Made by a program: the position numbers and the translations under genes. DNA of 64,000 nucleotides from Acinetobacter qingfengensis (lineage in GTDB: Bacteria; Pseudomonadota; Gammaproteobacteria; Pseudomonadales; Moraxellaceae): positions 62,001 to 126,000 of the forward strand of contig NZ_VXKN01000011.1 in assembly GCF_008693185.1 (NCBI RefSeq), written 5' to 3'. Below are positions 1 through 64,000 of the stretch, in pieces (position 1 is the first letter of the stretch; the number at the start of each line of letters is the position of its first letter). The notes beneath the pieces were generated by a model. The model was not told where the DNA came from. It saw nothing but the letters and a program-made list of their open reading frames with translations, and did not search any database.

Positions 1-136
1 TGTCCCACATTAAAACCCACATAGAATTGTGGATTTGACTTTACTATATCAAATGCTATCGTACAAGTATTTATTTAAGTTATTGAAAATAAATATTTTA
101 AAATATTGCATAAGATGCCATAGGATCTATGTTATA

Positions 137-154
137 CGGACACCGCTTCCGCCA
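137..154 (+). other. tRNA-like 3' end, possible attachment-site remnant
   Basis: The stretch CGGACACCGCTTCCGCCA ends like a mature tRNA (acceptor strand, discriminator G, CCA) and is followed at once by a hairpin terminator, as a tRNA gene would be. No tRNA body can be folded upstream. Integrating elements often duplicate a tRNA 3' end, and the next 3 kb contains broken phage-like and defence-like genes, so an att remnant is a reasonable inference. The sequence alone does not prove it. Confidence 0.3.
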
Positions 155-168
155 AATATCAATGACTT

Positions 169-198
169 AGCCCTGACATTCTCAGGGCTTTGTTGTTT
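169..198 (+). terminator. Rho-independent terminator
   Basis: AGCCCTGA and TCAGGGCT form a perfect 8-bp stem with a 5-base loop (CATTC), followed by a T-rich tail (TTGTTGTTT). It lies directly after the tRNA-like 3' end. Confidence 0.7.
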
Positions 199-306
199 CT
201 AGGGTTATGCAACGTAAGCCTGTAGTAAGCGAAAGATAAATACTAAACTTATATAAATTGTTAAAATCAAAACAAATTAAATCATTAATAACGGAATAAC
301 TAACTT

Positions 307-1054
307 ATGACACCATTTTCAATCGAGTTAGCAATTGAGAACATTGTAGATAGAAATTCTAAAGAAAATTTTCTAGAAGTGTACAAGTGCTATGAAGCTG
401 GGTGCTATAGAGCTGCTGTTGGCTTACTGTGGTCTGTAGTTGTAACAGATATAGTTTCAAAATTGCAAAAGGTTGAAATCGATTTTAATGATTCCACAGC
501 CCATAAAATTTTAGCCGAAATAAAAACTAAACAACAAAAACGAGAAAAAGGAAGTGATTTAGCAGTCTATTGTTAAAGATGTATGTGAGCGAATGAAATT
601 TTTTGACCAAGATACATATGAAAATCTTCTACATTTACAAAAGAAACGTCATTTATGTAGCCATCCTTTGATTCAAGAAAATGATAATAAACTTTATACC
701 CCGACTCCTGAAGAAACAAAATCTTTTTTACGACATGCCCTTGAAGATGTTCTGACAGTTCCAGCTAGCTTTTCAAGGCACGCTTTGACCGATTCTATTT
801 TGGGGGAGATATCTAAATTAAGAGAAGCAGAGCATACCTTAGAAACCTTTAAAATAATTATTCGCCAAAGATATCTTAAACATTTACCAAATGAAATTTT
901 ACCAGTTTTATTAAAAGATCTATGGAAATTTGTTTTTGTTAAAGATGATGAAGATATTGATGCTAATAGAGTATTTAATGCGGAATTTCTTTTTCAAGTT
1001 ATTGAAAGTAAAAAGAAAGATGCAAGGAGATATTTAAGGATGAAGACTATGTAA
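307..1054 (+). pseudogene. Frameshifted HEPN-like protein gene
   Basis: Two reading frames (307-576, 89 codons; 593-1054, 153 codons) read as one protein broken by a frameshift between about 560 and 576. The upstream frame ends at TAA 574-576. The downstream frame is open back to about 563, where it reads QSIVKDVCERM just before the ATG at 593. The second part contains KKRHLCSHPL, an R-x4-H motif like that of HEPN domains, which are often RNases in toxin-antitoxin or abortive-infection systems. The first part is helical, as HEPN domains are. No partner antitoxin is seen. Disrupted status is read from the sequence; the HEPN assignment is a motif-based inference. A sequencing error or programmed frameshift is the alternative. 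Confidence 0.5.
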
Positions 1055-1119
1055 ATAATATAAATCAAAACGATAAAATACTTTTTATATTTGTTATGTT
1101 GCTTTCTTGATTTGAATTT

Positions 1120-1360
1120 ATGTATGAGTTACTTGATGCGGGTGGAAAAGCTATCTTAGAAACGTACTTATCTAGAAAAGAAAAAATGAAAGTATTTTGT
1201 CCTTTCTTATCTGCTAATATTTTAGAGCACTTAAAGATCTATATTCCTTTGGCTGACAAAAGAGATTTCAAGTATTTTAAAGCTAGCAGATAAGCATATG
1301 ATTAGAAGGGAAGCTCTAGAAATGGGGTTGAATGAATACATTGCTTGTCCAACATATAAT
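1120..1360 (+). pseudogene. Degenerate coding fragment, unknown family
   Basis: A 57-codon frame (1120-1293, starting MYELLDAGGKAILETYL) looks coding. It appears to continue after a one-base shift near 1283 as LADKHMIRREALEMGLNEY. The similarity to phage-type sequence on the opposite strand begins at about 1365, so the fragment seems cut there. It could be a further piece of the gene at 307-1054 or of a different lost gene. The family is not recognised. Confidence 0.3.
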
Positions 1361-1900
1361 GGATTTGCTTTTACCAACTGTTTTTTCCACTTCTTTAAAT
1401 ACTAAGTCACCACGTTCACCCAGTAACGCTGCTGCATTCTTCATCACTTTTAAACTCTTAGCTAAAGCAGGGTTTTGAATTTCGTGAAGTTGGCGTGTGT
1501 AATGTTGGACTTCAATGTCGATTAAATCCTATAGATATGACGGAGCACCTAAAATAGCTTGAAGTGTCTGTAAGTCTTTTCTCTGCTGTGCTTCTGCAAT
1601 AAATGTATGACGTTTATTGTCATTCATATTCTTAACATGTGAACGAATCTCTTTAGCCACAGGGTCATTAGCACCTGCTGTCAAAGGTGTAGTTAGTTCT
1701 TTTTCAATATGTGCAATGCTTTTACTTAGGTTTGCATTTGCAGAATCAATAGATTTAGTAATTTTAAGAAGCTTCTTATTTGCAAAATCATCAGTTTGAA
1801 TTAATTGAACTGCTTCATTCCAAACTGGATTTCGCTTATGCGAGGAGAAATAGAGGGAGGTAGCTCCCTTTATTTTGTTGTTGTAGCGTACATCGTACAT
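1316..1900 (-). pseudogene. Phage-type hypothetical gene with in-frame amber stop
   Basis: A 123-codon frame starts at 1900 and ends at TAG (1529-1531). The same frame stays open beyond the stop for another 70 codons, to a stop at 1316. The continuation reads DLIDIEVQHYTRQLHEIQ and so on, and has the same charged helical character. One CAG-to-TAG change would explain the break. The product is helical and Gln/Lys-rich with no signal peptide, similar in feel to minor prophage structural proteins, but I do not recognise a specific family. The last 15 or so codons run into unrelated DNA, so the original 3' end may be lost. A decayed prophage fragment is the likeliest reading. Confidence 0.4.
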
Positions 1901-2014
1901 GGGAAAGCTGTTTATTTCGTATAAGAGATTTTTATATTAAATGGATCAATTTCTAAGGATTTTAATATCTATAGAAATCACTTATTATTCATTTTTAAAA
2001 TGAAATTTCCCATT

Positions 2015-2326
2015 ATGAAAAAAACAATATTGTTCTCGATATTATTATTAACTACTTCCTTTGCACATGCGGAGAACAATGAACAATGTGATGGAGTTGC
2101 ATATGCAGCAGACACATTGATGACTTTTCATCAAATGGGTTGCGACGTAGAAAAAGCTAAAAGTATTTATAGTAATATTTTTAAAGAAGAAGGTGAAATT
2201 TTCAATCAGATAGTAGATGAAGTAAAAAAATCACCTACCTATACTAAAGAGGAGGAAGCAGAAAAAGCGATAGAAGATTTTAAAAATAAATGGAAAAAAT
2301 ATTGCATAGAAAACAATATAAAATGA
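2015..2326 (+). CDS. Small exported protein of unknown function
   Basis: The protein has a typical Sec signal peptide: MKK, then a hydrophobic run, then a likely cut after SFAHA. The mature part is about 85 residues, highly charged and helical, with three cysteines (EQC, MGC, KYC near the C-terminus). A start at 2000 would add MKFPI before MKK; the internal ATG at 2015 gives the better signal peptide. It stands alone between a phage-like remnant and decayed genes. No family is recognised. A small periplasmic protein, perhaps disulfide-bonded, is as far as the sequence goes. Confidence 0.5.
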   Translation: MKKTILFSILLLTTSFAHAENNEQCDGVAYAADTLMTFHQMGCDVEKAKSIYSNIFKEEGEIFNQIVDEVKKSPTYTKEEEAEKAIEDFKNKWKKYCIENNIK

Positions 2327-2519
2327 TTCGTAATTGGCTTGATTATCTGTAAATATTTTATAAAATTAATCAATAATTTATGTGAAGTACATCATAAAAA
2401 TGATGTGCGTGAACATGACGATTATGAATAAGATTATTTATCTTAATAATTCAATTCATATAACTGAAATATATGTATGAGACTTTGGAAGCTATATTTT
2501 TATCTTCATTATTAATTAC

Positions 2520-2900
2520 ATGAAAGCTTTAAAAAATTTACTATTACAAGCCTAAGCACAATAACCTTAGCTCAACCAACATTAGTAAAAACTTAATCAG
2601 GGACAAAAATTGAGGAGTACAAATTAAATAATGGATTCAGAATTTTACTTGTCCCAACCATAACACGAATCAAGTTTATGTGAATACAATTTCTTTTACT
2701 GGTTCATTGAATGATCATCCTCAAGGAAAAAGTGGATTATCTAAGGCAATAAAAGTTTTGTGCAAACTCTACTGCTTCTTTTATCGCTATTTCATGCATT
2801 TGGTAAAATGTCAAGGATAATGTTTGTGGGATGCCGCAGGTTATCAATATTTGAATGTCTGCTACAATGTTGACAGTATTAGTTATTATCATTCTACGAT
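2520..2900 (+). pseudogene. Decayed 5' part of an M16 (pitrilysin-type) peptidase gene
   Basis: Read across frames, the DNA gives a signal-peptide-like start (MKALKNLLLQ, then STITLAQP after a shift near 2550), an in-frame TAA at 2594-2596, EEYKLNNGFRILLVP, and after another shift NQVYVNTISFTGSLND and QGKSGL. These pieces match the N-terminal strand region of exported M16 zinc peptidases, where a GLAHLLEHL-type HxxEH motif should follow. Here that motif is absent and reading is lost. At least two frameshifts and one stop make it non-functional. The 3' part is replaced by a transporter remnant. The family call is based on remembered M16 sequences. Confidence 0.5.
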
Positions 2901-2904
2901 GATT

Positions 2905-3180
2905 GAACTGGTAAATGAAAATACACCTGAAGCTAAGCGTAAATAGTATAAGATTTTTCTTCAATTAGTTTTACCCATTGGTTTTATTTCTGCGGTAGGT
3001 TCATCTTTGGTATTAGGTGTTTTCTGATTACATGAAGAGTTTTTGCCATGAGGTTGGAGAACTTGCTTTATTGCAAGTGCGTATATCCATTTAAAACTAA
3101 ATAAATTTCCAACATTTCAAAATATATTGGATAAGCAAATTGTATCTATAAGGCATTTTTTAAAAATATAATATAAAACA
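2905..3180 (+). pseudogene. Decayed internal fragment of an MHS-family transporter gene
   Basis: This stretch aligns at DNA level with about 9625-9910 inside the intact MHS transporter at 9196-10497. Shared blocks include GGTTTTATTT, TTATTGCAAGTGC and TTGGATAAGCAAA in the same order and spacing. Translated, NENTPEAKR, LPIGFIS and FPTFQNILDKQ correspond to TENAPKGKR, APIGFIF and SPAFQNVLDKQ of the intact protein. In-frame stops and indels show that it is dead. It is a partial, diverged paralogue in the same orientation, about 6.7 kb upstream. Confidence 0.7.
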
Positions 3181-3408
3181 TATAATTAAGGATGTTCTAG
3201 AGTATATATTTCTATAGCTTTGCTACTTTTTGGATAGGGCCTTAATTTTTATTATATAAAAAATCGTTTCCTTACCAGAACATTTGGTCGTTATCTTTTT
3301 GTACTTTGATCTTGCTTTAGAAAAATTAAAGATATGGTACTGAATATAAAAATTTATGTTTTTAAAAAAAATAGCTATAACTTTTTTTATTTACGGAATG
3401 AACTTTAA

Positions 3409-6400
3409 ATGCCTAAATTCTCTCTGGAAAGCAGCACAATTCAGGAAATTCCTGAAAATCAGCGCCATGGTAATGCACGTGATTTGTTTACGATTTGGTT
3501 TGGTTCTAACATCATGTTATTGACCATGTTTACTGGATCATTAGCTGTAACTGTATTTAATCTTACTTTTTTATCAGCATTATTTGCATTGATATTAGGC
3601 AATCTTATTGGTGCAATTTTTGTTGCGCTACATTCTGCACAAGGTCCTCAGTTAGCTGTACCACAAATGATTCAGACACGCGGTCAGTTTGGTTCATATG
3701 GAGCTTTGTTGGTTGTTGGTGTTGTTGTAATCATGTATTTAGGCTTTTATGCATCTAATCTTGTGGTAGGGGGAGATGCATTACATAGCATTTATAATCC
3801 TATTTCCAGAACACAAGGGATTAGTATTATTGCTATTGCTAGTGTCATTGCTGTTATTTTTGGTTATAAACTGATTCATAAATATACACAAATTTTAAGT
3901 GTAATCTCTGGTTTGATGCTAGTTGCTGCATTTTTGAGTGTTTTTAGTTCAAAGTATATTCCAAGCAACTTTTTTCAACTCGGTAATTTTTCGACTATCG
4001 GCTTTATGGGTACATTATCAATTGCTGCATTGTGGCAATTGGCCTATGCACCTTACGTTTCCGATTACTCCCGTTATCTGCCTAAGGGAACTGGCTCAAA
4101 AACTGCATTCTGGTCAAGTTATTGGGGATGCGCGTTAGGTTCATTAATTTCAATGATTTTGGGGATGTCAGTATCTCGTGCTTATAACGGCAATTTCATT
4201 GAGGGTTTGATTCATCTAACCGGTGCTGGAGCGTTTAGCACAGCATTAATTATTGTATTCTCCTTGGGTATTGCTGCAACAAATGCTATGAATTTGTATT
4301 GTGGCACTTTATCAACAATTACTATTTTCCAAACTATTTTTCATCGTTGGTCACCTCGTGTGATTGGTCGAAGCATAGTAGCCTTGTGTCTGTTTAGTGT
4401 GGCGCTGTACTTGTCGATCTCAAGTTCTGAAGACTTTGTAAACAGCTATGTTAACTTTATCCTTTTATTAATGTGTGTGTTGATTCCCTGGACAGCAATT
4501 AATTTAGTCGACTATTATTTTATTCATCATGCAAACTATGACGTTGGGTCTTTCTTTAAAAAAGATGGGGGGATTTATGGCTATTTTAATTGGCCCGCAT
4601 TGATTTGTTATGTGATAGGTATTTTGATTCAGATTCCATTTTTATCAACACCACTCTATGTCGGTAAATTTGCTAAAATGTTGGGAGAAGTGGATATTTC
4701 TTGGGTTGTTGGACTGCTAGTTGTTAGTCCTTTGTATTATGTTGTTGCGATGTTATACAAACGTACATTGCCCGAAATTCAAAATACGAATTTGCAGCAA
4801 AAACAATTTGACTATGTGATTGTAGGTGCAGGATCGGCCGGAAGCGTAATTGCAAATCGTCTAAGTGAAAACCCGGCAGTAAGTGTTTGTTTAATTGAAG
4901 CGGGTTCAGCCGATAATTCACCCCGTATTCATATTCCATCAGGCACAATCACGCTATACAAAAGTCATAAATATAGCTGGAATTATTTTTCTGTACCACA
5001 AAAACGTTTAAATAATCGACAAATTCACACACCGCGTGGCAAGATGGTTGGTGGTTCAAGTTCGATGAACAGCATGTTGTATATTCGTGGTAATGCCTCT
5101 GATTATGACAATTGGAAAGCGAAAGGCTGTACAGGTTGGGGATGGAACGATGTCTTACCATTTTTCAAAAAATCTGAAAAAAATTTACTTAAGCAAAGTG
5201 CTTTATTCCACGGTTTTGAAGGAGAACTATGCGTAGATCAGCCAAAAGATCCAAATCCACTATCTTATGTATTTATTAAAGCAGCATCACATCTGCATCT
5301 TAAAGAAAACAAAGATTTTAATGCAACATCTAGTGAGGGCGTCGGTATTTATGATGTAACCCAACAAGAGGGTAAACGTTTATCAAGTTTTAAAGCATTT
5401 GTACAACCAATTCTAAATCGTCCGAATCTAACAGTAGTGACTGACTGTGAAGTTGATCAAATCAACCATCAGCAAGGTCAAGTAGAATCAGTCAGTGTAA
5501 AACGCCAAGGTGAAATATTTGATCTAAAAATTAATAAAGAGTTAATTCTATCTGCAGGTGCATTTGTTTCACCAATGCTATTAATGAAGTCTGGTATTGG
5601 CCCAAAACAACAACTTGAAGAAGCCGGTATTACATGTAAAGTAGATTTGGCTGGTGTAGGGCAAAATTTACAAGAACATATAGATGGATTAGTTACTGTT
5701 AGAACCAATTATACAAAAACACTTGGTTTCTCTATGGCTGCTTTAGTATCGATTTTGCCTGCACCATTTAAGTATGTGATGAAACGTAAAGGTTGGATGA
5801 CTACCAACTATGTAGAGGCAGGAGGTTTTGCTAAAACACCATTGGCAACTGATCGACCAGACGTGCAATTTCACTTCGTACCTGGATATCGTAGTCACCG
5901 TGGTCGGTTGTTTGAATGGGGACATGGTTATGCGATACATACTTGTGTATTAAGACCAAAAAGTATTGGTGAAGTCAGGATCAATGCAAAAAAGCAAATG
6001 GAAATAGATTATAATTTCTTTGAAAAAGAAGAAGATATGAAAGTATTGATTGAAGGTGTTAAACTAGCTCAAAATATTTTAAAGCAAAAAGAATTTGAAG
6101 TATTTAACGGTAAAGAAATTCTGCCTGGGCCTCATGTAAAGACTAATGCAGATTATGAGAAATATGTACGTGAATCTGCGGCAACAGTATTCCACCCAAT
6201 TGGTACATGTAAAATGGGTACAGATGCCATGAGTGTAGTTGATCCTCAACTTAAAGTTTATGGGTTTAGAAACTTACGCGTTGCTGATGCTTCAATTATG
6301 CCTGATCTGATTTCAGGAAATACCAATGCACCATGTATTATGATTGGCGAGCGTGCAGCTGATTTTATCACTTGTGATTCTTGGTCTAAGAATAATCATG

Positions 6401-6411
6401 CGATTGAATAA
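3409..6411 (+). CDS. Fusion of NCS1-type permease and GMC-family FAD-dependent alcohol dehydrogenase
   Basis: One uninterrupted 1000-codon frame. Residues about 1-450 form a roughly 12-helix membrane protein resembling the NCS1 (purine/cytosine/allantoin) permeases, with FGSNIMLLTMFTGSLAV and a YVSDYSRYLP segment. After a linker of about 15 residues, residues 467-1000 are a full GMC oxidoreductase. It has the FAD dinucleotide motif G473-x-G475-xx-G478, the signature PRGKMVGGSSSMN, and the catalytic pair H929 (FHPIGT) and N973 (GNTNAP). These are 44 residues apart, as in choline oxidase (H466/N510). NCS1 C-termini are cytoplasmic, so the enzyme would be tethered inside the cell at the import pore. 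The aldehyde dehydrogenase gene follows after a terminator-like hairpin. The substrate is unknown; an imported N-containing or heterocyclic alcohol is an inference. Confidence 0.85.
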   Translation: MPKFSLESSTIQEIPENQRHGNARDLFTIWFGSNIMLLTMFTGSLAVTVFNLTFLSALFALILGNLIGAIFVALHSAQGPQLAVPQMIQTRGQFGSYGALLVVGVVVIMYLGFYASNLVVGGDALHSIYNPISRTQGISIIAIASVIAVIFGYKLIHKYTQILSVISGLMLVAAFLSVFSSKYIPSNFFQLGNFSTIGFMGTLSIAALWQLAYAPYVSDYSRYLPKGTGSKTAFWSSYWGCALGSLISMILGMSVSRAYNGNFIEGLIHLTGAGAFSTALIIVFSLGIAATNAMNLYCGTLSTITIFQTIFHRWSPRVIGRSIVALCLFSVALYLSISSSEDFVNSYVNFILLLMCVLIPWTAINLVDYYFIHHANYDVGSFFKKDGGIYGYFNWPALICYVIGILIQIPFLSTPLYVGKFAKMLGEVDISWVVGLLVVSPLYYVVAMLYKRTLPEIQNTNLQQKQFDYVIVGAGSAGSVIANRLSENPAVSVCLIEAGSADNSPRIHIPSGTITLYKSHKYSWNYFSVPQKRLNNRQIHTPRGKMVGGSSSMNSMLYIRGNASDYDNWKAKGCTGWGWNDVLPFFKKSEKNLLKQSALFHGFEGELCVDQPKDPNPLSYVFIKAASHLHLKENKDFNATSSEGVGIYDVTQQEGKRLSSFKAFVQPILNRPNLTVVTDCEVDQINHQQGQVESVSVKRQGEIFDLKINKELILSAGAFVSPMLLMKSGIGPKQQLEEAGITCKVDLAGVGQNLQEHIDGLVTVRTNYTKTLGFSMAALVSILPAPFKYVMKRKGWMTTNYVEAGGFAKTPLATDRPDVQFHFVPGYRSHRGRLFEWGHGYAIHTCVLRPKSIGEVRINAKKQMEIDYNFFEKEEDMKVLIEGVKLAQNILKQKEFEVFNGKEILPGPHVKTNADYEKYVRESAATVFHPIGTCKMGTDAMSVVDPQLKVYGFRNLRVADASIMPDLISGNTNAPCIMIGERAADFITCDSWSKNNHAIE

Positions 6412-6434
6412 TATTGATTTGTTATAAAACATCT

Positions 6435-6475
6435 AAAACATAATGTTTAGCCATACTAGGCATTATGTTTTTGCT
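6435..6475 (+). terminator. Rho-independent terminator after the fusion gene
   Basis: AAAACATAATG and CATTATGTTTT form an 11-bp stem around a 15-base loop, followed by TTGCTTAATT. It ends the fusion gene's transcription unit, at least in part, before the aldehyde dehydrogenase gene. Confidence 0.6.
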
Positions 6476-6607
6476 TAATTAAAATTCTAATTATTCGATT
6501 GATCATCTAGATTCACTTTTTCAAAACTTAAAGCTTGTATAAAACGAATTCACAAATTTGTCTAAACATAATATTTTCAATATCAGAAATAATTTTAAGG
6601 TAATTTT

Positions 6608-8101
6608 ATGAAAACTAAGCAAGATTGGTTGGATCAACTGGCGCAACTTACTTTACCTACGATGGCATTTATAGCTGGTCAATATACTTCAACTAAAACC
6701 AGTTATGCAGTTATTAACCCTGCTACAAATAAGCTTCTAGTAGATATGTCTGCCTGTGATCAAGAAGATGTTGACCGTGCCGTGCAATATGCAAAGGCAA
6801 CATTCGAAAGTGGTATTTGGTCGAAATTGTCACCTCGTGAGCGTAAAGACAAGTTAAAAAAACTGGCGTTTTTAGTACGTGAATATGCCAATGAGCTTGC
6901 TCTACTTGAAACGATAAACGTTGGTAAACCAATTACTGAGTCATTGAATGTTGATATTCTAGGTGCAGCTTTTTGCTTTGAATGGTACGCAGAAAGTTTG
7001 GATAAGATCTATGATGAAGTTGCCCCTACTGCGTTAGATCAACTTGCAATTATTAGTCGTGAAGCGATTGGTGTAGTGGCTGCGGTTGTTCCTTGGAATT
7101 TTCCAATGGATTTAGCCAGTTGGAAGCTTGCTCCTGCGTTAGCAACAGGCAATAGTGTAATTTTAAAACCTGCTGAACAATCTCCATTTACGGCATTAAA
7201 ACTTGCCGAATTAGCACAGCTTGCAGGTATTCCTGATGGCGTTTTGCAAGTAGTTACAGGTTTAGGTCATATTACTGGTCAGGCTTTAGGACGGCATATA
7301 GATGTTGACTGCTTAGTGTTTACGGGATCAACAGAAACAGCTAAAAAGTTTCTGAGTTACTCAGCCGAGTCTAATATGAAACCAGTATGGCCAGAAACAG
7401 GTGGTAAAAGTGCCAACATTATTTTTGCAGGTGCAAATATTGATGTTGCTGTTGATAAAGCTGTGTTTGGTGCATTTTATAATCAGGGAGAAGTTTGTTC
7501 AGCGAACTCTCGTATTCTAATTCAACAAAGTATTTATGATGAATTTTTGAGTAAATTCGTTCAGGCGACCGAGCAATTACGTATAGGCGACCCACTTGAT
7601 CCTGAAACAACCATGGGATGTTTGATTGATGTTCAGCATACCAATAATGTTCTCGCTACGATTGCAAAAGCCAAGGTAGAAGGTGCAGTTCAAGTAAATG
7701 TGGAATGTAAAATATTAATAAGGGATTTAGATAATTTTAACTTCGTGAAACCAACGATTTTAACTAATGTGACACCAGCACAGGAAATTTTCTATCAAGA
7801 AATATTTGGACCTGTGGTGACATTGACAACGTTTGAATCTGAACAACAAGCTATTGATCTAGCAAATGATTCAATTTATGGTTTAGCAGCATCGATTTGG
7901 ACAAATGATATGCAACAAGCTATTCGCTTGTCTAAACTTCTCAGAGTAGGGACTGTGTCTGTAAATACGGTTGATGCGCTAGATATTTGTACTCCTTTCG
8001 GTGGATATAAGCAATCTGGTTATGGACGTGACCTATCCTTACATGCGCTAGATAAATTTACACAATTAAAAACCACCTGGCTTAATTTAAAAACACATTA
8101 A
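6608..8101 (+). CDS. NAD(P)-dependent aldehyde dehydrogenase, PuuC-like
   Basis: 497 residues, the usual length for this superfamily. The general base E263 (PETGGKS) and catalytic C297 (GEVCSAN) are 34 residues apart, as in ALDH2. Other motifs are VPWNFP, the GNSVILKPAEQSP cofactor segment, FTGSTETAKK, EIFGPV and the C-terminal FGGYKQSGYGRD. Overall it reads most like PuuC (gamma-glutamyl-aminobutyraldehyde dehydrogenase) and betaine aldehyde dehydrogenases. The start at 6608 is preceded by TAAGG at a suitable distance. Placed after the permease-GMC fusion, it probably oxidises the aldehyde made by the GMC domain to the acid. The actual aldehyde cannot be told from the sequence. Confidence 0.9.
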   Translation: MKTKQDWLDQLAQLTLPTMAFIAGQYTSTKTSYAVINPATNKLLVDMSACDQEDVDRAVQYAKATFESGIWSKLSPRERKDKLKKLAFLVREYANELALLETINVGKPITESLNVDILGAAFCFEWYAESLDKIYDEVAPTALDQLAIISREAIGVVAAVVPWNFPMDLASWKLAPALATGNSVILKPAEQSPFTALKLAELAQLAGIPDGVLQVVTGLGHITGQALGRHIDVDCLVFTGSTETAKKFLSYSAESNMKPVWPETGGKSANIIFAGANIDVAVDKAVFGAFYNQGEVCSANSRILIQQSIYDEFLSKFVQATEQLRIGDPLDPETTMGCLIDVQHTNNVLATIAKAKVEGAVQVNVECKILIRDLDNFNFVKPTILTNVTPAQEIFYQEIFGPVVTLTTFESEQQAIDLANDSIYGLAASIWTNDMQQAIRLSKLLRVGTVSVNTVDALDICTPFGGYKQSGYGRDLSLHALDKFTQLKTTWLNLKTH

Positions 8102-9195
8102 AGATTAGCAGTATATTTTTCACTTGGTACTTTAAATTTTGGTTAAAAAATCTCGTTTTTTTACCATACATAAATTTAAAAATCATTTCCTAAAAGAGCA
8201 TTGGTAGTTCAAACAATCAAGTCAAATATTCAAGTTCATAGCTAGATAAGAGGTGTATGTTGTTCCTGCTAATCTGAAGAAATGGATATCAAAGAGACGT
8301 TGGAATTTTTTATGACCACTGTAGTACAAGAAGTGAAGGGCATTAGAAATTATGACATATCAGACCGATACCAGCTTCAAACATTATCTTGCCACTTCTG
8401 AGGCTGGTTCAAATGTCTATGTCTAGTTGTGATATTGAATTATGTTGATTTATGGCATCGGATAGCCATGCCACAAACTCTAGGATATTGCTTAGCTTAA
8501 TGAACTGAGAGAAGTAAACAAAAGAATCCATATTTTAAGCTAATTATAGTGCCTAACTATAGGATTAAATTATTCTGCAAAGTGCAGTCTAAAAATTAAT
8601 GGATTTTTAATTAATAAGTTAAATCCATTAATTACGTTTTTGTGACCAGTTGCTATGTAAGGGACATACGTAGACAGAAAGGAATTTTGACACGTGCAAT
8701 CGAACCATGAAACCATTTTACATCTTCTGCTGTTTCATCGATTTGATTTGAAGTTGAATCAAATTAATCTTTTCAGTAAAAAAATATAAATAGCCCTGAA
8801 CTTAAGCCAAACTATATAAAAACAATTTTTTTACATTCTTAAAGGTGAATTTTTTTCATGCTTTATTGAGGAAAGATCGTTTTTATTCATGTTGTGATTA
8901 GAGTATAAATTACTACATATTGAAATGTTATAGAATTTAACTTTTGCTTCTCAATCAAGTCAAATGTTTTTCTGATGTTCATAAGCATTACTCTAAAGGT
9001 ATATTGCTTGAAAATCCGAAACCTTAAAAATCATTTTGTATGATTGACTACGCTTAAAATTGTTAGAAGAATTGAGGTAAGTTTTTAATATATTTCGGTA
9101 TTTGGTATCGAAACCGCTATCATTTTTGTATATGAACAAGAATGTATATGGATTTATATGCCTTATCATCTTTCTTTAAAATATGATGGTCTCTC
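8102..9195 (+). other. Gene-poor spacer with no intact gene
   Basis: About 1.1 kb between two same-strand genes. Only short frames are present: one of 38 codons at 8283-8399 (starting MDIKETLEFF), and on the minus strand about 35 open codons near 8647-8764 reading DETAEDVKWFHGSIARV. The latter looks like the tail of a former gene. An 8-bp inverted repeat (ATTTGATT/AATCAAAT) lies at 8741-8764. Nothing was recognised; decay of a former gene is likely. Confidence 0.4.
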
Positions 9196-10497
9196 ATGGA
9201 ATATGCAGAATACGCAAAATCTACCACCAATTCAAACTCTAAGACACGCGTCTTGTTTGCAAGTCTGGTGGGTACAACAATCGAATTTTTTGACTTCTAT
9301 ATTTATGCCACAGCTGCAGTACTGGTTTTTCCACATTTGTTCTTTCCAGAAAGTAGTGGTAGTGCTGCATTATTGCAATCTTTAGCAACTTTTGCGATTG
9401 CATTTGTAGCACGTCCGATTGGTGCTGCTGTCTTTGGACATCTAGGCGATAGGATTGGTCGTAAAGCAACACTTGTTGCAGCATTATTATTGATGGGAAT
9501 TTCTACAGTTTGTATTGGTTTATTACCAACCTATGCGCAAATTGGAGTTGCTGCACCAATATTATTGGCATTGTGTCGTTTGGGGCAAGGTTTAGGTTTG
9601 AGTGGTGAGTGGAGTGGTGCGGTATTATTTGCAACAGAAAATGCACCTAAAGGTAAGCGTGCTTGGTATGGGATGTTTCCACAATTAGGTGCTCCGATCG
9701 GTTTTATTTTTGCCGCAAGTTCATTTTTATTATTAGGTGCTTTTTTATCAAATGAAGAATTTTTAACATGGGGTTGGCGAATTCCGTTTATTGCAAGTGC
9801 ATTGCTGGTGCTTGTTGGCTTATACATTCGTTTAAAACTACATGAATCTCCAGCGTTTCAAAATGTTTTGGATAAGCAAACTACATCTAAGGCACCTTTT
9901 AAAGATGTTATATCAAAACATATGATCAAAGTTATATTGGGTACATTAGCGACTGTTTGTACTCTAGTTGTATTTTATTTAATGACAGTATTTGCATTGA
10001 ATTGGGGAACAACGGTACTTGGTTATAGTCGTGATGCATTTCTGAAAATGCAATTGATAGCAACGGTCTGTTTTGGTCTATGTATTCCAATATCTGCAAA
10101 GTTGGCAGAAAAATTTGGTCGAAAAAGTACATCCATTGCAATTTGTATTCTTACTATTATTTTTGGTTTATTCTTCTCGACATTCTTTGTTGCTCAGAAC
10201 GGTCTTTCTGTACTGATTTTCTTATGTCTTGGCTTAAGTATTATGGGATTAACCTATGGTCCCCTTGGAACAATTTTGTCAGAAATTTTCCCTGTTTCGG
10301 TTCGTTATACAGGTTCGGCTTTGTCTTATAATTTAGGCAGTATTTTAGGTGCATCTTTTGCTCCGTTAATTGCAACTAAATTAGCGCAAACTTATGGTCT
10401 ACATGCAGTTGGTTATTATTTGTGTGGTGCTGCATGCCTATCTTTATTTGCTTTTGCTTGTATTCGTGAAACTAAAAATGACGATATCATGCGCTAA
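9196..10497 (+). CDS. MFS transporter, metabolite:H+ symporter (MHS) family
   Basis: 433 residues with about 12 membrane helices. Hallmarks of the MHS group are VGTTIEFFDFYIYATAA in helix 1, FGHLGDRIGRKATL in the 2-3 loop, RLGQGLGLSGEWSGA, and GWRIPFIASALL. Relatives import alpha-ketoglutarate, shikimate, citrate or proline/betaine with protons. The frame starting at ATG 9196 gives a normal N-terminus; a 9158 start belongs to another frame. It lies downstream of the alcohol-oxidation genes on the same strand and may bring in a substrate for that pathway or export its product. A degenerate partial copy lies at 2905-3180. Confidence 0.85.
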   Translation: MEYAEYAKSTTNSNSKTRVLFASLVGTTIEFFDFYIYATAAVLVFPHLFFPESSGSAALLQSLATFAIAFVARPIGAAVFGHLGDRIGRKATLVAALLLMGISTVCIGLLPTYAQIGVAAPILLALCRLGQGLGLSGEWSGAVLFATENAPKGKRAWYGMFPQLGAPIGFIFAASSFLLLGAFLSNEEFLTWGWRIPFIASALLVLVGLYIRLKLHESPAFQNVLDKQTTSKAPFKDVISKHMIKVILGTLATVCTLVVFYLMTVFALNWGTTVLGYSRDAFLKMQLIATVCFGLCIPISAKLAEKFGRKSTSIAICILTIIFGLFFSTFFVAQNGLSVLIFLCLGLSIMGLTYGPLGTILSEIFPVSVRYTGSALSYNLGSILGASFAPLIATKLAQTYGLHAVGYYLCGAACLSLFAFACIRETKNDDIMR

Positions 10498-10530
10498 TTA
10501 AAATAGATATTAATAAAACCAATATTTCAA

Positions 10531-10556
10531 CAACAGTATCAATCCTGATACTGTTG
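10531..10556 (+). terminator. Terminator-like hairpin
   Basis: CAACAGTATCA and TGATACTGTTG form a perfect 11-bp stem with a 4-base loop (ATCC), 34 bases after the MHS transporter stop. The tail is not a strong T-run, so termination strength is uncertain. Confidence 0.5.
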
Positions 10557-10840
10557 AGAGGTTTATAAATTATTAATTTTTAGAACAAATGCAAAATAAT
10601 CGAAATAACATCCGCAGCGTAATTAAAGACATGTGGCAGCGCTAGTATAACTGGTTTTGGCACAGCTTATTGCGATAAGGTTGATCTTAATGAGTTATTT
10701 CAGCCAGCTAAAATTATGGTTTCGGCTTGGAATGTACTAATAAAGTATGTTCCACGTCGATAATAATAAAGTTGTAGTTTGAAAATGCCATTTGTTCGAT
10801 ATGAAGGGAATATATATAAATTAATACGTTCTAGTAACTT

Positions 10841-11332
10841 TTAGATAAGCTTTAATTTCATTTCAAACCATTTCATCCCCCCGTGTGATGAATCTGATTC
10901 TTTAATAAACTCGAATCCAAACTTTTCATAAAACTTTAAATATTGTTCTTTACACATTAAATAAATAGCTTCTTTTTGCATGATTTTTGCTCTTCTAATA
11001 AATTCATTTATTAATTTTGAAGAATAACCTTTTCCCTGAAATTTAGGCATGACAACAACAGACATAATCACAAGATTTTTTCCCAAAGGTAGATGGCCTT
11101 TTAGTGCTTTAAAGTCGTCATTAGACATAATAACTTGATCTGCACATCCACTATTTATGAATCCAATAATTTGGCTATCGACTTCTAAAACAATAAAACC
11201 TTCTGGATATTGCTCAGCTCTAATTTGAATTTTTTCTTTTGTTGCTGCTTCATCTATTGAGTAAGCAGCTGACTCAATTTCATAACAATGCTCAATGTCA
11301 TTGGATGTAACGGTGCGAATTTCGTACTGCAT
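10841..11332 (-). CDS. GNAT-family N-acetyltransferase
   Basis: 163 residues, a standard single-domain GNAT. The N-terminal strand reads IRTVTSNDIEHCYEIESAAY. The acetyl-CoA site is in VVVMPKFQGKGYSSKLINEFI (a Q/R-x-x-G-x-G/A-type loop), followed by the typical YLMCKEQYLKFYEKFGFEF end. The pattern near the N-terminus and FYEKFGF resembles arylalkylamine-type acetyltransferases, which suggests a small amine substrate; this is weak inference. It is divergent from the LysR gene at 11411, which may control it. Confidence 0.8.
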   Translation of the reverse strand: MQYEIRTVTSNDIEHCYEIESAAYSIDEAATKEKIQIRAEQYPEGFIVLEVDSQIIGFINSGCADQVIMSNDDFKALKGHLPLGKNLVIMSVVVMPKFQGKGYSSKLINEFIRRAKIMQKEAIYLMCKEQYLKFYEKFGFEFIKESDSSHGGMKWFEMKLKLI

Positions 11333-11410
11333 AAAATTTACCTAAAATTAAATTTTAGACATTCTAAAACATAATTTAAGTGTATATACTGCATTTTTTT
11401 AAAATATATA

Positions 11411-12313
11411 ATGAATATTATGCATTCAACTCAACATGGTTTTGACTTAAATTTACTTACTGTATTTAAGGCTTTATATCATCACAAAAATGTTAATAAA
11501 GCGTCAGAATCTATTTTTATAAGTCCATCAGCATTTAGCCATGCCTTAAATAGATTGAGAGAAGTAGTGGATGATCCACTTTTTATCCGTATGAAAGGTG
11601 AAATGTTACCGACAAAAAGGGCTGAAGAAATAGCACCTTTTATTTTTGAAAGTTTGGAATTGGTATCAAACCAATTATTTCAACCCAAAAAATTTGATGC
11701 ACGATCTAGTGATAAAGAATTTATTATTGCCACAACAGATTATACGGCGTTTTGTGTATTGCCAGAATTGATGAAAAATCTTGAAAAAATTGCGCCTAAT
11801 ATTAGAATTAAAGTTATTACAGAAAGTAAGAATGAATCCTTGCAAAACCTTATCCTGGGAAAAGTTGATGCTGTTATTGGATATTCTGAACACGACGAAA
11901 TCAACAATTCATCTATCGATGTTTATGAATGCTGTTCAGATCATTATGTAGTAATTGCATCTAAAGGTATCTATAATTCTATAAATTTGAAAGAGTATAT
12001 TGAAGCAAATCATATTAAAGTTAGTGCTTGGAAAAAGCATCATGGTATTATTGATCAAGCATTGAAGGAAATCCATCTAGAGCGAAAAATTACTTTAGAG
12101 TTACCTAATATGATGATTGTTCCTTATATTTTAGGAACTACTAATCTGATGATTACTTTGCCGAATAAGGCTGTTGAAATTTTTAAGAAGCTACATAAAA
12201 TTGATGTTTTTCCCTTACCTCTAGATATTCCTGACTATAAGATCAATTTATATACTTCAACGAAAGAGATATCTCAAGTATGGCTAATTAATGAGATAAA
12301 AAAGTTATTTTAA
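11411..12313 (+). CDS. LysR-family transcriptional regulator
   Basis: 300 residues. The winged helix-turn-helix occupies about residues 10-70 (DLNLLTVFKALYHHKNVNKAS, then SPSAFSHALNRLREVVDDPLF), of the NodD/SyrM-like sub-type with DPLFIR. A periplasmic-binding-protein-like effector domain follows from about 95. The start could be the first or second ATG (11411 or 11420). It shares an 80-bp intergenic region with the divergent acetyltransferase gene, the standard LysR layout, so that gene is the most likely target. The effector is unknown. Confidence 0.85.
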   Translation: MNIMHSTQHGFDLNLLTVFKALYHHKNVNKASESIFISPSAFSHALNRLREVVDDPLFIRMKGEMLPTKRAEEIAPFIFESLELVSNQLFQPKKFDARSSDKEFIIATTDYTAFCVLPELMKNLEKIAPNIRIKVITESKNESLQNLILGKVDAVIGYSEHDEINNSSIDVYECCSDHYVVIASKGIYNSINLKEYIEANHIKVSAWKKHHGIIDQALKEIHLERKITLELPNMMIVPYILGTTNLMITLPNKAVEIFKKLHKIDVFPLPLDIPDYKINLYTSTKEISQVWLINEIKKLF

Positions 12314-12579
12314 GTATTTTTCATCTAGAATAAAAAATAGCAAATTTTTTGATGTGATGAAACTATCTTTAATTTTTCGTAAACACTTAGTGGTATGTCT
12401 AAATTTATCGCTAATATATAAACATGGGGTGTTGTTTAAAAGTAAGCTTACATTCTAATAATATTAATGCGGTTTTAGGGTAGTTAATCCTATCAATTAT
12501 TGTAATCATAATAAACAGATGAAATTTAAGATTATACACAGGTTAAAATTTTAACCTATGTATAAAACATTACATTAAT

Positions 12580-13464
12580 CTACTGAGTAATTGCTATTTT
12601 AATCAATGATTTCAATTGATTAACTTCAGACGGACTGGCTTTCTGTAAAGGTTTTCTTGGATCACCCACATTAAATCCCAATTCGTTTAAACCTGCCTTA
12701 ATAGTTTTCGGTAAACCACCTTGAACGATAAAGCGTAATAATGGTAACTGTTTATAAAAAAGCGTTTGTGCCTGAGTGAGGTTACCACTTTTAGCTGCTT
12801 GATAGAGTTGATGAGGTAATTTACCTAACAGGTTTGGAGCAACTGTACACCAACCACTTGCACCAGCACAAAAGGCTTCCAGTGCCAATGGATTACACCC
12901 ATTATAAAAAGGCAATTTCCCCTGAGTAAGTTCATGGAATTTGTGCATGCGTTGAATATCACCTGTACTATCTTTGACCATACAGATATTTTCAATTTCC
13001 TGAAACATCTTGGTAATTAATTCAGGCGACATATCTACACCACTGGTTGCAGGATTGTTATAGACCATAATCGGTAATTTGGTTGCTGTGGCAATCTGCT
13101 GATAATATTCATAAATTTCCTGATCTGTCAGCTTCCAATAGGAAATTGGAATCACCATGATTACATCAGCACCCAATTCTTCGGCTTTTTTAGCTTTCTG
13201 AATTGCCATTGTGGTGGTCAGTTCAGAAATACCCAAAATGACAGGGACACGATGATTGACTACTTCAATACTTTTCTCGGCGACCTGTTGCCATTCCTGC
13301 CAGGATAGGTAGGCACTTTCTCCTGCGCTCCCCAAAGGGGCAATGGCACTGCATTCCTGTTCAAGTAAAGCATTCAATGTGATGGTGAGTGCATCGAAAT
13401 CAATATCCTGATTTTCAGCTTTAAATGGTGTAATTGGATAAGCAATAATACCTTCAAGTTTCAT
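12580..13464 (-). CDS. DapA-family (dihydrodipicolinate synthase/N-acetylneuraminate lyase-like) lyase
   Basis: 294 residues forming a Schiff-base TIM barrel. The substrate carboxylate motif reads GSAGES (GTTGES in true DapA). The tyrosine is in MVYNNPATSG and the Schiff-base lysine in CMVKDSTGD. The altered GSAGES loop and the position beside an aldolase argue for a catabolic 2-keto-acid aldolase or dehydratase, not lysine biosynthesis. Its start overlaps or abuts the stop of the upstream class II aldolase at 13464, so the two are translationally coupled. The substrate is not predictable from the sequence. Confidence 0.85.
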   Translation of the reverse strand: MKLEGIIAYPITPFKAENQDIDFDALTITLNALLEQECSAIAPLGSAGESAYLSWQEWQQVAEKSIEVVNHRVPVILGISELTTTMAIQKAKKAEELGADVIMVIPISYWKLTDQEIYEYYQQIATATKLPIMVYNNPATSGVDMSPELITKMFQEIENICMVKDSTGDIQRMHKFHELTQGKLPFYNGCNPLALEAFCAGASGWCTVAPNLLGKLPHQLYQAAKSGNLTQAQTLFYKQLPLLRFIVQGGLPKTIKAGLNELGFNVGDPRKPLQKASPSEVNQLKSLIKIAITQ

Positions 13465-14252
13465 TACAAGTTCTCCTCAAGACAATCTGGATGATTTTTT
13501 AATGCTTTACGTGCATAGTAGGCAAAATTTACTTTGTTACGTTTGTCTGTAGAAACCCAGTCATGGGCTTCTTTGGCTAATTCATGTGGAATCTGTTGAA
13601 TTTTTCCTGCGGACATGGCTAAAAGCTGTAAACGGGCAGCACGTTCAATCAAAATGGCTAAATTACAGGCTTCTTCAATGGTTTTTCCTGTAACCAATTG
13701 GCCATGATGTGACAAAAGTACCGCACGGTTTTTACCTAATGCAGCAGAAATAAAAATTCCTTCCTCATTACCGACAGGTACACCAGGCCAGTCATCAACA
13801 AAAGAGCAGTCTTCATACAAGGCACAGGTATCCATGTGGGAAACGATCAATGGCACACGCAACATAGACAGTGCCGCAACATGGGTCGGATGAGTATGAA
13901 TAATACAATTCACTTCAGGATGATCTTTATAAATCCATGTGTGAAAACGATTGGCCGGATTTGCCATACCTTCACCATTTAAAGGTTTGAGATCTTGATC
14001 GACTTCCAAAAGGTTGTCTGCGGTAATCTCATCAAAACCTAAACCGAAAATTTGGGTAATAAAGGTATTGCCTTTATCGGTACGGCTGGTAATTTGTCCA
14101 GCCAGTCCTGCATCATGCCCATGATCAAATAAAATACGGCAGGTTAAGGCTATTTTTTGTGGGTCTGTATAATTTTCATCTCTAAAAAGCTGTTGCATGC
14201 TTTGTTGAGCATTTTGCATTAATTGTTGCTTATCAAGTAATGCCGTCTCCAT
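13464..14252 (-). CDS. Class II aldolase/adducin family protein
   Basis: 262 residues. The metal-binding histidines are in CIIHTHPTHVAAL and LLSHHGQLVTG. The N-terminal GHDAGLAGQITSR and the NPANRFHTWIY segment are typical of the ketose-phosphate or keto-acid aldolase/decarboxylase group that includes L-fuculose-phosphate aldolase relatives. It is the first gene of a two-gene operon with the DapA-like lyase and is divergent from the MocR regulator at 14358. The pair probably breaks down a hydroxy- or keto-acid. Which one is open. Confidence 0.85.
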   Translation of the reverse strand: METALLDKQQLMQNAQQSMQQLFRDENYTDPQKIALTCRILFDHGHDAGLAGQITSRTDKGNTFITQIFGLGFDEITADNLLEVDQDLKPLNGEGMANPANRFHTWIYKDHPEVNCIIHTHPTHVAALSMLRVPLIVSHMDTCALYEDCSFVDDWPGVPVGNEEGIFISAALGKNRAVLLSHHGQLVTGKTIEEACNLAILIERAARLQLLAMSAGKIQQIPHELAKEAHDWVSTDKRNKVNFAYYARKALKNHPDCLEENL

Positions 14253-14357
14253 AAGACCTCCTATTCGGTTGCTTTGTTGTGGTGACAGATGCAGAATATG
14301 AAATCTGTGGATTGTTTAAAATATCCAGTTTTTAAAAGTTATATGGTCCAGTGAAAT

Positions 14358-15794
14358 ATGCAGCAGCCTTGGAAAATTCGATTACATCTTGAAGAGCGTG
14401 AAGAAAAGACCATTTTTTTTAAATTGGCAAATCAGATTATTCAAGAAATATTATCTGGACGTTTAGGACAAGGTACACGTCTACCGGGTTCAAGAACCTT
14501 ATCTGATGAACTGGGTATCAATCGTAAAACAGTACAATCAGTCTACGAAGATTTAGAGGCACAAGGTTGGTTAATTTCCAAACCCAGACAAGGGACATTT
14601 GTTTCACGGTATTTACCCGATTTAAATGTAAAATCAGAAGTGTCCATAGCTCATCCAGTGACAAAAATTCCTATTAGAGCATCAAAAAAAGATGTGATTA
14701 AAAATGATGGAATTCCAGATACTAGATTGATTCCTTATGAATTATTTTCTCGTGCCTATCGCCATGCATTAATTCAAGCGACACGTCATCAAAGTATGGG
14801 TTATGGTGATCCTCAAGGTAGTATTGAGTTACGTCAGGCGCTATTAAATATGCTGTCAATGGAACGTTTTATTCAAACTCAAATAGAGCAAATTTGTGTG
14901 GTGCGTGGCAGTCAAATGGGGATATTTCTAGCCGCCCGTATCTTGGCTAAACAACGGCAGGGTGAGGTTATTGTGGTGGAAGAATGGTCTTATCCACCCG
15001 CAGTGGAAACTTTTCTATCGCATCATTTTCAGATTATTCGAGTTGGGTTAGATCAGTATGGTCTAGATACCGAGAATTTAATGGAAATTATTACAAAACA
15101 TAAGGTTGTGGCCGTATATACCACACCACATCACCAATATCCGACCACAGTTACGATGTCGATGGATCGAAGATTAAAGCTATTAGATCTCTCAAAAATT
15201 TTTAATTTTTATATTATCGAAGACGACTATGATCATGAATTTCACTACGATAGTCGTCCTATTCCACCTTTAATAAGTTTACCTTCTGCGGATTATGTTA
15301 TTCATATTGGTTCATTGTCTAAGGTTTTTGCTCCAAGTCTAAGGGTTGGTTACGTTGTGGCTGATCTAAATATCATTCAAGCTATGAAACAAGATATTTT
15401 ATTGATTGATAAACAGGGCAATGCGATTACAGAATTGGCCATTGCGGAATTGATGCAACAAGGTGAAATCAGACGCCATACCCGAAAGATGCGTAAGATT
15501 TATCAAAGTCGTCGCGATTTTGCTTTGATGACATTTGAACAAGTATTTAAAAACGTTGTAGAAATTTCAACACCTGCGGGTGGAATGGCATTGTGGGTAA
15601 AATTTAAATTCATGTATCAGCCACATTATGGCGAAATTCTGAAAAAATTGAATATTGATTCAGAATATGAGTTTAGTTCAAAAAATGATATAACATTAGA
15701 ATATGGTTTTTATATTCGTTTCGGTTTTGCTGCATTAACAGAAATAGAAATTTCCACAATAATTCGTGAATTATATCAAGGGTTTTGTTTATAA
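14358..15794 (+). CDS. MocR/PdxR-type regulator (GntR DNA-binding plus aminotransferase-like domain)
   Basis: 478 residues. The N-terminal GntR-type winged helix includes GTRLPGSRTLSDELGINRKTV and YEDLEAQGWL. A type I aminotransferase fold follows, with the PLP-binding lysine in HIGSLSKVFAPSLRVGY and an EDDYDHEF segment. Such proteins sense PLP or amino compounds and control neighbours. It is divergent from the aldolase/DapA-like operon with 105 bp between the starts, so that operon is its probable target. The gene ends just before a hairpin terminator. Confidence 0.88.
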   Translation: MQQPWKIRLHLEEREEKTIFFKLANQIIQEILSGRLGQGTRLPGSRTLSDELGINRKTVQSVYEDLEAQGWLISKPRQGTFVSRYLPDLNVKSEVSIAHPVTKIPIRASKKDVIKNDGIPDTRLIPYELFSRAYRHALIQATRHQSMGYGDPQGSIELRQALLNMLSMERFIQTQIEQICVVRGSQMGIFLAARILAKQRQGEVIVVEEWSYPPAVETFLSHHFQIIRVGLDQYGLDTENLMEIITKHKVVAVYTTPHHQYPTTVTMSMDRRLKLLDLSKIFNFYIIEDDYDHEFHYDSRPIPPLISLPSADYVIHIGSLSKVFAPSLRVGYVVADLNIIQAMKQDILLIDKQGNAITELAIAELMQQGEIRRHTRKMRKIYQSRRDFALMTFEQVFKNVVEISTPAGGMALWVKFKFMYQPHYGEILKKLNIDSEYEFSSKNDITLEYGFYIRFGFAALTEIEISTIIRELYQGFCL

Positions 15795-15796
15795 AG

Positions 15797-15820
15797 GCCA
15801 AAACCATAATAGATTTTGGC
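15797..15820 (+). terminator. Terminator hairpin after the MocR gene
   Basis: GCCAAAA and TTTTGGC form a 7-bp stem around a 10-base loop just downstream of the MocR stop, followed by ATGTTTAATTTTT. It lies between convergent genes and may serve both. Confidence 0.5.
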
Positions 15821-15831
15821 ATGTTTAATTT

Positions 15832-16122
15832 TTAGACTAAAGACATACGATATTCAATGACACCTGGTTTATCAGCAATCCAGTCATATAACTTTTGAGC
15901 AGTATGATTAGATTCTTGTGTATACCAATATAATCGAGCACAATGCAGAGATTTGGCTCGTTGCTGTACGTATTCGATTAAATGTTTACCAATGTGTTGT
16001 CCACGAACTTTAGGTGATACGTATAAATTTTCAAACAACGCTAATTCCTGAGCAGTGGTGAGATGTAAAACGTGTAATTGTATGTCATATTTTTTCGCCA
16101 ATGCCATGCCGATATTGCACAA
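15832..16122 (-). pseudogene. 5'-truncated GNAT acetyltransferase
   Basis: The frame keeps the C-terminal half of a GNAT: strand 4 with ENLYVSPKVRGQHIGKHLIEYV (acetyl-CoA loop), then RLYWYTQESNHTAQKLYDWIADKPG. The N-terminal 50-60 residues expected before LTTAQELAL are missing. The upstream DNA on the other strand is a piece of an alcohol dehydrogenase gene (16111-16300), and the first codons of this frame lie in that foreign piece. The gene is therefore cut at about 16095-16110. A short product from an internal start cannot be excluded. Confidence 0.6.
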
Positions 16123-16300
16123 TTTATGAGTGTTGATACTTCGGATTTGACGATAACGGAAGCTGCTTGTGCGGCAATTGATGCAATCCGAGAATTATCT
16201 GAAGCAATTGGTATTCCGCATGTATGCTGATCAATTCATGTAAAGTAAAAAATCGCCCCCAAGCTGTAGCGATATTTAAAGCTGCAATGTAATTTAAGAG
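16111..16300 (+). pseudogene. Fragment of an iron-containing alcohol dehydrogenase gene
   Basis: The plus strand reads DIAQFMSVDT, then EAACAAIDAIRELSEAIGIP, and after damage KNRPQAVAIFKAAM. This is the order seen in the C-terminal helical domain of Fe-type (EutG/AdhB-like) alcohol dehydrogenases. Stops follow at 16228-16230 and beyond. Both ends are lost and it abuts the truncated acetyltransferase. It is a short relic of a deleted gene; the family call rests on the AAIDAIRELS-x-x-IGIP pattern. Confidence 0.55.
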
Positions 16301-16432
16301 ATAGATCAATGTGTTGAGGATATTGTGAATTGCAATACCCTCAATTTTATTAAACATAATAATGTATAATTAAATATCATCTACTGCTTATGCTAATTTA
16401 AACCAATTTCTGGTTGATGATATCTGTTGAAC

Positions 16433-16852
16433 TTATTCAGAATCAGATTGATTGCAGTGACCATATAGTGTTAAAGAATGTCCTTTTAATGTAAAATTAT
16501 GTTGTTTAGCGATTTCACGAATTCTTTGCTCAATTTCTTCATCTTTAAATTCTATCACTTGATTGGTATTTTGACAGATCAGATGGTCGTGTGATGTTTC
16601 CTGCATAATTTCAAATACTGAATGAGTAGTGTCAAAATTATGCCGTTGAATGATACCTGCCATTTCAAATTGAGTGAGAACACGATACACTGTTGCCAAA
16701 CCGACATCTTCGCCTTGTTCTAATAACTTCTTATAAATATCTTCCGCACTTAAATGATGAGGAACTGAATTTTCTAGTAGCTCTAAAATTTTAATACGGG
16801 GTAAGGTAACTTTTAATCCTGCTTTTCTTAGATCTTGATTGGTAATCGCCAT
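16433..16852 (-). CDS. fur: Fur, ferric uptake regulator
   Basis: 139 residues. The winged helix reads DLRKAGLKVTLPRIKILELLE, then HHLSAEDIYKKLLEQGEDVGLATVYRVLTQFE, essentially the proteobacterial Fur core. The sensing-site residues HDHLIC and HSLTLYGHC are kept. Only one cysteine remains in each usual Cys-x-x-Cys pair (CQNTN, and GHCNQSDSE at the C-terminus), so the structural zinc site of E. coli Fur cannot form. Pseudomonas Fur, with CVDTG and no C-terminal cysteines, shows this is compatible with function. It would repress iron-uptake genes with Fe(II). It is divergent from the zinc-starvation genes, and no direct link is implied. A second fur paralogue elsewhere cannot be excluded. Confidence 0.88.
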   Translation of the reverse strand: MAITNQDLRKAGLKVTLPRIKILELLENSVPHHLSAEDIYKKLLEQGEDVGLATVYRVLTQFEMAGIIQRHNFDTTHSVFEIMQETSHDHLICQNTNQVIEFKDEEIEQRIREIAKQHNFTLKGHSLTLYGHCNQSDSE

Positions 16853-17092
16853 TTCTATAAACCTCTTGTGATAAAGATACTAAAATAAATTTTGACAACA
16901 TAAGAGCATCATATTTTACTTATCCCTTTATACGTCCAAACTGTCTGATTGTCTGTAGCGTCTAATACCATAATGCCTTAATTGCAATAATTTTTATCAA
17001 ATTTAGCTTGTTTAAGTAAATTATCTAGATTGCATTGCTGATTCAATATTTAGAAAAAAATTTAAGTATTCAGACTAAAATAACTTTTAAAT

Positions 17093-17122
17093 ATTATTGT
17101 TATGTTATAACATAACAATAAT
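17093..17122. promoter_or_regulatory. Zur-type operator, perfect 30-bp palindrome
   Basis: The half-site ATTATTGTTATGTTA (17093-17107) is followed by its exact reverse complement (17108-17122). The core GTTATGTTATAACATAAC resembles known Zur boxes, which have a GTTATRTTATAAC-type dyad. It sits 66 bp before the zrlA start, ahead of three genes tied to zinc limitation. Binding by the Zur master repressor is inferred from this context. Confidence 0.75.
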
Positions 17123-17187
17123 TGGGGCAAGAAAACATAAATTTATCTATGAAGATTCTTGTCGTTGCTTGGTTGTGATGGGTAATA

Positions 17188-17934
17188 ATGAAACGAATAT
17201 TTTTCTTCTTCTTAGTTTTGTGTATGTCTGCATGTAGTCAACAAAAAATGAGGCAACAATCCCAGCATACTACTTTAACTTTACCATCTTTATCTAAAGA
17301 AAATATCATTGCTGATCAAAAACAAAATTCAACGTTTATTGTAGTCAGGCCCTTACAAAAAATTATACCTACAACATATCTTGATTGGTTATATCAATCT
17401 AATAATCGGCAAAAGGTCCAAGCATACAAAACTTTTTTACAGCAACAAAAAGTTCTCGATATTGTCCCAGATTTTGAATTATTTCAAAGTGCTAGAGATT
17501 GGAAAAAATGTAATGCTCAAGAGTTTGAAATCCCATCACAGGAAATTTGGTCAAATATCATTCCGACTCTACAGATTTTGAAAAAGCTAGTTAATACTGG
17601 AATTTTGACTGATTTTACAGTGACCTCAGTCTATCGAAACTTTAATTTAAATCGTTGTGCAGGTGGTGCGGATTCATCCAAACATGTATTTAATGCTGCA
17701 TTAGATTTCCGTATTGGTTCAGCCCAACCATCACCGGAAGAACAAATTACTATTCAACAGACTAAACATAAAATTTGCCAATTTTGGATTGAACAAGGGA
17801 AAAAATTCAATATGGGTCTAGGTATTTATGCTTCAGGGCAAATTCATATTGATAGTGCAGGGTATCGAAGCTGGGGTATTGATCATCGTAGCACATCATC
17901 TCCTTGTATGGGTGTTATTTTGAATAAAAAATAA
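17188..17934 (+). CDS. zrlA: ZrlA-like lipoprotein, M15-type peptidase
   Basis: 248 residues. The lipoprotein signal ends in the lipobox MSAC. The C-terminal half carries the zinc-peptidase pattern of D-Ala-D-Ala carboxypeptidases of the M15 type: SVYRNFNLNRCAGGADSSKHVFNAALDFRI (SxHxxxxAxD) and GQIHIDSAGYRSWG (the HID/HxxxW region). In A. baumannii, ZrlA is a zinc-regulated peptidase lipoprotein that maintains the cell wall under zinc limitation. It would act at the inner or outer membrane face on peptidoglycan. It lies first in the zinc-regulated operon, followed by a Zur-like gene after 22 bp and zigA after that. Confidence 0.75.
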   Translation: MKRIFFFFLVLCMSACSQQKMRQQSQHTTLTLPSLSKENIIADQKQNSTFIVVRPLQKIIPTTYLDWLYQSNNRQKVQAYKTFLQQQKVLDIVPDFELFQSARDWKKCNAQEFEIPSQEIWSNIIPTLQILKKLVNTGILTDFTVTSVYRNFNLNRCAGGADSSKHVFNAALDFRIGSAQPSPEEQITIQQTKHKICQFWIEQGKKFNMGLGIYASGQIHIDSAGYRSWGIDHRSTSSPCMGVILNKK

Positions 17935-17956
17935 TCATAAATGGCGGAGAAATTAT

Positions 17957-18355
17957 ATGGCAACAAAACAGCTTAACTACGCACAACAGATCGTATTACA
18001 GATTTTACAAAATGAAAATAAAGCCATCAGTGCATATTATTTATTAAATCAAGCGAAACCTTTTGGTTTTCATGCTCCAATGCAAATTTATCGGATTCTA
18101 AACAAACTCATGGATTATGGGCTAGTCGTAAAGCTGGATAGCTTAAATATGTATCTCGCCCATGAGTGTCAGCATCAACACGCTTATCAATTACTTACCA
18201 TCTGTACCGAATGTCAAAAAGTACAGTGTGTTGATTTGCCACAACTCGGACAAGTCATTCAGCAATTTATTCACCCACAACATTTTAATTGCAAACATCA
18301 ACATTTAGAGCTTTTAGGTCAGTGTGCTTTGTGTTGCTCCCAACATAAAGACTAA
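17957..18355 (+). CDS. Fur-superfamily regulator, Zur-like
   Basis: 132 residues. The winged helix reads NYAQQIVLQILQNENKAISAYYLLNQ and PMQIYRILNKLMDYGLV. The C-terminal domain is histidine- and cysteine-rich: HECQHQHAYQLL, CTECQKVQC, CKHQHLELLGQC and ALCC, including two pairs suited to structural zinc. This is the Zur pattern, not Fur. Its position between zrlA and zigA, behind the palindromic operator, supports a zinc-sensing role. A. baumannii is known to have its main zur with znuCB, so this may be a second, dedicated Zur-like protein. I therefore give no symbol. Confidence 0.8.
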   Translation: MATKQLNYAQQIVLQILQNENKAISAYYLLNQAKPFGFHAPMQIYRILNKLMDYGLVVKLDSLNMYLAHECQHQHAYQLLTICTECQKVQCVDLPQLGQVIQQFIHPQHFNCKHQHLELLGQCALCCSQHKD

Positions 18356-18382
18356 ATCAACATGAAAAAGTGAGAAAAGCCA

Positions 18383-19591
18383 ATGAAGACATCTTTAGCC
18401 ATTCCTACTAAATTACCTGTGACTGTATTATCAGGTTTTTTAGGTGCGGGAAAAACTACACTACTTAATCATATTCTCAATAACCGTGAAGGGCGACGTA
18501 TTGCCGTTATTGTGAATGATATGTCAGAAGTCAATATTGATGCGGCGTTAGTTCGGGAGGGTGGTGCCGAACTATCCCGTACCGATGAAAAACTGGTTGA
18601 AATGAGTAATGGCTGTATTTGCTGTACTTTACGTGAAGATTTATTGCTTGAAGTCCGTCGTCTGGCCCAGGAATGTCGTTTTGATCAACTGGTGATTGAA
18701 TCTACAGGGATTTCTGAACCTTTACCAGTAGCAGAAACTTTTACCTTTGAAGATGAACAGGGTATTTCGCTTAATGAATTTGCTCGTCTGGATACCATGG
18801 TCACAGTAGTTGATGCCTTTAATTTTCTGAAAGATTATAGCTCAAGGGATTATTTACAGGAACGAGGCGAGTCTTTGGGCGAACAAGATGAACGAACCGT
18901 GGTTGATTTGTTGATTGACCAAATCGAGTTTTGTGATGTCATTGTACTCAACAAAGTTGATTTGATTAGTGCAGCAGAAAAACAGCAACTCTTTGCTATT
19001 TTACAGAAACTCAATCCGAGGGCAAAAATCGAAGTGGCTGAATTTGGCAAAGTTAATTTAGATAAAGTACTCGATACCAATCTATTTGATTTTAATGCAG
19101 CAGCTCAAGCGCCAGGTTGGTTAAAAGAATTGCGTGGTGAACATACACCAGAAACGGAAGAATATGGAATCAACAGCTTTGTTTATCGGGCAAGGCGACC
19201 TTTTCATCCACAACGCTTTTATGATTTTGTAAATTCTGAATGGAAAGGTGTCGTACGTTCTAAAGGTTTTTTTTGGTTGGCGTCAGATCCAACATTGGCA
19301 GCTTCATGGTCGCAGGCCGGTGCAATGGCAAGACATAATGTAGCAGGTTACTGGTGGGCAGCTGTACCTAAAGAACATTGGCCACAAGATCCACAAAGTC
19401 TTGTTGCCATTGACAAGAACTGGAATGCACAAACTGGCGATGCTCGCCAAGAGATTGTCATGATTGGTATGGAAATGGATCAACAAAATTTAATCCAGAA
19501 ATTTGATGAATGCTTATTAACTGATACAGAAATGGCATTAGGGCCAGAACAATGGCAAAACTTTGATAATCCTTTTCCGAATTGGCATTAA
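18383..19591 (+). CDS. zigA: ZigA, COG0523-family GTPase (zinc metallochaperone)
   Basis: 402 residues. The P-loop is in [18 protein letters not shown]. The metal-binding CxCC motif is in [13 protein letters not shown]. Switch residues ESTGISEP and the guanine motif NKVD follow, and the C-terminal CobW_C domain starts near residue 255. ZigA in A. baumannii is a zinc-binding GTPase induced by zinc starvation and thought to deliver zinc to proteins. It is last in the zrlA operon, with a 27-bp gap and a good GTGAGAAAAG-type ribosome site region before ATG. The C-terminal KEHWPQDP segment is typical of the group. Confidence 0.88.
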
Positions 19592-19908
19592 TATAAAAGC
19601 CTTATTATTTTTTTAGAAGATTATGTAATTAAATATTAATCATTTTATTGAGCTGGCATTGATATTTATTTCATTAAACAGTGTCAGCTTATTACCAAAC
19701 CAATATGTTTAATCGAACTTTTTATTCGCAGATAAATATCAAAGAAAACGTATAATCTATTAAAATAAAATTGCATAAAAAAATGAAAATTAGAAAATAT
19801 AGGTATATTTAATAAATAAAATTCTTTAATTAATTTTTTGTACAAATAAAATTTAAAAAATATTATATTAATGATTAACATGTGATCTTAAGACCACACG
19901 TCTGAATT
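19592..19908. other. AT-rich intergenic region between convergent genes
   Basis: About 315 bp between the stops of zigA and the Bcr/CflA gene. An imperfect dyad (AGCTGGCA with TGTCAGCT, about 19651-19688) could act in termination. No gene, repeat or other signal is seen. Confidence 0.5.
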
Positions 19909-21132
19909 TTAAATATATTTTTGACCTATAATACTGAATAAACTAATTGCGCCACAAATAGTCATAATTACTGAAATTTTAACCAAAGGATCTTGTAATA
20001 ATAGTCCTAATAGCATGGCTAAAAGTGCACCCAATAAATACTGTACTATGCCAAATAATGCCGATGCAGTTCCGGCATTATCTTGGGTGTATTGCAGAGC
20101 TAAAGCAGTTAAATTTCCCCACACCAAGCCTAAGGCGGAAATTGCCAGCCATAACAAGAATATGAAACTATATACATTGAGCTGATCTGTTAAAAATAAA
20201 ATTAGATTGATTAAACTGGCAATTACATGAATAGTTAAGCCGATTATCGCTAATTTATATTGTGAAATACGGCTTAATAGTAGTGTGTTGACTTGACCAA
20301 AAATAATAAAACCAACGGCATTAAAGGCGAAAATATAACCAAATTGCGTTGGACTAAGATTAAAAATATCTAAAATTACGACAGGGGTTCCACCTAAATA
20401 TGCGAGGAAAGAGCCAAATAAAAATCCACTTGCGATGGTATAAGTCATAAAAGGTAAATTTTTTAACTCTTTAAAATAAGATTGTAGAACAACTGAGATA
20501 TTTAAATGGGTTAATGCTTTCTCAGGTTTTAAACTTTCTTTTAACGAAAAGAAAGACCAAATTAAACATATAAAGCTTATGGCAGAAATACACCAAAATA
20601 TTGCATGCCATGAAAAATGTATTAAAATCCAGCCCCCTAAAATAGGAGCAATAATTGGAGCAAGCATAAATACCTGCATTAATACTGAAAAGAGAACAGC
20701 AGTTTGCTGATGCGAAAATAAATCAGAAATAATGGCACGTGGTATAACGACACCAGCGGCTGCACCTAAAGCCTGTATAAATCTAGCCAGTAATAAAATT
20801 TCAAAACTTTGTGCTAACGCCGCAATTACAGAACCGATACTAAAAATTAAAATACCGATCAATAAAGGTTTTCTGCGACCAAATCGATCTACTACTGGTC
20901 CAAAAATTAGCTGTCCAATGGCCAATCCAATAATAAAATAGCTTAAACTGTATTGAATTGCTGCACTATCAACCTGTAATGATTGTGAAATTGCTGAAAA
21001 TGCAGGCAAATACATATCTATTGCCATAGCATCTAATGCAGTAATACATGCTAATAAAATGATAAGTAGCCAAGGAAAACCATCAGTAAAGCTGACTTTA
21101 CTTTGGCTCTTGTTTATTGCCTGCTGTTCCAT
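19909..21132 (-). CDS. Bcr/CflA-type multidrug MFS transporter
   Basis: 407 residues from the ATG at 21132 (MEQQAINKSQ). An earlier start at 21189 would overlap the efflux-pump gene and add an unlikely basic leader. About 12 helices are seen. The DHA1 drug-antiporter motifs AIDMYLPAFSAISQSL, the D-x-x-G-RR loop FGPVVDRFGRRKPLL, and ARFIQALGAAAGVVIPRAIISDLF define the Bcr/CflA group (bicyclomycin, chloramphenicol, sulfonamide export). It starts 23 bp after the RND pump gene on the same strand, so it is probably co-transcribed with the pump operon, in the place where an outer-membrane channel gene might be. Confidence 0.85.
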   Translation of the reverse strand: MEQQAINKSQSKVSFTDGFPWLLIILLACITALDAMAIDMYLPAFSAISQSLQVDSAAIQYSLSYFIIGLAIGQLIFGPVVDRFGRRKPLLIGILIFSIGSVIAALAQSFEILLLARFIQALGAAAGVVIPRAIISDLFSHQQTAVLFSVLMQVFMLAPIIAPILGGWILIHFSWHAIFWCISAISFICLIWSFFSLKESLKPEKALTHLNISVVLQSYFKELKNLPFMTYTIASGFLFGSFLAYLGGTPVVILDIFNLSPTQFGYIFAFNAVGFIIFGQVNTLLLSRISQYKLAIIGLTIHVIASLINLILFLTDQLNVYSFIFLLWLAISALGLVWGNLTALALQYTQDNAGTASALFGIVQYLLGALLAMLLGLLLQDPLVKISVIMTICGAISLFSIIGQKYI

Positions 21133-21154
21133 CGTTGATGATCTCTTGAGTTTT

Positions 21155-24100
21155 TTAAGTGGGTTGTTTTTTACCGTAAATTTTTTCAACCAAGTTCAAT
21201 ATAAAAATAAAGAATACCGGGACAAAGAAAATTGCCAGAATTGTCGCGCTGATCATTCCACCAAATACACCTGTACCAATCGCATGCTGTGTTTCTGAAC
21301 TTGCACCACTTGCAATAACTAAAGGTACGACACCGAAAGTAAAGGCGAGAGAAGTCATTAGAATAGGACGTAAGCGGAGTTTTGCGGCTGTTACGGCAGC
21401 ATCTACTGAACTCATTCCTTCTTCTTTTAATTGTTTTGCAAACTCCACAATTAAAATGGCATTTTTAGCTGATAATCCAATAATGGTGATCAAACCGACT
21501 TTAAAGAAAATATCGTTAGGAATGCCTCTTATTAATACAGCAACTATGGCGCCAATTAAGCCTAAAGGGACAACCAACATTACTGAAAGAGGGATTGACC
21601 AGCTTTCATAAAGTGCGGCCAATACGAGGAATACTACAAATATGGAGAGTACTAACAAGAAAATTGTTTGTGACTCAGATTGTTTTTCTTGTAGAGATTG
21701 TCCAGTCCATTCATAACCGATCCCTTTGGGTAATTGCGATACCAGATTTTCCATCTCAATCATTGCTTCACCTGAAGATACGCCAGGTGCTGCTGTTCCG
21801 GCAATGCTTAGAGAAGGGCGACCATTATAGCGATTATATTGTTGTGGAGATTTATTCCAGTGGGGTGTTACAACTTCACTGAGTGTTACCAGCTTACCAT
21901 TGGAGTCTTGTACTTTTAATGCCAGAATATCTTGGACTTGCATACGAGATTGAGCATCTACCTGTACAATCACTTGTTGCATACGACCTTGGTTTGGAAA
22001 ATCATTGACATAAGATGATCCCATTGATGTCGAAATAATCTCGTTGAGATTATTAAAACTCACACCCAATGCTTCGGCTTTAGTGCGGTCAATTTCCAAG
22101 CTTACACTGCTACCAGCGGGCAAACCTTCGGGATATACGCCGACGACTTTTTTACTTTGTGCAGCCATGCCTAACAGTTGGTACTGTGCTTGAATTAGTT
22201 TATCCATACCTAAATTAGCTTGATCCTGTAATCGCAAAGTAAAACCAGAGGAAGTACCTAATTCATCAATTGCAGGAGGTAGTACGGACATGATCATGCC
22301 TTCTGTACTATTTTGCATTGCCATATTCACAGCATCAGACTCTTGTTGTGCAGTTGATCCGGTACGTTCTTTGAAATCTTTTAAATTAGTGAATGCCAAT
22401 GCCATATTCTGACCAGAACCACTAAAGCTGAAACCAAGAATTGACATATTATCTTTGATATCTGGTCGTTGTTTGAGATGTTGTTCGAACTGATGAACGA
22501 CATTTCGGGTACGCTCTTGGGTTGCTTCGGAGGGTAGCTGAAATGAAGTCATGAAATAACCTTGATCTTCATCAGGTAAAAATGCAGTCGGAACAGCACG
22601 GAATGCAAAAATCATTGCAGCAGTGATCACAACAAATACCGCCATTGCGGGTAATGTGTGTTTTACAACTTTATATAAAACACTTTCATATTTACGATTT
22701 AGACCATCGAAGAAACGATCAAACCAAGCAAAAAATCCACGTTTTTGCTGATGTTGATTGACTGGTTTAAGTAAAGTTGCACATAGGGCTGGAGTAAGTG
22801 TAAGTGCCAGAAATGCCGAGAATAAAATTGATACCGACATGGTGACCGTGAACTGGCGATAAATCACACCTACAGAACCACTTGCAAAGGCCATGGGTAA
22901 AAATACCGCAGTAAGTACTAATGTAATGCCGATAATTGGGCTGGAAATCTCCTTCATGGCTTTAGATGTTGCTTCTTTAGGTGATAAACCTTCAGTTGCC
23001 ATAATACGTTCGACATTCTCAATGACCACAATAGCATCATCAACAATGATCCCGATTGCGAGAACCATACCAAACATAGTAAGCACGTTCACAGAAAAAC
23101 CTGCCAGAAGCATCACAGCAAAAGTGCCTAATAAAGCAATTGGTGCAACAATCGCAGGAATAAGTGTGTAGCGAATGTTATGTAAAAATACAAACATTAC
23201 GATAAATACTAATACCATTGCTTCGAGCAAAGTCTGGATTACTTTTTCAATTGAGATTTTGACGAATGGCGCATTGTCATAAGGAAAAGAATATTTCATT
23301 CCATTTGGTAGATTTTGGCTCAGTTCAGCAATTTTTGCATGCACGCCATCTGCTGTTTTCACAGCATTTGCTCCGGGGCTAAGCTGAATTGCGACAGCAG
23401 TAGACGGTTTTCCACCGTCTAAAATAGCAAAATTATAACTTTGTGCACCAAGTTCAACACGAGCAACATCTTCTAAACGGACATTTGCACCAGAAGTTGT
23501 GCTACGTAAACTAATTTGTTTAAATTGATCTACGGTTTCTAGTTGACCTTTTGCAGTAAGAGGTACGCTGATCATTTGACCATTAATAGCAGGTAAATCG
23601 CCAACTCTACCGGGAGAAATAGGAATATTTTGATTGCTAATTGCTGTTGTAACATCGTTAATTGATAAACCATAAGCAACCAATTGTTCAGGTTTGACCC
23701 AAATTCGCATGGCTTTTTCAGCCCCAAAGTTTTGAACTTTACCTACACCTTCAACACGCTTTAGTTCCTCAACAACATTACGCACCATATAATCACTTAA
23801 ATCTACTTCTGAAAATTGATTATTGGGTGAATTTAAGCCAACGATCATCAAAAATCCTGATGATGCAGCTTCTACAATTAATCCGTGTTGGCGTACTGTT
23901 TGTGGAAGACGGGCTTCAACAGATTTAATTTTATTTTGGACATCTACCTGTGCCATTTCAACATCTGTGCCGGGCTTAAAAGTTGCTGTAATTGACGCAC
24001 TGCCCGAAGTATCTGCGGTAGCACTGTAATACAATAAATTTTTAACCCCAGACATTTCTTTTTCAATCAGTGAAATCACACTGTCATTCAATGTTTGGGG

Positions 24101-24262
24101 TGTTGCGCCTGGATAAGTTGCGGTAATGCTCACCTGTGGTGGTGCAACCGATGGAAATCTGGCAATCGGAAGTTTGGGAATACTCAATGCACCAAACAAA
24201 ATAATAAAAATTGCAATTACCCAAGCAAAAATAGGCCTGCGAATAAAAAATTGGGACATCAT
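21155..24262 (-). CDS. adeB: RND efflux pump inner-membrane transporter, AdeB-like
   Basis: 1035 residues, full length for an HAE1 RND pump. The start MMSQFFIRRPIFAWVIAIF and the end FGGMISATILAIFFVPVFF match AdeB of Acinetobacter. The proton-relay aspartates are in GIIVDDAIVVIENVER. The YNRYNGRPSLSIAG and EWTGQSLQEKQSES segments are also AdeB-like. It forms a trimer that takes drugs from the periplasm and membrane and exports them with H+. It overlaps the adaptor gene stop by four bases (ATGA-type coupling). The regulators adeRS are divergent upstream of the adaptor. Confidence 0.93.
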   Translation of the reverse strand: MMSQFFIRRPIFAWVIAIFIILFGALSIPKLPIARFPSVAPPQVSITATYPGATPQTLNDSVISLIEKEMSGVKNLLYYSATADTSGSASITATFKPGTDVEMAQVDVQNKIKSVEARLPQTVRQHGLIVEAASSGFLMIVGLNSPNNQFSEVDLSDYMVRNVVEELKRVEGVGKVQNFGAEKAMRIWVKPEQLVAYGLSINDVTTAISNQNIPISPGRVGDLPAINGQMISVPLTAKGQLETVDQFKQISLRSTTSGANVRLEDVARVELGAQSYNFAILDGGKPSTAVAIQLSPGANAVKTADGVHAKIAELSQNLPNGMKYSFPYDNAPFVKISIEKVIQTLLEAMVLVFIVMFVFLHNIRYTLIPAIVAPIALLGTFAVMLLAGFSVNVLTMFGMVLAIGIIVDDAIVVIENVERIMATEGLSPKEATSKAMKEISSPIIGITLVLTAVFLPMAFASGSVGVIYRQFTVTMSVSILFSAFLALTLTPALCATLLKPVNQHQQKRGFFAWFDRFFDGLNRKYESVLYKVVKHTLPAMAVFVVITAAMIFAFRAVPTAFLPDEDQGYFMTSFQLPSEATQERTRNVVHQFEQHLKQRPDIKDNMSILGFSFSGSGQNMALAFTNLKDFKERTGSTAQQESDAVNMAMQNSTEGMIMSVLPPAIDELGTSSGFTLRLQDQANLGMDKLIQAQYQLLGMAAQSKKVVGVYPEGLPAGSSVSLEIDRTKAEALGVSFNNLNEIISTSMGSSYVNDFPNQGRMQQVIVQVDAQSRMQVQDILALKVQDSNGKLVTLSEVVTPHWNKSPQQYNRYNGRPSLSIAGTAAPGVSSGEAMIEMENLVSQLPKGIGYEWTGQSLQEKQSESQTIFLLVLSIFVVFLVLAALYESWSIPLSVMLVVPLGLIGAIVAVLIRGIPNDIFFKVGLITIIGLSAKNAILIVEFAKQLKEEGMSSVDAAVTAAKLRLRPILMTSLAFTFGVVPLVIASGASSETQHAIGTGVFGGMISATILAIFFVPVFFIFILNLVEKIYGKKQPT

Positions 24263-25434
24263 AATGTGCCTCCAGTTTTATTTGTTGCTACAGTTGAGGG
24301 TGCTTTCCACTGAATGGCTTTAAGTTTTTGTTGTGGCGTGATACGTTCCAAGCCCTCAACAATCACTGTGTCACCTGCATTCAAACCTTGCGTCACAATG
24401 TAATAGCCTTTGTATTGCTGTGCTAAAGTAATATTACGTGCTTCACCTGTGGCGTTTTTATTTAAAATAATCACTTGTGCATCGCCTTTTTCATCACGCT
24501 GAACTGCTTGTTCTGGAACTAATAATGCATTTGGGACAGATGCACGGTTTAAATTTACCCTTACATACATGCCGGGTAAAAGTTTGCGCTCAGGATTATT
24601 GACTTCAATTCGTAAGATTATGTCGCCAGTATTTTGATCAACATTCGTATCCGAAAATAAGATCCGTCCCGATACAGGATAAGCTTCGCCTTGACTATTC
24701 AGCACTTGAACGGATTGCTGATTGTTTTTTGTTAAGGCACCTTTTTCAAATTCTTCTTGTAATTTTTCATAATCATGAATAGATTGCGTCACATCTACAT
24801 AGACTTTATCTAATTGTTGCACTACCGCCATTGCATTACTATCACCTTGGTTGACCAAAGCCCCTTCAGTCGTTAAAACTTTACCAATACGTCCTGAAAT
24901 AGGCGCACGTACTGTTGCATATTGCAAATTTAGATTTTGACGGGTCAGGGTAGCTCTCATTTGTGCAACATCAGCAAGCGCTTGGCGGTACTGAGCCTGA
25001 ACATTATTTAATTCTTGTTTACTAATCGCATGACTCGGGAGTAACTGTTGATAACGATCTAACTGTACTTTCAGACGGATTACCTCAGCTTCTGCTTTGG
25101 CTAATGCTGCTTTATTACTATTTACATCGGCCTGAAATATTTCAGAATTAATTTTAAATAATGCCTGACCAGCTTTTACTTCAGAACCTTGTGTAAATAA
25201 TACTTTCTCAATAATCCCACCAACTTGCGGGCGAATTTCAGCAACTTTATAAGCCTGAACACGAGCAGGTAAATTTTCACTAAAAACTACAGTTTGAGGT
25301 TGAATTTTTATAACACTAACCTGTACTTCGGTTGTTTCAGCCTGTTGATGAGTGTCTTCTGATTTTTGGCAAGCAACCAGTGTCATAGCAGTGCAAATGA
25401 CCAAAAATAAAGGAGAAAAAGTACGTTTAAGCAT
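24259..25434 (-). CDS. adeA: RND efflux periplasmic adaptor lipoprotein, AdeA-like
   Basis: 391 residues. The lipoprotein signal ends in LVAC. The lipoyl halves read VRPQVGGIIEKVLFTQGSEVKAGQ and VRAPISGRIGKV and flank an alpha-hairpin (about residues 95-165: NSNKAALAKAEAEVIRLK and following). A beta-barrel and membrane-proximal domain come after. It is a membrane-fusion protein linking AdeB to an outer-membrane channel. It is the first gene of the adeAB operon and is divergent from adeR across a 147-bp spacer carrying direct repeats. No channel gene follows, so the pump must borrow one. Confidence 0.9.
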   Translation of the reverse strand: MLKRTFSPLFLVICTAMTLVACQKSEDTHQQAETTEVQVSVIKIQPQTVVFSENLPARVQAYKVAEIRPQVGGIIEKVLFTQGSEVKAGQALFKINSEIFQADVNSNKAALAKAEAEVIRLKVQLDRYQQLLPSHAISKQELNNVQAQYRQALADVAQMRATLTRQNLNLQYATVRAPISGRIGKVLTTEGALVNQGDSNAMAVVQQLDKVYVDVTQSIHDYEKLQEEFEKGALTKNNQQSVQVLNSQGEAYPVSGRILFSDTNVDQNTGDIILRIEVNNPERKLLPGMYVRVNLNRASVPNALLVPEQAVQRDEKGDAQVIILNKNATGEARNITLAQQYKGYYIVTQGLNAGDTVIVEGLERITPQQKLKAIQWKAPSTVATNKTGGTL

Positions 25435-25489
25435 TAAAAAATACCTACAAATATCTATTTAGGCATTATTCATTGCTACTGTGTAGGCG

Positions 25490-25520
25490 AAGTGTTTAAA
25501 GTATGGAGATCGTGTGGAAT
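25490..25520. promoter_or_regulatory. Candidate AdeR-binding direct repeats
   Basis: AAGTATGGAG (25499-25508), a 2-base gap and CGTGTGGAAT (25511-25520) form imperfect direct repeats. A weaker copy, AAGTGTTTAA, lies at 25490-25499. AdeR of A. baumannii binds a 10-bp direct repeat of AAGTGTGGAG type in the same adeR-adeA spacer, so these are the likely control sites. They are less perfect here. Confidence 0.55.
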
Positions 25521-25581
25521 TAAAAAAAACAAATAAAATTCCGTTATATAATGCATTGTTGTTATCTGAAAAATAATCGTT

Positions 25582-26307
25582 ATGTACAACACCTATTTTT
25601 CTTTAGATTTAAAAAATAAAGCCATACTTGTAGTCGAAGATGACTACGATATTGGCGATATTATTGAGCAATATTTAAAACGAGAAAATGCACTCGTTTT
25701 ACGGGCAAATAATGGTGTGCAAGCGCTTGAAATTCATGCAACCCAGCAAATAGATCTTATTTTGCTAGATGTAAAATTACCCAAGATGAATGGCTGGGAT
25801 ATTTTAAATAATATTCGTCAACATAGCCAAACGCCAGTGATCATGTTGACAGCTTTGGATCAAGATATTGATAAGGTGATGGCATTACGTATTGGTGCAG
25901 ATGATTTTATTGTTAAGCCTTTCAATCCAAATGAAATGATTGCTCGTGTACAAGCAGTTTTACGGCGCAGCCAGATACAAACTTCATCTGCAAGCCATAT
26001 TCATCGATATAAAAATATTGAAATACACACAGACACGCACGTAGTCTACATAGAAAATCTTTCGCAAAAATTAGCACTTAATTTAACGCTGACTGAATAC
26101 AAAATTTTATTATATATGCTGCCACGTCCATACAAGGTATTTACTCGTAGTGAATTAATGGCAAACTGTTTACAGGATAATGATGCTCTGGAACGAACAG
26201 TAGATAGCCATGTGAGTAAATTGCGTAAAAAATTAGAAGATCATAATGTATTTAATTTGTTAATTAATGTTCGAGGTGTTGGTTATAAATTGGATAATCA
26301 AATATGA
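25582..26307 (+). CDS. adeR: Response regulator AdeR (OmpR family)
   Basis: 241 residues. In the receiver domain, VVEDDYDIGDIIEQYLKREN holds the acidic pocket, LILLDVKLPKMNGW the phospho-acceptor aspartate, and IVKPFNPNEMI the conserved lysine. A C-terminal OmpR winged helix follows (TLTEYKILLYML, ERTVDSHVSKLRKKLE, INVRGVGYKL). The sequence follows AdeR of A. baumannii closely, including YDIGDIIE and LDQDIDKVMALRIGADDF. It controls adeAB from the divergent promoter region. Its stop overlaps the adeS start by four bases, so the two are co-translated. Confidence 0.93.
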   Translation: MYNTYFSLDLKNKAILVVEDDYDIGDIIEQYLKRENALVLRANNGVQALEIHATQQIDLILLDVKLPKMNGWDILNNIRQHSQTPVIMLTALDQDIDKVMALRIGADDFIVKPFNPNEMIARVQAVLRRSQIQTSSASHIHRYKNIEIHTDTHVVYIENLSQKLALNLTLTEYKILLYMLPRPYKVFTRSELMANCLQDNDALERTVDSHVSKLRKKLEDHNVFNLLINVRGVGYKLDNQI

Positions 26308-27377
26308 AAAATACCAGTATCAGCCGTCAGCTCATTATAACAATGGGTATACTTAATCTGGCCATTACATTTTGTGCTGTCGTCTTTAGTTGTGGCGTGT
26401 ATACCTTGGCATTGAAATATCAATGGATTTCATTAAATGATCTTGACACTGACAGTGTATCTTTGCACATGATTGATATGGTGTGGATCATGATTGTACT
26501 TTGTACAGGCTTTATTATTTCAACCATGCTTAGTTTTCCATTTGCCAAACGTTTAATAGATCCCATGAATGCTTTAGCGGAAGCAGTGTCAAAAATACGT
26601 CTAGGTGATTTAAGCGCACGCGCAGAAAAAACGCATAACAGCTCAACTGAAATAGATAAGCTGATAGAAGATTTTAATTTAATGGCTGAAAAATTAGAAA
26701 TTTCCGTTAAAAATGCACATATATGGAATGCATCTATAGCACATGAATTACGTACACCTATTACAATCTTGCAAGGGCGGCTCCAAGGTATTATCGATGG
26801 TGTTTTTCAGGCAGATATGACACTGTATAAAAATTTACTTCATCAAGTTGAAGGCTTATCACATTTGGTTGAGGATCTACGAACACTTACATTATTAGAA
26901 AATCAACAACTTCGACTCAATTTAGAAAAAACCAATTTAAAATCCAGTATTGAAAAATGTCTAAATGCATTTCATGGCCGTTTGGTTTCGGCAGGCTTAA
27001 ATGTACAAACTGATTTTACATATCAATCATGTTTTTGTGACTGCCGTAGAATGGAACAAGTATTACTTGCGTTATTGGATAATGAAGTGCGTTATGCAAA
27101 TTCTGGAAATTTATATATAAAAACTGAAGTTAATGCTAAAACATGGATATTACACCTTGAAGATGATGGTCCAGGAATTTCTGAGGAACATATCAATTAT
27201 TTATTTAAACCTTTTTATCGTCTAGAGTCATCACGTAATAGGACACAAGGCGGTACAGGTTTAGGTTTGGCTGTTGTTTACGCTATCGTGGCAGCACATC
27301 ATGGTACGATTAAATATCATATTACACAGGGCACAGGTAGTCGTTTTTCGATTTATTTACCACTTTTAGATAATTAA
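26304..27377 (+). CDS. adeS: Sensor histidine kinase AdeS
   Basis: 357 residues. Two membrane helices (about residues 10-35 and 60-82) flank a short sensor loop. HAMP is at about 85-140 (PFAKRLIDPMNALAEAVSKIRLGDLSAR). The phosphorylated histidine is in SIAHELRTPITIL. The ATPase domain has LLDNEVRYA (N box), LEDDGPGIS (G1), FYRLESSRN and GGTGLGLAVVYAIV (G2). The short sensor loop suggests signals from the membrane. It is the partner of AdeR; gain-of-function changes in AdeS raise AdeAB expression in A. baumannii. Confidence 0.92.
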   Translation: MKNTSISRQLIITMGILNLAITFCAVVFSCGVYTLALKYQWISLNDLDTDSVSLHMIDMVWIMIVLCTGFIISTMLSFPFAKRLIDPMNALAEAVSKIRLGDLSARAEKTHNSSTEIDKLIEDFNLMAEKLEISVKNAHIWNASIAHELRTPITILQGRLQGIIDGVFQADMTLYKNLLHQVEGLSHLVEDLRTLTLLENQQLRLNLEKTNLKSSIEKCLNAFHGRLVSAGLNVQTDFTYQSCFCDCRRMEQVLLALLDNEVRYANSGNLYIKTEVNAKTWILHLEDDGPGISEEHINYLFKPFYRLESSRNRTQGGTGLGLAVVYAIVAAHHGTIKYHITQGTGSRFSIYLPLLDN

Positions 27378-27507
27378 TTATAAAATGACTGCCCTGATAC
27401 TTACTTAAAAATTACTGCTCAGAAACCACTGATTCATATTTTGATATTGAGCTTAAACTATTCATGGTTTTGTATGACAACGCAACCAATATATTTTGCA
27501 TATCAAA

Positions 27508-28920
27508 TTAATCACTAATATTCGCAATTAATTGCTTTACAGCCATTTCAATTTCTATTGTCCATGAAAATGAGCAATTAATTCGTAAATGATTTTTTTG
27601 AGCCTGTTGAACATTAAATAATTGGCTTGGAGCAACACCAATATTCTGTTGAATTAAATGTTCATATAGGGTCATGCTACTTATATGAGAAGGTAAAGTT
27701 AACCATAAAAAATAACCGCCTGCATAATTATGAATTTCACAGCCCGTAGGAAGGTTTTTCTTAAAATATTCAAAGAAAATTCTTTTATTTTTTTCAAGAT
27801 TACGTCTAAGTACGCGTAAATGTTTTTCATAATGATGATTTGAAATAAATTCAACTAAGGCATTTTGCATCAATGTATTGGCGGAAATGGTACTCATCAG
27901 TTGCAGGTGTTGTATATGTTCAGAAAATTTACCAGCATAAACCCAACCAATTCTAAAAGTTGATCCAAGTGTTTTGGAGAAGGAGGAGCAATGTAGTACC
28001 AGATTTTGTTGGTCAAAATATTTCATTGAAAGTGGTTTTGTACCACGGTAAAAAAGTTCTTCATAAACATCATCTTCAATTAAATAGATTTGGTGTTCAT
28101 GTAGAAGTTTTGCAATCTGGAATTTAATTTTTTCACTGACGGTAAAACCAATTGGATTATGACAATTAAGCATGAACCAACAAACTTTAATCGGGTAGGT
28201 TTGAATTGCCTGTTCAAAGGCTTCTATGTCAAAACCTTCCTGTGGATGTTCGGGAATGGTAACGACTTTCAGTCCCAAACGTTCAGCAATTTGCCATGCA
28301 CCATAAAAAATAGTTTCCTGTAAAAGGATGTAATCCCCAGCTTTGGTGAGCGCTTGTAATGAAAGATTAAGCGCATCCAGACAACCGGAAGTAATCACAA
28401 TATCATCAGGCTGAGTCGGGATACCTTGCATACCATAACGTTGTGCAATTAATTTACGTAATTCAAAATTTCCGGGTGGAAGATTAATATTTTGCTCAAA
28501 GTTTTTTTTATTACGCGTCAATTGTCCCATGATTTGAATTAATTTAGGCGGATTAAGTAGCTCATGATTTGGAAAAGCTGAGCCTAATGGTACGATTTCA
28601 CTGGGTTGGATGGATTTTAGATAATTAAAGACCAAGGAGTTGATTTCAATTTTTGCATTTAGCGATACTGTCGGATTATGTGTGCTAGAAAGGCTTAATG
28701 GAGAAAATAGTTCTGCAACAAAATAACCGGACTTCTCAACAGAATAAATAAGCCCCTGAGATTCTAATTCCTGATAAGCATTGAGAACCGTCATTAAGCT
28801 TAATCCCGAGCGATTTACCTGATCACGTAATGACGGCAGTTTTTCGTTTGCTTTTAAACTGCCATTTTCAATGAGCTGTTTGATGCTATTTGCAAGCTGT
28901 TCAGATTTATACATACTCAC
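27508..28920 (-). CDS. MocR-type regulator/PLP-dependent aminotransferase-like protein
   Basis: 470 residues. The GntR-type helix-turn-helix is at the N-terminus (LKANEKLPSLRDQVNRSGLSLMTVLNAYQELESQGLI). An aminotransferase class I-like domain follows, with NCHNPIGFTVS, LIEDDVYEELFY and the PLP lysine in CSSFSKTLGSTFRIGWV. It stands alone, with adeS upstream on the other strand and the bd oxidase genes downstream on the same strand. It is of the PtsJ/YdcR-like kind by general arrangement. The target and ligand are unknown. Confidence 0.85.
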   Translation of the reverse strand: MSMYKSEQLANSIKQLIENGSLKANEKLPSLRDQVNRSGLSLMTVLNAYQELESQGLIYSVEKSGYFVAELFSPLSLSSTHNPTVSLNAKIEINSLVFNYLKSIQPSEIVPLGSAFPNHELLNPPKLIQIMGQLTRNKKNFEQNINLPPGNFELRKLIAQRYGMQGIPTQPDDIVITSGCLDALNLSLQALTKAGDYILLQETIFYGAWQIAERLGLKVVTIPEHPQEGFDIEAFEQAIQTYPIKVCWFMLNCHNPIGFTVSEKIKFQIAKLLHEHQIYLIEDDVYEELFYRGTKPLSMKYFDQQNLVLHCSSFSKTLGSTFRIGWVYAGKFSEHIQHLQLMSTISANTLMQNALVEFISNHHYEKHLRVLRRNLEKNKRIFFEYFKKNLPTGCEIHNYAGGYFLWLTLPSHISSMTLYEHLIQQNIGVAPSQLFNVQQAQKNHLRINCSFSWTIEIEMAVKQLIANISD

Positions 28921-29033
28921 CTATAAAACAATAAAATAATTAGCATTCAGAAGAAAAGATAGGCATTTTAGTGCTAACTTTTCTTTTGAATAAAGTCCAA
29001 AAAAGCGATACCAATCATTTAACAAGATAATGC

Positions 29034-29162
29034 TCATGATGAATAAGCAAACAAGAGTAATAATCTAAACAGACCAGCAATGATTGCCAATCCTAAAAAT
29101 CCTACCAACCATAACACAATAAACCATTGTGTTGATGTTAGTTCAAGCTTGAATTTTTGCAT
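29034..29162 (-). CDS. Small membrane subunit of bd oxidase, DUF2474-like
   Basis: 42 residues starting MQKFKLELTSTQWF, with one membrane helix (FIVLWLVGFLGLAIIAGLFRLLLLF). The pattern W-x-LW-x-x-G-x-x-GL ... LLRLLL is like the DUF2474 proteins encoded after CioAB oxidases, and unlike CydX. The ATG at 29162 has AAAGG about 11 bases upstream and lies 13 bp after the cioB stop. Longer upstream starts would overlap cioB. It probably stabilises the oxidase, as CydX does in E. coli; that is inference. Confidence 0.7.
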   Translation of the reverse strand: MQKFKLELTSTQWFIVLWLVGFLGLAIIAGLFRLLLLFAYSS

Positions 29163-29175
29163 CGTTATTATACCT

Positions 29176-30180
29176 TTAATGATAACCCTCATCACCAAGA
29201 CGTACTTTGTCCCTAAACACCCAATACGACAAAATAGTATAAGCAATGATGATCGGGATTAAAATGACTGCACCAATCAGGGCAAACATTTGACTAGAGC
29301 GAGGTGCGGCAGCTTCCCAAATGGTGACAGAGGGAGGAATAATATAAGGGTATAAACTAATCACAAAGCCCGTAAATGCAAGAAACACCAAAGCCAATGT
29401 ATAAATAAAAGGTTTGACGTCATTTTGTTTTTTACATGCCATTAAAATCAATATAACAAAGGCAATCACCAAGATTGGTACTGGACTGAAATACAGTAAA
29501 TTTGGCATTGAAAACCAGCGCATCGCGATTTCTGGATGAGTCACTGGTGTATATAAGCTGACTCCACCAAATACAATCAATAGCACCCAAATGAGTTTTG
29601 GCATTAACTGAAACATACGCTGTTGTAAATTTTTTTCAGTCTTTAAGATTAACCAACCACAACCTAAAGCTGCATACATCACCAGTACACCAAATCCTGT
29701 AAAGATAGAAAATGGGGTGAGCCAATCCATTGCATGTCCAGAGAATATACCATGTGTGGTTTCGATCCCTTGAATAAAAGCACCAAGCAAAATACCCTGA
29801 AGGAAGCTGGATAAAATAGAACCCCAGATAAAGGCTTGATCCCACAAATATTTCGTACGGTGTGCTTTAAATCTGAATTCAAATGCAACACCTCTAAAAA
29901 TAAGGGCAATGACCATGAGCATAATCGGCAGATAAAGTGCCGAAAGTACTGTTGAATAAACCAGAGGAAATGCTGCAAATAAACCAGCACCACCAAGCAC
30001 CATCCATGTCTCATTACCATCCCAGACAGGAGCAACAGTATTCATCATCACATCTCGTTCATCGCTGTTTTTGATAAACGGGAACAGAATACCTATGCCA
30101 AGATCAAAACCATCAAGAATAATATAAATTAATACGCCAAGCCCAATAATTGCAACCCAAACTAAAGAAAGATCAATCAT
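29176..30180 (-). CDS. cioB: Cytochrome bd-type (cyanide-insensitive, CioB) oxidase subunit II
   Basis: 334 residues from the ATG at 30180 (MIDLSLVWVAII), overlapping the end of cioA. There are about 8-9 membrane helices, with the subunit II signature YIILDGFDLGIGILFPF and PVWDGNETWMVLGGAGLFAAFPLVY. Together with CioA it forms a quinol oxidase in the inner membrane that reduces O2 to water without pumping protons. CIO-type enzymes keep working in the presence of cyanide. It lies between cioA and the DUF2474-like gene in one operon. Confidence 0.88.
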   Translation of the reverse strand: MIDLSLVWVAIIGLGVLIYIILDGFDLGIGILFPFIKNSDERDVMMNTVAPVWDGNETWMVLGGAGLFAAFPLVYSTVLSALYLPIMLMVIALIFRGVAFEFRFKAHRTKYLWDQAFIWGSILSSFLQGILLGAFIQGIETTHGIFSGHAMDWLTPFSIFTGFGVLVMYAALGCGWLILKTEKNLQQRMFQLMPKLIWVLLIVFGGVSLYTPVTHPEIAMRWFSMPNLLYFSPVPILVIAFVILILMACKKQNDVKPFIYTLALVFLAFTGFVISLYPYIIPPSVTIWEAAAPRSSQMFALIGAVILIPIIIAYTILSYWVFRDKVRLGDEGYH

Positions 30181-31618
30181 GATTTTTCTCCTGTCTAACA
30201 TCTGTATCATCTATGCTTTCATCAACAGCACTTAATGGACGCATAGGGGTTTTAAAATGACCAAGACCAGCAATTTCAGGTTTCTGTGAATAAATAAATT
30301 CAGGACCTTTAAACAGTAACTTTGCAATATAATAAATACCGCTACCAAAGACAATGGTATATACCGCCACAAAAATAATCAGGGTTAAGCCGACTTGATC
30401 CGCAGAAACAGTGTGTGATAGTCCTTCCTTAGTTCGCATCACACCATAAATGACCCAAGGTTGTCTTCCGACTTCAGTTGTGACCCAACCAGCCAATAAG
30501 GCGATATATCCACTTGGCCCCATGATGAAGGCAAATTTATGAAACCAAGATGTCTCATACAGTCTGTTACGTTTTCTTAACCATAAGGCAATGAGGGAAA
30601 GTGTGACCATCAACATTCCTAAACCAACCATGACCCGAAAACTCCAGAAAACAATAGTGACATTTGGACGATCTTCTGCTGCAAAGTCTTTTAATCCAGT
30701 TACTGTCCCGTTCAGACTATGCTTGAGAATGATACTGCCGAGATTAGGAATACCAATTTCATATTTATTCTGTTCATTCTCCATGTCTGGAATCGCAAAC
30801 AACAATAAAGGCATACCATGATCATGATTGGTTTCCCAATGACCTTCGATTGCTGCCAGTTTGGTAGGCTGATGTTCTAGCGTATTCAAACCATGATTAT
30901 CTCCAATAAAAACTTGTGCAAGAGAAGTGACTAAAACCATCCATAATCCCATAGAGAAAGACTTTTTAATCAGCTCATCTCTACGACCTTTAATCAAATG
31001 CCATGCTGCTGTACCAACCACCAATAGAGCTGAAACTAGAAATGCAGCCGTTGCCATGTGAGCAAAACGATAAGGAAATGATGGATTAAATACGATTGCC
31101 CACCAGTCTTGTGGCACAATAATTCCATTTTCGATAGCAAAACCTTGTGGTGTTTGCATCCAGCTATTAGAAGACAAAATCCAGAACATAGAAATACATG
31201 TTCCTATGGCCACCATAAGTGTTGCAAAAAAGTGTGCCTTGCGGCTAACACGTCCCCAACCAAAAAGCATAATGCCAAGAAATCCAGCTTCAAGGAAAAA
31301 TGCACTCAATACTTCATAGGTGAGCAGTGGGCCTGTGACACTACCAGCGATACGAGAGAATTCACTCCAGTTTGTGCCAAATTGGTAGCTCATGACGACT
31401 CCGGACACAACCCCCATACCAAATGCAACAGCAAAGATTTTGATCCAGAATTTGAATAAATCCTGATAAATTGGGTTATTCGTCCTCAACCACCGCCACT
31501 CAAGCATTGCTAAAAAACAGGCTAAGCCAATTGAAGTAGCAGGAAAAATAATATGAAAGGATACTGTAAAAGCAAACTGAATCCTCGCAAGTTCTAATGC
31601 TGTTAGACCGAGATCCAT
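30173..31618 (-). CDS. cioA: Cytochrome bd-type (cyanide-insensitive, CioA) oxidase subunit I
   Basis: 481 residues, shorter than E. coli CydA (about 520), because the periplasmic Q-loop is short, as in CIO-type oxidases. The N-terminal haem-ligand region is FTVSFHIIFPATSIGLACFLAMLEWRWL. Other markers are GVVSGVVMSYQFGTNW, a quinol-site region FIGDNHGLNTLEHQPTKLAAIEGHWET, and GRQPWVIYGVMRT. It is the catalytic haem-bearing subunit and the first gene of the cioAB operon. A 290-bp region separates it from a divergent unit with a CysI-type reductase. The cyanide-insensitive class is inferred from length and the DUF2474 neighbour. Confidence 0.88.
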   Translation of the reverse strand: MDLGLTALELARIQFAFTVSFHIIFPATSIGLACFLAMLEWRWLRTNNPIYQDLFKFWIKIFAVAFGMGVVSGVVMSYQFGTNWSEFSRIAGSVTGPLLTYEVLSAFFLEAGFLGIMLFGWGRVSRKAHFFATLMVAIGTCISMFWILSSNSWMQTPQGFAIENGIIVPQDWWAIVFNPSFPYRFAHMATAAFLVSALLVVGTAAWHLIKGRRDELIKKSFSMGLWMVLVTSLAQVFIGDNHGLNTLEHQPTKLAAIEGHWETNHDHGMPLLLFAIPDMENEQNKYEIGIPNLGSIILKHSLNGTVTGLKDFAAEDRPNVTIVFWSFRVMVGLGMLMVTLSLIALWLRKRNRLYETSWFHKFAFIMGPSGYIALLAGWVTTEVGRQPWVIYGVMRTKEGLSHTVSADQVGLTLIIFVAVYTIVFGSGIYYIAKLLFKGPEFIYSQKPEIAGLGHFKTPMRPLSAVDESIDDTDVRQEKNHD

Positions 31619-31911
31619 CAGTTGTCTCCTGTAAGATTGTTTATTTAATAAACAGAATTAAACTCACAAGAATCTTCTTATATCTGGAATATAATTTGAA
31701 TATATAGCTTTAAGATTAAAAACTATAACAGATAGAATATATATCTATTATTTTAAAACCAAATCCATGAAATTATTAAAATAATAAAATAAATTACAAG
31801 CACTTATGTCTTATATTGATTAAATTTTCTGTTATGGTTTTTAATTCTATTTCTGTAACTTGCAACACCATCTGTTTTAAGTAGAGAATATCTACTAATT
31901 ATCTATGATTA

Positions 31912-32739
31912 ATGGTGCATATTAAAATGTTTTATACGCAGCAATTGGATGTTATACCGTATTTATTAATAGGACAAGAATGGTCTGATAAGGTACAAAA
32001 AAAATTACATCATGAATATTTAAACCTTGAAGCCACCTTGCTAAGAGCAAAAGTTCTTAGAAGCCTTGCTGAACCAAAATTAACTTATGTCGTACAATCA
32101 CATATTCATTCACAAAGTAGTGACTTGGCATATATGTTTATTCCCTTTGTATTTGCAAATATTAATAAAAAAACAATATATAGCACACCTGCAACACAGA
32201 CAGTATTGAACATTCTTAATAAGTATTATCAAGTTGATATTAATCGTAAACTTAATATTGATACTGCTTTAAATGCTCTAAATATGTATATAGATTTATC
32301 TGATCCACAAGTAGAAAGTGATGAATTTTTTTATATAAATCTAATAAAAGCACTATGTCGCAATGATATTTATACAATATTTTTAATTACTAGTAATCAA
32401 ATTGATCAAGAAAAAATAAAGTCTTTATCTGAATTTTTAAAGGTTGATATTTTTGTCATTTCAACTCAGGACCAGCAAAAAATTATAGATAGCCAACTCG
32501 TTAATATGCGAAAATTATTATTTAAAAATAAGGATGAAGAATATATTAAGTTATGTGCTCTATTTTCAAAGAAAAATGCTGAACTATTGACACAGATAGA
32601 AATTTTAAACAGTCTTCAAGCCAAGAATTTTATTGAAGATATGTTTTATGCCGAGCATATTTATGAAAAACTTTCTGTATATGCTGAATATGTACAAACT
32701 CAAATTCAATACATAAATACCAGTCAAAAAATCAGCTAA
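31912..32739 (+). CDS. Protein of unknown function, first gene of the CysI-type unit
   Basis: 275 residues with no signal peptide or membrane helix and no recognised family. A segment at about 150-190 (IYTIFLITSNQIDQEKIKSLSEFLKVDIFVIST) looks like a beta-alpha-beta unit. Much of the rest is helical and rich in Lys, Ile, Asn and Tyr, with AT-rich codons. A start at 31927 (MFYTQQL) is as plausible as 31912; neither has a clear ribosome site. It lies 41 bp before the sirohaem reductase gene on the same strand and is probably co-transcribed with it. A regulatory or accessory role for that enzyme is only a guess. Confidence 0.65.
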   Translation: MVHIKMFYTQQLDVIPYLLIGQEWSDKVQKKLHHEYLNLEATLLRAKVLRSLAEPKLTYVVQSHIHSQSSDLAYMFIPFVFANINKKTIYSTPATQTVLNILNKYYQVDINRKLNIDTALNALNMYIDLSDPQVESDEFFYINLIKALCRNDIYTIFLITSNQIDQEKIKSLSEFLKVDIFVISTQDQQKIIDSQLVNMRKLLFKNKDEEYIKLCALFSKKNAELLTQIEILNSLQAKNFIEDMFYAEHIYEKLSVYAEYVQTQIQYINTSQKIS

Positions 32740-32780
32740 TCAGCTATTGAAATATAAAGTAATTAACAAAGGTAATCCCC

Positions 32781-34424
32781 ATGTTTTTATATTCTGATTT
32801 TGATCAAAATTTGTTAAATGAACGTGTTGCCCAATTTAGAGATCAAACTAATCGTTATTTGGCCGGCAAATTGACAGAAGATGAGTATCGTCCATTACGG
32901 TTACAAAATGGATTGTATATTCAACGCTATGCGCCAATGTTGCGTATAGCTGTACCTTATGGACTCATGAATTCTAAACAATTAAGGAAACTGGCTGAAA
33001 TATCTAGAGTCTATGATCGGGGCTATGCACATATTTCAACCCGCCAAAATATTCAATTGAACTGGCCTAATCTTGAAGATGTACCAGACATTATTGAGCA
33101 GCTTGCAAATGTACAAATGCACTCCATTCAAACCAGTGGAAATTGTATCCGCAACACAACCACAGACCAATATGCAGGCGTTGTTGCTGATGAAGTTGCA
33201 GACCCCCGACCCACATGTGAATTGATTCGGCAATGGAGTACATTCCATCCCGAATTTTCATTTTTACCTAGGAAATTCAAAATTGCTGTGTGTGCACATC
33301 AGCAGGAAGATCGGGCTGCAACCAGCTTTCATGATATAGGTGTATATTTAGTTAGAAATGAAAAAGGGCAATTGGGATATAAAATTAAAGTAGGTGGGGG
33401 CCTTGGAAGGACACCGATAATTGGTGTAGTAATTCGTGAATTCTTGGCTCAGGAAGATCTTATTGCCTATCTGGATGCGATTTTACGTATTTATAACCTA
33501 CACGGGCGGCGTGATAATAAGTACAAGGCACGTATTAAAATTTTAGTAAAATCCCTGACACCTGAAGTATTTGCACAAAAAGTTGAAAAGGAATTTTTGA
33601 TTACCCAAAGTAATCTCAGAATAGAAAAATCGGCATTAGAAAAAATGAATAATGCTTTTAAACCCTTTAACTATCAGAATCTCGAAGATGAAAATTTGGA
33701 TAACTTATTTGAACAATATCCAAAATTTAAGCACTGGTTTAATGTAAATACTTACCCACATAAGGTTAAAGGTTATCGGATTGTGACTATCTCTTTAAAG
33801 CGGGCAGGTGTTGCCTCTGGAGATATAACCGCAGAAGAAATGGAACTCATTGCAGATTTAGCAGATAAATTTACCTATGGTGAATTAAGAACGACACATG
33901 AACAAAATATTGCTCTCACAGATGTTGCTCAAAAGAATCTCTTTCATCTTTGGAAAGCCTTAGATCAGGTCAATTTGGCAAGAGCTCATATTGGTTTTTT
34001 GACAGATATTATTTGCTGTCCCGGTGGTGATTTCTGCTCATTGGCAAATGCCAAATCCATCCCTGTATATGAAGCAATTATGCGAAAATTTGATGATCTG
34101 GACACAATTTATAATTTAGGCAAAATTGATTTAAATATTTCAGGTTGTATGAATGCCTGCGGGCATCACCATGTAGGTCATATTGGTATTCTGGGGGTAG
34201 ATAAAAAAGGTGCTGAATTTTATCAAATTACTTTGGGTGGTAATTCAGGACATAGTGCCGCAATTGGTAATATTCTAGGACCATCATTTCCAGCAGAAGA
34301 TATTCCAGAGGTTATTGAAGAAATTTTAAATACTTATCTAGATTTAAGAGAAAAAGGTGAATCATTTTTAGAAACCTATTACCGAGTATCCATTCAGCCA
34401 TTTAAACAACGTGCTTATGCATAG
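32781..34424 (+). CDS. cysI: Sirohaem [4Fe-4S] sulfite/nitrite reductase, CysI-type
   Basis: 547 residues. Two ferredoxin-like half-domains precede the cluster: YAHISTRQNIQLNWP and IQTSGNCIRNTTTDQYAG in the first half. The cluster/sirohaem cysteines lie in ICCPGGDFCSLANAKS and SGCMNACGHHHVGH. It is of the pseudomonad CysI type, with the RYLAGKLTEDEYRPLRLQNGLYIQRYAPMLR start region. It reduces sulfite to sulfide with electrons from ferredoxin or a flavoprotein. The usual small DUF934 partner gene does not follow; instead a CidA/LrgB pair does. Its location beside cioAB suggests a specialised isoform. Confidence 0.85.
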   Translation: MFLYSDFDQNLLNERVAQFRDQTNRYLAGKLTEDEYRPLRLQNGLYIQRYAPMLRIAVPYGLMNSKQLRKLAEISRVYDRGYAHISTRQNIQLNWPNLEDVPDIIEQLANVQMHSIQTSGNCIRNTTTDQYAGVVADEVADPRPTCELIRQWSTFHPEFSFLPRKFKIAVCAHQQEDRAATSFHDIGVYLVRNEKGQLGYKIKVGGGLGRTPIIGVVIREFLAQEDLIAYLDAILRIYNLHGRRDNKYKARIKILVKSLTPEVFAQKVEKEFLITQSNLRIEKSALEKMNNAFKPFNYQNLEDENLDNLFEQYPKFKHWFNVNTYPHKVKGYRIVTISLKRAGVASGDITAEEMELIADLADKFTYGELRTTHEQNIALTDVAQKNLFHLWKALDQVNLARAHIGFLTDIICCPGGDFCSLANAKSIPVYEAIMRKFDDLDTIYNLGKIDLNISGCMNACGHHHVGHIGILGVDKKGAEFYQITLGGNSGHSAAIGNILGPSFPAEDIPEVIEEILNTYLDLREKGESFLETYYRVSIQPFKQRAYA

Positions 34425-34443
34425 TTAAATATGGCTTAATTAG

Positions 34444-34791
34444 ATGTTTAGTTTAAAAGTTAGTATCCAAATCATTCTTCTTATGATGATTTGGTATCTG
34501 CTTGATCAATTACTGCAAAGTTTACAACTTACAATGTCTGCAAGTGTTTTAGGATTGTTTTTGCTGTTATTAAGTCTAAAAAACAACTTGTTACCAGTAA
34601 GTTATGTGCAGGATGGTGGACATTTTTTATTAAAAAATATGCTGTTATTTTTTATTCCACCTGTAGTTGGACTCGTGCAATACACGGATATTTTGCTTGA
34701 AAATGGAATCAAGATATTTACCGCAATATTTCTTGGAACATTAATCGTTATGTACAGTTCAAAAATCACTGTACATTTTCTAATGAAATAA
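34444..34791 (+). CDS. CidA/LrgA-family membrane protein
   Basis: 115 residues with four membrane helices. The family pattern is QLTMSASVLGLFLLLLSLKNNLLP in helix 2 and DGGHFLLKNMLLFFIPPVVGLVQY. CidA/LrgA proteins are small holin-like membrane proteins, and recent work links them with LrgB partners to pyruvate or other metabolite movement. It starts 20 bp after the CysI-type gene and 28 bp before the LrgB-type gene, so all belong to one unit. Confidence 0.82.
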   Translation: MFSLKVSIQIILLMMIWYLLDQLLQSLQLTMSASVLGLFLLLLSLKNNLLPVSYVQDGGHFLLKNMLLFFIPPVVGLVQYTDILLENGIKIFTAIFLGTLIVMYSSKITVHFLMK

Positions 34792-34818
34792 AATTTTAAA
34801 TAATATATTGGTCAGGCA

Positions 34819-35505
34819 ATGAACTGGATAAGTCTATTTTTCTTTATTTTAACCGTAATATTATATTTTTTGGCTAAAAAAATCTATGAAAGAAAGCCGT
34901 TCTTCCTATTTTCACCGATTATTTTTGTGCCATGTATAATAATAAGTGTATTGCTAATCTCAGGGATGTCTTTTGATGAATATTATTATTATACCAAGTA
35001 TTTGGTCTGGATGCTTGGTCCAATTACGATTACATTTGCAATTCCATTGTATCAATATGGGCATTTAATTAAGCATTATTTTAAGGTGCTATGTATTACC
35101 TCTTTGGTAGCAATAATCACTGGATTACTAAGTAGTTATCTTTTTGCATATTTATTTAGTTTTAATGATGTGATTAGTAAAAGCCTATATGTAAGATCTG
35201 TTTCTATTCCATTTGCTTTAACCATCACTGAGCAAATTCAGGGGTCATTGAGTTTAGTTCCTTTATTTACTGTTATTACAGGATTGGTAGGCATGATTTG
35301 TGGTGATATTATCCTTGGAAAAAGCTCTAAGCGTTATATTTTAGCCAATGGTAGTGCGTTGGGAAATGCTGCTCATGCGATGGGTGTAGCAAAAGCACAA
35401 CAACGAGATATACAAGAGGCAGTAATTGCAAGTTTATCTTTAATTATTTCTGGTGTGTTGCTAGTGGTTTTAAGCTGCTTATTTTTACTGTTTAGCCAAA
35501 CTTAA
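34819..35505 (+). CDS. LrgB/CidB-family membrane protein
   Basis: 228 residues with about 7 membrane helices. The family signature is present: LGPITITFAIPLYQYG, SVSIPFALTITEQIQGSLSLVPLFTVITGLVG and GSALGNAAHAMGVAKAQQRD. It is the partner of the CidA/LrgA-type protein just upstream. The two together have been linked to murein hydrolase activity and to pyruvate transport in other bacteria. Its presence at the end of a reductase unit is unusual. Confidence 0.85.
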   Translation: MNWISLFFFILTVILYFLAKKIYERKPFFLFSPIIFVPCIIISVLLISGMSFDEYYYYTKYLVWMLGPITITFAIPLYQYGHLIKHYFKVLCITSLVAIITGLLSSYLFAYLFSFNDVISKSLYVRSVSIPFALTITEQIQGSLSLVPLFTVITGLVGMICGDIILGKSSKRYILANGSALGNAAHAMGVAKAQQRDIQEAVIASLSLIISGVLLVVLSCLFLLFSQT

Positions 35506-35911
35506 AAATATTTTTTGATGTAATAACATATTTTTTAATCAGTCATGATGATATTTCAATATATTGATATTTATCAAGTTGATCTGATTGTATTTATGCT
35601 CAAAAAATAGCTATTCTGTTATAGTGTATTAGTTAAAATCTGTATATTTTAAAAATTACATAGAGCAATCATAATTCTATCATGAATTAACTTTTAACAG
35701 ATACGTTATTCAGATTCAAAAAGATGATTCTATCTTTTATTGTGTTACGATCTTTATTTGATTGCTTTAATCAAACTTGATAGAGGCAAAATTGACACAG
35801 TAAAAGTATCATTTTTCAAACAATTAAATATACTATCAATAGATATTATTCTTTTTTAAAGAAAACATCGTACATTTGTAAGTATATTTTTCTATAAAGG
35901 TTAAGTTGATT
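35506..35911. other. AT-rich intergenic region
   Basis: About 400 bp after the LrgB-type gene. No frame, hairpin or repeat of note is seen before the small frame at 35912. Confidence 0.5.
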
Positions 35912-36016
35912 ATGAAAGAATTTTTAAAGCGCAAGAACAAAACTTGGTTTGTATTTTTTATCATGATTGTATATTCTATTATAGGTTTTGGTCTTGGATT
36001 TTTTATTTATAAATAA
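35912..36016 (+). CDS. Possible 34-residue single-helix membrane protein
   Basis: An ATG is preceded by TAAAGG (35895-35900, 11 bases upstream). It encodes a basic start (MKEFLKRKNKTW) and one hydrophobic helix (FVFFIMIVYSIIGFGLGFFIY), ending in K. This is the make-up of many small bacterial membrane proteins. AT-rich DNA can give such frames by chance and no homologue is recognised, so it is a candidate only. It stands alone between the LrgB-type gene and the end of the sigma-54 activator gene. Confidence 0.4.
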   Translation: MKEFLKRKNKTWFVFFIMIVYSIIGFGLGFFIYK

Positions 36017-36184
36017 AATTTCAATGATAAAATAAAATTAGTTACCGATTTATAATATAGTTATTAATTTTATTAAAAATCAAATTATCATTTATTAATA
36101 TTACAAAATAACTTTAAATATTAATGTATCTTAATAAGATATCGCTTTTTAATTAAAATATTATTATAAAAAACCAAAACTAAA

Positions 36185-38119
36185 TTAATATTTTATTTCT
36201 AATTTTTTTAACCTTGATATTAAAGTAGTTGGATTAATACCTAATAATTTAGCAGCACCATCTTCACCAAAGACTTTGCCATCACACTGTTTGATTGCCA
36301 ATGTTAGATTATGGATCTCCAGTTCTTTGAGTTGTTGGATAGTAAAAACCTGTTCTGGCTCTGGTACAGTTCTATTGTGCTGACGAGCCTGATTCTGTGT
36401 ATTCTCATGCTCAAGTAGATATTTGAATGAAATAATGCCTTGCTTGGCAGTAATTAAGGCTCGCTCTATGACATTCTGTAATTCACGAATATTACCCGGC
36501 CAATCATATTGCTGTAATTCCAGAATATGTTTTTGAGAAAATGGTAGATACTGTATTTTCCGACCATCACTAATCAGCTTGCTAAAATGGGAAACCAATA
36601 ACGGAATATCCTGTTTTCGGTCACGTAGGGCAGGAGAGTGAATTGGAAAAACATTGAGTCTGAAGTATAAATCCTCACGGAAATTCTTGAGTTTGACTTC
36701 CTGTTGTAAGTTACGATTGGTTGCTGCAATAATTCGGACATTAACATGCCGAGTTTTTTCTTCACCGATGCGCTCAAATGTGCCTTCTTGTAATACACGG
36801 AGTAATTTACTCTGTAATTCTAAGGGGATTTCCCCAATTTCATCTAGGAATAATGTCCCTTGATCTGCCAATTCAAATCGTCCAGCACGGTCACGCACTG
36901 CACCTGTAAAAGCCCCTTTAACATGACCAAAGAACTCACTTTCAAATAGTTCAGATGGAATAGCAGCACAATTGACACGAATCAAAGGGTGTTGTTTTCG
37001 GTGACTGGATTGGTGTATTGCTCTGGCAATTAATTCCTTACCTGTGCCCGATTCGCCATAAATCATCACATTGGCATCAGTTGGAGCAACGACTTTAATT
37101 TTTTCGATAATTTGTAGAATTGCTGGACTGTTACCTACAATTTCATGGTATTGATTTTCTTGTAGAATTTCTTCCTGTAAATATTCGTTTTGTTGTTCTA
37201 GGCGACTTTTTAATTCCTGTAATTCTTCTAAAGCATGAGTAAGTTGTTTTTCGGTATTCAGTCGGTCTGTAATGTCTCGAAATACGACAACTGCACCGAC
37301 AATTTCACTGTCACGAATAACAGGTGTACTGGTAAACTCTACGGGGAAATAACTACCATCTCTTCGCCAGAAAATTTCCTGTATACCTTCATGTACAACG
37401 CCATCCTGAACAGCAGCATAGATAGGACATTGTTCAACTGGATAATGATCGCCATTTTCATGAGTATGGTGGTGGATTTTATGAATGTTTTTACCAAGTA
37501 CAGCTTCGGGTTCCAAACCCAGCATTTTTGCACCGACAGGATTAATAAAGGTACATAATCCCTGTTTATTAATACTGTAAATACCATCTCCGACAGAACT
37601 GAGAAGCAGATGTTTACCTGTATCAGATTCTATAAATAATTCCTGTAGTGCCTGCCATTCCTTTAAGCCTGCTTTAATAACTTTATCTACATTTCTATTC
37701 AATTGACGTAATTCTAAATCTTTGACATCAACAAGCGACCAAATCAGTAATGACCGATTTTTATAAGTGATCAGAATTGAAGTGACATCAAGTTGTATTT
37801 TTTCGCCTTCCTTGTCAAAAGCATATAGCTCATTGTTCCATGCCCAACCTTTTGTTAAGGCTTCCTCAGTAAAAGCAATAAGCTGGGGTAACTGACTGAA
37901 ATGTCCAAAAATTGAGGTTACAGTTTTTTGGATCAGTTCATGTCGCTCATAACGCAACAACTGTGTAGCACTGATATTGACATCGACAAAACAATTTTGA
38001 TGAGGGTCAATTACAATCAGCGCCTGAGACGTATGTTCAAATGCCAATGGACGAATAGAGTCTTCAGTGGCATTCCAGTCAGAAATAAAGTCAGTGTTGG
38101 GCATACTATGAACTTTCAT
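36185..38119 (-). CDS. nitA: PAS-domain sigma-54-dependent activator, probable regulator of the Nit1C cluster
   Basis: 644 residues. There are two PAS domains (about 20-130 and 165-285; the second contains [25 protein letters not shown]). A coiled coil follows (about 287-320), then the AAA+ sigma-54 interaction domain with Walker A GESGTGKE, the sigma-54 contact loop GAFTGA, and Walker [15 protein letters not shown] Fis-type helix-turn-helix is at the C-terminus ([20 protein letters not shown]). ATG 38119 or 38104 could be the start; neither has a strong ribosome site. It is divergent from the nitrilase operon, whose promoter is of -24/-12 type, so it is almost certainly the activator. The PAS ligand is unknown. 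Confidence 0.9.
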
Positions 38120-38162
38120 AATTTTAACTATGAAAAATCATAATACTATGAAAAATCGTAAT
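38105..38162. promoter_or_regulatory. Three repeats, candidate upstream activator sites
   Basis: The 18-bp units ACTATGAAAAATCATAAT (38127-38144) and ACTATGAAAAATCGTAAT (38145-38162) are head to tail. A related unit, ACTATGAACTTTCATAAT, lies at 38105-38122. Each has the dyad ATGA-N4-TCAT (one base off in the last tandem copy). They sit 100-157 bp upstream of the -24 element, the usual distance for enhancer sites of sigma-54 activators. They overlap the activator's own start region, so autoregulation is possible. Confidence 0.65.
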
Positions 38163-38261
38163 TATCTAGTGGTTTTTTATCATGATAAAATGATGCTAAG
38201 TAAAAAATAAATTAATATATTTCAATTAAATATAGAAATATTTATATCTTAAAAAAACAAC

Positions 38262-38279
38262 TTGGCACAGCTCTCGCAA
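38262..38279 (+). promoter_or_regulatory. Sigma-54 (-24/-12) promoter of the Nit1C operon
   Basis: TTGGCACAGCTCTCGCAA has the invariant GG (38264-38265) and GC (38276-38277) exactly 10 bases apart and fits the consensus TGGCAC-N5-TTGC apart from TCGC. Transcription would begin near 38289, about 50 bp before the first gene. Confidence 0.85.
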
Positions 38280-38337
38280 TAACAGGGACAAACCAGACAA
38301 ATGGTTGATTGTCAGTAGCATTAAAAGAGGAACTGCT

Positions 38338-38820
38338 ATGCCAAAAGTTGATATTGAGCAATACAAAGACGGTGACTTTCTCGTTGATTATGAAGAGAAA
38401 GTATTTGAAGACGTAAAGGCACAGCCGGGTGAGAAAGCTCTAGTGACATTTCATACAGTAGCCTTTGAAGGTTCGATTGGTCTAGTTAATGTCTTACAGG
38501 CAAAACGCTTATTACGTAAAGGCTTTGAGACCAAAATTCTTCTCTATGGCCCAGGTGTACAACTTGGCGTACAGCGTGGTTTCCCGACACTAGGGGCAGA
38601 AGCATTTCCGGGGCATCTGGCTGTAAATAATCAGCTTAAAGCATTTATGCAGGAAGGTGGTGAAGTTTATGCCTGCCGCTTTGCACTACAAGCATTATAT
38701 GGCCAAACAGAAAAGGCATTAATTGAAGGTATTCGTCCAATCAATCCTTTAGATGTAATGGATCTCAAACTTTTAATGCGTCGTGACAATGCATTAATCA
38801 TTGATACATGGACTGTTTAA
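38338..38820 (+). CDS. nitB: NitB-type protein (MSMEG_0572/Sll0783 family)
   Basis: 160 residues. The ATG at 38338 follows AAGAGG at good spacing; an earlier in-frame ATG at 38305 has no site. The [23 protein letters not shown] start and the [28 protein letters not shown] segment match the small protein that opens Nit1C clusters, annotated as a nitrogen-starvation response protein. A DsrE-like fold with FHTVAFEGS is possible. No enzymatic role is established. It is the first gene after the sigma-54 promoter. Confidence 0.82.
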
Positions 38821-38846
38821 GCATCTAACAATAAGGGGAATAAGAC

Positions 38847-39839
38847 ATGAGCCAAATCATTAAAGCTGCGGCAGTACAATGTAGTCCAGTGCTATATAGC
38901 CAATCTGGTACGGTTAAAAAAATCTGTGACACGATTCTGGAGTTAGGCAAACAGGGTGTACAGTTTGCAGTCTTTCCTGAAACAGTTGTGCCTTATTACC
39001 CTTACTTTTCTTTTGTTCAACCTCCATTTGCAATGGGTAAAGAACATCTCAAACTTCTTAAAGAGTCTGTCGTTGTACCCTCAGAGGCAACACATTTAAT
39101 TGGTCAAGCCTGTCGTGAAGCGCAAATGGTGGTTTCAATTGGGGTGAATGAGAGAGCTGGCGGCACGATCTATAACGCCCAATTATTGTTTGATGCTGAT
39201 GGTTCTATGATTCAGCACCGCCGAAAAATTACACCAACCTACCATGAACGCATGGTATGGGGACAAGGTGACGGTAGTGGTTTAAGTGCGATTGATTCAG
39301 CAGTAGGACGTATCGGTTCACTGGCATGTTGGGAGCATTATAACCCGTTGGCACGTTTTGCCTTGATGGCAGATGGTGAACAAATTCATGCCGCAATGTT
39401 TCCGGGCTCTTTAGTCGGGCAAATATTTGCCGACCAAATCAGTGCAACCATTCAACACCATGCTTTGGAGTCTGGTTGTTTTGTGGTGAATGCTACCGCA
39501 TGGCTGTATCCAGAACAGCAGCAGCAGATTATGCAAGATACAGGTTGTGATATTGCGCCAATCTCTGGCGGCTGTTTTACCGCCATCGTTTCTCCAGAAG
39601 GAAAATTTCTAGCAGAACCGATTACACAGGGCGAAGGTTATTGTATTGCTGATCTGGATTTTGGTCTGATTGATAAGCGTAAACGCATGATGGATTCAGT
39701 AGGACATTATAGTCGTCCGGAACTATTAAGCCTGCTGATTGATCGTCGCCCAACACAGTTACTACATGAACTTAAACTAGAAACTGTATCGAAAAGTACA
39801 TTGGAAAAAATCTCCGAGTTTGCTGAAGAAAATATCTAG
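38847..39839 (+). CDS. nitC: Nitrilase of the Nit1 class (NitC)
   Basis: 330 residues. The catalytic triad of the nitrilase superfamily is E45 ([12 protein letters not shown]), K127 ([11 protein letters not shown]) and C161 ([15 protein letters not shown]). It hydrolyses nitriles to acids and ammonia. In Pseudomonas, the Nit1C nitrilase is needed for growth on cyanide, with cyano-derivatives of keto acids as likely substrates. It is second in the operon, 26 bp after nitB, with AAGGGGAATAAG before the ATG. Confidence 0.92.
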
Positions 39840-39869
39840 CAAATGACATGAAATCAACAGGAGAATGCG

Positions 39870-40952
39870 ATGTCTGCAATTGAGTTATTAAGTGATTTGC
39901 AATGCAATGGACTCAAATGGGAAGGTGAAATTGGACTCTCCCGTAAAGGTGGGGCTGGGCCAAGTGATCACAAGGCATTGAGTCTGAATGGTCAAACCAT
40001 GATGATTCCTGTGCTAAATCTTGCTGCTGTGGAAGACTCACCCTATACCGGTAAAAAAGATCCCGATACAGGTGAAGTGGTTGTATTTAAAAATCGGATT
40101 CCTGTCGCCACACTGTCAGCACCTGCACGTCCAAGATTTTATGATTTAACCACAGTCGATGGCATTCCCTATGAACAAATTGCAACTTTACATAGCCATG
40201 ATGTATTAGCGACCACAGTATTACAGCATTGCATTCGCATGAATGATAAATCAACCGCCTGTCAATTCTGTTCCATAGATCAATCCTTGAAAGATGGTCG
40301 AACACTGATTCGTAAACGTCCTGAACAATTGGCAGAGGTTGCCAAAGCGGCTGTAGAGCTAGATGGTGTCACACAGATGGTGATTACCACTGGGACACCC
40401 AATACACCTGATCGTGGTGCTGAAATTCTGTATGACTCAGTAAAAGCAATAAAGGCACAAGTCGATTTGCCTATACAGGTGCAATGTGAACCGCCAGATG
40501 ATTTTGCATGGTTTCAGAAACTCAAAGATGCTGGTGCAGTATCTATAGGCATGCATCTGGAAGCAGTCAGTGATCGGGTTCGGAAAAAAATTATGCCGGG
40601 AAAAGCAGAAGTTTCCCTTGAGGTTTATTTTGCTGCTTTTGAAGCTGCTGTTCGGATATTTGGTCGAGGTCAGGTCAGCACTTATATCTTGGCTGGTCTG
40701 GGTGATACCGAAGAAGAAATTATCAGCATGACAGAACGACTGGCAGAAATTGGTGTTTATCCCTTTGTTGTTCCTTTTGTTCCAATTCAGGGAACAGCGT
40801 TACAGCACCATTCAAAACCAGACCAGAGCTTTATGCAAAGGCTTTACCCTCAAATTGGTCATCAGTTGCGTCAATATGGGCTGAATTCTGAACAAACTAA
40901 AGCAGGCTGTGCCAAATGTGGGGCTTGCTCATCATTAAAAGCTTATGAGTAA
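39870..40952 (+). CDS. nitD: Radical SAM protein (MSMEG_0568 family, NitD)
   Basis: 360 residues. The cluster motif is non-canonical: C-x9-C-x2-C in HCIRMNDKSTACQFCSIDQ. A TIM-barrel core follows (TQMVITTGTPNTPDRGAEI, IQVQCEPPDDF). The C-terminus has a further cysteine set (AGCAKCGACSS), which may bind a second cluster. It belongs to the conserved Nit1C set; its reaction is unknown. It is preceded by CAGGAG. The C-terminus overlaps the earliest possible start of the next gene. Confidence 0.88.
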   Translation: MSAIELLSDLQCNGLKWEGEIGLSRKGGAGPSDHKALSLNGQTMMIPVLNLAAVEDSPYTGKKDPDTGEVVVFKNRIPVATLSAPARPRFYDLTTVDGIPYEQIATLHSHDVLATTVLQHCIRMNDKSTACQFCSIDQSLKDGRTLIRKRPEQLAEVAKAAVELDGVTQMVITTGTPNTPDRGAEILYDSVKAIKAQVDLPIQVQCEPPDDFAWFQKLKDAGAVSIGMHLEAVSDRVRKKIMPGKAEVSLEVYFAAFEAAVRIFGRGQVSTYILAGLGDTEEEIISMTERLAEIGVYPFVVPFVPIQGTALQHHSKPDQSFMQRLYPQIGHQLRQYGLNSEQTKAGCAKCGACSSLKAYE

Positions 40953-40962
40953 GGAGATTGTG

Positions 40963-41526
40963 ATGGAATTATCCCGTTATCCGTGGCTGATTGAGCTCAA
41001 TGAAGACCTAAAACAGTTTATTACTGATGACATTATTATCAAAGTTATCACTGATGATTGGGAGCATTCTCAGTATTACCAACTGCGAGAAGCAACCTTC
41101 CGTGATGAGCAAAAAATTCTGAAAGAAGATCGTGATGAACATGATTTTAAAGCACTCGGTATTGTAGCGATTGGACAAATGTTTGGAGAACATGACCGTG
41201 TGATCGGTGCAGTTCGTATATTCCCTGAAAATAAACAATGTTGGTGGGGTGGTCGTTTATGTGTAGAACCTTTATATCGGCATCATCATGCGATTGGTAA
41301 AGCCCTGATTAATGCGGCGGTTTCTACGGCTAAAAATCTAGGTTGTCAGACTTTCTTGGCGACGGTGCAACAACAAAACGAGCGATATTTCCAAAAGTTA
41401 TGCTGGGACAGTGTTCGGGAACTCACCGTTGCCAATATTCCGCATGTGTTGATGCAAGCCCAAATTAAGCAATATCCATTACAGCACGTCATCATGCAGG
41501 CTTATAGTTATCGGGAGCTTTGCTGA
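40963..41526 (+). CDS. nitE: GNAT-family acetyltransferase (MSMEG_0567/Sll0786 N-terminal type, NitE)
   Basis: 187 residues from ATG 40963, which has AAGGAG seven bases upstream; the in-frame ATG at 40945 lies inside nitD and has none. The fold is GNAT: YYQLREATFRDEQKI, IGAVRIFPENKQCWWGGRLCVEPLYRHHHAIGKALINAA. In some genomes this domain is fused to the AIR-synthase-like protein that follows; here the two overlap only at TGATG. It is part of the conserved Nit1C set; the substrate is unknown. Confidence 0.85.
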   Translation: MELSRYPWLIELNEDLKQFITDDIIIKVITDDWEHSQYYQLREATFRDEQKILKEDRDEHDFKALGIVAIGQMFGEHDRVIGAVRIFPENKQCWWGGRLCVEPLYRHHHAIGKALINAAVSTAKNLGCQTFLATVQQQNERYFQKLCWDSVRELTVANIPHVLMQAQIKQYPLQHVIMQAYSYRELC

Positions 41527-42866
41527 TGATGCTTTTAGATTTATTAACAGCGTTAAAGAATACCTCTGCAATGCGTTCCAAACAGGATATTCAACATAAT
41601 GCGATACAACATTCTTCCACGCATCTACACACTTTAGATGATGTATATGCCTTACCTGCTGATGATACCGCAGCTATTCGTATGGGAGAGCAATATTTGC
41701 TACATGCGTGTGAAGGCATGATTCCAAACTTTGTTGCCAATCATCCTTACTTTGCAGGTTGGTCGGCAGTCATGGCAAATGTCAGTGATATTGCAGCGAT
41801 GGGGGGCAAGGCATTAACTGTGGTAAATAGCTATTGGCACACAGACGCAGAAAATGCTGAACAACTGATTCAGGGTATTCAGGCAGCATGTGAAGTCTAT
41901 GAGGTTAAATTAGTCGGTGGACATACCAATATTCAGGCAGATTTTCAGCCTGCCTTGGCTGTAGCCATTCAAGGTGTCGCTACGCAATTATTGTCTGTTT
42001 TCCATGTGCGTACAGGACAAAAAATTCTGGTTGCCCTGAATTTAAAAGGCAAATTCCACCCTGATACCACTTACTGGAAATGTTTTGAAAACGTACCAGC
42101 AAGTCTTTTACGGACACAACTTGCACTTTTACCAGAAATTGCAGAGCAGGGACTTGCCTATGCTGCACGAGATATTAGCAATGCAGGCATTCTTGGCAGC
42201 CTCTTGATGTTATTAGAAGCGACTGGATCTGGTGCAAAGATCGACCTGAATAACATTCCTAAACCCCAAGAGATTGAGTGGCTCAAGTGGTTACAGATTT
42301 TTCCCAGCTATGGCTTTTTACTCACCGCAGATCAGGAAGAGTGTGAAGACATTATTGAACTATTTGCTTCCCAGGATATTGATTGTGCAGTGATTGGTGA
42401 AGTCACCGATTCAGGAAAAATAGAAACTCAATTACAGGCCGAACAGCATATTTTCTGGGATTTTCAGCAAGAGTCATTCACTGGACTGAATTATCAGCAA
42501 ATGCTGAAACAGTGTGATTTTTTTTCCATCTTTAACCGGAACGGATGTAAAGCAACAGATACAGGAGCAGCCTACATGCCAAGCGTAAATTTTACTGTGA
42601 AGTGGCCAAATGGCGAAACTGGACAATATTACTCACCCTCTACAGTGATTTATGAATATTTAAATAGCGGGCAAGACTACGCTTTAGATGATTTTCTTAA
42701 ACAAGTTGAAAATGGTCTAAATAAAGCCTCGGATCGAGTTCGTATGCGTTACGGTTTTGCATGTAGTGCAGCAATGGATAACCTCGCCACGATTAAACGC
42801 CAAATAAACATATTGGGACTTACCGCCCAGGATCGTATCGAAATTATTGAAATGACGAATGAATAG
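41526..42866 (+). CDS. NitF (AIR-synthase-like) joined in frame to NitG (MSMEG_0570-type)
   Basis: 446 residues from ATG 41526, after GGGAG (an upstream TTG is unlikely). Residues 1-about 335 are a PurM/AIR-synthase-like ATPase of the Sll0787 family (DDTAAIRMGEQYLL, VGGHTNIQ, ARDISNAGILGSLLMLLEATG). The last 97 residues (from M at 42576, MPSVNFTVKWPNGETGQYYS) are a complete NitG-type protein, normally separate. An intact ribosome site AGGAG still precedes that ATG. The join passes a run of eight T (42518-42525); one added T would end NitF at once (DFFFHL then TAA). So this is either a real fusion, a slippage site, or a sequencing error. The functions of both parts are unknown. Confidence 0.85.
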   Translation: MMLLDLLTALKNTSAMRSKQDIQHNAIQHSSTHLHTLDDVYALPADDTAAIRMGEQYLLHACEGMIPNFVANHPYFAGWSAVMANVSDIAAMGGKALTVVNSYWHTDAENAEQLIQGIQAACEVYEVKLVGGHTNIQADFQPALAVAIQGVATQLLSVFHVRTGQKILVALNLKGKFHPDTTYWKCFENVPASLLRTQLALLPEIAEQGLAYAARDISNAGILGSLLMLLEATGSGAKIDLNNIPKPQEIEWLKWLQIFPSYGFLLTADQEECEDIIELFASQDIDCAVIGEVTDSGKIETQLQAEQHIFWDFQQESFTGLNYQQMLKQCDFFSIFNRNGCKATDTGAAYMPSVNFTVKWPNGETGQYYSPSTVIYEYLNSGQDYALDDFLKQVENGLNKASDRVRMRYGFACSAAMDNLATIKRQINILGLTAQDRIEIIEMTNE

Positions 42867-42877
42867 GATAGAGCCAC

Positions 42878-44182
42878 ATGAACACAATTAAGCAAACAAA
42901 ACTGGAAGCACATTATGATGTGGTGATTGTCGGTGGTGGGCAGGCTGGATTATGTGTCAGTTACTACCTTAAACAGGCAAATATTCATCATGTTGTGTTA
43001 GAAAAAGAGCCTGAGCTAACCCATGCTTGGCGTTGCAAACGTTGGGACAATTTCACATTGGTCACACCAAATTGGCAATGTCTATTACCTGACCACCCCT
43101 ATACTGGAATAGAACCTGATGGTTTTATGAAGAAAAATGAAATTGTTGAATATCTCGATGGTTTTATTGAAAAGCTTCATCCACCTGCCATTTTAGGAAT
43201 TCATGTCACCCATGTTGCAAAAGTTGGTGACCAACAGTTTGTCATTGAAACTGATCAAGGCACGACCTATGCCAAACATCTTGTCGTGGCAGCAGGCGGC
43301 TACCATACTCCTATTTATCCTAAACTTTCATCACCATTACCAGACAATGTAATGGTGATGCATTCAGAACAATACTTTAACCCTGAACAGCTTCCAGAAG
43401 GCAATGTTTTAGTGGTTGGTTCTGGACAATCAGGCGCACAAATTGCTGAAGATCTACATCTTGCAGGTAAAAAAGTTTATTTATCTACGGGAGATGCACC
43501 TCGTTGTGCCAGATTCTATCGTGGTAAAGATGTAGTAAAATGGCTCTATGAAATGGGTTATTACGAAACCACAGTTAAAGATCACCGTTATAGTGAAGAA
43601 GTGCGTAATAGTACCAATCATTATGTAACAGGACGAGATGGTGGACGTGATATTGACTTGCGTAAATTTGCACTGGAAGGTATGCGTCTATTTGGGCGTT
43701 TTGAAGATTATAAAGATGGAAAATTAATTTTTCGTCCAGATTTAGTTAAAAACCTTAATATGGCAGATGAAACCTACAATCGTATTAACGCAGGTATTGA
43801 TACATATCTTTCAGAGAATAACATTCAAACTGATGAACCTGCCTCTGTATATGAGCCTGTGTGGCAACCAGAATCAGAAGTAACAGAAATTGACTTGGCG
43901 GCAGAAAATATTAGCTCAATTATTTGGTGTATTGGCTTTAGACCTGACTACTCATGGATTGATTTAGACATCTTTGAGAAAAACGGTTATCCGACACATC
44001 ATCGGGGTATTACCATTGATCCAGATGTTAGCTTTATCGGTTTACCGTGGTTACATACATGGGGATCAGGACGATTCTTAGATGTGGCAAAAGATGCACA
44101 ATATTTGTCTAAATATATTGTGCAGCACTTGTCATTAGATATTCGAGATAATCCGTCTTCATCTGAACTTGTTAATATTTAA
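42878..44182 (+). CDS. nitH: Flavin-dependent oxidoreductase (MSMEG_0569 family, NitH)
   Basis: 434 residues. The FAD motif is in YDVVIVGGGQAGLCVSYYL and the NADPH-binding motif in GNVLVVGSGQSGAQIAEDL. The overall plan is that of flavin-containing monooxygenases (LEKEPELTHAWRCKRWDNFTLVTPNW near the N-terminus, FIGLPWLHTWGSGRFLDVAKDA near the C-terminus). It is the last gene of the Nit1C operon, 11 bp after NitG, and is followed by a hairpin. It may add oxygen to a nitrogen compound made by the cluster; this is inference. Confidence 0.88.
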   Translation: MNTIKQTKLEAHYDVVIVGGGQAGLCVSYYLKQANIHHVVLEKEPELTHAWRCKRWDNFTLVTPNWQCLLPDHPYTGIEPDGFMKKNEIVEYLDGFIEKLHPPAILGIHVTHVAKVGDQQFVIETDQGTTYAKHLVVAAGGYHTPIYPKLSSPLPDNVMVMHSEQYFNPEQLPEGNVLVVGSGQSGAQIAEDLHLAGKKVYLSTGDAPRCARFYRGKDVVKWLYEMGYYETTVKDHRYSEEVRNSTNHYVTGRDGGRDIDLRKFALEGMRLFGRFEDYKDGKLIFRPDLVKNLNMADETYNRINAGIDTYLSENNIQTDEPASVYEPVWQPESEVTEIDLAAENISSIIWCIGFRPDYSWIDLDIFEKNGYPTHHRGITIDPDVSFIGLPWLHTWGSGRFLDVAKDAQYLSKYIVQHLSLDIRDNPSSSELVNI

Positions 44183-44192
44183 TTAAACTATA

Positions 44193-44227
44193 TAGCGAAT
44201 TAAGTCTTTTTTACACCTGATTCGCTA
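44193..44227. terminator. Terminator hairpin after Nit1C
   Basis: TAGCGAAT and ATTCGCTA form an 8-bp stem around a 19-base loop, between convergent nitH and the hydrolase gene. There is no long T-tail on the plus side. Confidence 0.4.
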
Positions 44228-44243
44228 TTGCTAAATAAGCAAT

Positions 44244-44990
44244 TTAATTTAAGTTAGGTGCTAAATTTAGCGCAGCATCAAGAATCACTTTTGCAACTTC
44301 TTCTGGTTGAGATAAGTGAGGCACATGGCTTGCTTTTAAACTAAAAGTATTTGCTGAAATTTTTTCTGCCATTTGCTTCTGGAGTTCTGGTTGAAGCATA
44401 TTATCATTTTCACTGATAATATAATAAGAAGGCTTTGTTTCCCAAGCAGCCGTTGAAACTTTTTCTTCAAAATTTTTTGCTTGGATAGGACCCTGTGTTG
44501 CGTACATTAGCTTGGTTTGTGCTGATATAGAAAGATCTTGAGCAAGATGTTGCTCTATGCCTTCCAGTGTCAATGTTAAAAAACCATCTTTATCACTGTT
44601 TAAGTGATCAAATCCTGATGGTGCTGGAAAATCTTTACCTAAATCGACAACAGATTGTCCTACTGACGGTGCAAAAGCAGCAACATAAACTAATGTTTTC
44701 ACTGATTCATGTTGTCCAGCTTCAGTAATGACCATACCTGCCCAAGAATGACCAACAAGAATAATCGGTCTATCTTGGGCATTTAGTATACGTTGTGTCG
44801 CCAAAATATCATCTGTTAATGAGGTTAATGGATTTTGTACAGAAATAACATCAAGACCTTCTTTTTGCAGCAATTCGATGACTTTATTCCAGGTTGAACC
44901 ATCTGAGAATGCTCCATGAACAAATACGATCGTTGCTTTTATCTCTGCCAGTGCTTTGTCAGTAGATATTACATCTGCTTGTTTAAACAT
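44244..44990 (-). CDS. Alpha/beta hydrolase
   Basis: 248 residues. The oxyanion loop is in TIVFVHGAFSDGSTW and the nucleophile serine in VGHSWAGMVI. The acid is near SENDNMLQP and the histidine in SHVPHLSQP. The size and the GAFSDGSTW/VPHLSQPEEVA pattern fit a group of small esterase-like hydrolases (salicylate-esterase or EstC-like). A signal peptide is absent, so it is cytoplasmic. It is divergent from a LysR gene across about 100 bp, which probably regulates it. The substrate is unknown. Confidence 0.82.
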   Translation of the reverse strand: MFKQADVISTDKALAEIKATIVFVHGAFSDGSTWNKVIELLQKEGLDVISVQNPLTSLTDDILATQRILNAQDRPIILVGHSWAGMVITEAGQHESVKTLVYVAAFAPSVGQSVVDLGKDFPAPSGFDHLNSDKDGFLTLTLEGIEQHLAQDLSISAQTKLMYATQGPIQAKNFEEKVSTAAWETKPSYYIISENDNMLQPELQKQMAEKISANTFSLKASHVPHLSQPEEVAKVILDAALNLAPNLN

Positions 44991-45093
44991 AACGGTTCTC
45001 TTGCTTTATGTATTATTGAGTCATTACTATACATAAGAAAGAATTTGAGATAAATTATGCGAAATTATCAAAACTATATATGAAAAGTTTCAA

Positions 45094-45978
45094 ATGGACA
45101 GATTTTCTTGTATGCAGGTTTTCGTTAAAACAGTTGAATTAGGTTCTATTTCTGCCGCAGCAATAGAATTAGATATTTCATCACAAGTTGCAGGAAAACA
45201 AATTAAGTCGCTTGAGCAATTATTGGAAATAAAATTATTACATCGCACTACACGCCAGCAAAGTCTTACAGATGCGGGACGAATTTTTTACGAGAAAGCG
45301 AAATATATTCTGGCTGAAATGGAAGAAGCAGAAAATTTTTTAGCAGAAATCAAATCAACACCTAGAGGTAAGCTTCGCATCAGTGCACCGGTCACATTTG
45401 GAAATCATGTATTATCTCTTGTAATTGTTGAATTTTTAAAAAAATATCCAGAAGTTAATGTAGAGTTAATTTTGACAAATCGTAAGGTCGATTTAATTGA
45501 GGAAGGGTATGATATTGTATTTCGTTCTGGCGATTTACAGGACAGTGGTCTTATATCTCGTTTATTAGTACCTTATAAACTTGTATTATGTGCATCACCA
45601 GAATATATAAAATTCAATAAAAAATTAGCTAATCCCGAAGATTTAAAAAACCATGAATGTCTTGTGTTTACTCATTCAGCATTAAAAACACAATGGTCTT
45701 TTAAGAAAAATAATCAAATAACTTCTGTACTCATATCTGGAAAATATTGGACAAATAGTGGAGAGGCTCTTCGTATAGCAGCTATTGCCGGACAGGGCAT
45801 ACTTTTACAACCATACCAATTAGTTTCTGATGACCTTAACTCTGGTCGTTTAATTAGAATATTACCAGAGTATGAGCCTATAAATAGTTCAATGCATATT
45901 TTATATTCTCGTGATCGTAGAATGCCACCTAAATTAAAAAGCTTTATTGATTTTATTTTAATTAAATTTGGAATTTAG
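45094..45978 (+). CDS. LysR-family transcriptional regulator
   Basis: 294 residues. The N-terminal helix-turn-helix (MQVFVKTVELGSISAAAIELDIS, KQIKSLEQLLEIKLLHRTTRQQSLTDAG) has the HRTTRQ motif of the large DsdC/CrgA-like LysR group. An effector domain follows from about 90 (GKLRISAPVTFG, IVFRSGDLQDSGLISR). Proteins of this sub-group often control an adjacent oxidoreductase or hydrolase. Here the divergent alpha/beta hydrolase is the best candidate. The effector is unknown. Confidence 0.86.
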   Translation: MDRFSCMQVFVKTVELGSISAAAIELDISSQVAGKQIKSLEQLLEIKLLHRTTRQQSLTDAGRIFYEKAKYILAEMEEAENFLAEIKSTPRGKLRISAPVTFGNHVLSLVIVEFLKKYPEVNVELILTNRKVDLIEEGYDIVFRSGDLQDSGLISRLLVPYKLVLCASPEYIKFNKKLANPEDLKNHECLVFTHSALKTQWSFKKNNQITSVLISGKYWTNSGEALRIAAIAGQGILLQPYQLVSDDLNSGRLIRILPEYEPINSSMHILYSRDRRMPPKLKSFIDFILIKFGI

Positions 45979-46151
45979 ACTTTAAACATAATTCTTCAGA
46001 TTATTAGTTATAAAACTTTTTTATCTTCTGAAAATAATTTATTAAAAAATTGATTATGGTTAAATTTTAGGTGCTTACTTAAGCTGAAATTTTATTTTAA
46101 TTATTAATGAATAAAGAGAAAATTTTTTTCTCTTTATTCAATTTCTATTAT

Positions 46152-47240
46152 TTACTTTTCAACGGTTTGATCGAGTGGGGCTGCAGCTAGTTTAGGCAAG
46201 GTACGTTGCCACGCAGAACCATAACGAGTGTATTGTGCAGGTACTGGAATGGCTGTTTTAAGATCATCAGCTGCTGTACGTGCCCAAAATGGATCTTTTA
46301 ACATTTCACGACCAACAAAGATCATATCCGCACGACCATTTTGTAAAATTTCTTCCGCTTGGCGACCTGTTTCAATCAAACCGACCGCTCCAGTTAGAAT
46401 ATCTAAATTTTTACGTAATAACTCTGATGCTGGTACTTGATAATTCGGGTAAGTATTGACAGAAATCATTGCGATACCACCCGATGAACAGTCAATTAAA
46501 TCAATAGACTGTTCTTTCATCCATTTTCCATAAATAAGAAAATCTTCCGGAGTATTTCCACCTTCAACATAATCGGTTGAAGAAATTCGTAAGAATAAAG
46601 GACCTTGCCATTCACTACGAACAGCATCAATGACTTCTCTCACAATACGATAACGATTTTCATGGTTGCCGCCATACATATCGGTACGTTTATTAGCGAG
46701 AGGGGACAGAAACTCATTGAGTAAATAACCATGAGCACAATGGATTTCAATGATATCAAAACCTGCTTTTAATGCTCTTTGTGTAGCTAGACGAAAAGCT
46801 TCAACAACTTCTTTGATTTCTGCAATACTCATTTCATGTGGTACACGAGAGTCAGCAGTAAAAGGAATTGCTGATGGCGCAATAGAAGGTAAATCTATCC
46901 CCAGTTGACGGCCTGCATGACCCAATTGAGCACCAATTTTAGCTCCAAATCTATGAACAACATCAACTACACGAGATAAGCTTTTAATGTGACTATCATC
47001 CCATATTCCAATATCGCCCGGTCCAATAGGACCATTTGGTAATACGGAAGCTGTTTCAAGCATAATTAATCCTGTACCACCTAAAGCACGAGCACCATAA
47101 TGTACAAGATGAAAGTCTGTGGTATGTCCATCTGATGTCGCTGAGTGCATACACATAGGTGACATTGCAATTCGATTCTTAAATTCGACATTGCGGATCG
47201 TAATTGGTTGAAATAATAATGCTGACATATTTTCCATCAT
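46152..47240 (-). CDS. Old Yellow Enzyme, YqjM class (NADPH-dependent ene-reductase)
   Basis: 362 residues; ATG 47228 (MSALLFQP) is an equally good start. It resembles YqjM closely: the active-site cysteine in RIAMSPMCMHSA, Q in IGAQLGHAGRQ, the histidines in EIHCAHGYLLNEFLSPL (HAAHGYL in YqjM), VDLIDCSSG-type LIDCSSGGI, and NGRADMIFVGREML. It binds FMN and reduces activated C=C bonds of enones or maleimides, often in response to electrophile stress. It is divergent from an HxlR regulator, the common arrangement for electrophile-sensing OYE genes. Confidence 0.9.
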   Translation of the reverse strand: MMENMSALLFQPITIRNVEFKNRIAMSPMCMHSATSDGHTTDFHLVHYGARALGGTGLIMLETASVLPNGPIGPGDIGIWDDSHIKSLSRVVDVVHRFGAKIGAQLGHAGRQLGIDLPSIAPSAIPFTADSRVPHEMSIAEIKEVVEAFRLATQRALKAGFDIIEIHCAHGYLLNEFLSPLANKRTDMYGGNHENRYRIVREVIDAVRSEWQGPLFLRISSTDYVEGGNTPEDFLIYGKWMKEQSIDLIDCSSGGIAMISVNTYPNYQVPASELLRKNLDILTGAVGLIETGRQAEEILQNGRADMIFVGREMLKDPFWARTAADDLKTAIPVPAQYTRYGSAWQRTLPKLAAAPLDQTVEK

Positions 47241-47279
47241 TGGTTATCTTCGATGGATTAATGATACATACTGATTAAA

Positions 47280-47293
47280 AGTGTTTATACACT
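47280..47293. promoter_or_regulatory. Candidate HxlR operator
   Basis: AGTGTTTATACACT is a 5-4-5 palindrome in the 94-bp space between the ene-reductase and HxlR genes. HxlR regulators bind such short dyads in divergent promoters. Assignment is by position and symmetry only. Confidence 0.4.
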
Positions 47294-47334
47294 AAAAAAA
47301 TTCATATACTTACTAAAAGGTAACTGTAATTCTT

Positions 47335-47730
47335 ATGAAGAAACTTCGTAATTATGATTCTGCTCCAGGTTGTTCAATGGAAGCAGCATTGCATATTCTT
47401 GGTGGCAAATGGAAAGGTGTAATTGTATTTCATCTTTTAAAGGATGGGACTTTGCGCTTTAGTGAGTTACAACGCCATCTTGTAGGTATTAATCAAAGAT
47501 TATTAACTAAACAATTACGTGAACTTGAAGAGGATGGATTGGTTATACGACATGTATATCCTGTTGTTCCTCCAAAAGTTGAGTATTCATTAAGTGAAGA
47601 AGGTAAAGAATTACAGCATTTAATTATTGAATTAAGCCTTTGGGGAAGAAAATGGTTGGAAAAAAGAGAAATGAAGACTGCTGTAGAAGAAGATTTAGAT
47701 GTACTCAAAAATCTTTTGAAAAAGCAATAA
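47335..47730 (+). CDS. HxlR-family transcriptional regulator
   Basis: 131 residues. The HxlR signature is C-x-x-x-x-x-x-L-x-x-x-GGKW: GCSMEAALHILGGKWKGVIVFHLL. A winged helix follows (LRFSELQRHLVGINQRLLTKQLRELEEDGLV, PPKVEYSLSEEGKEL). The N-terminal cysteine in GCS is the residue used by HxlR proteins such as HypR/QorR/NemR-like regulators to sense electrophiles or oxidants; this is family knowledge. It is divergent from the ene-reductase gene, its probable target. Confidence 0.88.
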   Translation: MKKLRNYDSAPGCSMEAALHILGGKWKGVIVFHLLKDGTLRFSELQRHLVGINQRLLTKQLRELEEDGLVIRHVYPVVPPKVEYSLSEEGKELQHLIIELSLWGRKWLEKREMKTAVEEDLDVLKNLLKKQ

Positions 47731-48017
47731 ATATCAGAAAAATTTGGTCTTTCTATCCATCAATGGTTGGTGATTATTGATATTTTAAGAAGAAATATTT
47801 GAATTAAATATATATTTAATGATTTTTTATGGTTAATAAATATATATTTTAGAAATTAGCTTCTATTTTCAGAATGAAAAAAAATTACAATAAATTGATC
47901 TTTATAATAATTTTATTAATTACATTGATATTTATCTGTCAATTAATTTTTATTAAGGTATTCATAAATGATAATAAATGGAATGATGCTATAAATTTAT
48001 GACAAAGGACAGTCAAT

Positions 48018-49259
48018 ATGGAAAGTAGTGTCAATGCAGATAAAAAAACATCGCCAATTACGGTGTTTTTATGTTTTGTGATTGCAGTAATCGAAGGTTT
48101 AGATTTACAGGCAGCCGGGATTGCAGCCTCAGGGATAAAAGAATATTTTTCTCTAACACCTGAACAGTTAGGTATTTTTTTTAGTACAGGAATTTTAGGG
48201 TTATTGCCGGGTACATTATTTGGAGGACGATATGCTGATAAAGTAGGGAGAAAAAAAGTCCTCATCTGGTCAGTTGCAACTTTTGCAGTGTTTACATTAA
48301 TGACAGCTTGGGTGAATTCATTTTATACATTACTTCTGGTTCGTTTTTTAGCTGGTGTAGGTATGGGAGCTGCTTTGCCTAATTTAATTACTTTAGCTTC
48401 CGAAGCAACAACTGAAAATAATCGTGGTCGTGCAGTTGGACTCATGTACTGTGGCTTACCTGTTGGAGCAATTTTATTGTCATTTTGGGCTGCTTATGAC
48501 CCAACAGGGAGTTGGAAGTCTATTTTCTATATCGGTGGAATTTTACCTCTATTAGTTATTCCCCTAATGATTTATTTATTGCCTGAATCAAAAGAATACT
48601 TACAAGCTGTAAAAAATAAAGCTGAACATAATATTGCAGAAACAAGTTTTAAGGATATTTTGAGTGGGCAATACATAGGTCGAACCATATTGTTATGGAT
48701 TAGTTATTTTTTTACCCTCATGGTGGTATACATCATGTTGAGCTGGTTACCATCTTTGTTTATGGGATTAGGTTTCTCACGTCAACAGGGCAGTATGGCC
48801 CAAGTATTCTTTATGATCGGTGCATTCTTCGGTACAATTATTTTGGGTATGCTGATTGATCGCTGGAATAAAGTATTGGTGATCATCTTAATGTATATTG
48901 GTATTCTGGTCGGATTACTGAGTTTAAATAATGCGAGTACATTAACTGAAATTTATATTGCAGCGACGATTACCGGAACATTCACTATTGGTGGACAAGG
49001 CGTCCTCTATGCTTACGGAAGTTTTGTATATCCAACAAATTTACGCGGTACTGGTGTTGGGGCAGCTTCAGCGGTTGGGCGAGCAGGAGCAATGGTTGGT
49101 CCGACAGTAGCTGGATTTATTGTTGCTTCTGGTGCAGGTGCATCAGGTGTATTTACTGCTGCGATTCCTGGAATTCTGCTATCCGCGATCATCATGGTTC
49201 TTTTATCAAAGAAATTAGAATCTTCAAAGAAAGTAGAGATCAATCAACAAGCTGCTTAA
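48018..49259 (+). CDS. MhpT-like MFS transporter (aromatic acid:H+ symporter family)
   Basis: 413 residues with about 12 helices. It matches MhpT of E. coli in several places: IEGLDLQAAGIAASGI, STGILGLLPGTLFGGRYADKVGRKK, LPNLITLASEAT, VGLMYCGLPVGA, and GGQGVLYAYG. MhpT imports 3-(3-hydroxyphenyl)propionate. Here, beside hca and mhp genes and with no mhpA, the substrate is more likely phenylpropionate or cinnamate; that is inference. A terminator follows the gene. Then come a LysR gene and an OprD-type porin, the likely outer-membrane entry. Confidence 0.85.
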   Translation: MESSVNADKKTSPITVFLCFVIAVIEGLDLQAAGIAASGIKEYFSLTPEQLGIFFSTGILGLLPGTLFGGRYADKVGRKKVLIWSVATFAVFTLMTAWVNSFYTLLLVRFLAGVGMGAALPNLITLASEATTENNRGRAVGLMYCGLPVGAILLSFWAAYDPTGSWKSIFYIGGILPLLVIPLMIYLLPESKEYLQAVKNKAEHNIAETSFKDILSGQYIGRTILLWISYFFTLMVVYIMLSWLPSLFMGLGFSRQQGSMAQVFFMIGAFFGTIILGMLIDRWNKVLVIILMYIGILVGLLSLNNASTLTEIYIAATITGTFTIGGQGVLYAYGSFVYPTNLRGTGVGAASAVGRAGAMVGPTVAGFIVASGAGASGVFTAAIPGILLSAIIMVLLSKKLESSKKVEINQQAA

Positions 49260-49270
49260 TGCATGAAAAG

Positions 49271-49305
49271 AAAACCATTTTAGTTATGCTAAAGTGGTTT
49301 TTTTA
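49271..49305 (+). terminator. Rho-independent terminator after the MhpT-like gene
   Basis: AAAACCATTTTAG and CTAAAGTGGTTTT pair (one mismatch) around a 5-base loop and are followed by a T-run. Confidence 0.75.
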
Positions 49306-49462
49306 CTTTTTTAAACTTATTTTTATATAAAAATCATGCAAATTAATTCGGATAGAAATAGTTTTTTAAACAATGTTATATTGATTTCAATGTAGGGAAA
49401 GAATAGCTACAGGAAGCTATTGATCTATCTTTTAAGGAACATTTAAAGTCAAGGAAGGACTT

Positions 49463-50350
49463 ATGCTCGCGTTAAGACATCTCAAATATTTTGTCACAAT
49501 AACTGAAGAAGCCAGTTTCGTATCTGCCGCTAAAAAATTAAATACTGTCCAATCTTCGTTAAGTCAACAAATGAAAGATTTAGAAGATTTTATTGGTGTA
49601 GATCTGTTCGAACGAGGAAGTCGGGTAATTTCTTTGACCAAAGCAGGAGAAGTTTTTTTGATTGAAGCCAAAAAAACTTTAATTGAAGCAGAAAAAGCAC
49701 AAAATTTAGCATTAAAATTAAAAACTAAAATTAGCGAAATTAAAATAGGTATCCTGATTGGTGCAGAAGTAAAAATTCCGCACATTATTTTAGATGCAAT
49801 TAACGTAAATAGTACAACTGTTAAAGTGGAAATTATTAGTGAAATGGGGCCTAGCTTAATCTCTAAGTTAGAGAAAGGTGAAATTGATTTAGCATTTACC
49901 CGATGTAATATTAATAATGAAGAAATCAGTAGTTATGAATGTTTAGAGGAAGATTTAGTGATCGTCCTCCCTAAGAATCATGAACTGAATAAATATTCAC
50001 ATATTCCCATAAAAGCATTAAATGGACTAGATTTTATTATGCCATCTGCTGAATATGCACCTGAGTTGCGATCAAAGATCATGAAAATTATGCACGATCA
50101 TCACATTGCAGTAAATGTAACATGCGAAACAGAAAATGCTTTTGTTACGATGAGTTATGTAAGTATGGGTATGGGATTAACAATTTTACCTGACTATATT
50201 TATTCTATCGCAACCAGTGATGTCATTATTAAAAAGTTTCTTAGAATAGAACCCAAAGTAAAACTATTTTTAAATTATAAAAATTCAAGTAATCCAGCAC
50301 TGGAAATATTATTATCGTTAATCCCTAAAAAACAAAAAGTATTACTTTGA
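49463..50350 (+). CDS. LysR-family regulator, HcaR-like
   Basis: 295 residues. The start MLALRHLKYFVTITEEASFVSAAKKLNTVQSSLSQQMKDLEDFIGVDLFER is the CatM/BenM/HcaR sub-group helix-turn-helix. The effector domain runs from about 92 (IKIGILIGAEVKIPHIIL). It lies between the MhpT-like transporter and the porin, so it likely controls uptake. It is similar to, but clearly different from, the LysR at 52976. RBS AAGGAAGGAC precedes ATG 49463. Confidence 0.86.
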   Translation: MLALRHLKYFVTITEEASFVSAAKKLNTVQSSLSQQMKDLEDFIGVDLFERGSRVISLTKAGEVFLIEAKKTLIEAEKAQNLALKLKTKISEIKIGILIGAEVKIPHIILDAINVNSTTVKVEIISEMGPSLISKLEKGEIDLAFTRCNINNEEISSYECLEEDLVIVLPKNHELNKYSHIPIKALNGLDFIMPSAEYAPELRSKIMKIMHDHHIAVNVTCETENAFVTMSYVSMGMGLTILPDYIYSIATSDVIIKKFLRIEPKVKLFLNYKNSSNPALEILLSLIPKKQKVLL

Positions 50351-50460
50351 AATTAAAATATCAAATTTATTTTTAAATCAATTAATGCAATATACCCTTT
50401 AAGAATAAATAATATCTCAAAGGGTAGTTCTATTTTGGAATTAAATGAAATAAAAGAATT

Positions 50461-51717
50461 TTATTTAAACTTCCATGTATAATCTATGTTTATACGTGTT
50501 TCATTCGCAGGTTTAAATGAAGCATTTTGAGCAAAATTATTGTCATAATGAGCATATCTTCCACGTAGTCCTAAACCTTTTAATCGGCCAGTTTGTACAG
50601 TATATTGCAGATCAAAATCTAAAGAATCTTCTTTTAAGTGATTACCTCCTAAATGTGGTAGGTGAATATTTTTTCCCTTTGTATATCGAGTCATGAATTT
50701 AAGGCCGGGAATATAATTTTTAAAATCATAATCATAACGAACACTGTAGACTCGCTCATTAGGATTTAAGAAATCAGTACTCCAGCCATCAATAAAAATT
50801 AATACTTCACCGCCAGAAAGATAAGGGTGTGCTGTATCGCCATAGTTTTGCATGGTACTCAAGGTGAGGGTATGATTCTGGTGGTTCAAACCCAAATTTG
50901 CAGTGATTAAAGAATTATCTATTTTTCCAGCTTTTGCTTCCCCATTGTCACGACTATTCCATAACCTTAAATCCGTAATCAATTGTGTATCATCTTTAAT
51001 TGCATAAGTATTTTTAAAATTTATAGCAGCCTGATTATATAAATCTTTTGCTATACCGTAATAAATACCTGCTTGTGTTTTGGGGGATAAATTATACTTT
51101 GCACCTAACATTGAAAAATGATCAGTTTTAGCGGATTGAAATCGACCATTAAAACCAATATTAGATAAATCTTCATTATTCGTAGAGTCACGATGATTGA
51201 CTTGATCAATATAAGCTGCTGTTAGTTCTAAATTTTTAACATCTGTCGATTGAATGATTGCACCACGAAAAGTTTGTGGTAATAATCTTGATGGAGAACT
51301 AAAAATAACTGGAGTCCACGGCTGTATTGTTCCAACTTTTAATTCCGTATTTTTATATTTCATTTTCCCGGTTAGGCCAATTTCACTGGCAGTATCAGCA
51401 CGTTCTCTCGTCACCGCATCTGTAGTAAGCAAGCCGCTGCCAAGATATTTTGAATCCCCTTGTAATTTGACTGAAGTTAATGTTTGCATATCTAAGCCAA
51501 AACCAACTTTTCCGGGAGTATATCCTGAATTGATTTTAAATATAAAACCTTGTGCCCAGTCTTTTGATCCTGCAATGGGTTTAAAATCAGTAAAATCACG
51601 ATTCAGATAATAATTTCTGGTGGTCAAACTCATTGATAAATCATCAATAAATGGGTTGGCGAAAGTTTGAATAGATAATAGTGAACTCATGGCTAAAAAT
51701 AAATGTGCCTTTTTCAT
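50461..51717 (-). CDS. OprD-family outer-membrane porin
   Basis: 418 residues from ATG 51717 (MKKAHLFLAMSSLL), which has AAGGAAG upstream; a start at 51744 would put extra residues before the signal peptide. The signal peptide likely cuts after TFA. The mature start NPFIDDLSMSLTTRNYYLNRDF has the RNYY motif of OprD family porins. The rest is alternating strands ending in aromatic YTWKFK, a beta-barrel end. It is a substrate-selective channel, probably for phenylpropionate-type acids given its neighbours. It is convergent with the LysR gene at 49463. Confidence 0.87.
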   Translation of the reverse strand: MKKAHLFLAMSSLLSIQTFANPFIDDLSMSLTTRNYYLNRDFTDFKPIAGSKDWAQGFIFKINSGYTPGKVGFGLDMQTLTSVKLQGDSKYLGSGLLTTDAVTRERADTASEIGLTGKMKYKNTELKVGTIQPWTPVIFSSPSRLLPQTFRGAIIQSTDVKNLELTAAYIDQVNHRDSTNNEDLSNIGFNGRFQSAKTDHFSMLGAKYNLSPKTQAGIYYGIAKDLYNQAAINFKNTYAIKDDTQLITDLRLWNSRDNGEAKAGKIDNSLITANLGLNHQNHTLTLSTMQNYGDTAHPYLSGGEVLIFIDGWSTDFLNPNERVYSVRYDYDFKNYIPGLKFMTRYTKGKNIHLPHLGGNHLKEDSLDFDLQYTVQTGRLKGLGLRGRYAHYDNNFAQNASFKPANETRINIDYTWKFK

Positions 51718-51912
51718 GGGTACTTCCTTGTAGATAAATTCCATTTTACACTTATGATTATAATTTTGTTTTATGATTATTCTAATTCAAAAAAAAGATT
51801 TATGATTATATAAAGCCTATAAGATTAAAAAAACAAAATACTTTAATTAAAAATGGAACAATTAAATAAATAATGTTCCATTTAATTTTTTACCTGATAT
51901 TTTAATTAAAAA

Positions 51913-52773
51913 CTAGTTTATAATATTTCTCTTTAAAAAATTACAGATTAAAATATTAAACTCATCGGCTTTTTCAACTTGTGACCAGTGTCCGCAATGA
52001 TTAAAAATGTGTGCATTTGAGTTAGGTACTGTATTCAGTATGTCCCAAGTACGACTTACCGGAATAACGACATCTTGTACACCATGAATTAAAAGTACGG
52101 GAATCGTGATCTCTTTCATTTTTTCAAAATCAAGTGGAAACTCGAAACGATCACGATCACGTGCACCAACTACTTCAAAAATACGGTCTGAAGCACAATC
52201 ATTTTCTGCCGCAGCCAAACGAACCTTGACCAGTTCATCTGTGACCAAAGATTTATCTACGACAAACATTTCAAGAGTTTTTCGGATACCTTCAAGTGAT
52301 AAATCAGGATTTGAATGCTGTTTCAATGCAGCCGTTTGTTTGGCACCACCCGTACCCATTGAAACAATACCTAAAAGACGTTCGGGATAGTCTATGGCCA
52401 TTTGAAATGCTAACCACCCACCCAGAGAGTTACCGATCACCCATGTCTTTTCAATACCTTTGGCATCTAAAAAGCGGATGGCGTGATCTACCCATTGCCG
52501 GATACCGTATTCTGTGTTTTCAGCAACAATAGTCTGTCCATAGCCAATTGAATCAATCGCATAACAATGTCCAACCTGACTAATTTGCTCTAGGTTAAGC
52601 CACCAGTTTGCTGCTGCTGAAACGCCTGTTCCTGAACCATGCAAAAACAGTAAAGGTGTACCATCACCAAGCTCATGGTAATGGGTTAATTCACCGGAAG
52701 CAGTTTCAATCCATTGGTCTTCCAGACCAAAGAACGAATCTGTTTTATAGTCAGGTATTTCCATTGCGCACAT
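51913..52773 (-). CDS. mhpC: Meta-cleavage product hydrolase, MhpC-like
   Basis: 286 residues. The oxyanion loop is in LLFLHGSGTGVSAAANWW, the catalytic serine in VIGNSLGGWLAFQMA, the aspartate in LLIHGVQDVVIPV and the histidine in FNHCGHWSQVEKADEF. This is the signature of C-C hydrolases that cleave the ring-fission product of 2,3-dihydroxyphenylpropionate to 2-hydroxypentadienoate and succinate. It lies on the opposite strand from the main hca-mhp operon. It is the only step of the pathway not in that operon and shares its strand with the HcaR-like gene upstream. Confidence 0.88.
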   Translation of the reverse strand: MCAMEIPDYKTDSFFGLEDQWIETASGELTHYHELGDGTPLLFLHGSGTGVSAAANWWLNLEQISQVGHCYAIDSIGYGQTIVAENTEYGIRQWVDHAIRFLDAKGIEKTWVIGNSLGGWLAFQMAIDYPERLLGIVSMGTGGAKQTAALKQHSNPDLSLEGIRKTLEMFVVDKSLVTDELVKVRLAAAENDCASDRIFEVVGARDRDRFEFPLDFEKMKEITIPVLLIHGVQDVVIPVSRTWDILNTVPNSNAHIFNHCGHWSQVEKADEFNILICNFLKRNIIN

Positions 52774-52868
52774 AAATAATCCTTTTCATTTTGAAAAACA
52801 TTTTTAATAGATTTAAATGATTTAAAAATCATTAAATCTTATTTTTGAATGGTTTAATGATCATCGTG

Positions 52869-52897
52869 TTAAACCATCACGTTTAATGATGGTTTAA
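52869..52897. terminator. Inverted repeat between the HcaR-like and mhpC genes
   Basis: TTAAACCATCA and TGATGGTTTAA pair perfectly over 11 bp with a 7-base loop. Further GGTTTAA/TTAAACC and AATGATT/AATCATT dyads lie just beside it. It could end the HcaR-like transcript or act as an operator before mhpC; there is no T-run. Confidence 0.4.
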
Positions 52898-52975
52898 ATT
52901 GAATATATTGACTAATACAAATTTTAAGAAATTTAATCTATTTTAAATATCAATACAAAGTTCTGAGACAAAGGA

Positions 52976-53866
52976 TTAAATTTTAATTTTCCGTGCGACT
53001 TGGTTGAGAAATTTTTGAATATTAGCTTGATTATTGTGCTTATGATAACAAGCGAATAGATTTAGCAAAGGCAGCTCCTCACCCAGTTCTTTTACAACAA
53101 TTGCGTTATTATTTTTGACAATCGGTAAAACATAACTTGGCAAAATAGCACATCCCAATCCCATACTGACTGAATTAATGTTAAAGATAATATTTTCTGC
53201 AACCTGTATATAGTTGACAGTCACTTGATGCGTATTGAAAAAATCTTTAATAGAGTGATGTAGTGTTGGTGCATAATTTTCATCGGGAATAATCAACGAT
53301 ATACCTTCTAAAGATTTTGCGGTAATTTTGGGTGATTTATTCAGCGAGTGAGATTTTGGCAAAAGAAACACCATTTCTTCTCTTAAAATCAATTGGCTTT
53401 GAATGGAATCAGATTGAATATTCTCTCTAACCAGTGCAATATCAATGTCCGCATTAATCAATGCTTCTCTTTGTTTATTTGCGCACATACTTTGTAAAAA
53501 TAATTTTAAATCAGGGTTTTCAAAGCGTAAAGTCGGCAAAACATAAGGAAAAATTTTACTCTCTGCAACTGGAACAAAACCGATTTTAAGCAAATTTTTT
53601 TCTTCTTTTGCTACCATACGTGTTTTTGCTACCATATTTTCAACTTGATTTAAAATAGCTTGAGCGTATGGCAGAAATGAAATACCTTCATGTGTTAATT
53701 CAACTTTTCTTTTGGTTCTGTGAAAAAGATTAAAGCCTAATTTATCTTCCAGATCCTTAATTTGCTGACTTAAAGAGGGTTGTGCTGTATACAGACGTTG
53801 TGCTGCCCGACTAAAATTAAGTTCTTCTGCTACTGTAATAAAATAGCGAAGGCGGCGTAATTCCAT
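52976..53866 (-). CDS. hcaR: LysR-family regulator, HcaR-like
   Basis: 296 residues. The start MELRRLRYFITVAEELNFSRAAQRLYTAQPSLSQQIKDLEDKLGFNLFHRTKRKVELT and KIGFVPVAESKIFPYVLP resemble HcaR of E. coli (KRKVALT, IGFVPSAEVNLLPKVLP). HcaR activates the phenylpropionate dioxygenase genes with phenylpropionate or cinnamate as inducer. It is divergent from hcaE across about 185 bp with two dyads, and is the probable main activator of the operon. The sub-group also holds CatM/BenM, so the effector is inferred. Confidence 0.85.
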   Translation of the reverse strand: MELRRLRYFITVAEELNFSRAAQRLYTAQPSLSQQIKDLEDKLGFNLFHRTKRKVELTHEGISFLPYAQAILNQVENMVAKTRMVAKEEKNLLKIGFVPVAESKIFPYVLPTLRFENPDLKLFLQSMCANKQREALINADIDIALVRENIQSDSIQSQLILREEMVFLLPKSHSLNKSPKITAKSLEGISLIIPDENYAPTLHHSIKDFFNTHQVTVNYIQVAENIIFNINSVSMGLGCAILPSYVLPIVKNNNAIVVKELGEELPLLNLFACYHKHNNQANIQKFLNQVARKIKI

Positions 53867-53882
53867 TTTTAATCACCTTAAT

Positions 53883-53939
53883 TATCTATCCATAGATATA
53901 TAAAGAGCATAAGTAAGTTTTTCCCTAAAAGCTATAGGG
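53883..53939. promoter_or_regulatory. Candidate LysR binding sites in the hcaR-hcaE space
   Basis: TATCTATCCATAGATA (53883-53898) is a perfect 7-2-7 palindrome, 17 bp before the hcaR-like start. CCCTAAAAGCTATAGGG (53923-53939) is a 5-7-5 dyad. Both fit the T-N11-A type of LysR sites. They lie about 110-170 bp upstream of the hcaE start, suitable for activation of hcaE and autoregulation. Confidence 0.5.
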
Positions 53940-54051
53940 TTTTAATTGGCATCGTGTATAGATGAATATAAAAAATATATTTCACTTGGGCAGACCTTAA
54001 ATCCATAGTATCAAAAATGATGTGTCATGCTTTGAAACTATGGAGTAGGTT

Positions 54052-55422
54052 ATGATAAACAACAGGATTGAAGCACTTAATATTAATAGTCTGGTTGATG
54101 TAAAAGAGGGGCGAATTGTGCCTTCTATTTATACCGATCCACAAATATATGAATTAGAACTAGAGCGTGTATTTGGGCGAACATGGTTATTTCTCTGTCA
54201 TGAAAGCCAAATTCCCAAGTCAGGTGATTTTTTTAATACTTACATGGGTGAAGACCCAATTATTGTTACCCGCCAAAAAGATGGTTCAATCAAAGCATTG
54301 CTGAATCAATGTCGCCATCGTTCCATGCGTGTCAGCTATGCTGATTGTGGCAATACTCGCGCTTTTACTTGCCCATATCATGGTTGGTCATACGGTATTG
54401 ATGGCACGGTAAAAGACATTCCATTAGAAAATCTGGCTTATCCACATGGTGCATGTAAAGAAAAGTGGGGATTGCTCGAAGTTAATCGTGTTGAATCTTA
54501 TAAAGGCTTGATTTTTGGGTGCTGGGATGACGAAACGCCCGATTTAATCGACTATATGGGTGATATCGCATGGTATCTGGATGGTGTGCTGGATCGCCGG
54601 GAAGGGGGTTCGGAAATTGTTGGTGGTGTACAAAAATGGGTAATCGACTGTAACTGGAAGTTTGCAGCGGAACAATTTGCTTCGGATCAATATCATACAC
54701 TGGTTTCTCATGCCTCCGCAGTACAAGTCCTTGGTGGGAAACAAGGTGACAATAGCACCAATCAGCTCGGGCAGGCACAGACGGCACGTCCAATTTGGGA
54801 AACCGCGAAAGATAATATTCAGTTTGGACAAAATGGTCATGGATCTGGATTTTTCTTTACAGAAAAACCGGATGCAAACTTTTGGGTCGATGGTGAGGTC
54901 GCAAATTATTTCCGTGAAACTTATGAGGAAGCAAGGAGTCGTTTAGGGGATGTTCGTGCCTTACGTCTTGCTGGTCATAACAATATGTTTCCTACCATGT
55001 CTTGGTTAAATGGAACAGCAACACTACGGGTATGGCATCCACGTGGACCAAATAAAACCGAAGTTTGGGCGTTTTGTATTACCGATAAAGCGGCTTCCGA
55101 TGAGGTAAAGGAAGCATTTGAACGTTCTGCAACACGAGCCTTTGGCCCAGCAGGCTTTGCAGAGGCTGATGATGGCGAAAACTGGATCGAAATTCAAAAA
55201 GTGTTGCGTGGTCATAAAGCCAGACAAAATAAACTGATTGTAGAAATGGGCTTAGGTAACGAAAAATGCCGTGATGATGGTATTCCTGGAATCACCAATC
55301 ATATTTTCTCTGAAACAGCCGCTCGCGGTATGTACCGGTATTGGGCAGATCTACTCATACATGAAAAATGGACAGATGTACTTAAAGCATCAGCACAATA
55401 TGAGAAGGAGCTTATAAAATGA
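54052..55422 (+). CDS. hcaE: Phenylpropionate/cinnamate dioxygenase, alpha (large) subunit
   Basis: 456 residues. The Rieske domain has C-x-H in [13 protein letters not shown] and C-x2-H in CPYHGWSYG (about residues 87-110). The catalytic mononuclear iron histidines are H215 and H220 in DQYHTLVSH. It inserts both atoms of O2 into the ring at 2,3 with electrons from the ferredoxin, giving the cis-dihydrodiol. It is the first gene of the operon. HcaF follows with a four-base overlap. Ring-hydroxylating dioxygenases for benzene or biphenyl are related; the mhp neighbours fix the substrate class. Confidence 0.9.
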
Positions 55423-55976
55423 ATCAACTTCTGAATAGACCAACAGTACAAAAGCCGTGGCAGCAGATCAGCATGGAGCTGTATCACGACATTAGTCAGT
55501 TTATGTATGCCGAAGCGCAGTTACTTGATGACTGGGAGTTTCGTGCATGGCTGGACATTCTGGCAGAAGACATGCTGTACCGTCTAAAAACCACGACCAA
55601 TGCACAAACACGTGATCGAAGAAAAAGTATTTCACCACCATCAACATGGATATTTAATGACTCCAAGCATGTACTTGAACGTCGAGTTGCAAAACTGGAA
55701 ACCGGAATGTCTTGGTCAGAAGAACCACCCTCTCGGACACGTCATTTAATCACCAATATTCGTGTCGAACCAACTGAAAATCCAGATGAATATTGGGTTT
55801 ATAGCAATTATTTACTGTATCGCTCGCAAAAAGAAACCGACATTATGATTTATGCCGGCAAGCGCATCGACGTGCTGCGTAAATCAGATCAAGGATTAGG
55901 GTGGTTGATTGCCAAGCGTGACATTACTCTGGATCAAGCCACGGTTACCTCACATAACATTACGGTGTTTCTATAA
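55419..55976 (+). CDS. hcaF: Phenylpropionate dioxygenase, beta (small) subunit
   Basis: 185 residues, the usual length. The small-subunit pattern is seen in [35 protein letters not shown], the [30 protein letters not shown] segment and the end [19 protein letters not shown]. It has a structural role in the alpha3-beta3 oxygenase. Its ATG overlaps the hcaE stop, and the ferredoxin gene starts at its stop codon, so the three are tightly coupled. Confidence 0.9.
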
Positions 55977-56308
55977 TGAATACAGCAGTCATGAATAAAA
56001 TATTTGTGTGTCAAATTGACGAGTTAGATGAAGGTGAAGCACTGAAAATTGATTGTGATATTGATGGCATCAAGGCAATCGCAGTGTTTAATTTTAATGG
56101 TGCATTTTTTGCCATGAATGACAAATGTAGTCATGGCAATGCTTCAATGTCTGAAGGCTATCTGGAAGAAGATGGTACGGTGGAATGTCCATTACATGCA
56201 TCACGATTTTGTTTGAAAACAGGCATACCACAATGTGTCCCTGCCACAGAAGCCATTCAAACCTTTCCGGTCATCATTGAAGATGACGCATTATATGTTG
56301 AGATTTAA
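55976..56308 (+). CDS. hcaC: Rieske-type ferredoxin of the dioxygenase
   Basis: 110 residues. The [2Fe-2S] ligands are C-x-H in DKCSHGNASMSEGYL and C-x2-H in VECPLHASRFCLKTG, closely like HcaC of E. coli. It carries electrons from HcaD to the oxygenase. ATG 55976 overlaps the hcaF stop; ATG 55991 (MNKIFVCQIDEL) gives the N-terminus more usual in the family, and neither has a strong ribosome site. HcaB starts 12 bp after it. Confidence 0.9.
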   Translation: MNTAVMNKIFVCQIDELDEGEALKIDCDIDGIKAIAVFNFNGAFFAMNDKCSHGNASMSEGYLEEDGTVECPLHASRFCLKTGIPQCVPATEAIQTFPVIIEDDALYVEI

Positions 56309-56319
56309 AGGACGTATTC

Positions 56320-57135
56320 ATGGGCTGGTTAAAAAATGAAGTGATATTGATCACCGGTGGTGGATCAGGTTTGGGATTGGCTTTGGTGGAACGTTTTATT
56401 GATGAAGGTGCCAGGATTGCTGTATTACAACGCTCAGTAGCTAAAGTCGCCGCACTCAAACAGCGTTATGCTGATGACATTGTTGTGATCGAAGGTGATG
56501 TTGCTAAATATCAGGATAATCTCAGGGCGGTGCAGGCAACGGTTGAGCGCTTTGGTAAACTGGATTGTTTTATTGGTAATGCCGGTATTTGGGATCATTA
56601 CGCTGATATCGTCAATATGACAGGTGAGCAACTTGATCAGGCCTTTGATGAAATTATGGGAATTAATAGCAAAGCATTGATTTTAGGTGCAAAAGCAGCC
56701 CTAAATGAATTGTTAAAGTCTGAAGGTTCAATCATTTTCACTTTATCTAATTCAGCACTTTACCCGGCTGGTGGTGGTCCTGTTTATACTGCTTCCAAAC
56801 ATGCTGGTGTTGGCATTATGAAAGAACTTGCCTATGAACTTGCGCCCAAAATACGAGTCAATGCAGTTGCACCATCGGGAATGAACGTCAACATTAAAGG
56901 TGCAGCATCTTTGGGTCAGGAGAATATCGGTCTACTTGATGCACGTGATCCTGAGAAGATCGCCCGAGGAATGCCACTTGATTTTCTCCCGGAAGCCGAA
57001 GATATGACCGGTGCCTATGTATTGCTGGCATCTCGCCAAAATAACCGCCCCTTAACCGGGGTACTGATTAATGCAGATTGTGGTTTGGGTATTCGCGGTT
57101 TAAGACAGCCACGGGCTGAATTGCTGAACAATTAA
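56320..57135 (+). CDS. hcaB: cis-Dihydrodiol dehydrogenase
   Basis: 271 residues, a classical short-chain dehydrogenase. The cofactor motif is in ITGGGSGLGLALVERF (GGGxGxG). NAGIWD follows. The catalytic Y-x3-K is YTASKHA, with the serine in LSNSALYPAGG. It oxidises the cis-dihydrodiol of phenylpropionate to 2,3-dihydroxyphenylpropionate with NAD+, restoring aromaticity. Biphenyl/benzene dihydrodiol dehydrogenases are relatives. It is preceded by AAAGGAC and is fourth in the operon. Confidence 0.9.
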   Translation: MGWLKNEVILITGGGSGLGLALVERFIDEGARIAVLQRSVAKVAALKQRYADDIVVIEGDVAKYQDNLRAVQATVERFGKLDCFIGNAGIWDHYADIVNMTGEQLDQAFDEIMGINSKALILGAKAALNELLKSEGSIIFTLSNSALYPAGGGPVYTASKHAGVGIMKELAYELAPKIRVNAVAPSGMNVNIKGAASLGQENIGLLDARDPEKIARGMPLDFLPEAEDMTGAYVLLASRQNNRPLTGVLINADCGLGIRGLRQPRAELLNN

Positions 57136-57171
57136 AACAATTGCGGAAAGCTTTAACAGGATGGATCGACT

Positions 57172-58146
57172 ATGGCAGTAAAATTGATATGTGCTTCACA
57201 TAGCCCTTTAATGGAATTTGCAACACCACAAGATCAGGCACAAGAACAAAATGTTCGTGATACGTTTAAAAAATTAGCAGATGAAGTGAAACAATATGAT
57301 CCGACATTAATGATTGTTTATGGACCGGATCACTTCAATGGTTTTTTCTATGATTTGATGCCAAGTTTTTGTGTCGGTATCCGTGCTTCCGCTGCCGGTG
57401 ACTGGAATTATGGTCCCGGTCAACTCCATGTTCCGGAACAGCGCAGTAAAGAGATGATCCGTCATGTTCTGGATGAAGGTGTTGATGTTGCGTATTCTTA
57501 CCGCATGCAGGCCGATCATGGTATCACACAACCTTTACATTTTTTATGTGACGGTCAGCTTGATCGTTATGCCACTATTCCTATATTTATTAATGCGGCT
57601 GCCGTGCCACTGCCTACCGTAGATCGAACCGTAAAGTTAGGTCAGGCAATCGCTGAATTTTTAAAAACTTTAGATTTGCAAAAAGAGCGTGTGCTTATTT
57701 TAGGTACTGGTGGTTTGTCTCATGATCCGCCAACACCACAGATAGGTTCTGTGCCACCCGAAACGGAAGAATTTTTAATTGCAGGTCGTAATCCTAGTCC
57801 AGAAGCAAGAAATATTCGCCAGTCCAAAGTGATTGCGGTGGGCGAGAAACTTGCAGCAGGGGATAAATCGGTTGCTGTACCACTGAATGCAGCATGGGAT
57901 TTGCAGATTTTGGATCTATTTAAAAATGCCGATTTTGATGCCTTAATTGCCATGACAGAAGAAGATATTCGTCAACATGGCGGTCGAGGTGGGCAGGAAA
58001 TTCGTTGCTGGATTGCAGCTTTGGCCACCATGCATGCATTGGGTGAATATGATATGCAAGTGCATTGCTATGAAGAAATTGATGAATGGATTGCTGGATT
58101 TAGTATTGTTTCTGCTGAATTTAAAAATCAAGGAAGCTATCTATGA
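57172..58146 (+). CDS. mhpB: 2,3-Dihydroxyphenylpropionate 1,2-dioxygenase (extradiol, LigB-type)
   Basis: 324 residues. The start VKLICASHSPLMEF with its HSP motif, the segment VYGPDHFNGFFYDLMPSFCVG, and TGGLSHDPPTP carry the iron-binding histidines of class III extradiol dioxygenases. It opens the ring next to the hydroxyls to give 2-hydroxy-6-ketonona-2,4-dienedioate, the substrate of MhpC. It lies between hcaB and hcaD and overlaps the start of hcaD by four bases. Confidence 0.92.
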   Translation: MAVKLICASHSPLMEFATPQDQAQEQNVRDTFKKLADEVKQYDPTLMIVYGPDHFNGFFYDLMPSFCVGIRASAAGDWNYGPGQLHVPEQRSKEMIRHVLDEGVDVAYSYRMQADHGITQPLHFLCDGQLDRYATIPIFINAAAVPLPTVDRTVKLGQAIAEFLKTLDLQKERVLILGTGGLSHDPPTPQIGSVPPETEEFLIAGRNPSPEARNIRQSKVIAVGEKLAAGDKSVAVPLNAAWDLQILDLFKNADFDALIAMTEEDIRQHGGRGGQEIRCWIAALATMHALGEYDMQVHCYEEIDEWIAGFSIVSAEFKNQGSYL

Positions 58147-59336
58147 CCATAAATACCATTGTCATTATTGGTGCTGGTCAAGCAGGTGCCAATGCAATTC
58201 TGCAACTTCGACAACATCAATATCAGGGAAAGATTATTTTAATTGGCGATGAAAAATATTTGCCTTATGAAAGACCACCTTTATCTAAAGATGTCATCTT
58301 AAATCCTGATTCAACCAAAGTCGAAATACTGTCTGAACAAAAACTTCAGGAATTGAAAGTAGACGTGATTTTAAATCATGCAGTACAGAAAATTCATCGG
58401 ATGGAACATTGGGTTGAGTTGAGTGGTGGCGAAAAAATTCACTACGACAAATTATTAATTGCTACTGGTGCAGCACCAAGACGATTACCCATATTGGATG
58501 CTTTAGCCAAACATGTTTATACCTTGCGTAATCTGGATGATGCTCAGGCATTGATTTCCGTTCTGCAACCGGATCAACGGCTGATTTTGGTCGGTGGTGG
58601 TGTGATTGGTTTGGAACTGGCATCTTCTGCACGAGCAAAACAGGCAGAGGTGGTATTACTTGAAGTGGGATCGACCTTGATGGGACGTTCTGCACCTCGC
58701 CTGTTAAGTGATTTTCTGTTGACTCAACATCGTCAAGCCGGAGTAGATATTCGTCTGGACACCCAAATAACAGCAGCAAAACTTGAAAATGATCACATCA
58801 TACTGGACTTAAATCATGGTGAGCAGCTTCAGGCAAATGCTGTGATTTATGGTATTGGCGTGATTCCAAATGCACAGCTTGCCATAGATGCAGGTTTAGA
58901 TGTTGATTTTGCCATTCAGGTCAATGAGAACTGTCAAACGTCTGATCCTGATATTTATGCAGCAGGTGATGTAGCGACACAGCTAGGTGAAGATGGTCAT
59001 TATCATCGGGTAGAAACCTGGGAAAATGCCAACCTACAGGCTGCAATATTTGCCCGCCATGTCATGAATATTGAACATCCAAAAGCCAGTCCGGCTTGGT
59101 TTTGGACGGATCAACTCGGTTTTAATATTCAATTTGCCGGAGATCTGCATGTCAGTGATTGGCATATTCGTAAAATTAAAGATAGCAAAACAACATTGCC
59201 ATCATTTATTGCCTATGGCTTGAAAGATGAAATTATTGTCGCTGCCATCACTGTCAATGCTGCTAAAAAAATGCGTGCCCTTAAAAAGATGATTAGCAGC
59301 CAGACGAGTTTTGCAAGTATCACCGAAATCGCCTAA
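58143..59336 (+). CDS. hcaD: Ferredoxin reductase of the dioxygenase
   Basis: 397 residues. FAD is bound by VIIGAGQAGANAILQL and the YAAGDVATQ segment, and NADH by RLILVGGGVIGLELASSA. The YLPYERPPLSKD motif is the signature of oxygenase-coupled reductases. It passes electrons from NADH to the Rieske ferredoxin. In E. coli hcaD follows hcaB; here mhpB is inserted between them. It overlaps the mhpB stop. Confidence 0.9.
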   Translation: MTINTIVIIGAGQAGANAILQLRQHQYQGKIILIGDEKYLPYERPPLSKDVILNPDSTKVEILSEQKLQELKVDVILNHAVQKIHRMEHWVELSGGEKIHYDKLLIATGAAPRRLPILDALAKHVYTLRNLDDAQALISVLQPDQRLILVGGGVIGLELASSARAKQAEVVLLEVGSTLMGRSAPRLLSDFLLTQHRQAGVDIRLDTQITAAKLENDHIILDLNHGEQLQANAVIYGIGVIPNAQLAIDAGLDVDFAIQVNENCQTSDPDIYAAGDVATQLGEDGHYHRVETWENANLQAAIFARHVMNIEHPKASPAWFWTDQLGFNIQFAGDLHVSDWHIRKIKDSKTTLPSFIAYGLKDEIIVAAITVNAAKKMRALKKMISSQTSFASITEIA

Positions 59337-59360
59337 ATGGTATTTTCCAAGGAATATCTG

Positions 59361-60155
59361 ATGAATATTGAAAATTTAATGACATCAATTGCAAAGTCTT
59401 TGGCTAATGCAGAGAAAAATACCAAAGCAATTGCTCCGATTCGTAATGAATTACCTGAAAAACATGCAAATGTTGATACTGCCTATGCGATTCAGCAGAT
59501 CAATACCCAACAGGCTCTGGCGCAGGGTCGCCGTTTGGTTGGACGTAAAATTGGTTTAACTTCTAAAGTGGTACAGACACAATTGGGGGTGGATCAACCG
59601 GATTTTGGTATGTTATTTGCCGATATGGCCTATGGTGATGGTGAAATCATTCCTTTGCAGCGTTTTATTCAGGCAAAAGTTGAAGCAGAAATTGCTTTAG
59701 TCTTGCAGCATGATTTAAGCAAAGCCAAACACAATTATACCGATATTATTTCTGCCACAGCCTATGCTTTGCCTGCCATTGAGGTTGTTGATAGCCGTAT
59801 TGAAAACTGGAAAATCAGTTTGCTTGATACCGTAGCAGATAATGCCTCATCTGCTGCATTTGTCTTAGGTTCACGTCCTGTCAAATTACAAGATATTGAT
59901 CTGGTCAATTGCCAAATGCGCATGACACGTCACGGAGAAATTGTTTCACAAGGGCAGGGTAAGGCATGTCTGGCCAATCCTTTAAATGCAGCAGTTTGGC
60001 TTGCTGATGAAATGGTTCGTCGAGGTCGCCCATTACTGGCAGGTGATATTGTGCTGACCGGTGCGTTGGGGCCAATGGTTGTGGTGCAGTCAGGTGATGA
60101 ATTCAAAGTGGAAATTGATGGTTTTGGTGCAGTGACTGCAACTTTTAGTGAATAG
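59361..60155 (+). CDS. mhpD: 2-Hydroxypentadienoate hydratase
   Basis: 264 residues from ATG 59361, with AAGGA eight bases before; an ATG at 59337 lies directly after the hcaD stop and has no site. The family pattern GRRLVGRKIGLTSKVVQTQLGVDQPDFG, VEAEIALVL, and NPLNAAVWLADEMVRRG-x-LLAGDIVLTGALGP is that of the MhpD/XylJ/BphE hydratases. It adds water to 2-hydroxypentadienoate to give 4-hydroxy-2-oxovalerate. The gene for the next enzymes, MhpF and MhpE, follows. Confidence 0.92.
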   Translation: MNIENLMTSIAKSLANAEKNTKAIAPIRNELPEKHANVDTAYAIQQINTQQALAQGRRLVGRKIGLTSKVVQTQLGVDQPDFGMLFADMAYGDGEIIPLQRFIQAKVEAEIALVLQHDLSKAKHNYTDIISATAYALPAIEVVDSRIENWKISLLDTVADNASSAAFVLGSRPVKLQDIDLVNCQMRMTRHGEIVSQGQGKACLANPLNAAVWLADEMVRRGRPLLAGDIVLTGALGPMVVVQSGDEFKVEIDGFGAVTATFSE

Positions 60156-60167
60156 GATAAAGACATC

Positions 60168-61109
60168 ATGGAAAGAATTAAAACGGCAATTATTGGCTCA
60201 GGTAATATTGGTACTGACCTGATGATTAAAATCATGCGCAACTCAAAATATTTGCAAATGAGTGCAATGGTGGGGGTTGATCCCAACTCGGATGGACTGG
60301 CTCGCGCTGCCCGATTTGGTTTTGAAACCACAGCAGAAAGTGTGGAAGGGCTATTAAAATTACCTTCTTTTAAAGACATTAAAATTGTTTTTGATGCGAC
60401 GTCCGCAAGTGCACATGCGCACCATAATGAAGTGTTACAGCAATATGGTATTCAAGTCATTGATTTAACCCCTGCGGCAATCGGGCCTTATGTTGTGCCT
60501 GTAGTCAATCTTGATCAGAACATGAATGCAAATAACATTAATATGGTGACCTGTGGTGGGCAGGCAACCATTCCAATGGTATATGCCGTGTCGCAAGTGG
60601 CAAAAGTTCATTATGCGGAAATTATTGCATCTATTGCGAGTAAATCTGCTGGCCCGGGAACCCGTGCCAATATTGACGAATTTACCGAAACAACCTCCAA
60701 AGCCATCGTTAATGTAGGTGGTGCCAAGACAGGTAAAGCCATTATTGTGCTTAACCCTGCTGAACCGCCGTTGATTATGCGTGACACAGTATATTGCTTT
60801 ACTGATCTTGATGCAGATCAGCAGAAAATTCGTGATGCGATTGCAGAGATGGCAAAAGCGGTCAGTGCTTATGTTCCGGGTTATTGTTTAAAGCAGGATG
60901 TACAATTTGATCATTATGATGCAGATCACCCTTTAAATATTCCGGGACTGGGTCAAGTTTCCGGTTTAAAAATCTCTATCTTTCTGGAAGTTGAAGGTGC
61001 AGCACATTATTTGCCTGCTTATGCCGGTAATCTGGATATTATGACCAGTGCTGCATTAGCTGCTGCCGAACGATTTGCAGCAACCCATTTATCTCGTAAA
61101 AGTGCCTAA
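60168..61109 (+). CDS. mhpF: Acetaldehyde dehydrogenase (acylating)
   Basis: 313 residues. The NAD-binding start is [20 protein letters not shown] and the catalytic cysteine is in [18 protein letters not shown]. It converts acetaldehyde and CoA to acetyl-CoA, using acetaldehyde passed by MhpE through a protein channel; the two form a complex. It is followed 10 bp later by mhpE, as in E. coli and other meta pathways. Confidence 0.93.
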
Positions 61110-61119
61110 GGATAATAAA

Positions 61120-62160
61120 ATGATTGATAAACAAAGAAAAATTTACGTTTCAGACGTCACCTTACGAGATGGTATGCATGCGATTCGGCATCAGTATTCT
61201 ATGGATCAGGTACGTCAGATTGCTCGTGCTTTGGATCAGGCAGGTGTTGACAGTATTGAAGTTGCACATGGTGATGGTTTACAGGGTTCAAGCTTTAACT
61301 ATGGTTTTGCTAAACATACTGATCTAGAGTGGATTGAAGCTGTGGCAAATGAGGTAAAACATGCCAAAGTTGCCACGTTATTACTGCCCGGTATTGGCAC
61401 AGTTCATGATCTAAAAGCTGCTTATCATGCAGGTGCAAGTGTCGTGCGTGTGGCAACGCATTGCACCGAAGCCGATGTATCACGTCAGCATATTGAATAT
61501 GCACGTGAATTAGGCATGGATACTGTTGGCTTTTTAATGATGAGCCACATGAATACACCACAAGGCTTGGCTGAACAAGCTCACTTGATGGAAAGTTACG
61601 GTGCGCAATGTATTTATGTTGTAGATTCAGGCGGTGCAATGAATATGTACGACATTGCTGAACGTTTTAAGGCAATCAAAGATATCTTAAAACCTGAAAC
61701 AGAAACAGGAATGCATGCACATCATAATTTAAGTTTGGGTGTGGCTAATAGTCTGGTTGCACTTGAACATGGCTGTAATCGTATTGATGCAAGTTTGACA
61801 GGCATAGGTGCCGGAGCGGGTAATGCACCACTGGAAGTGTTTATTGCTGCGGCAGAACGTATGGGCTTGAATCATGGATGTGATGTCAAAACCTTAATTG
61901 ATGCTGCCGAAGATATTGTACGCCCGCTACAGGAACGTCCAGTTCGTGTAGACAGGGAAACGCTCGCACTAGGTTATGCTGGCGTATATTCAAGTTTTCT
62001 TCGCCATGCAGAAATTGCGGCCGACAAGTATGGTTTGTCTGCATTTGATATTTTGGTTGAATTGGGTAAACGCCGTATGGTGGGTGGGCAGGAAGATATG
62101 ATCGTGGATGTTGCATTGAATTTATTAAATCAAAAGAAAATGCTCAGTCTATCTTCATAA
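61120..62160 (+). CDS. mhpE: 4-Hydroxy-2-oxovalerate aldolase
   Basis: 346 residues from ATG 61120, with AAGGAT upstream; the TTG at 61075 lies inside mhpF and is not likely. The HMG-CoA lyase-like TIM barrel has [19 protein letters not shown] (metal and substrate residues), [20 protein letters not shown] and [12 protein letters not shown]. It splits 4-hydroxy-2-oxovalerate into pyruvate and acetaldehyde. It is the last gene of the operon, followed by a hairpin. Confidence 0.93.
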
Positions 62161-62188
62161 GAAACTTTACTTTTACGATCAACAAGGT

Positions 62189-62211
62189 TGAGCTAAGAAA
62201 AACTTAGCTCA
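62189..62211 (+). terminator. Terminator-like hairpin after the hca-mhp operon
   Basis: TGAGCTAAG and CTTAGCTCA form a perfect 9-bp stem with a 5-base loop (AAAAA), 29 bases after the mhpE stop. The tail is only mildly T-rich. Confidence 0.6.
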
Positions 62212-62264
62212 GATTTGAATTACATACTCTAGAATAGACAGTAATTTAATATAAATTTTATTAT

Positions 62265-62969
62265 TCAATGTGAGACAGGAGTAACATTAGCAATCCAGTC
62301 ACGTAATAATAGATTCGCTTGATTTTGTAGTGCGGACCCATATAACAGATTCTCCTGGCGTAAATTTAAAATATCAACCTGTACATACTGCAATTCAGCA
62401 CTATGGCCAATCAGCCAACGCTCAAAATGCAAAGGATCAACTTCCACATGAAATTGAAGTGCTAAAATATTTAAGCCGACTGAAAATGCCTGATTAGGAT
62501 AATAAATTGATCCAGCTAAGTGTTTTACAGAATCAGGTAAATCAAAAGTATCACCATGCCAGTGTAATACATGTATATTTTCTAAATATTTTAAAGGAGA
62601 AGCAAAACCTTGATCCGTTAGAATTAAACGGCTCCAACCAATTTCTTTGATATGCCCCTGATATACTCTGGCACCCAAAGCTATTGCGATCAATTGTGCA
62701 CCTAAACAGATTCCTAAAGTGGGATAATTTTTTTTGAGGCGTTGTTCTAAATTATTAATTAAATCAGATAAATATGGATAATTTTTTGTTTCATATACAC
62801 CAATTGGACCACCTAATAAAATAACAGGATATTTGGAGTTAAGTGCTTCATTAACTGAATCTACTCCCAGTTGTAAGTATTTAATCTGATAATTGAGTTG
62901 TCCTAAGGTCTGGGCAAAACTACCCAAATCTTCAAATGCCAAACATTGAATTGCATAAATTATTTTCAT
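62265..62969 (-). CDS. Class I glutamine amidotransferase-like protein
   Basis: 234 residues. The nucleophile elbow is TLGICLGAQLIAIALGARVY (cysteine in GICLGAQ). The GGPIGVYE oxyanion-type segment and LQFHVEVDPLHFERWL with the catalytic histidine and acid complete the triad. Stand-alone proteins of this type (GuaA N-domain-like) are often annotated as GMP synthase-like amidotransferases, and some act as gamma-glutamyl hydrolases. It is convergent with the hca-mhp operon and has no clear link to it. The substrate is unknown. Confidence 0.85.
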   Translation of the reverse strand: MKIIYAIQCLAFEDLGSFAQTLGQLNYQIKYLQLGVDSVNEALNSKYPVILLGGPIGVYETKNYPYLSDLINNLEQRLKKNYPTLGICLGAQLIAIALGARVYQGHIKEIGWSRLILTDQGFASPLKYLENIHVLHWHGDTFDLPDSVKHLAGSIYYPNQAFSVGLNILALQFHVEVDPLHFERWLIGHSAELQYVQVDILNLRQENLLYGSALQNQANLLLRDWIANVTPVSH

Positions 62970-63456
62970 ACGGATGATTCCTGATGAGTGCTAAAAATAT
63001 TTTAATAAAAAATAATTTTTGATCCAGTCTTGATGATAAAAAACTGTAATTAAAAAATATGTAATATTTAATAATAATTAAACTTTTCAATACATTACTA
63101 TAAAAATCACATTTTATATTTACCCTTTCTATCCGATAAATCATAAGCCTTATAATTTTTTATTTTTACAATTAACAATGATTTTAAAATTAAGAAAAAG
63201 GATATTAAACATATAAAAATGTTAATTTTTTATTTTTCAGTATATTAATTTTAAGATAAATTAATCTGTATTTTTTATTAAACTTAGTGTTAGCTTAATT
63301 TTGGTAAAATGTATTAAATTCAATTTTTTAAACAAATAATTTCAGAAAAAATTTATTTTTAGATATCCATATAAGTAAATAAATTTTTCTTATAAATCTT
63401 AGGTTAAAATTAATTTAAGATGACAAAATAAATAAATGAAATAGCGTGAATATATT
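62970..63456. other. AT-rich intergenic region between divergent genes
   Basis: About 490 bp, very AT-rich. It must hold the promoters for the amidotransferase and the monooxygenase gene. No clear palindrome, hairpin or coding signal was found. Confidence 0.5.
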
Positions 63457-64000
63457 ATGTCTAAACAAATTAGCTTTAATGCTTTTGAAATGAACTGTAT
63501 TGCCCATCAATCTCCCGGTTTATGGCGGCATCCTCAAGATCGTTCCATAGAGTATAAAGATCTGGAATATTGGACAGATTTAGCAAAAATACTGGAAAAA
63601 GGGCTATTTGACGGTATATTTATCGCTGATGTATTGGGAATTTATGACGTTTATCATCAAAGTGCAGAATATGCTTTAACCGGGGGAGTACAGGTTCCTG
63701 TAAATGATCCATTACAAATCGTACCTGCTATGGCAGCAGTGACCCGCCATTTAGGATTTGGTGTAACAACTTCAATTTCGTTTGAACATCCTTATCCATT
63801 TGCCAGACGCCTAAGTACTTTAGATCATTTAACTAAAGGTCGGGTGGGTTGGAATATTGTCACTTCATATTTAGAAAGTGGTTCTAAAAATCTTGGATTA
63901 AAAACTCAAGTAAATCATGATAATCGTTATGACATTGCTGATGAATATCTTGAAGTTTTATATAAACTCTGGGAAGGTTCATGGGAAAATGATGCTGTTT
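63457..64000 (+). CDS. NtaA/SnaA/DszA-family FMN-dependent monooxygenase (5' part; runs off the window)
   Basis: The first 181 codons are seen and the frame stays open to the window end; full proteins have about 440-460 residues. The pattern AFEMNCIAHQSPGLWRHP, then LEKGLFDGIFIADVLGIYDVY and RLSTLDHLTKGRVGWNIVTSYLESG, is typical of NtaA/SoxA/DszA/SnaA two-component monooxygenases. They use FMNH2 from a partner reductase and act on nitrilotriacetate, EDTA, dibenzothiophene sulfone or sulfur/amine compounds. The luciferase-like TIM barrel is clear. The substrate cannot be told from this part. Confidence 0.9.
   Translation, partial: MSKQISFNAFEMNCIAHQSPGLWRHPQDRSIEYKDLEYWTDLAKILEKGLFDGIFIADVLGIYDVYHQSAEYALTGGVQVPVNDPLQIVPAMAAVTRHLGFGVTTSISFEHPYPFARRLSTLDHLTKGRVGWNIVTSYLESGSKNLGLKTQVNHDNRYDIADEYLEVLYKLWEGSWENDAV

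Follow-up and report, generated by a model that had tools for sequence, protein, structure and literature searches.

A TrpD-fold putative pseudoenzyme shares a conserved Acinetobacter locus with a MocR-type regulator and CioAB in a putative cyanide-response setting

Sequence comparison within Acinetobacter reveals a conserved core made of a MocR-type regulator, the oxidase CioAB and a 275-residue protein, X275, with a shared paired putative operator between the divergent promoters. X275 has, according to a confident model, the fold of anthranilate phosphoribosyltransferase (TrpD), a tryptophan-biosynthesis enzyme, and resembles a pseudoenzyme that arose within the genus and evolves under purifying selection. 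A second sirohaem reductase (SiR) and a CidA/LrgA-LrgB membrane protein pair (LrgAB) come later in the X275 unit and are present in only some of the compared loci. The locus fairly likely forms one arm of a regulon by which Acinetobacter responds to cyanide. The genes were studied in a window of 64,000 nucleotides from Acinetobacter qingfengensis (contig NZ_VXKN01000011.1; Table 1).

Table 1. Features of the X275 locus and its surroundings (positions in the window)
Feature	Positions	Strand	Evidence
MocR-type regulator (GntR + aminotransferase-fold), last gene of the cio operon	27508-28920	-	Pfam GntR, Aminotran_1_2
DUF2474-like small membrane protein, 42 aa	29034-29162	-	Pfam DUF2474 E 0.0066, below cut-off
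CioB, cytochrome bd oxidase subunit II	29176-30210	-	Pfam Cyt_bd_oxida_II
CioA, cytochrome bd oxidase subunit I	30173-31618	-	Pfam Cyt_bd_oxida_I
Putative operator half-site TATAACAG, cioA side	31724-31731		motif scan
Putative operator half-site CTGTTATG, X275 side, one mismatch	31829-31836		motif scan
X275, TrpD-fold putative pseudoenzyme, 275 residues	31912-32739	+	ORF list, AlphaFold2 model, Foldseek
SiR, second sirohaem sulfite/nitrite reductase, housekeeping CysI paralogue (77%)	32781-34424	+	Pfam, tree
LrgA, CidA/LrgA family membrane protein	34444-34791	+	Pfam LrgA 78 bits, cut-off 28
LrgB, LrgB/CidB family membrane protein	34819-35505	+	Pfam LrgB 179.7 bits, cut-off 25
nit1C-type neighbour cluster: sigma-54 regulator (-), then NitB-NitF-like genes (+)	36185-42866		ORFs; Pfam for regulator
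Nitrilase within the nit1C-type cluster	38847-39839	+	ORF list

Genes of the locus

X275, SiR, LrgA and LrgB are encoded by four co-directional genes, separated by intergenic gaps of 41, 19 and 27 bp, in a unit divergent from the CioA and CioB genes. This is the architecture described in the first-pass annotation, apart from its gap lengths of 41, 20 and 28 bp. The cyanide setting that it had proposed agrees with the neighbourhood: a MocR-type regulator, a bd-type oxidase called CioAB and adjacent nit1C-type genes. The regulator sequence contains SFSK, presumably the PLP lysine motif. The bd-oxidase Pfam domains are evidence for the class of CioAB, its cyanide-insensitive (CIO) type being our assumption from the size and context of CioA. 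The nit proteins of the window match annotated nit genes of Acinetobacter soli plasmid pAS843-2. The DUF2474-like gene, which is below the size limit of the first ORF list, has an annotated homologue at the same place on A. soli plasmid pA0075. Rfam gave no match in the window.

SiR features the NIR_SIR domain and the ferredoxin-like half NIR_SIR_ferr (Pfam) and keeps Cys 413, 419, 456 and 460, taken here to be the cluster ligands. The domains and Cys residues make it an assimilatory CysI/NirA-type sirohaem reductase; LrgA and LrgB also score over the Pfam cut-offs. By its sequence SiR is a duplicated CysI and not NirA-like. A NirA-like clade (100/100) separate from the paralogue clade (100/99) excludes it as a NirA orthologue, while the housekeeping CysI sequences are not clearly one clade (2 changes). 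SiR shares none of the 22 positions (2 insertions) that are specific to NirA-like enzymes of MocR loci, a set of four Pseudomonadaceae sequences identified by gene content; cyanide tolerance of SiR is therefore unsupported. Nor is SiR the sole or housekeeping CysI, as a housekeeping copy is found at G000:C6. The first-pass annotation had regarded a housekeeping cysI with the same neighbours as evidence against its reading; the housekeeping gene has other neighbours (judged by eye, an aldehyde dehydrogenase and a DUF934-type gene).

LrgA and LrgB domains (Pfam) are found in adjacent genes, as in CidAB/LrgAB and PftAB (YsbAB), while both proteins score below NCBIfam cut-offs and LrgB is only 27-28% identical to Pseudomonadaceae LrgB. 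The pair differs from those systems by its position in a sulfite-reductase/oxidase locus. Pyruvate transport by LrgAB/PftAB (YsbAB) is reported for several Gram-positives, and by analogy LrgAB of the window is probably a pyruvate-channel pair. A partial literature search, covering few subscription journals, found no report connecting LrgAB to cyanide or to MocR/sulfite reductase.

Fold and descent of X275

X275 reached no better than E 0.059 against Pfam, with nothing above cut-off, and had no match in NCBIfam at E up to 1, in PADLOC or in a PDB profile search at E 10. No Pfam family was found for 37 X275 members, and PF00591 and PF02885, both strongly matched by a control TrpD, are unmatched by X275. 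Assignment to Pfam Diguanyl_cycl_sensor is unsupported since the sigma-54 protein gave the same score. The earlier label "of no known family" is thus correct for Pfam and NCBIfam and incorrect for the fold. The AlphaFold2 model (pLDDT 92.3) displays the helical N domain and alpha/beta domain of TrpD, and its top Foldseek match is A. baylyi TrpD 4gtn (E 1.5e-6), in a loose superposition (rmsd 9.4 over 332 columns, TM 0.51/0.43). 4gtn is also the best match in VIA (Z 13.6, 230 residues, rmsd 4.4).

The likeness to TrpD, especially 4gtn, comprises the fold over nearly the whole chain and a C-terminal motif. TrpD differs in being longer (350 residues for the TrpD of the same genome versus 275) and in having GTGG and KHG, present in 62/62 TrpDs. 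GTGG, KHG and N.STA are found in none of the 137 X275 sequences, and the lack of these PRPP-loop motifs gives X275 the look of a pseudoenzyme. Its dN/dS relative to the A. puyangensis protein is 0.205.

The structure prediction and profile search advocated in the first-pass annotation yielded, besides the TrpD fold, a C-terminal match to Acinetobacter TrpD. When 390 genomes of the order were searched, the sole non-X275 match was the TrpD C-terminus of one genome of the same genus (G045). All 31 Acinetobacter TrpDs score 2.0-20.0 bits against the X275 profile, versus 29 scored of 31 other TrpDs, all below 0. In the reverse search with an Acinetobacter TrpD profile, 134 of 137 X275 sequences exceed 5 bits, as does none of 505 scored controls, shuffled or reversed (822 made). 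With a profile of other TrpDs no X275 sequence does so (131 of 137 scored), one control reaching 5.8. Among the tested TrpDs the C-terminal motif of X275 is common only to those of Acinetobacter. Alignment by hhalign gave P 1.7e-5 with a probability of only 55 for Acinetobacter TrpDs and failed for other-family TrpDs and for the combined set (global settings), so that full-length homology of X275 and TrpD relies on the C-terminal motif and the fold. X275 was seen in Acinetobacter, including A. nosocomialis and A. pittii, and otherwise in one Moraxellaceae MAG only.

A fold of the TrpD superfamily without the PRPP motif, as found in X275, also characterizes TrpD2 in the available parts of its descriptions (PMC9835598, PMC10123104). 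Recruitment of a TrpD2/YbiB-like nucleic-acid-binding protein to the locus is nevertheless very unlikely: the descent signal differs, the X275 C-terminus matches Acinetobacter TrpD and the genome has another gene taken for TrpD2. The pI values of X275 (6.3) and of this putative TrpD2 (6.4) make charge uninformative. The residues strongly conserved in X275 (R50, K205, K207, N222, D243, Y246, E248, H249, E252 and K253) could alternatively form a small-molecule site of new specificity (e.g. for a cyanohydrin or nitrile) in a true enzyme or sensor. This is rather improbable, as several of them are common to the TrpD C-terminal stretch, where they may be non-catalytic. Non-catalytic binding is the best guess for its role.

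Putative operator and conservation of the gene order

The paired putative operator TATAACAG-N19-21-CTGTTATA precedes X275 in 53 of 74 regions, the scan having left out 7 of 81 loci in which no divergent gene lies within 700 bp. Shuffling the 74 regions in 20 runs gave a pair count of 0 in 19 runs and 1 in the remaining one. The standard pair is missing in 21 regions including the window, whose half-sites are 97 bp apart. It is found at all four tested cioAB copies that lack an intact X275 next to them, by script in G073, G079 and G040 and by eye in G067; the G040 copy still has a 65-residue X275 fragment beside it. The pair is absent from 34 other cioA genes fetched and before the cysI and trpD of the genome. 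This contrast, drawn from the fetched part of the detected cioA places, is one between two cioA classes because identity to CioA of the window is 84-85% for the four split copies and 74-81% for the 34 others. The operator sequences suggest that the X275 unit is probably under the same switch as cioAB.

The genome-neighbourhood survey called for at the outset covered the best 80 of 91 named loci encoding an X275 relative, with flanks of at most 10 kb (some contigs are shorter). It found a MocR match at 73 loci, CioAB at 48, LrgAB at 14 (including L100, where the pair is not downstream of X275) and SiR at 5. MocR and X275 are present together in the A. baylyi type strain (L140). The order X275-SiR-LrgA-LrgB was found again at four further named loci of the genus and on the two A. 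soli plasmids examined, pA0075 and pAS843-2, which carry it together with MocR-DUF2474-CioB; pAS843-2 has the nit genes as well. X275 and SiR occur together in six A. soli plasmid records, while in A. puyangensis SiR is reduced to a 25-codon piece. Recurrence across named loci and A. soli plasmid records rules out a chance gene order. The grouping noticed in the first reading is thus real, and the absence of conservation in other species that would have spoken against it did not materialize. The low counts of SiR and LrgAB among the 80 loci could still designate them as chance passengers near the core, outside the response. Such a reading is hard to reconcile with an order common to several species and to both A. 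soli plasmids, with the start/stop junctions that overlap between unit genes in some species and with the NirA-like-DUF934-LrgA-LrgB row next to MocR in Pseudomonadaceae, and is judged quite improbable.

X275 is present in 55 of 74 CioA-positive versus 2 of 15 CioA-negative genomes of the genus (Fisher p 1.5e-5, uncorrected for descent). In the distant members L084, L085, L086 and L090 it follows cioAB on the same strand, the next gene being MocR-like by eye in three of the four. In many species X275 lies beside MocR without adjacent CioAB, and may therefore serve MocR rather than the oxidase.

Related systems and a putative role in the cyanide response

A MocR/CysI/uncharacterised protein/CioAB cluster of Pseudomonas pseudoalcaligenes CECT5344 (oleovorans) is linked to cyanide in the passages available (PMC8567248, PMC6368324, PMC11049912), CysI3, CioC and CioA being marked R (cyanide residue) in a table of PMC8567248. 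Like the window, it combines MocR, which is divergent, an extra CysI (CysI3) and CioAB, accompanied by CioC (BN5_1901). It differs by the presence of SerC, HisC, ArgD, DapA, MetF, CysM and Nit4 (PMC11049912), and the passages on the cluster mention no LrgAB. SerC, HisC, ArgD, DapA and Nit4 were not recognised by eye among the ORFs at 24000-42866.

The P. aeruginosa regulator MpaR is cyanide-responsive (PMC10790758) and NirA, a cyanide-tolerant nitrite reductase, provides a further precedent (PMC12688703), both according to the parts of these sources at hand. The cyanide-inducible mpaR/nirA/ccoN4 cluster resembles the window in placing genes for a sirohaem reductase and a terminal oxidase next to a MocR-type regulator, and differs by a presumed NirA of a clade apart from SiR, by DUF934 and CcoG and by the lack of X275. 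The tie between the MocR of the window and mpaR runs through relatives, the best 17 matches, which are only 34-39% identical to it and whose gene content fits the mpaR description in part. The Acinetobacter operator differs from the MpaR motif ATCTGAT. Pseudomonadaceae offer a parallel arrangement, MocR-CcoG/NirA-like-DUF934-LrgA-LrgB. With this row and the published CECT5344 cluster, the initial statement that the mix is "not a known operon" was too strong. The Pseudomonadaceae parallel and the published cyanide-responsive relatives provide a context that makes a putative cyanide-response role of the locus well supported.

In the proposed response, MocR would sense cyanide via PLP, as proposed for MpaR, and switch both arms. 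CioAB would sustain respiration and the extra CysI would sustain sulfite (or nitrite) reduction during inhibition of the housekeeping sirohaem enzyme. LrgAB may move pyruvate or related keto acids; by forming cyanohydrins with cyanide, these would trap it for the nitrilase encoded next door. This transport idea is plausible. X275, derived from a copy of the trpD of the genus, would act by non-catalytic binding of a ligand or protein partner and support cyanide-resistant respiration or its control.

The regulon might instead answer general respiratory inhibition (low oxygen, NO, H2S or redox stress), with SiR balancing sulfite/H2S or nitrite and LrgAB handling pyruvate overflow when respiration is slow. 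The rarity of nitC (5 of 89 genus genomes), the connection of CioAB with H2S/NO tolerance in P. aeruginosa in the accessible text of PMC10968556 and the link of LrgAB to pyruvate and oxygen state described in parts of the Gram-positive literature all fit this explanation. It is considered somewhat unlikely, as those MocR-type relatives at such loci that have been studied answer cyanide in the available accounts, and two lineages have MocR next to a sirohaem reductase, an enzyme type classically targeted by cyanide.

Returning to the cyanide response, a wider proposal is advanced tentatively: Acinetobacter would have converted one copy of its TrpD to a factor that has no catalytic function and is devoted to cyanide-resistant respiration. 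X275 would then represent a new class of pseudoenzyme, controlled jointly with CioAB by a cyanide sensor that depends on PLP and acts at a bidirectional operator, and export of keto acids by LrgAB would take part in cyanide trapping.

The analysis gives an identity to a protein annotated as "hypothetical protein" on A. soli plasmids and a case of an enzyme without its former active site that moved into a new regulon inside one genus. For a cyanide-type response in Acinetobacter it also supplies a putative operator that is open to experiment. That genes for sirohaem reductase and CidA/LrgB lie by MocR in two families suggests a place for the movement of keto acids and the reduction of sulfite or nitrite in bacterial cyanide defence.

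Gene order around X275

The first-pass annotation had placed X275, a protein of 275 residues, at the head of a unit with the sirohaem reductase SiR and the LrgA/LrgB membrane pair. This four-gene unit is confirmed: all genes are co-directional, with gaps of 41, 19 and 27 bp. Two bd-oxidase genes (cioA and cioB), a small DUF2474-like gene and the gene of a MocR-type regulator run in the opposite direction; size and context point to a putative cyanide-insensitive oxidase. The nit1C-type genes match annotated nit genes on an Acinetobacter soli plasmid. RND efflux pump genes and a divergent two-component system, recognized by eye, lie directly before mocR (21155-27377).

Genes of the X275 region in the window
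Feature	Position	Strand	Placement
DUF2474-like small gene	29034-29162		divergent from the X275 unit
X275	31912-32739	+	
SiR, sirohaem reductase	32781-34424	+	
LrgA	34444-34791	+	
LrgB	34819-35505	+	
Sigma-54 regulator and nit1C-type genes	36185-42866		downstream of LrgB

X275 is present in 57 of 144 genomes, its own included, all within one of the 49 genera. Apart from X275 itself, an order-wide profile search (390 genomes) matched only the carboxyl terminus of a TrpD, anthranilate phosphoribosyltransferase, from the same genus. The best 80 of 91 named X275 loci, surveyed over flanks of at most 10 kb with several contigs short, are all from Acinetobacter except one from a Moraxellaceae MAG; they feature MocR (73), CioAB (48), DUF2474 (47), LrgAB (14, once not downstream of X275) and SiR (5). 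SiR comes after X275 in loci L093, L109, L112, L120 and L166, and is itself followed by LrgAB in all of them except L112, where the contig stops. X275 and SiR are found together on six A. soli plasmid records (human isolates, with CioA: CP119202, CP119212, CP119217, CP119240, CP119252 and NZ_CP137058), the CioA match being split into two pieces on CP119202 and CP119212. The two plasmids examined carry MocR, DUF2474 and CioB upstream of X275-SiR-LrgA-LrgB, and one of them also nit genes.

In A. puyangensis, the nearest relative (X275, 86%), X275 is followed by a remnant, 25 codons that match the beginning of SiR, and then by sequence resembling by eye the region downstream of LrgB in the window. 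The window gene order may therefore be the older of the two.

Loci such as L042 and L045 have X275 followed on the same strand by acyl-CoA-dehydrogenase-like, luciferase-type monooxygenase-like and transporter genes (by eye); their resemblance to sulfur-compound acquisition genes makes a further link of X275 to sulfur genes possible. Beside the A. kyonggiensis cio locus, ORFs of repeated LPCRQLR-type units (L165:2569-4788) look like a translated CRISPR array.

Fold and ancestry of X275

The AlphaFold2 model of X275, built from 58 sequences, has a pLDDT of 92.3 and a pTM of 0.91. Its top PDB match is A. baylyi TrpD (4gtn), both structures being aligned by Foldseek with E 1.5e-6, TM 0.51 by query and 0.43 by target and rmsd 9.4, and by VIA-align with Z 13.6 over 230 residues and rmsd 4.4. 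The 50 VIA matches shown are all TrpD or nucleoside phosphorylases, and among 999 chains Z is at least 8 in 118 and between 5 and 8 in only 8 further ones. X275 is, in its predicted structure, a TrpD-fold protein.

X275 and Acinetobacter TrpD have in common the carboxyl-terminal motif D..Y....EK.SV..E...T. With the X275 profile, all 31 Acinetobacter TrpDs score 2.0-20.0 bits; of 31 other TrpDs, 29 received a score, and not one of these exceeds 0 bits. Conversely, when scored with the Acinetobacter TrpD profile, 134 of 137 X275 rows, some species being represented twice, exceed 5 bits, against 0 of 505 scored controls, for which 822 shuffled or reversed rows were made; with a profile of other TrpDs this level is exceeded by 0 of 131 scored X275 rows and 1 of 529 scored controls. 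The PRPP-loop motifs GTGG and KHG, carried by 62 of 62 TrpDs, are missing from all 137 X275 rows; GTGGD is described as a conserved PRPP-binding loop (PMC9835598). Compared to A. puyangensis, X275 has a dN/dS of 0.205. The simplest reading is that X275 is a trpD copy that arose in the Acinetobacter lineage, lost the active site and acquired a new function. Such descent is likely, not proven, because the resemblance at the carboxyl terminus covers a short stretch and the match over the full length is weak.

A second TrpD-superfamily gene of the same genome (G000:C2:99645-100340, L176), adjoining an endonuclease III-like gene (by eye), is taken for TrpD2/YbiB.

An operator between cioA and X275

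In nearly all of 52 dereplicated intergenic regions, Gibbs sampling recovered the motif TATAACAG. A total of 149 exact half-sites occur in 74 regions, where 2.3 would be expected, and 53 of these regions have an inverted pair spaced by 19-21 bp; shuffled controls gave no pair in 19 of 20 sets and one in the remaining set. The standard pair is missing from 21 regions including the window, whose halves at 31724 and 31829 (one mismatch), with 97 bp between them, are atypical. The pair is present on A. soli plasmid pA0075 and upstream of four cioAB operons without adjacent intact X275, identified by script in genomes G073, G079 and G040, the latter retaining a 65-residue X275 fragment, and by eye in G067 (one mismatch). 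All 34 other cioA genes examined lack it; they form a more distant class (74-81% identity). It is also absent upstream of the genome's own cysI and trpD. This distribution is strong sequence evidence for a regulator common to cioAB and the X275 unit; judged by gene linkage, that regulator would be MocR.

A second exact pair just past the mocR 3' end (L097:8074, L110:5378, L139:8138, L143:8132, L144:8396, L155:8404, L165:5316), where no ORF of at least 60 aa starts in the non-overlapping list, could be an extra target or an antisense promoter. A lone exact half-site, CTGTTATA, lies downstream of LrgB (35616-35623) and also behind the SiR piece of A. puyangensis; the three such half-sites in 64 kb equal the chance expectation.

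The CysI paralogue and the probable cyanide link

SiR is a paralogue of CysI, 77% identical to the housekeeping enzyme of its own genome and at most 67% identical to the matches from other genera listed in a search of 244 genomes of the order. The SiR paralogues of the window, G016 and G067 form one clade (100/99) inside the Acinetobacter CysI group (100/100). A NirA-like identity of SiR is rejected: the NirA-like clade of MocR loci (100/100) is far from these paralogues, and 0 of 22 NirA-like-specific positions are found in the window protein. Nine SiR positions are fixed otherwise than in the 28 housekeeping copies examined, among them S171C, four residues past the RKFK stretch. A DUF934-type gene is seen by eye behind housekeeping cysI and none behind the extra copy.

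In Pseudomonas aeruginosa, NirA is described as a cyanide-tolerant reductase and CysI as inactive at 100 uM KCN (PMC12688703), and the MocR-type MpaR is reported to exert cyanide-responsive control of ccoN4 and its neighbours (PMC10790758). Pseudomonas pseudoalcaligenes CECT5344 is described with MocR, CysI3, CioC and CioAB clustered and their proteins marked for cyanide residue (PMC8567248); according to unpublished data that this paper cites, the cluster proteins are produced constitutively in a mocR mutant.

The window MocR is 34-39% identical to its 17 best relatives from other Pseudomonadales. SiR lies near 4 of these, LrgB near 2, and CioAB and nit genes near 1 each. NirA-like-DUF934-LrgA-LrgB adjoins CcoG-MocR in locus L260, and CcoG-MocR is divergent from LrgA-LrgB in L267. 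Among the 30 best Pseudomonadaceae LrgB loci, picked by similarity to the MocR-locus LrgB of that family and viewed with 1.5 kb flanks, 6 have NirA-like-DUF934-LrgA-LrgB, 22 have CcoG beside LrgAB and 2 neither. This LrgAB/NirA-like/MocR pairing is apparently a second, independent one.

By analogy with relatives, cyanide would be sensed through PLP, CioAB would carry respiration and the extra reductase would be a back-up. More speculatively, keto-acid movement by LrgAB might trap cyanide and X275 might be a partner or ligand-binding protein. There is real counter-evidence to this model: in many cases X275 has no CioAB beside it, few genomes carry nitC (5 of 89), SiR lacks NirA-like marks and the window operator departs from the standard form. 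The proposed part in cyanide handling is partly supported; the first-pass statement that the mix is not a known operon is too strong, since a MocR/CioAB/CysI cyanide cluster was already known. Judged from the published descriptions of the MpaR and CECT5344 MocR clusters, the window locus is a variant of that cluster with X275 added. This probable TrpD-derived pseudoenzyme is its new and most surprising part.
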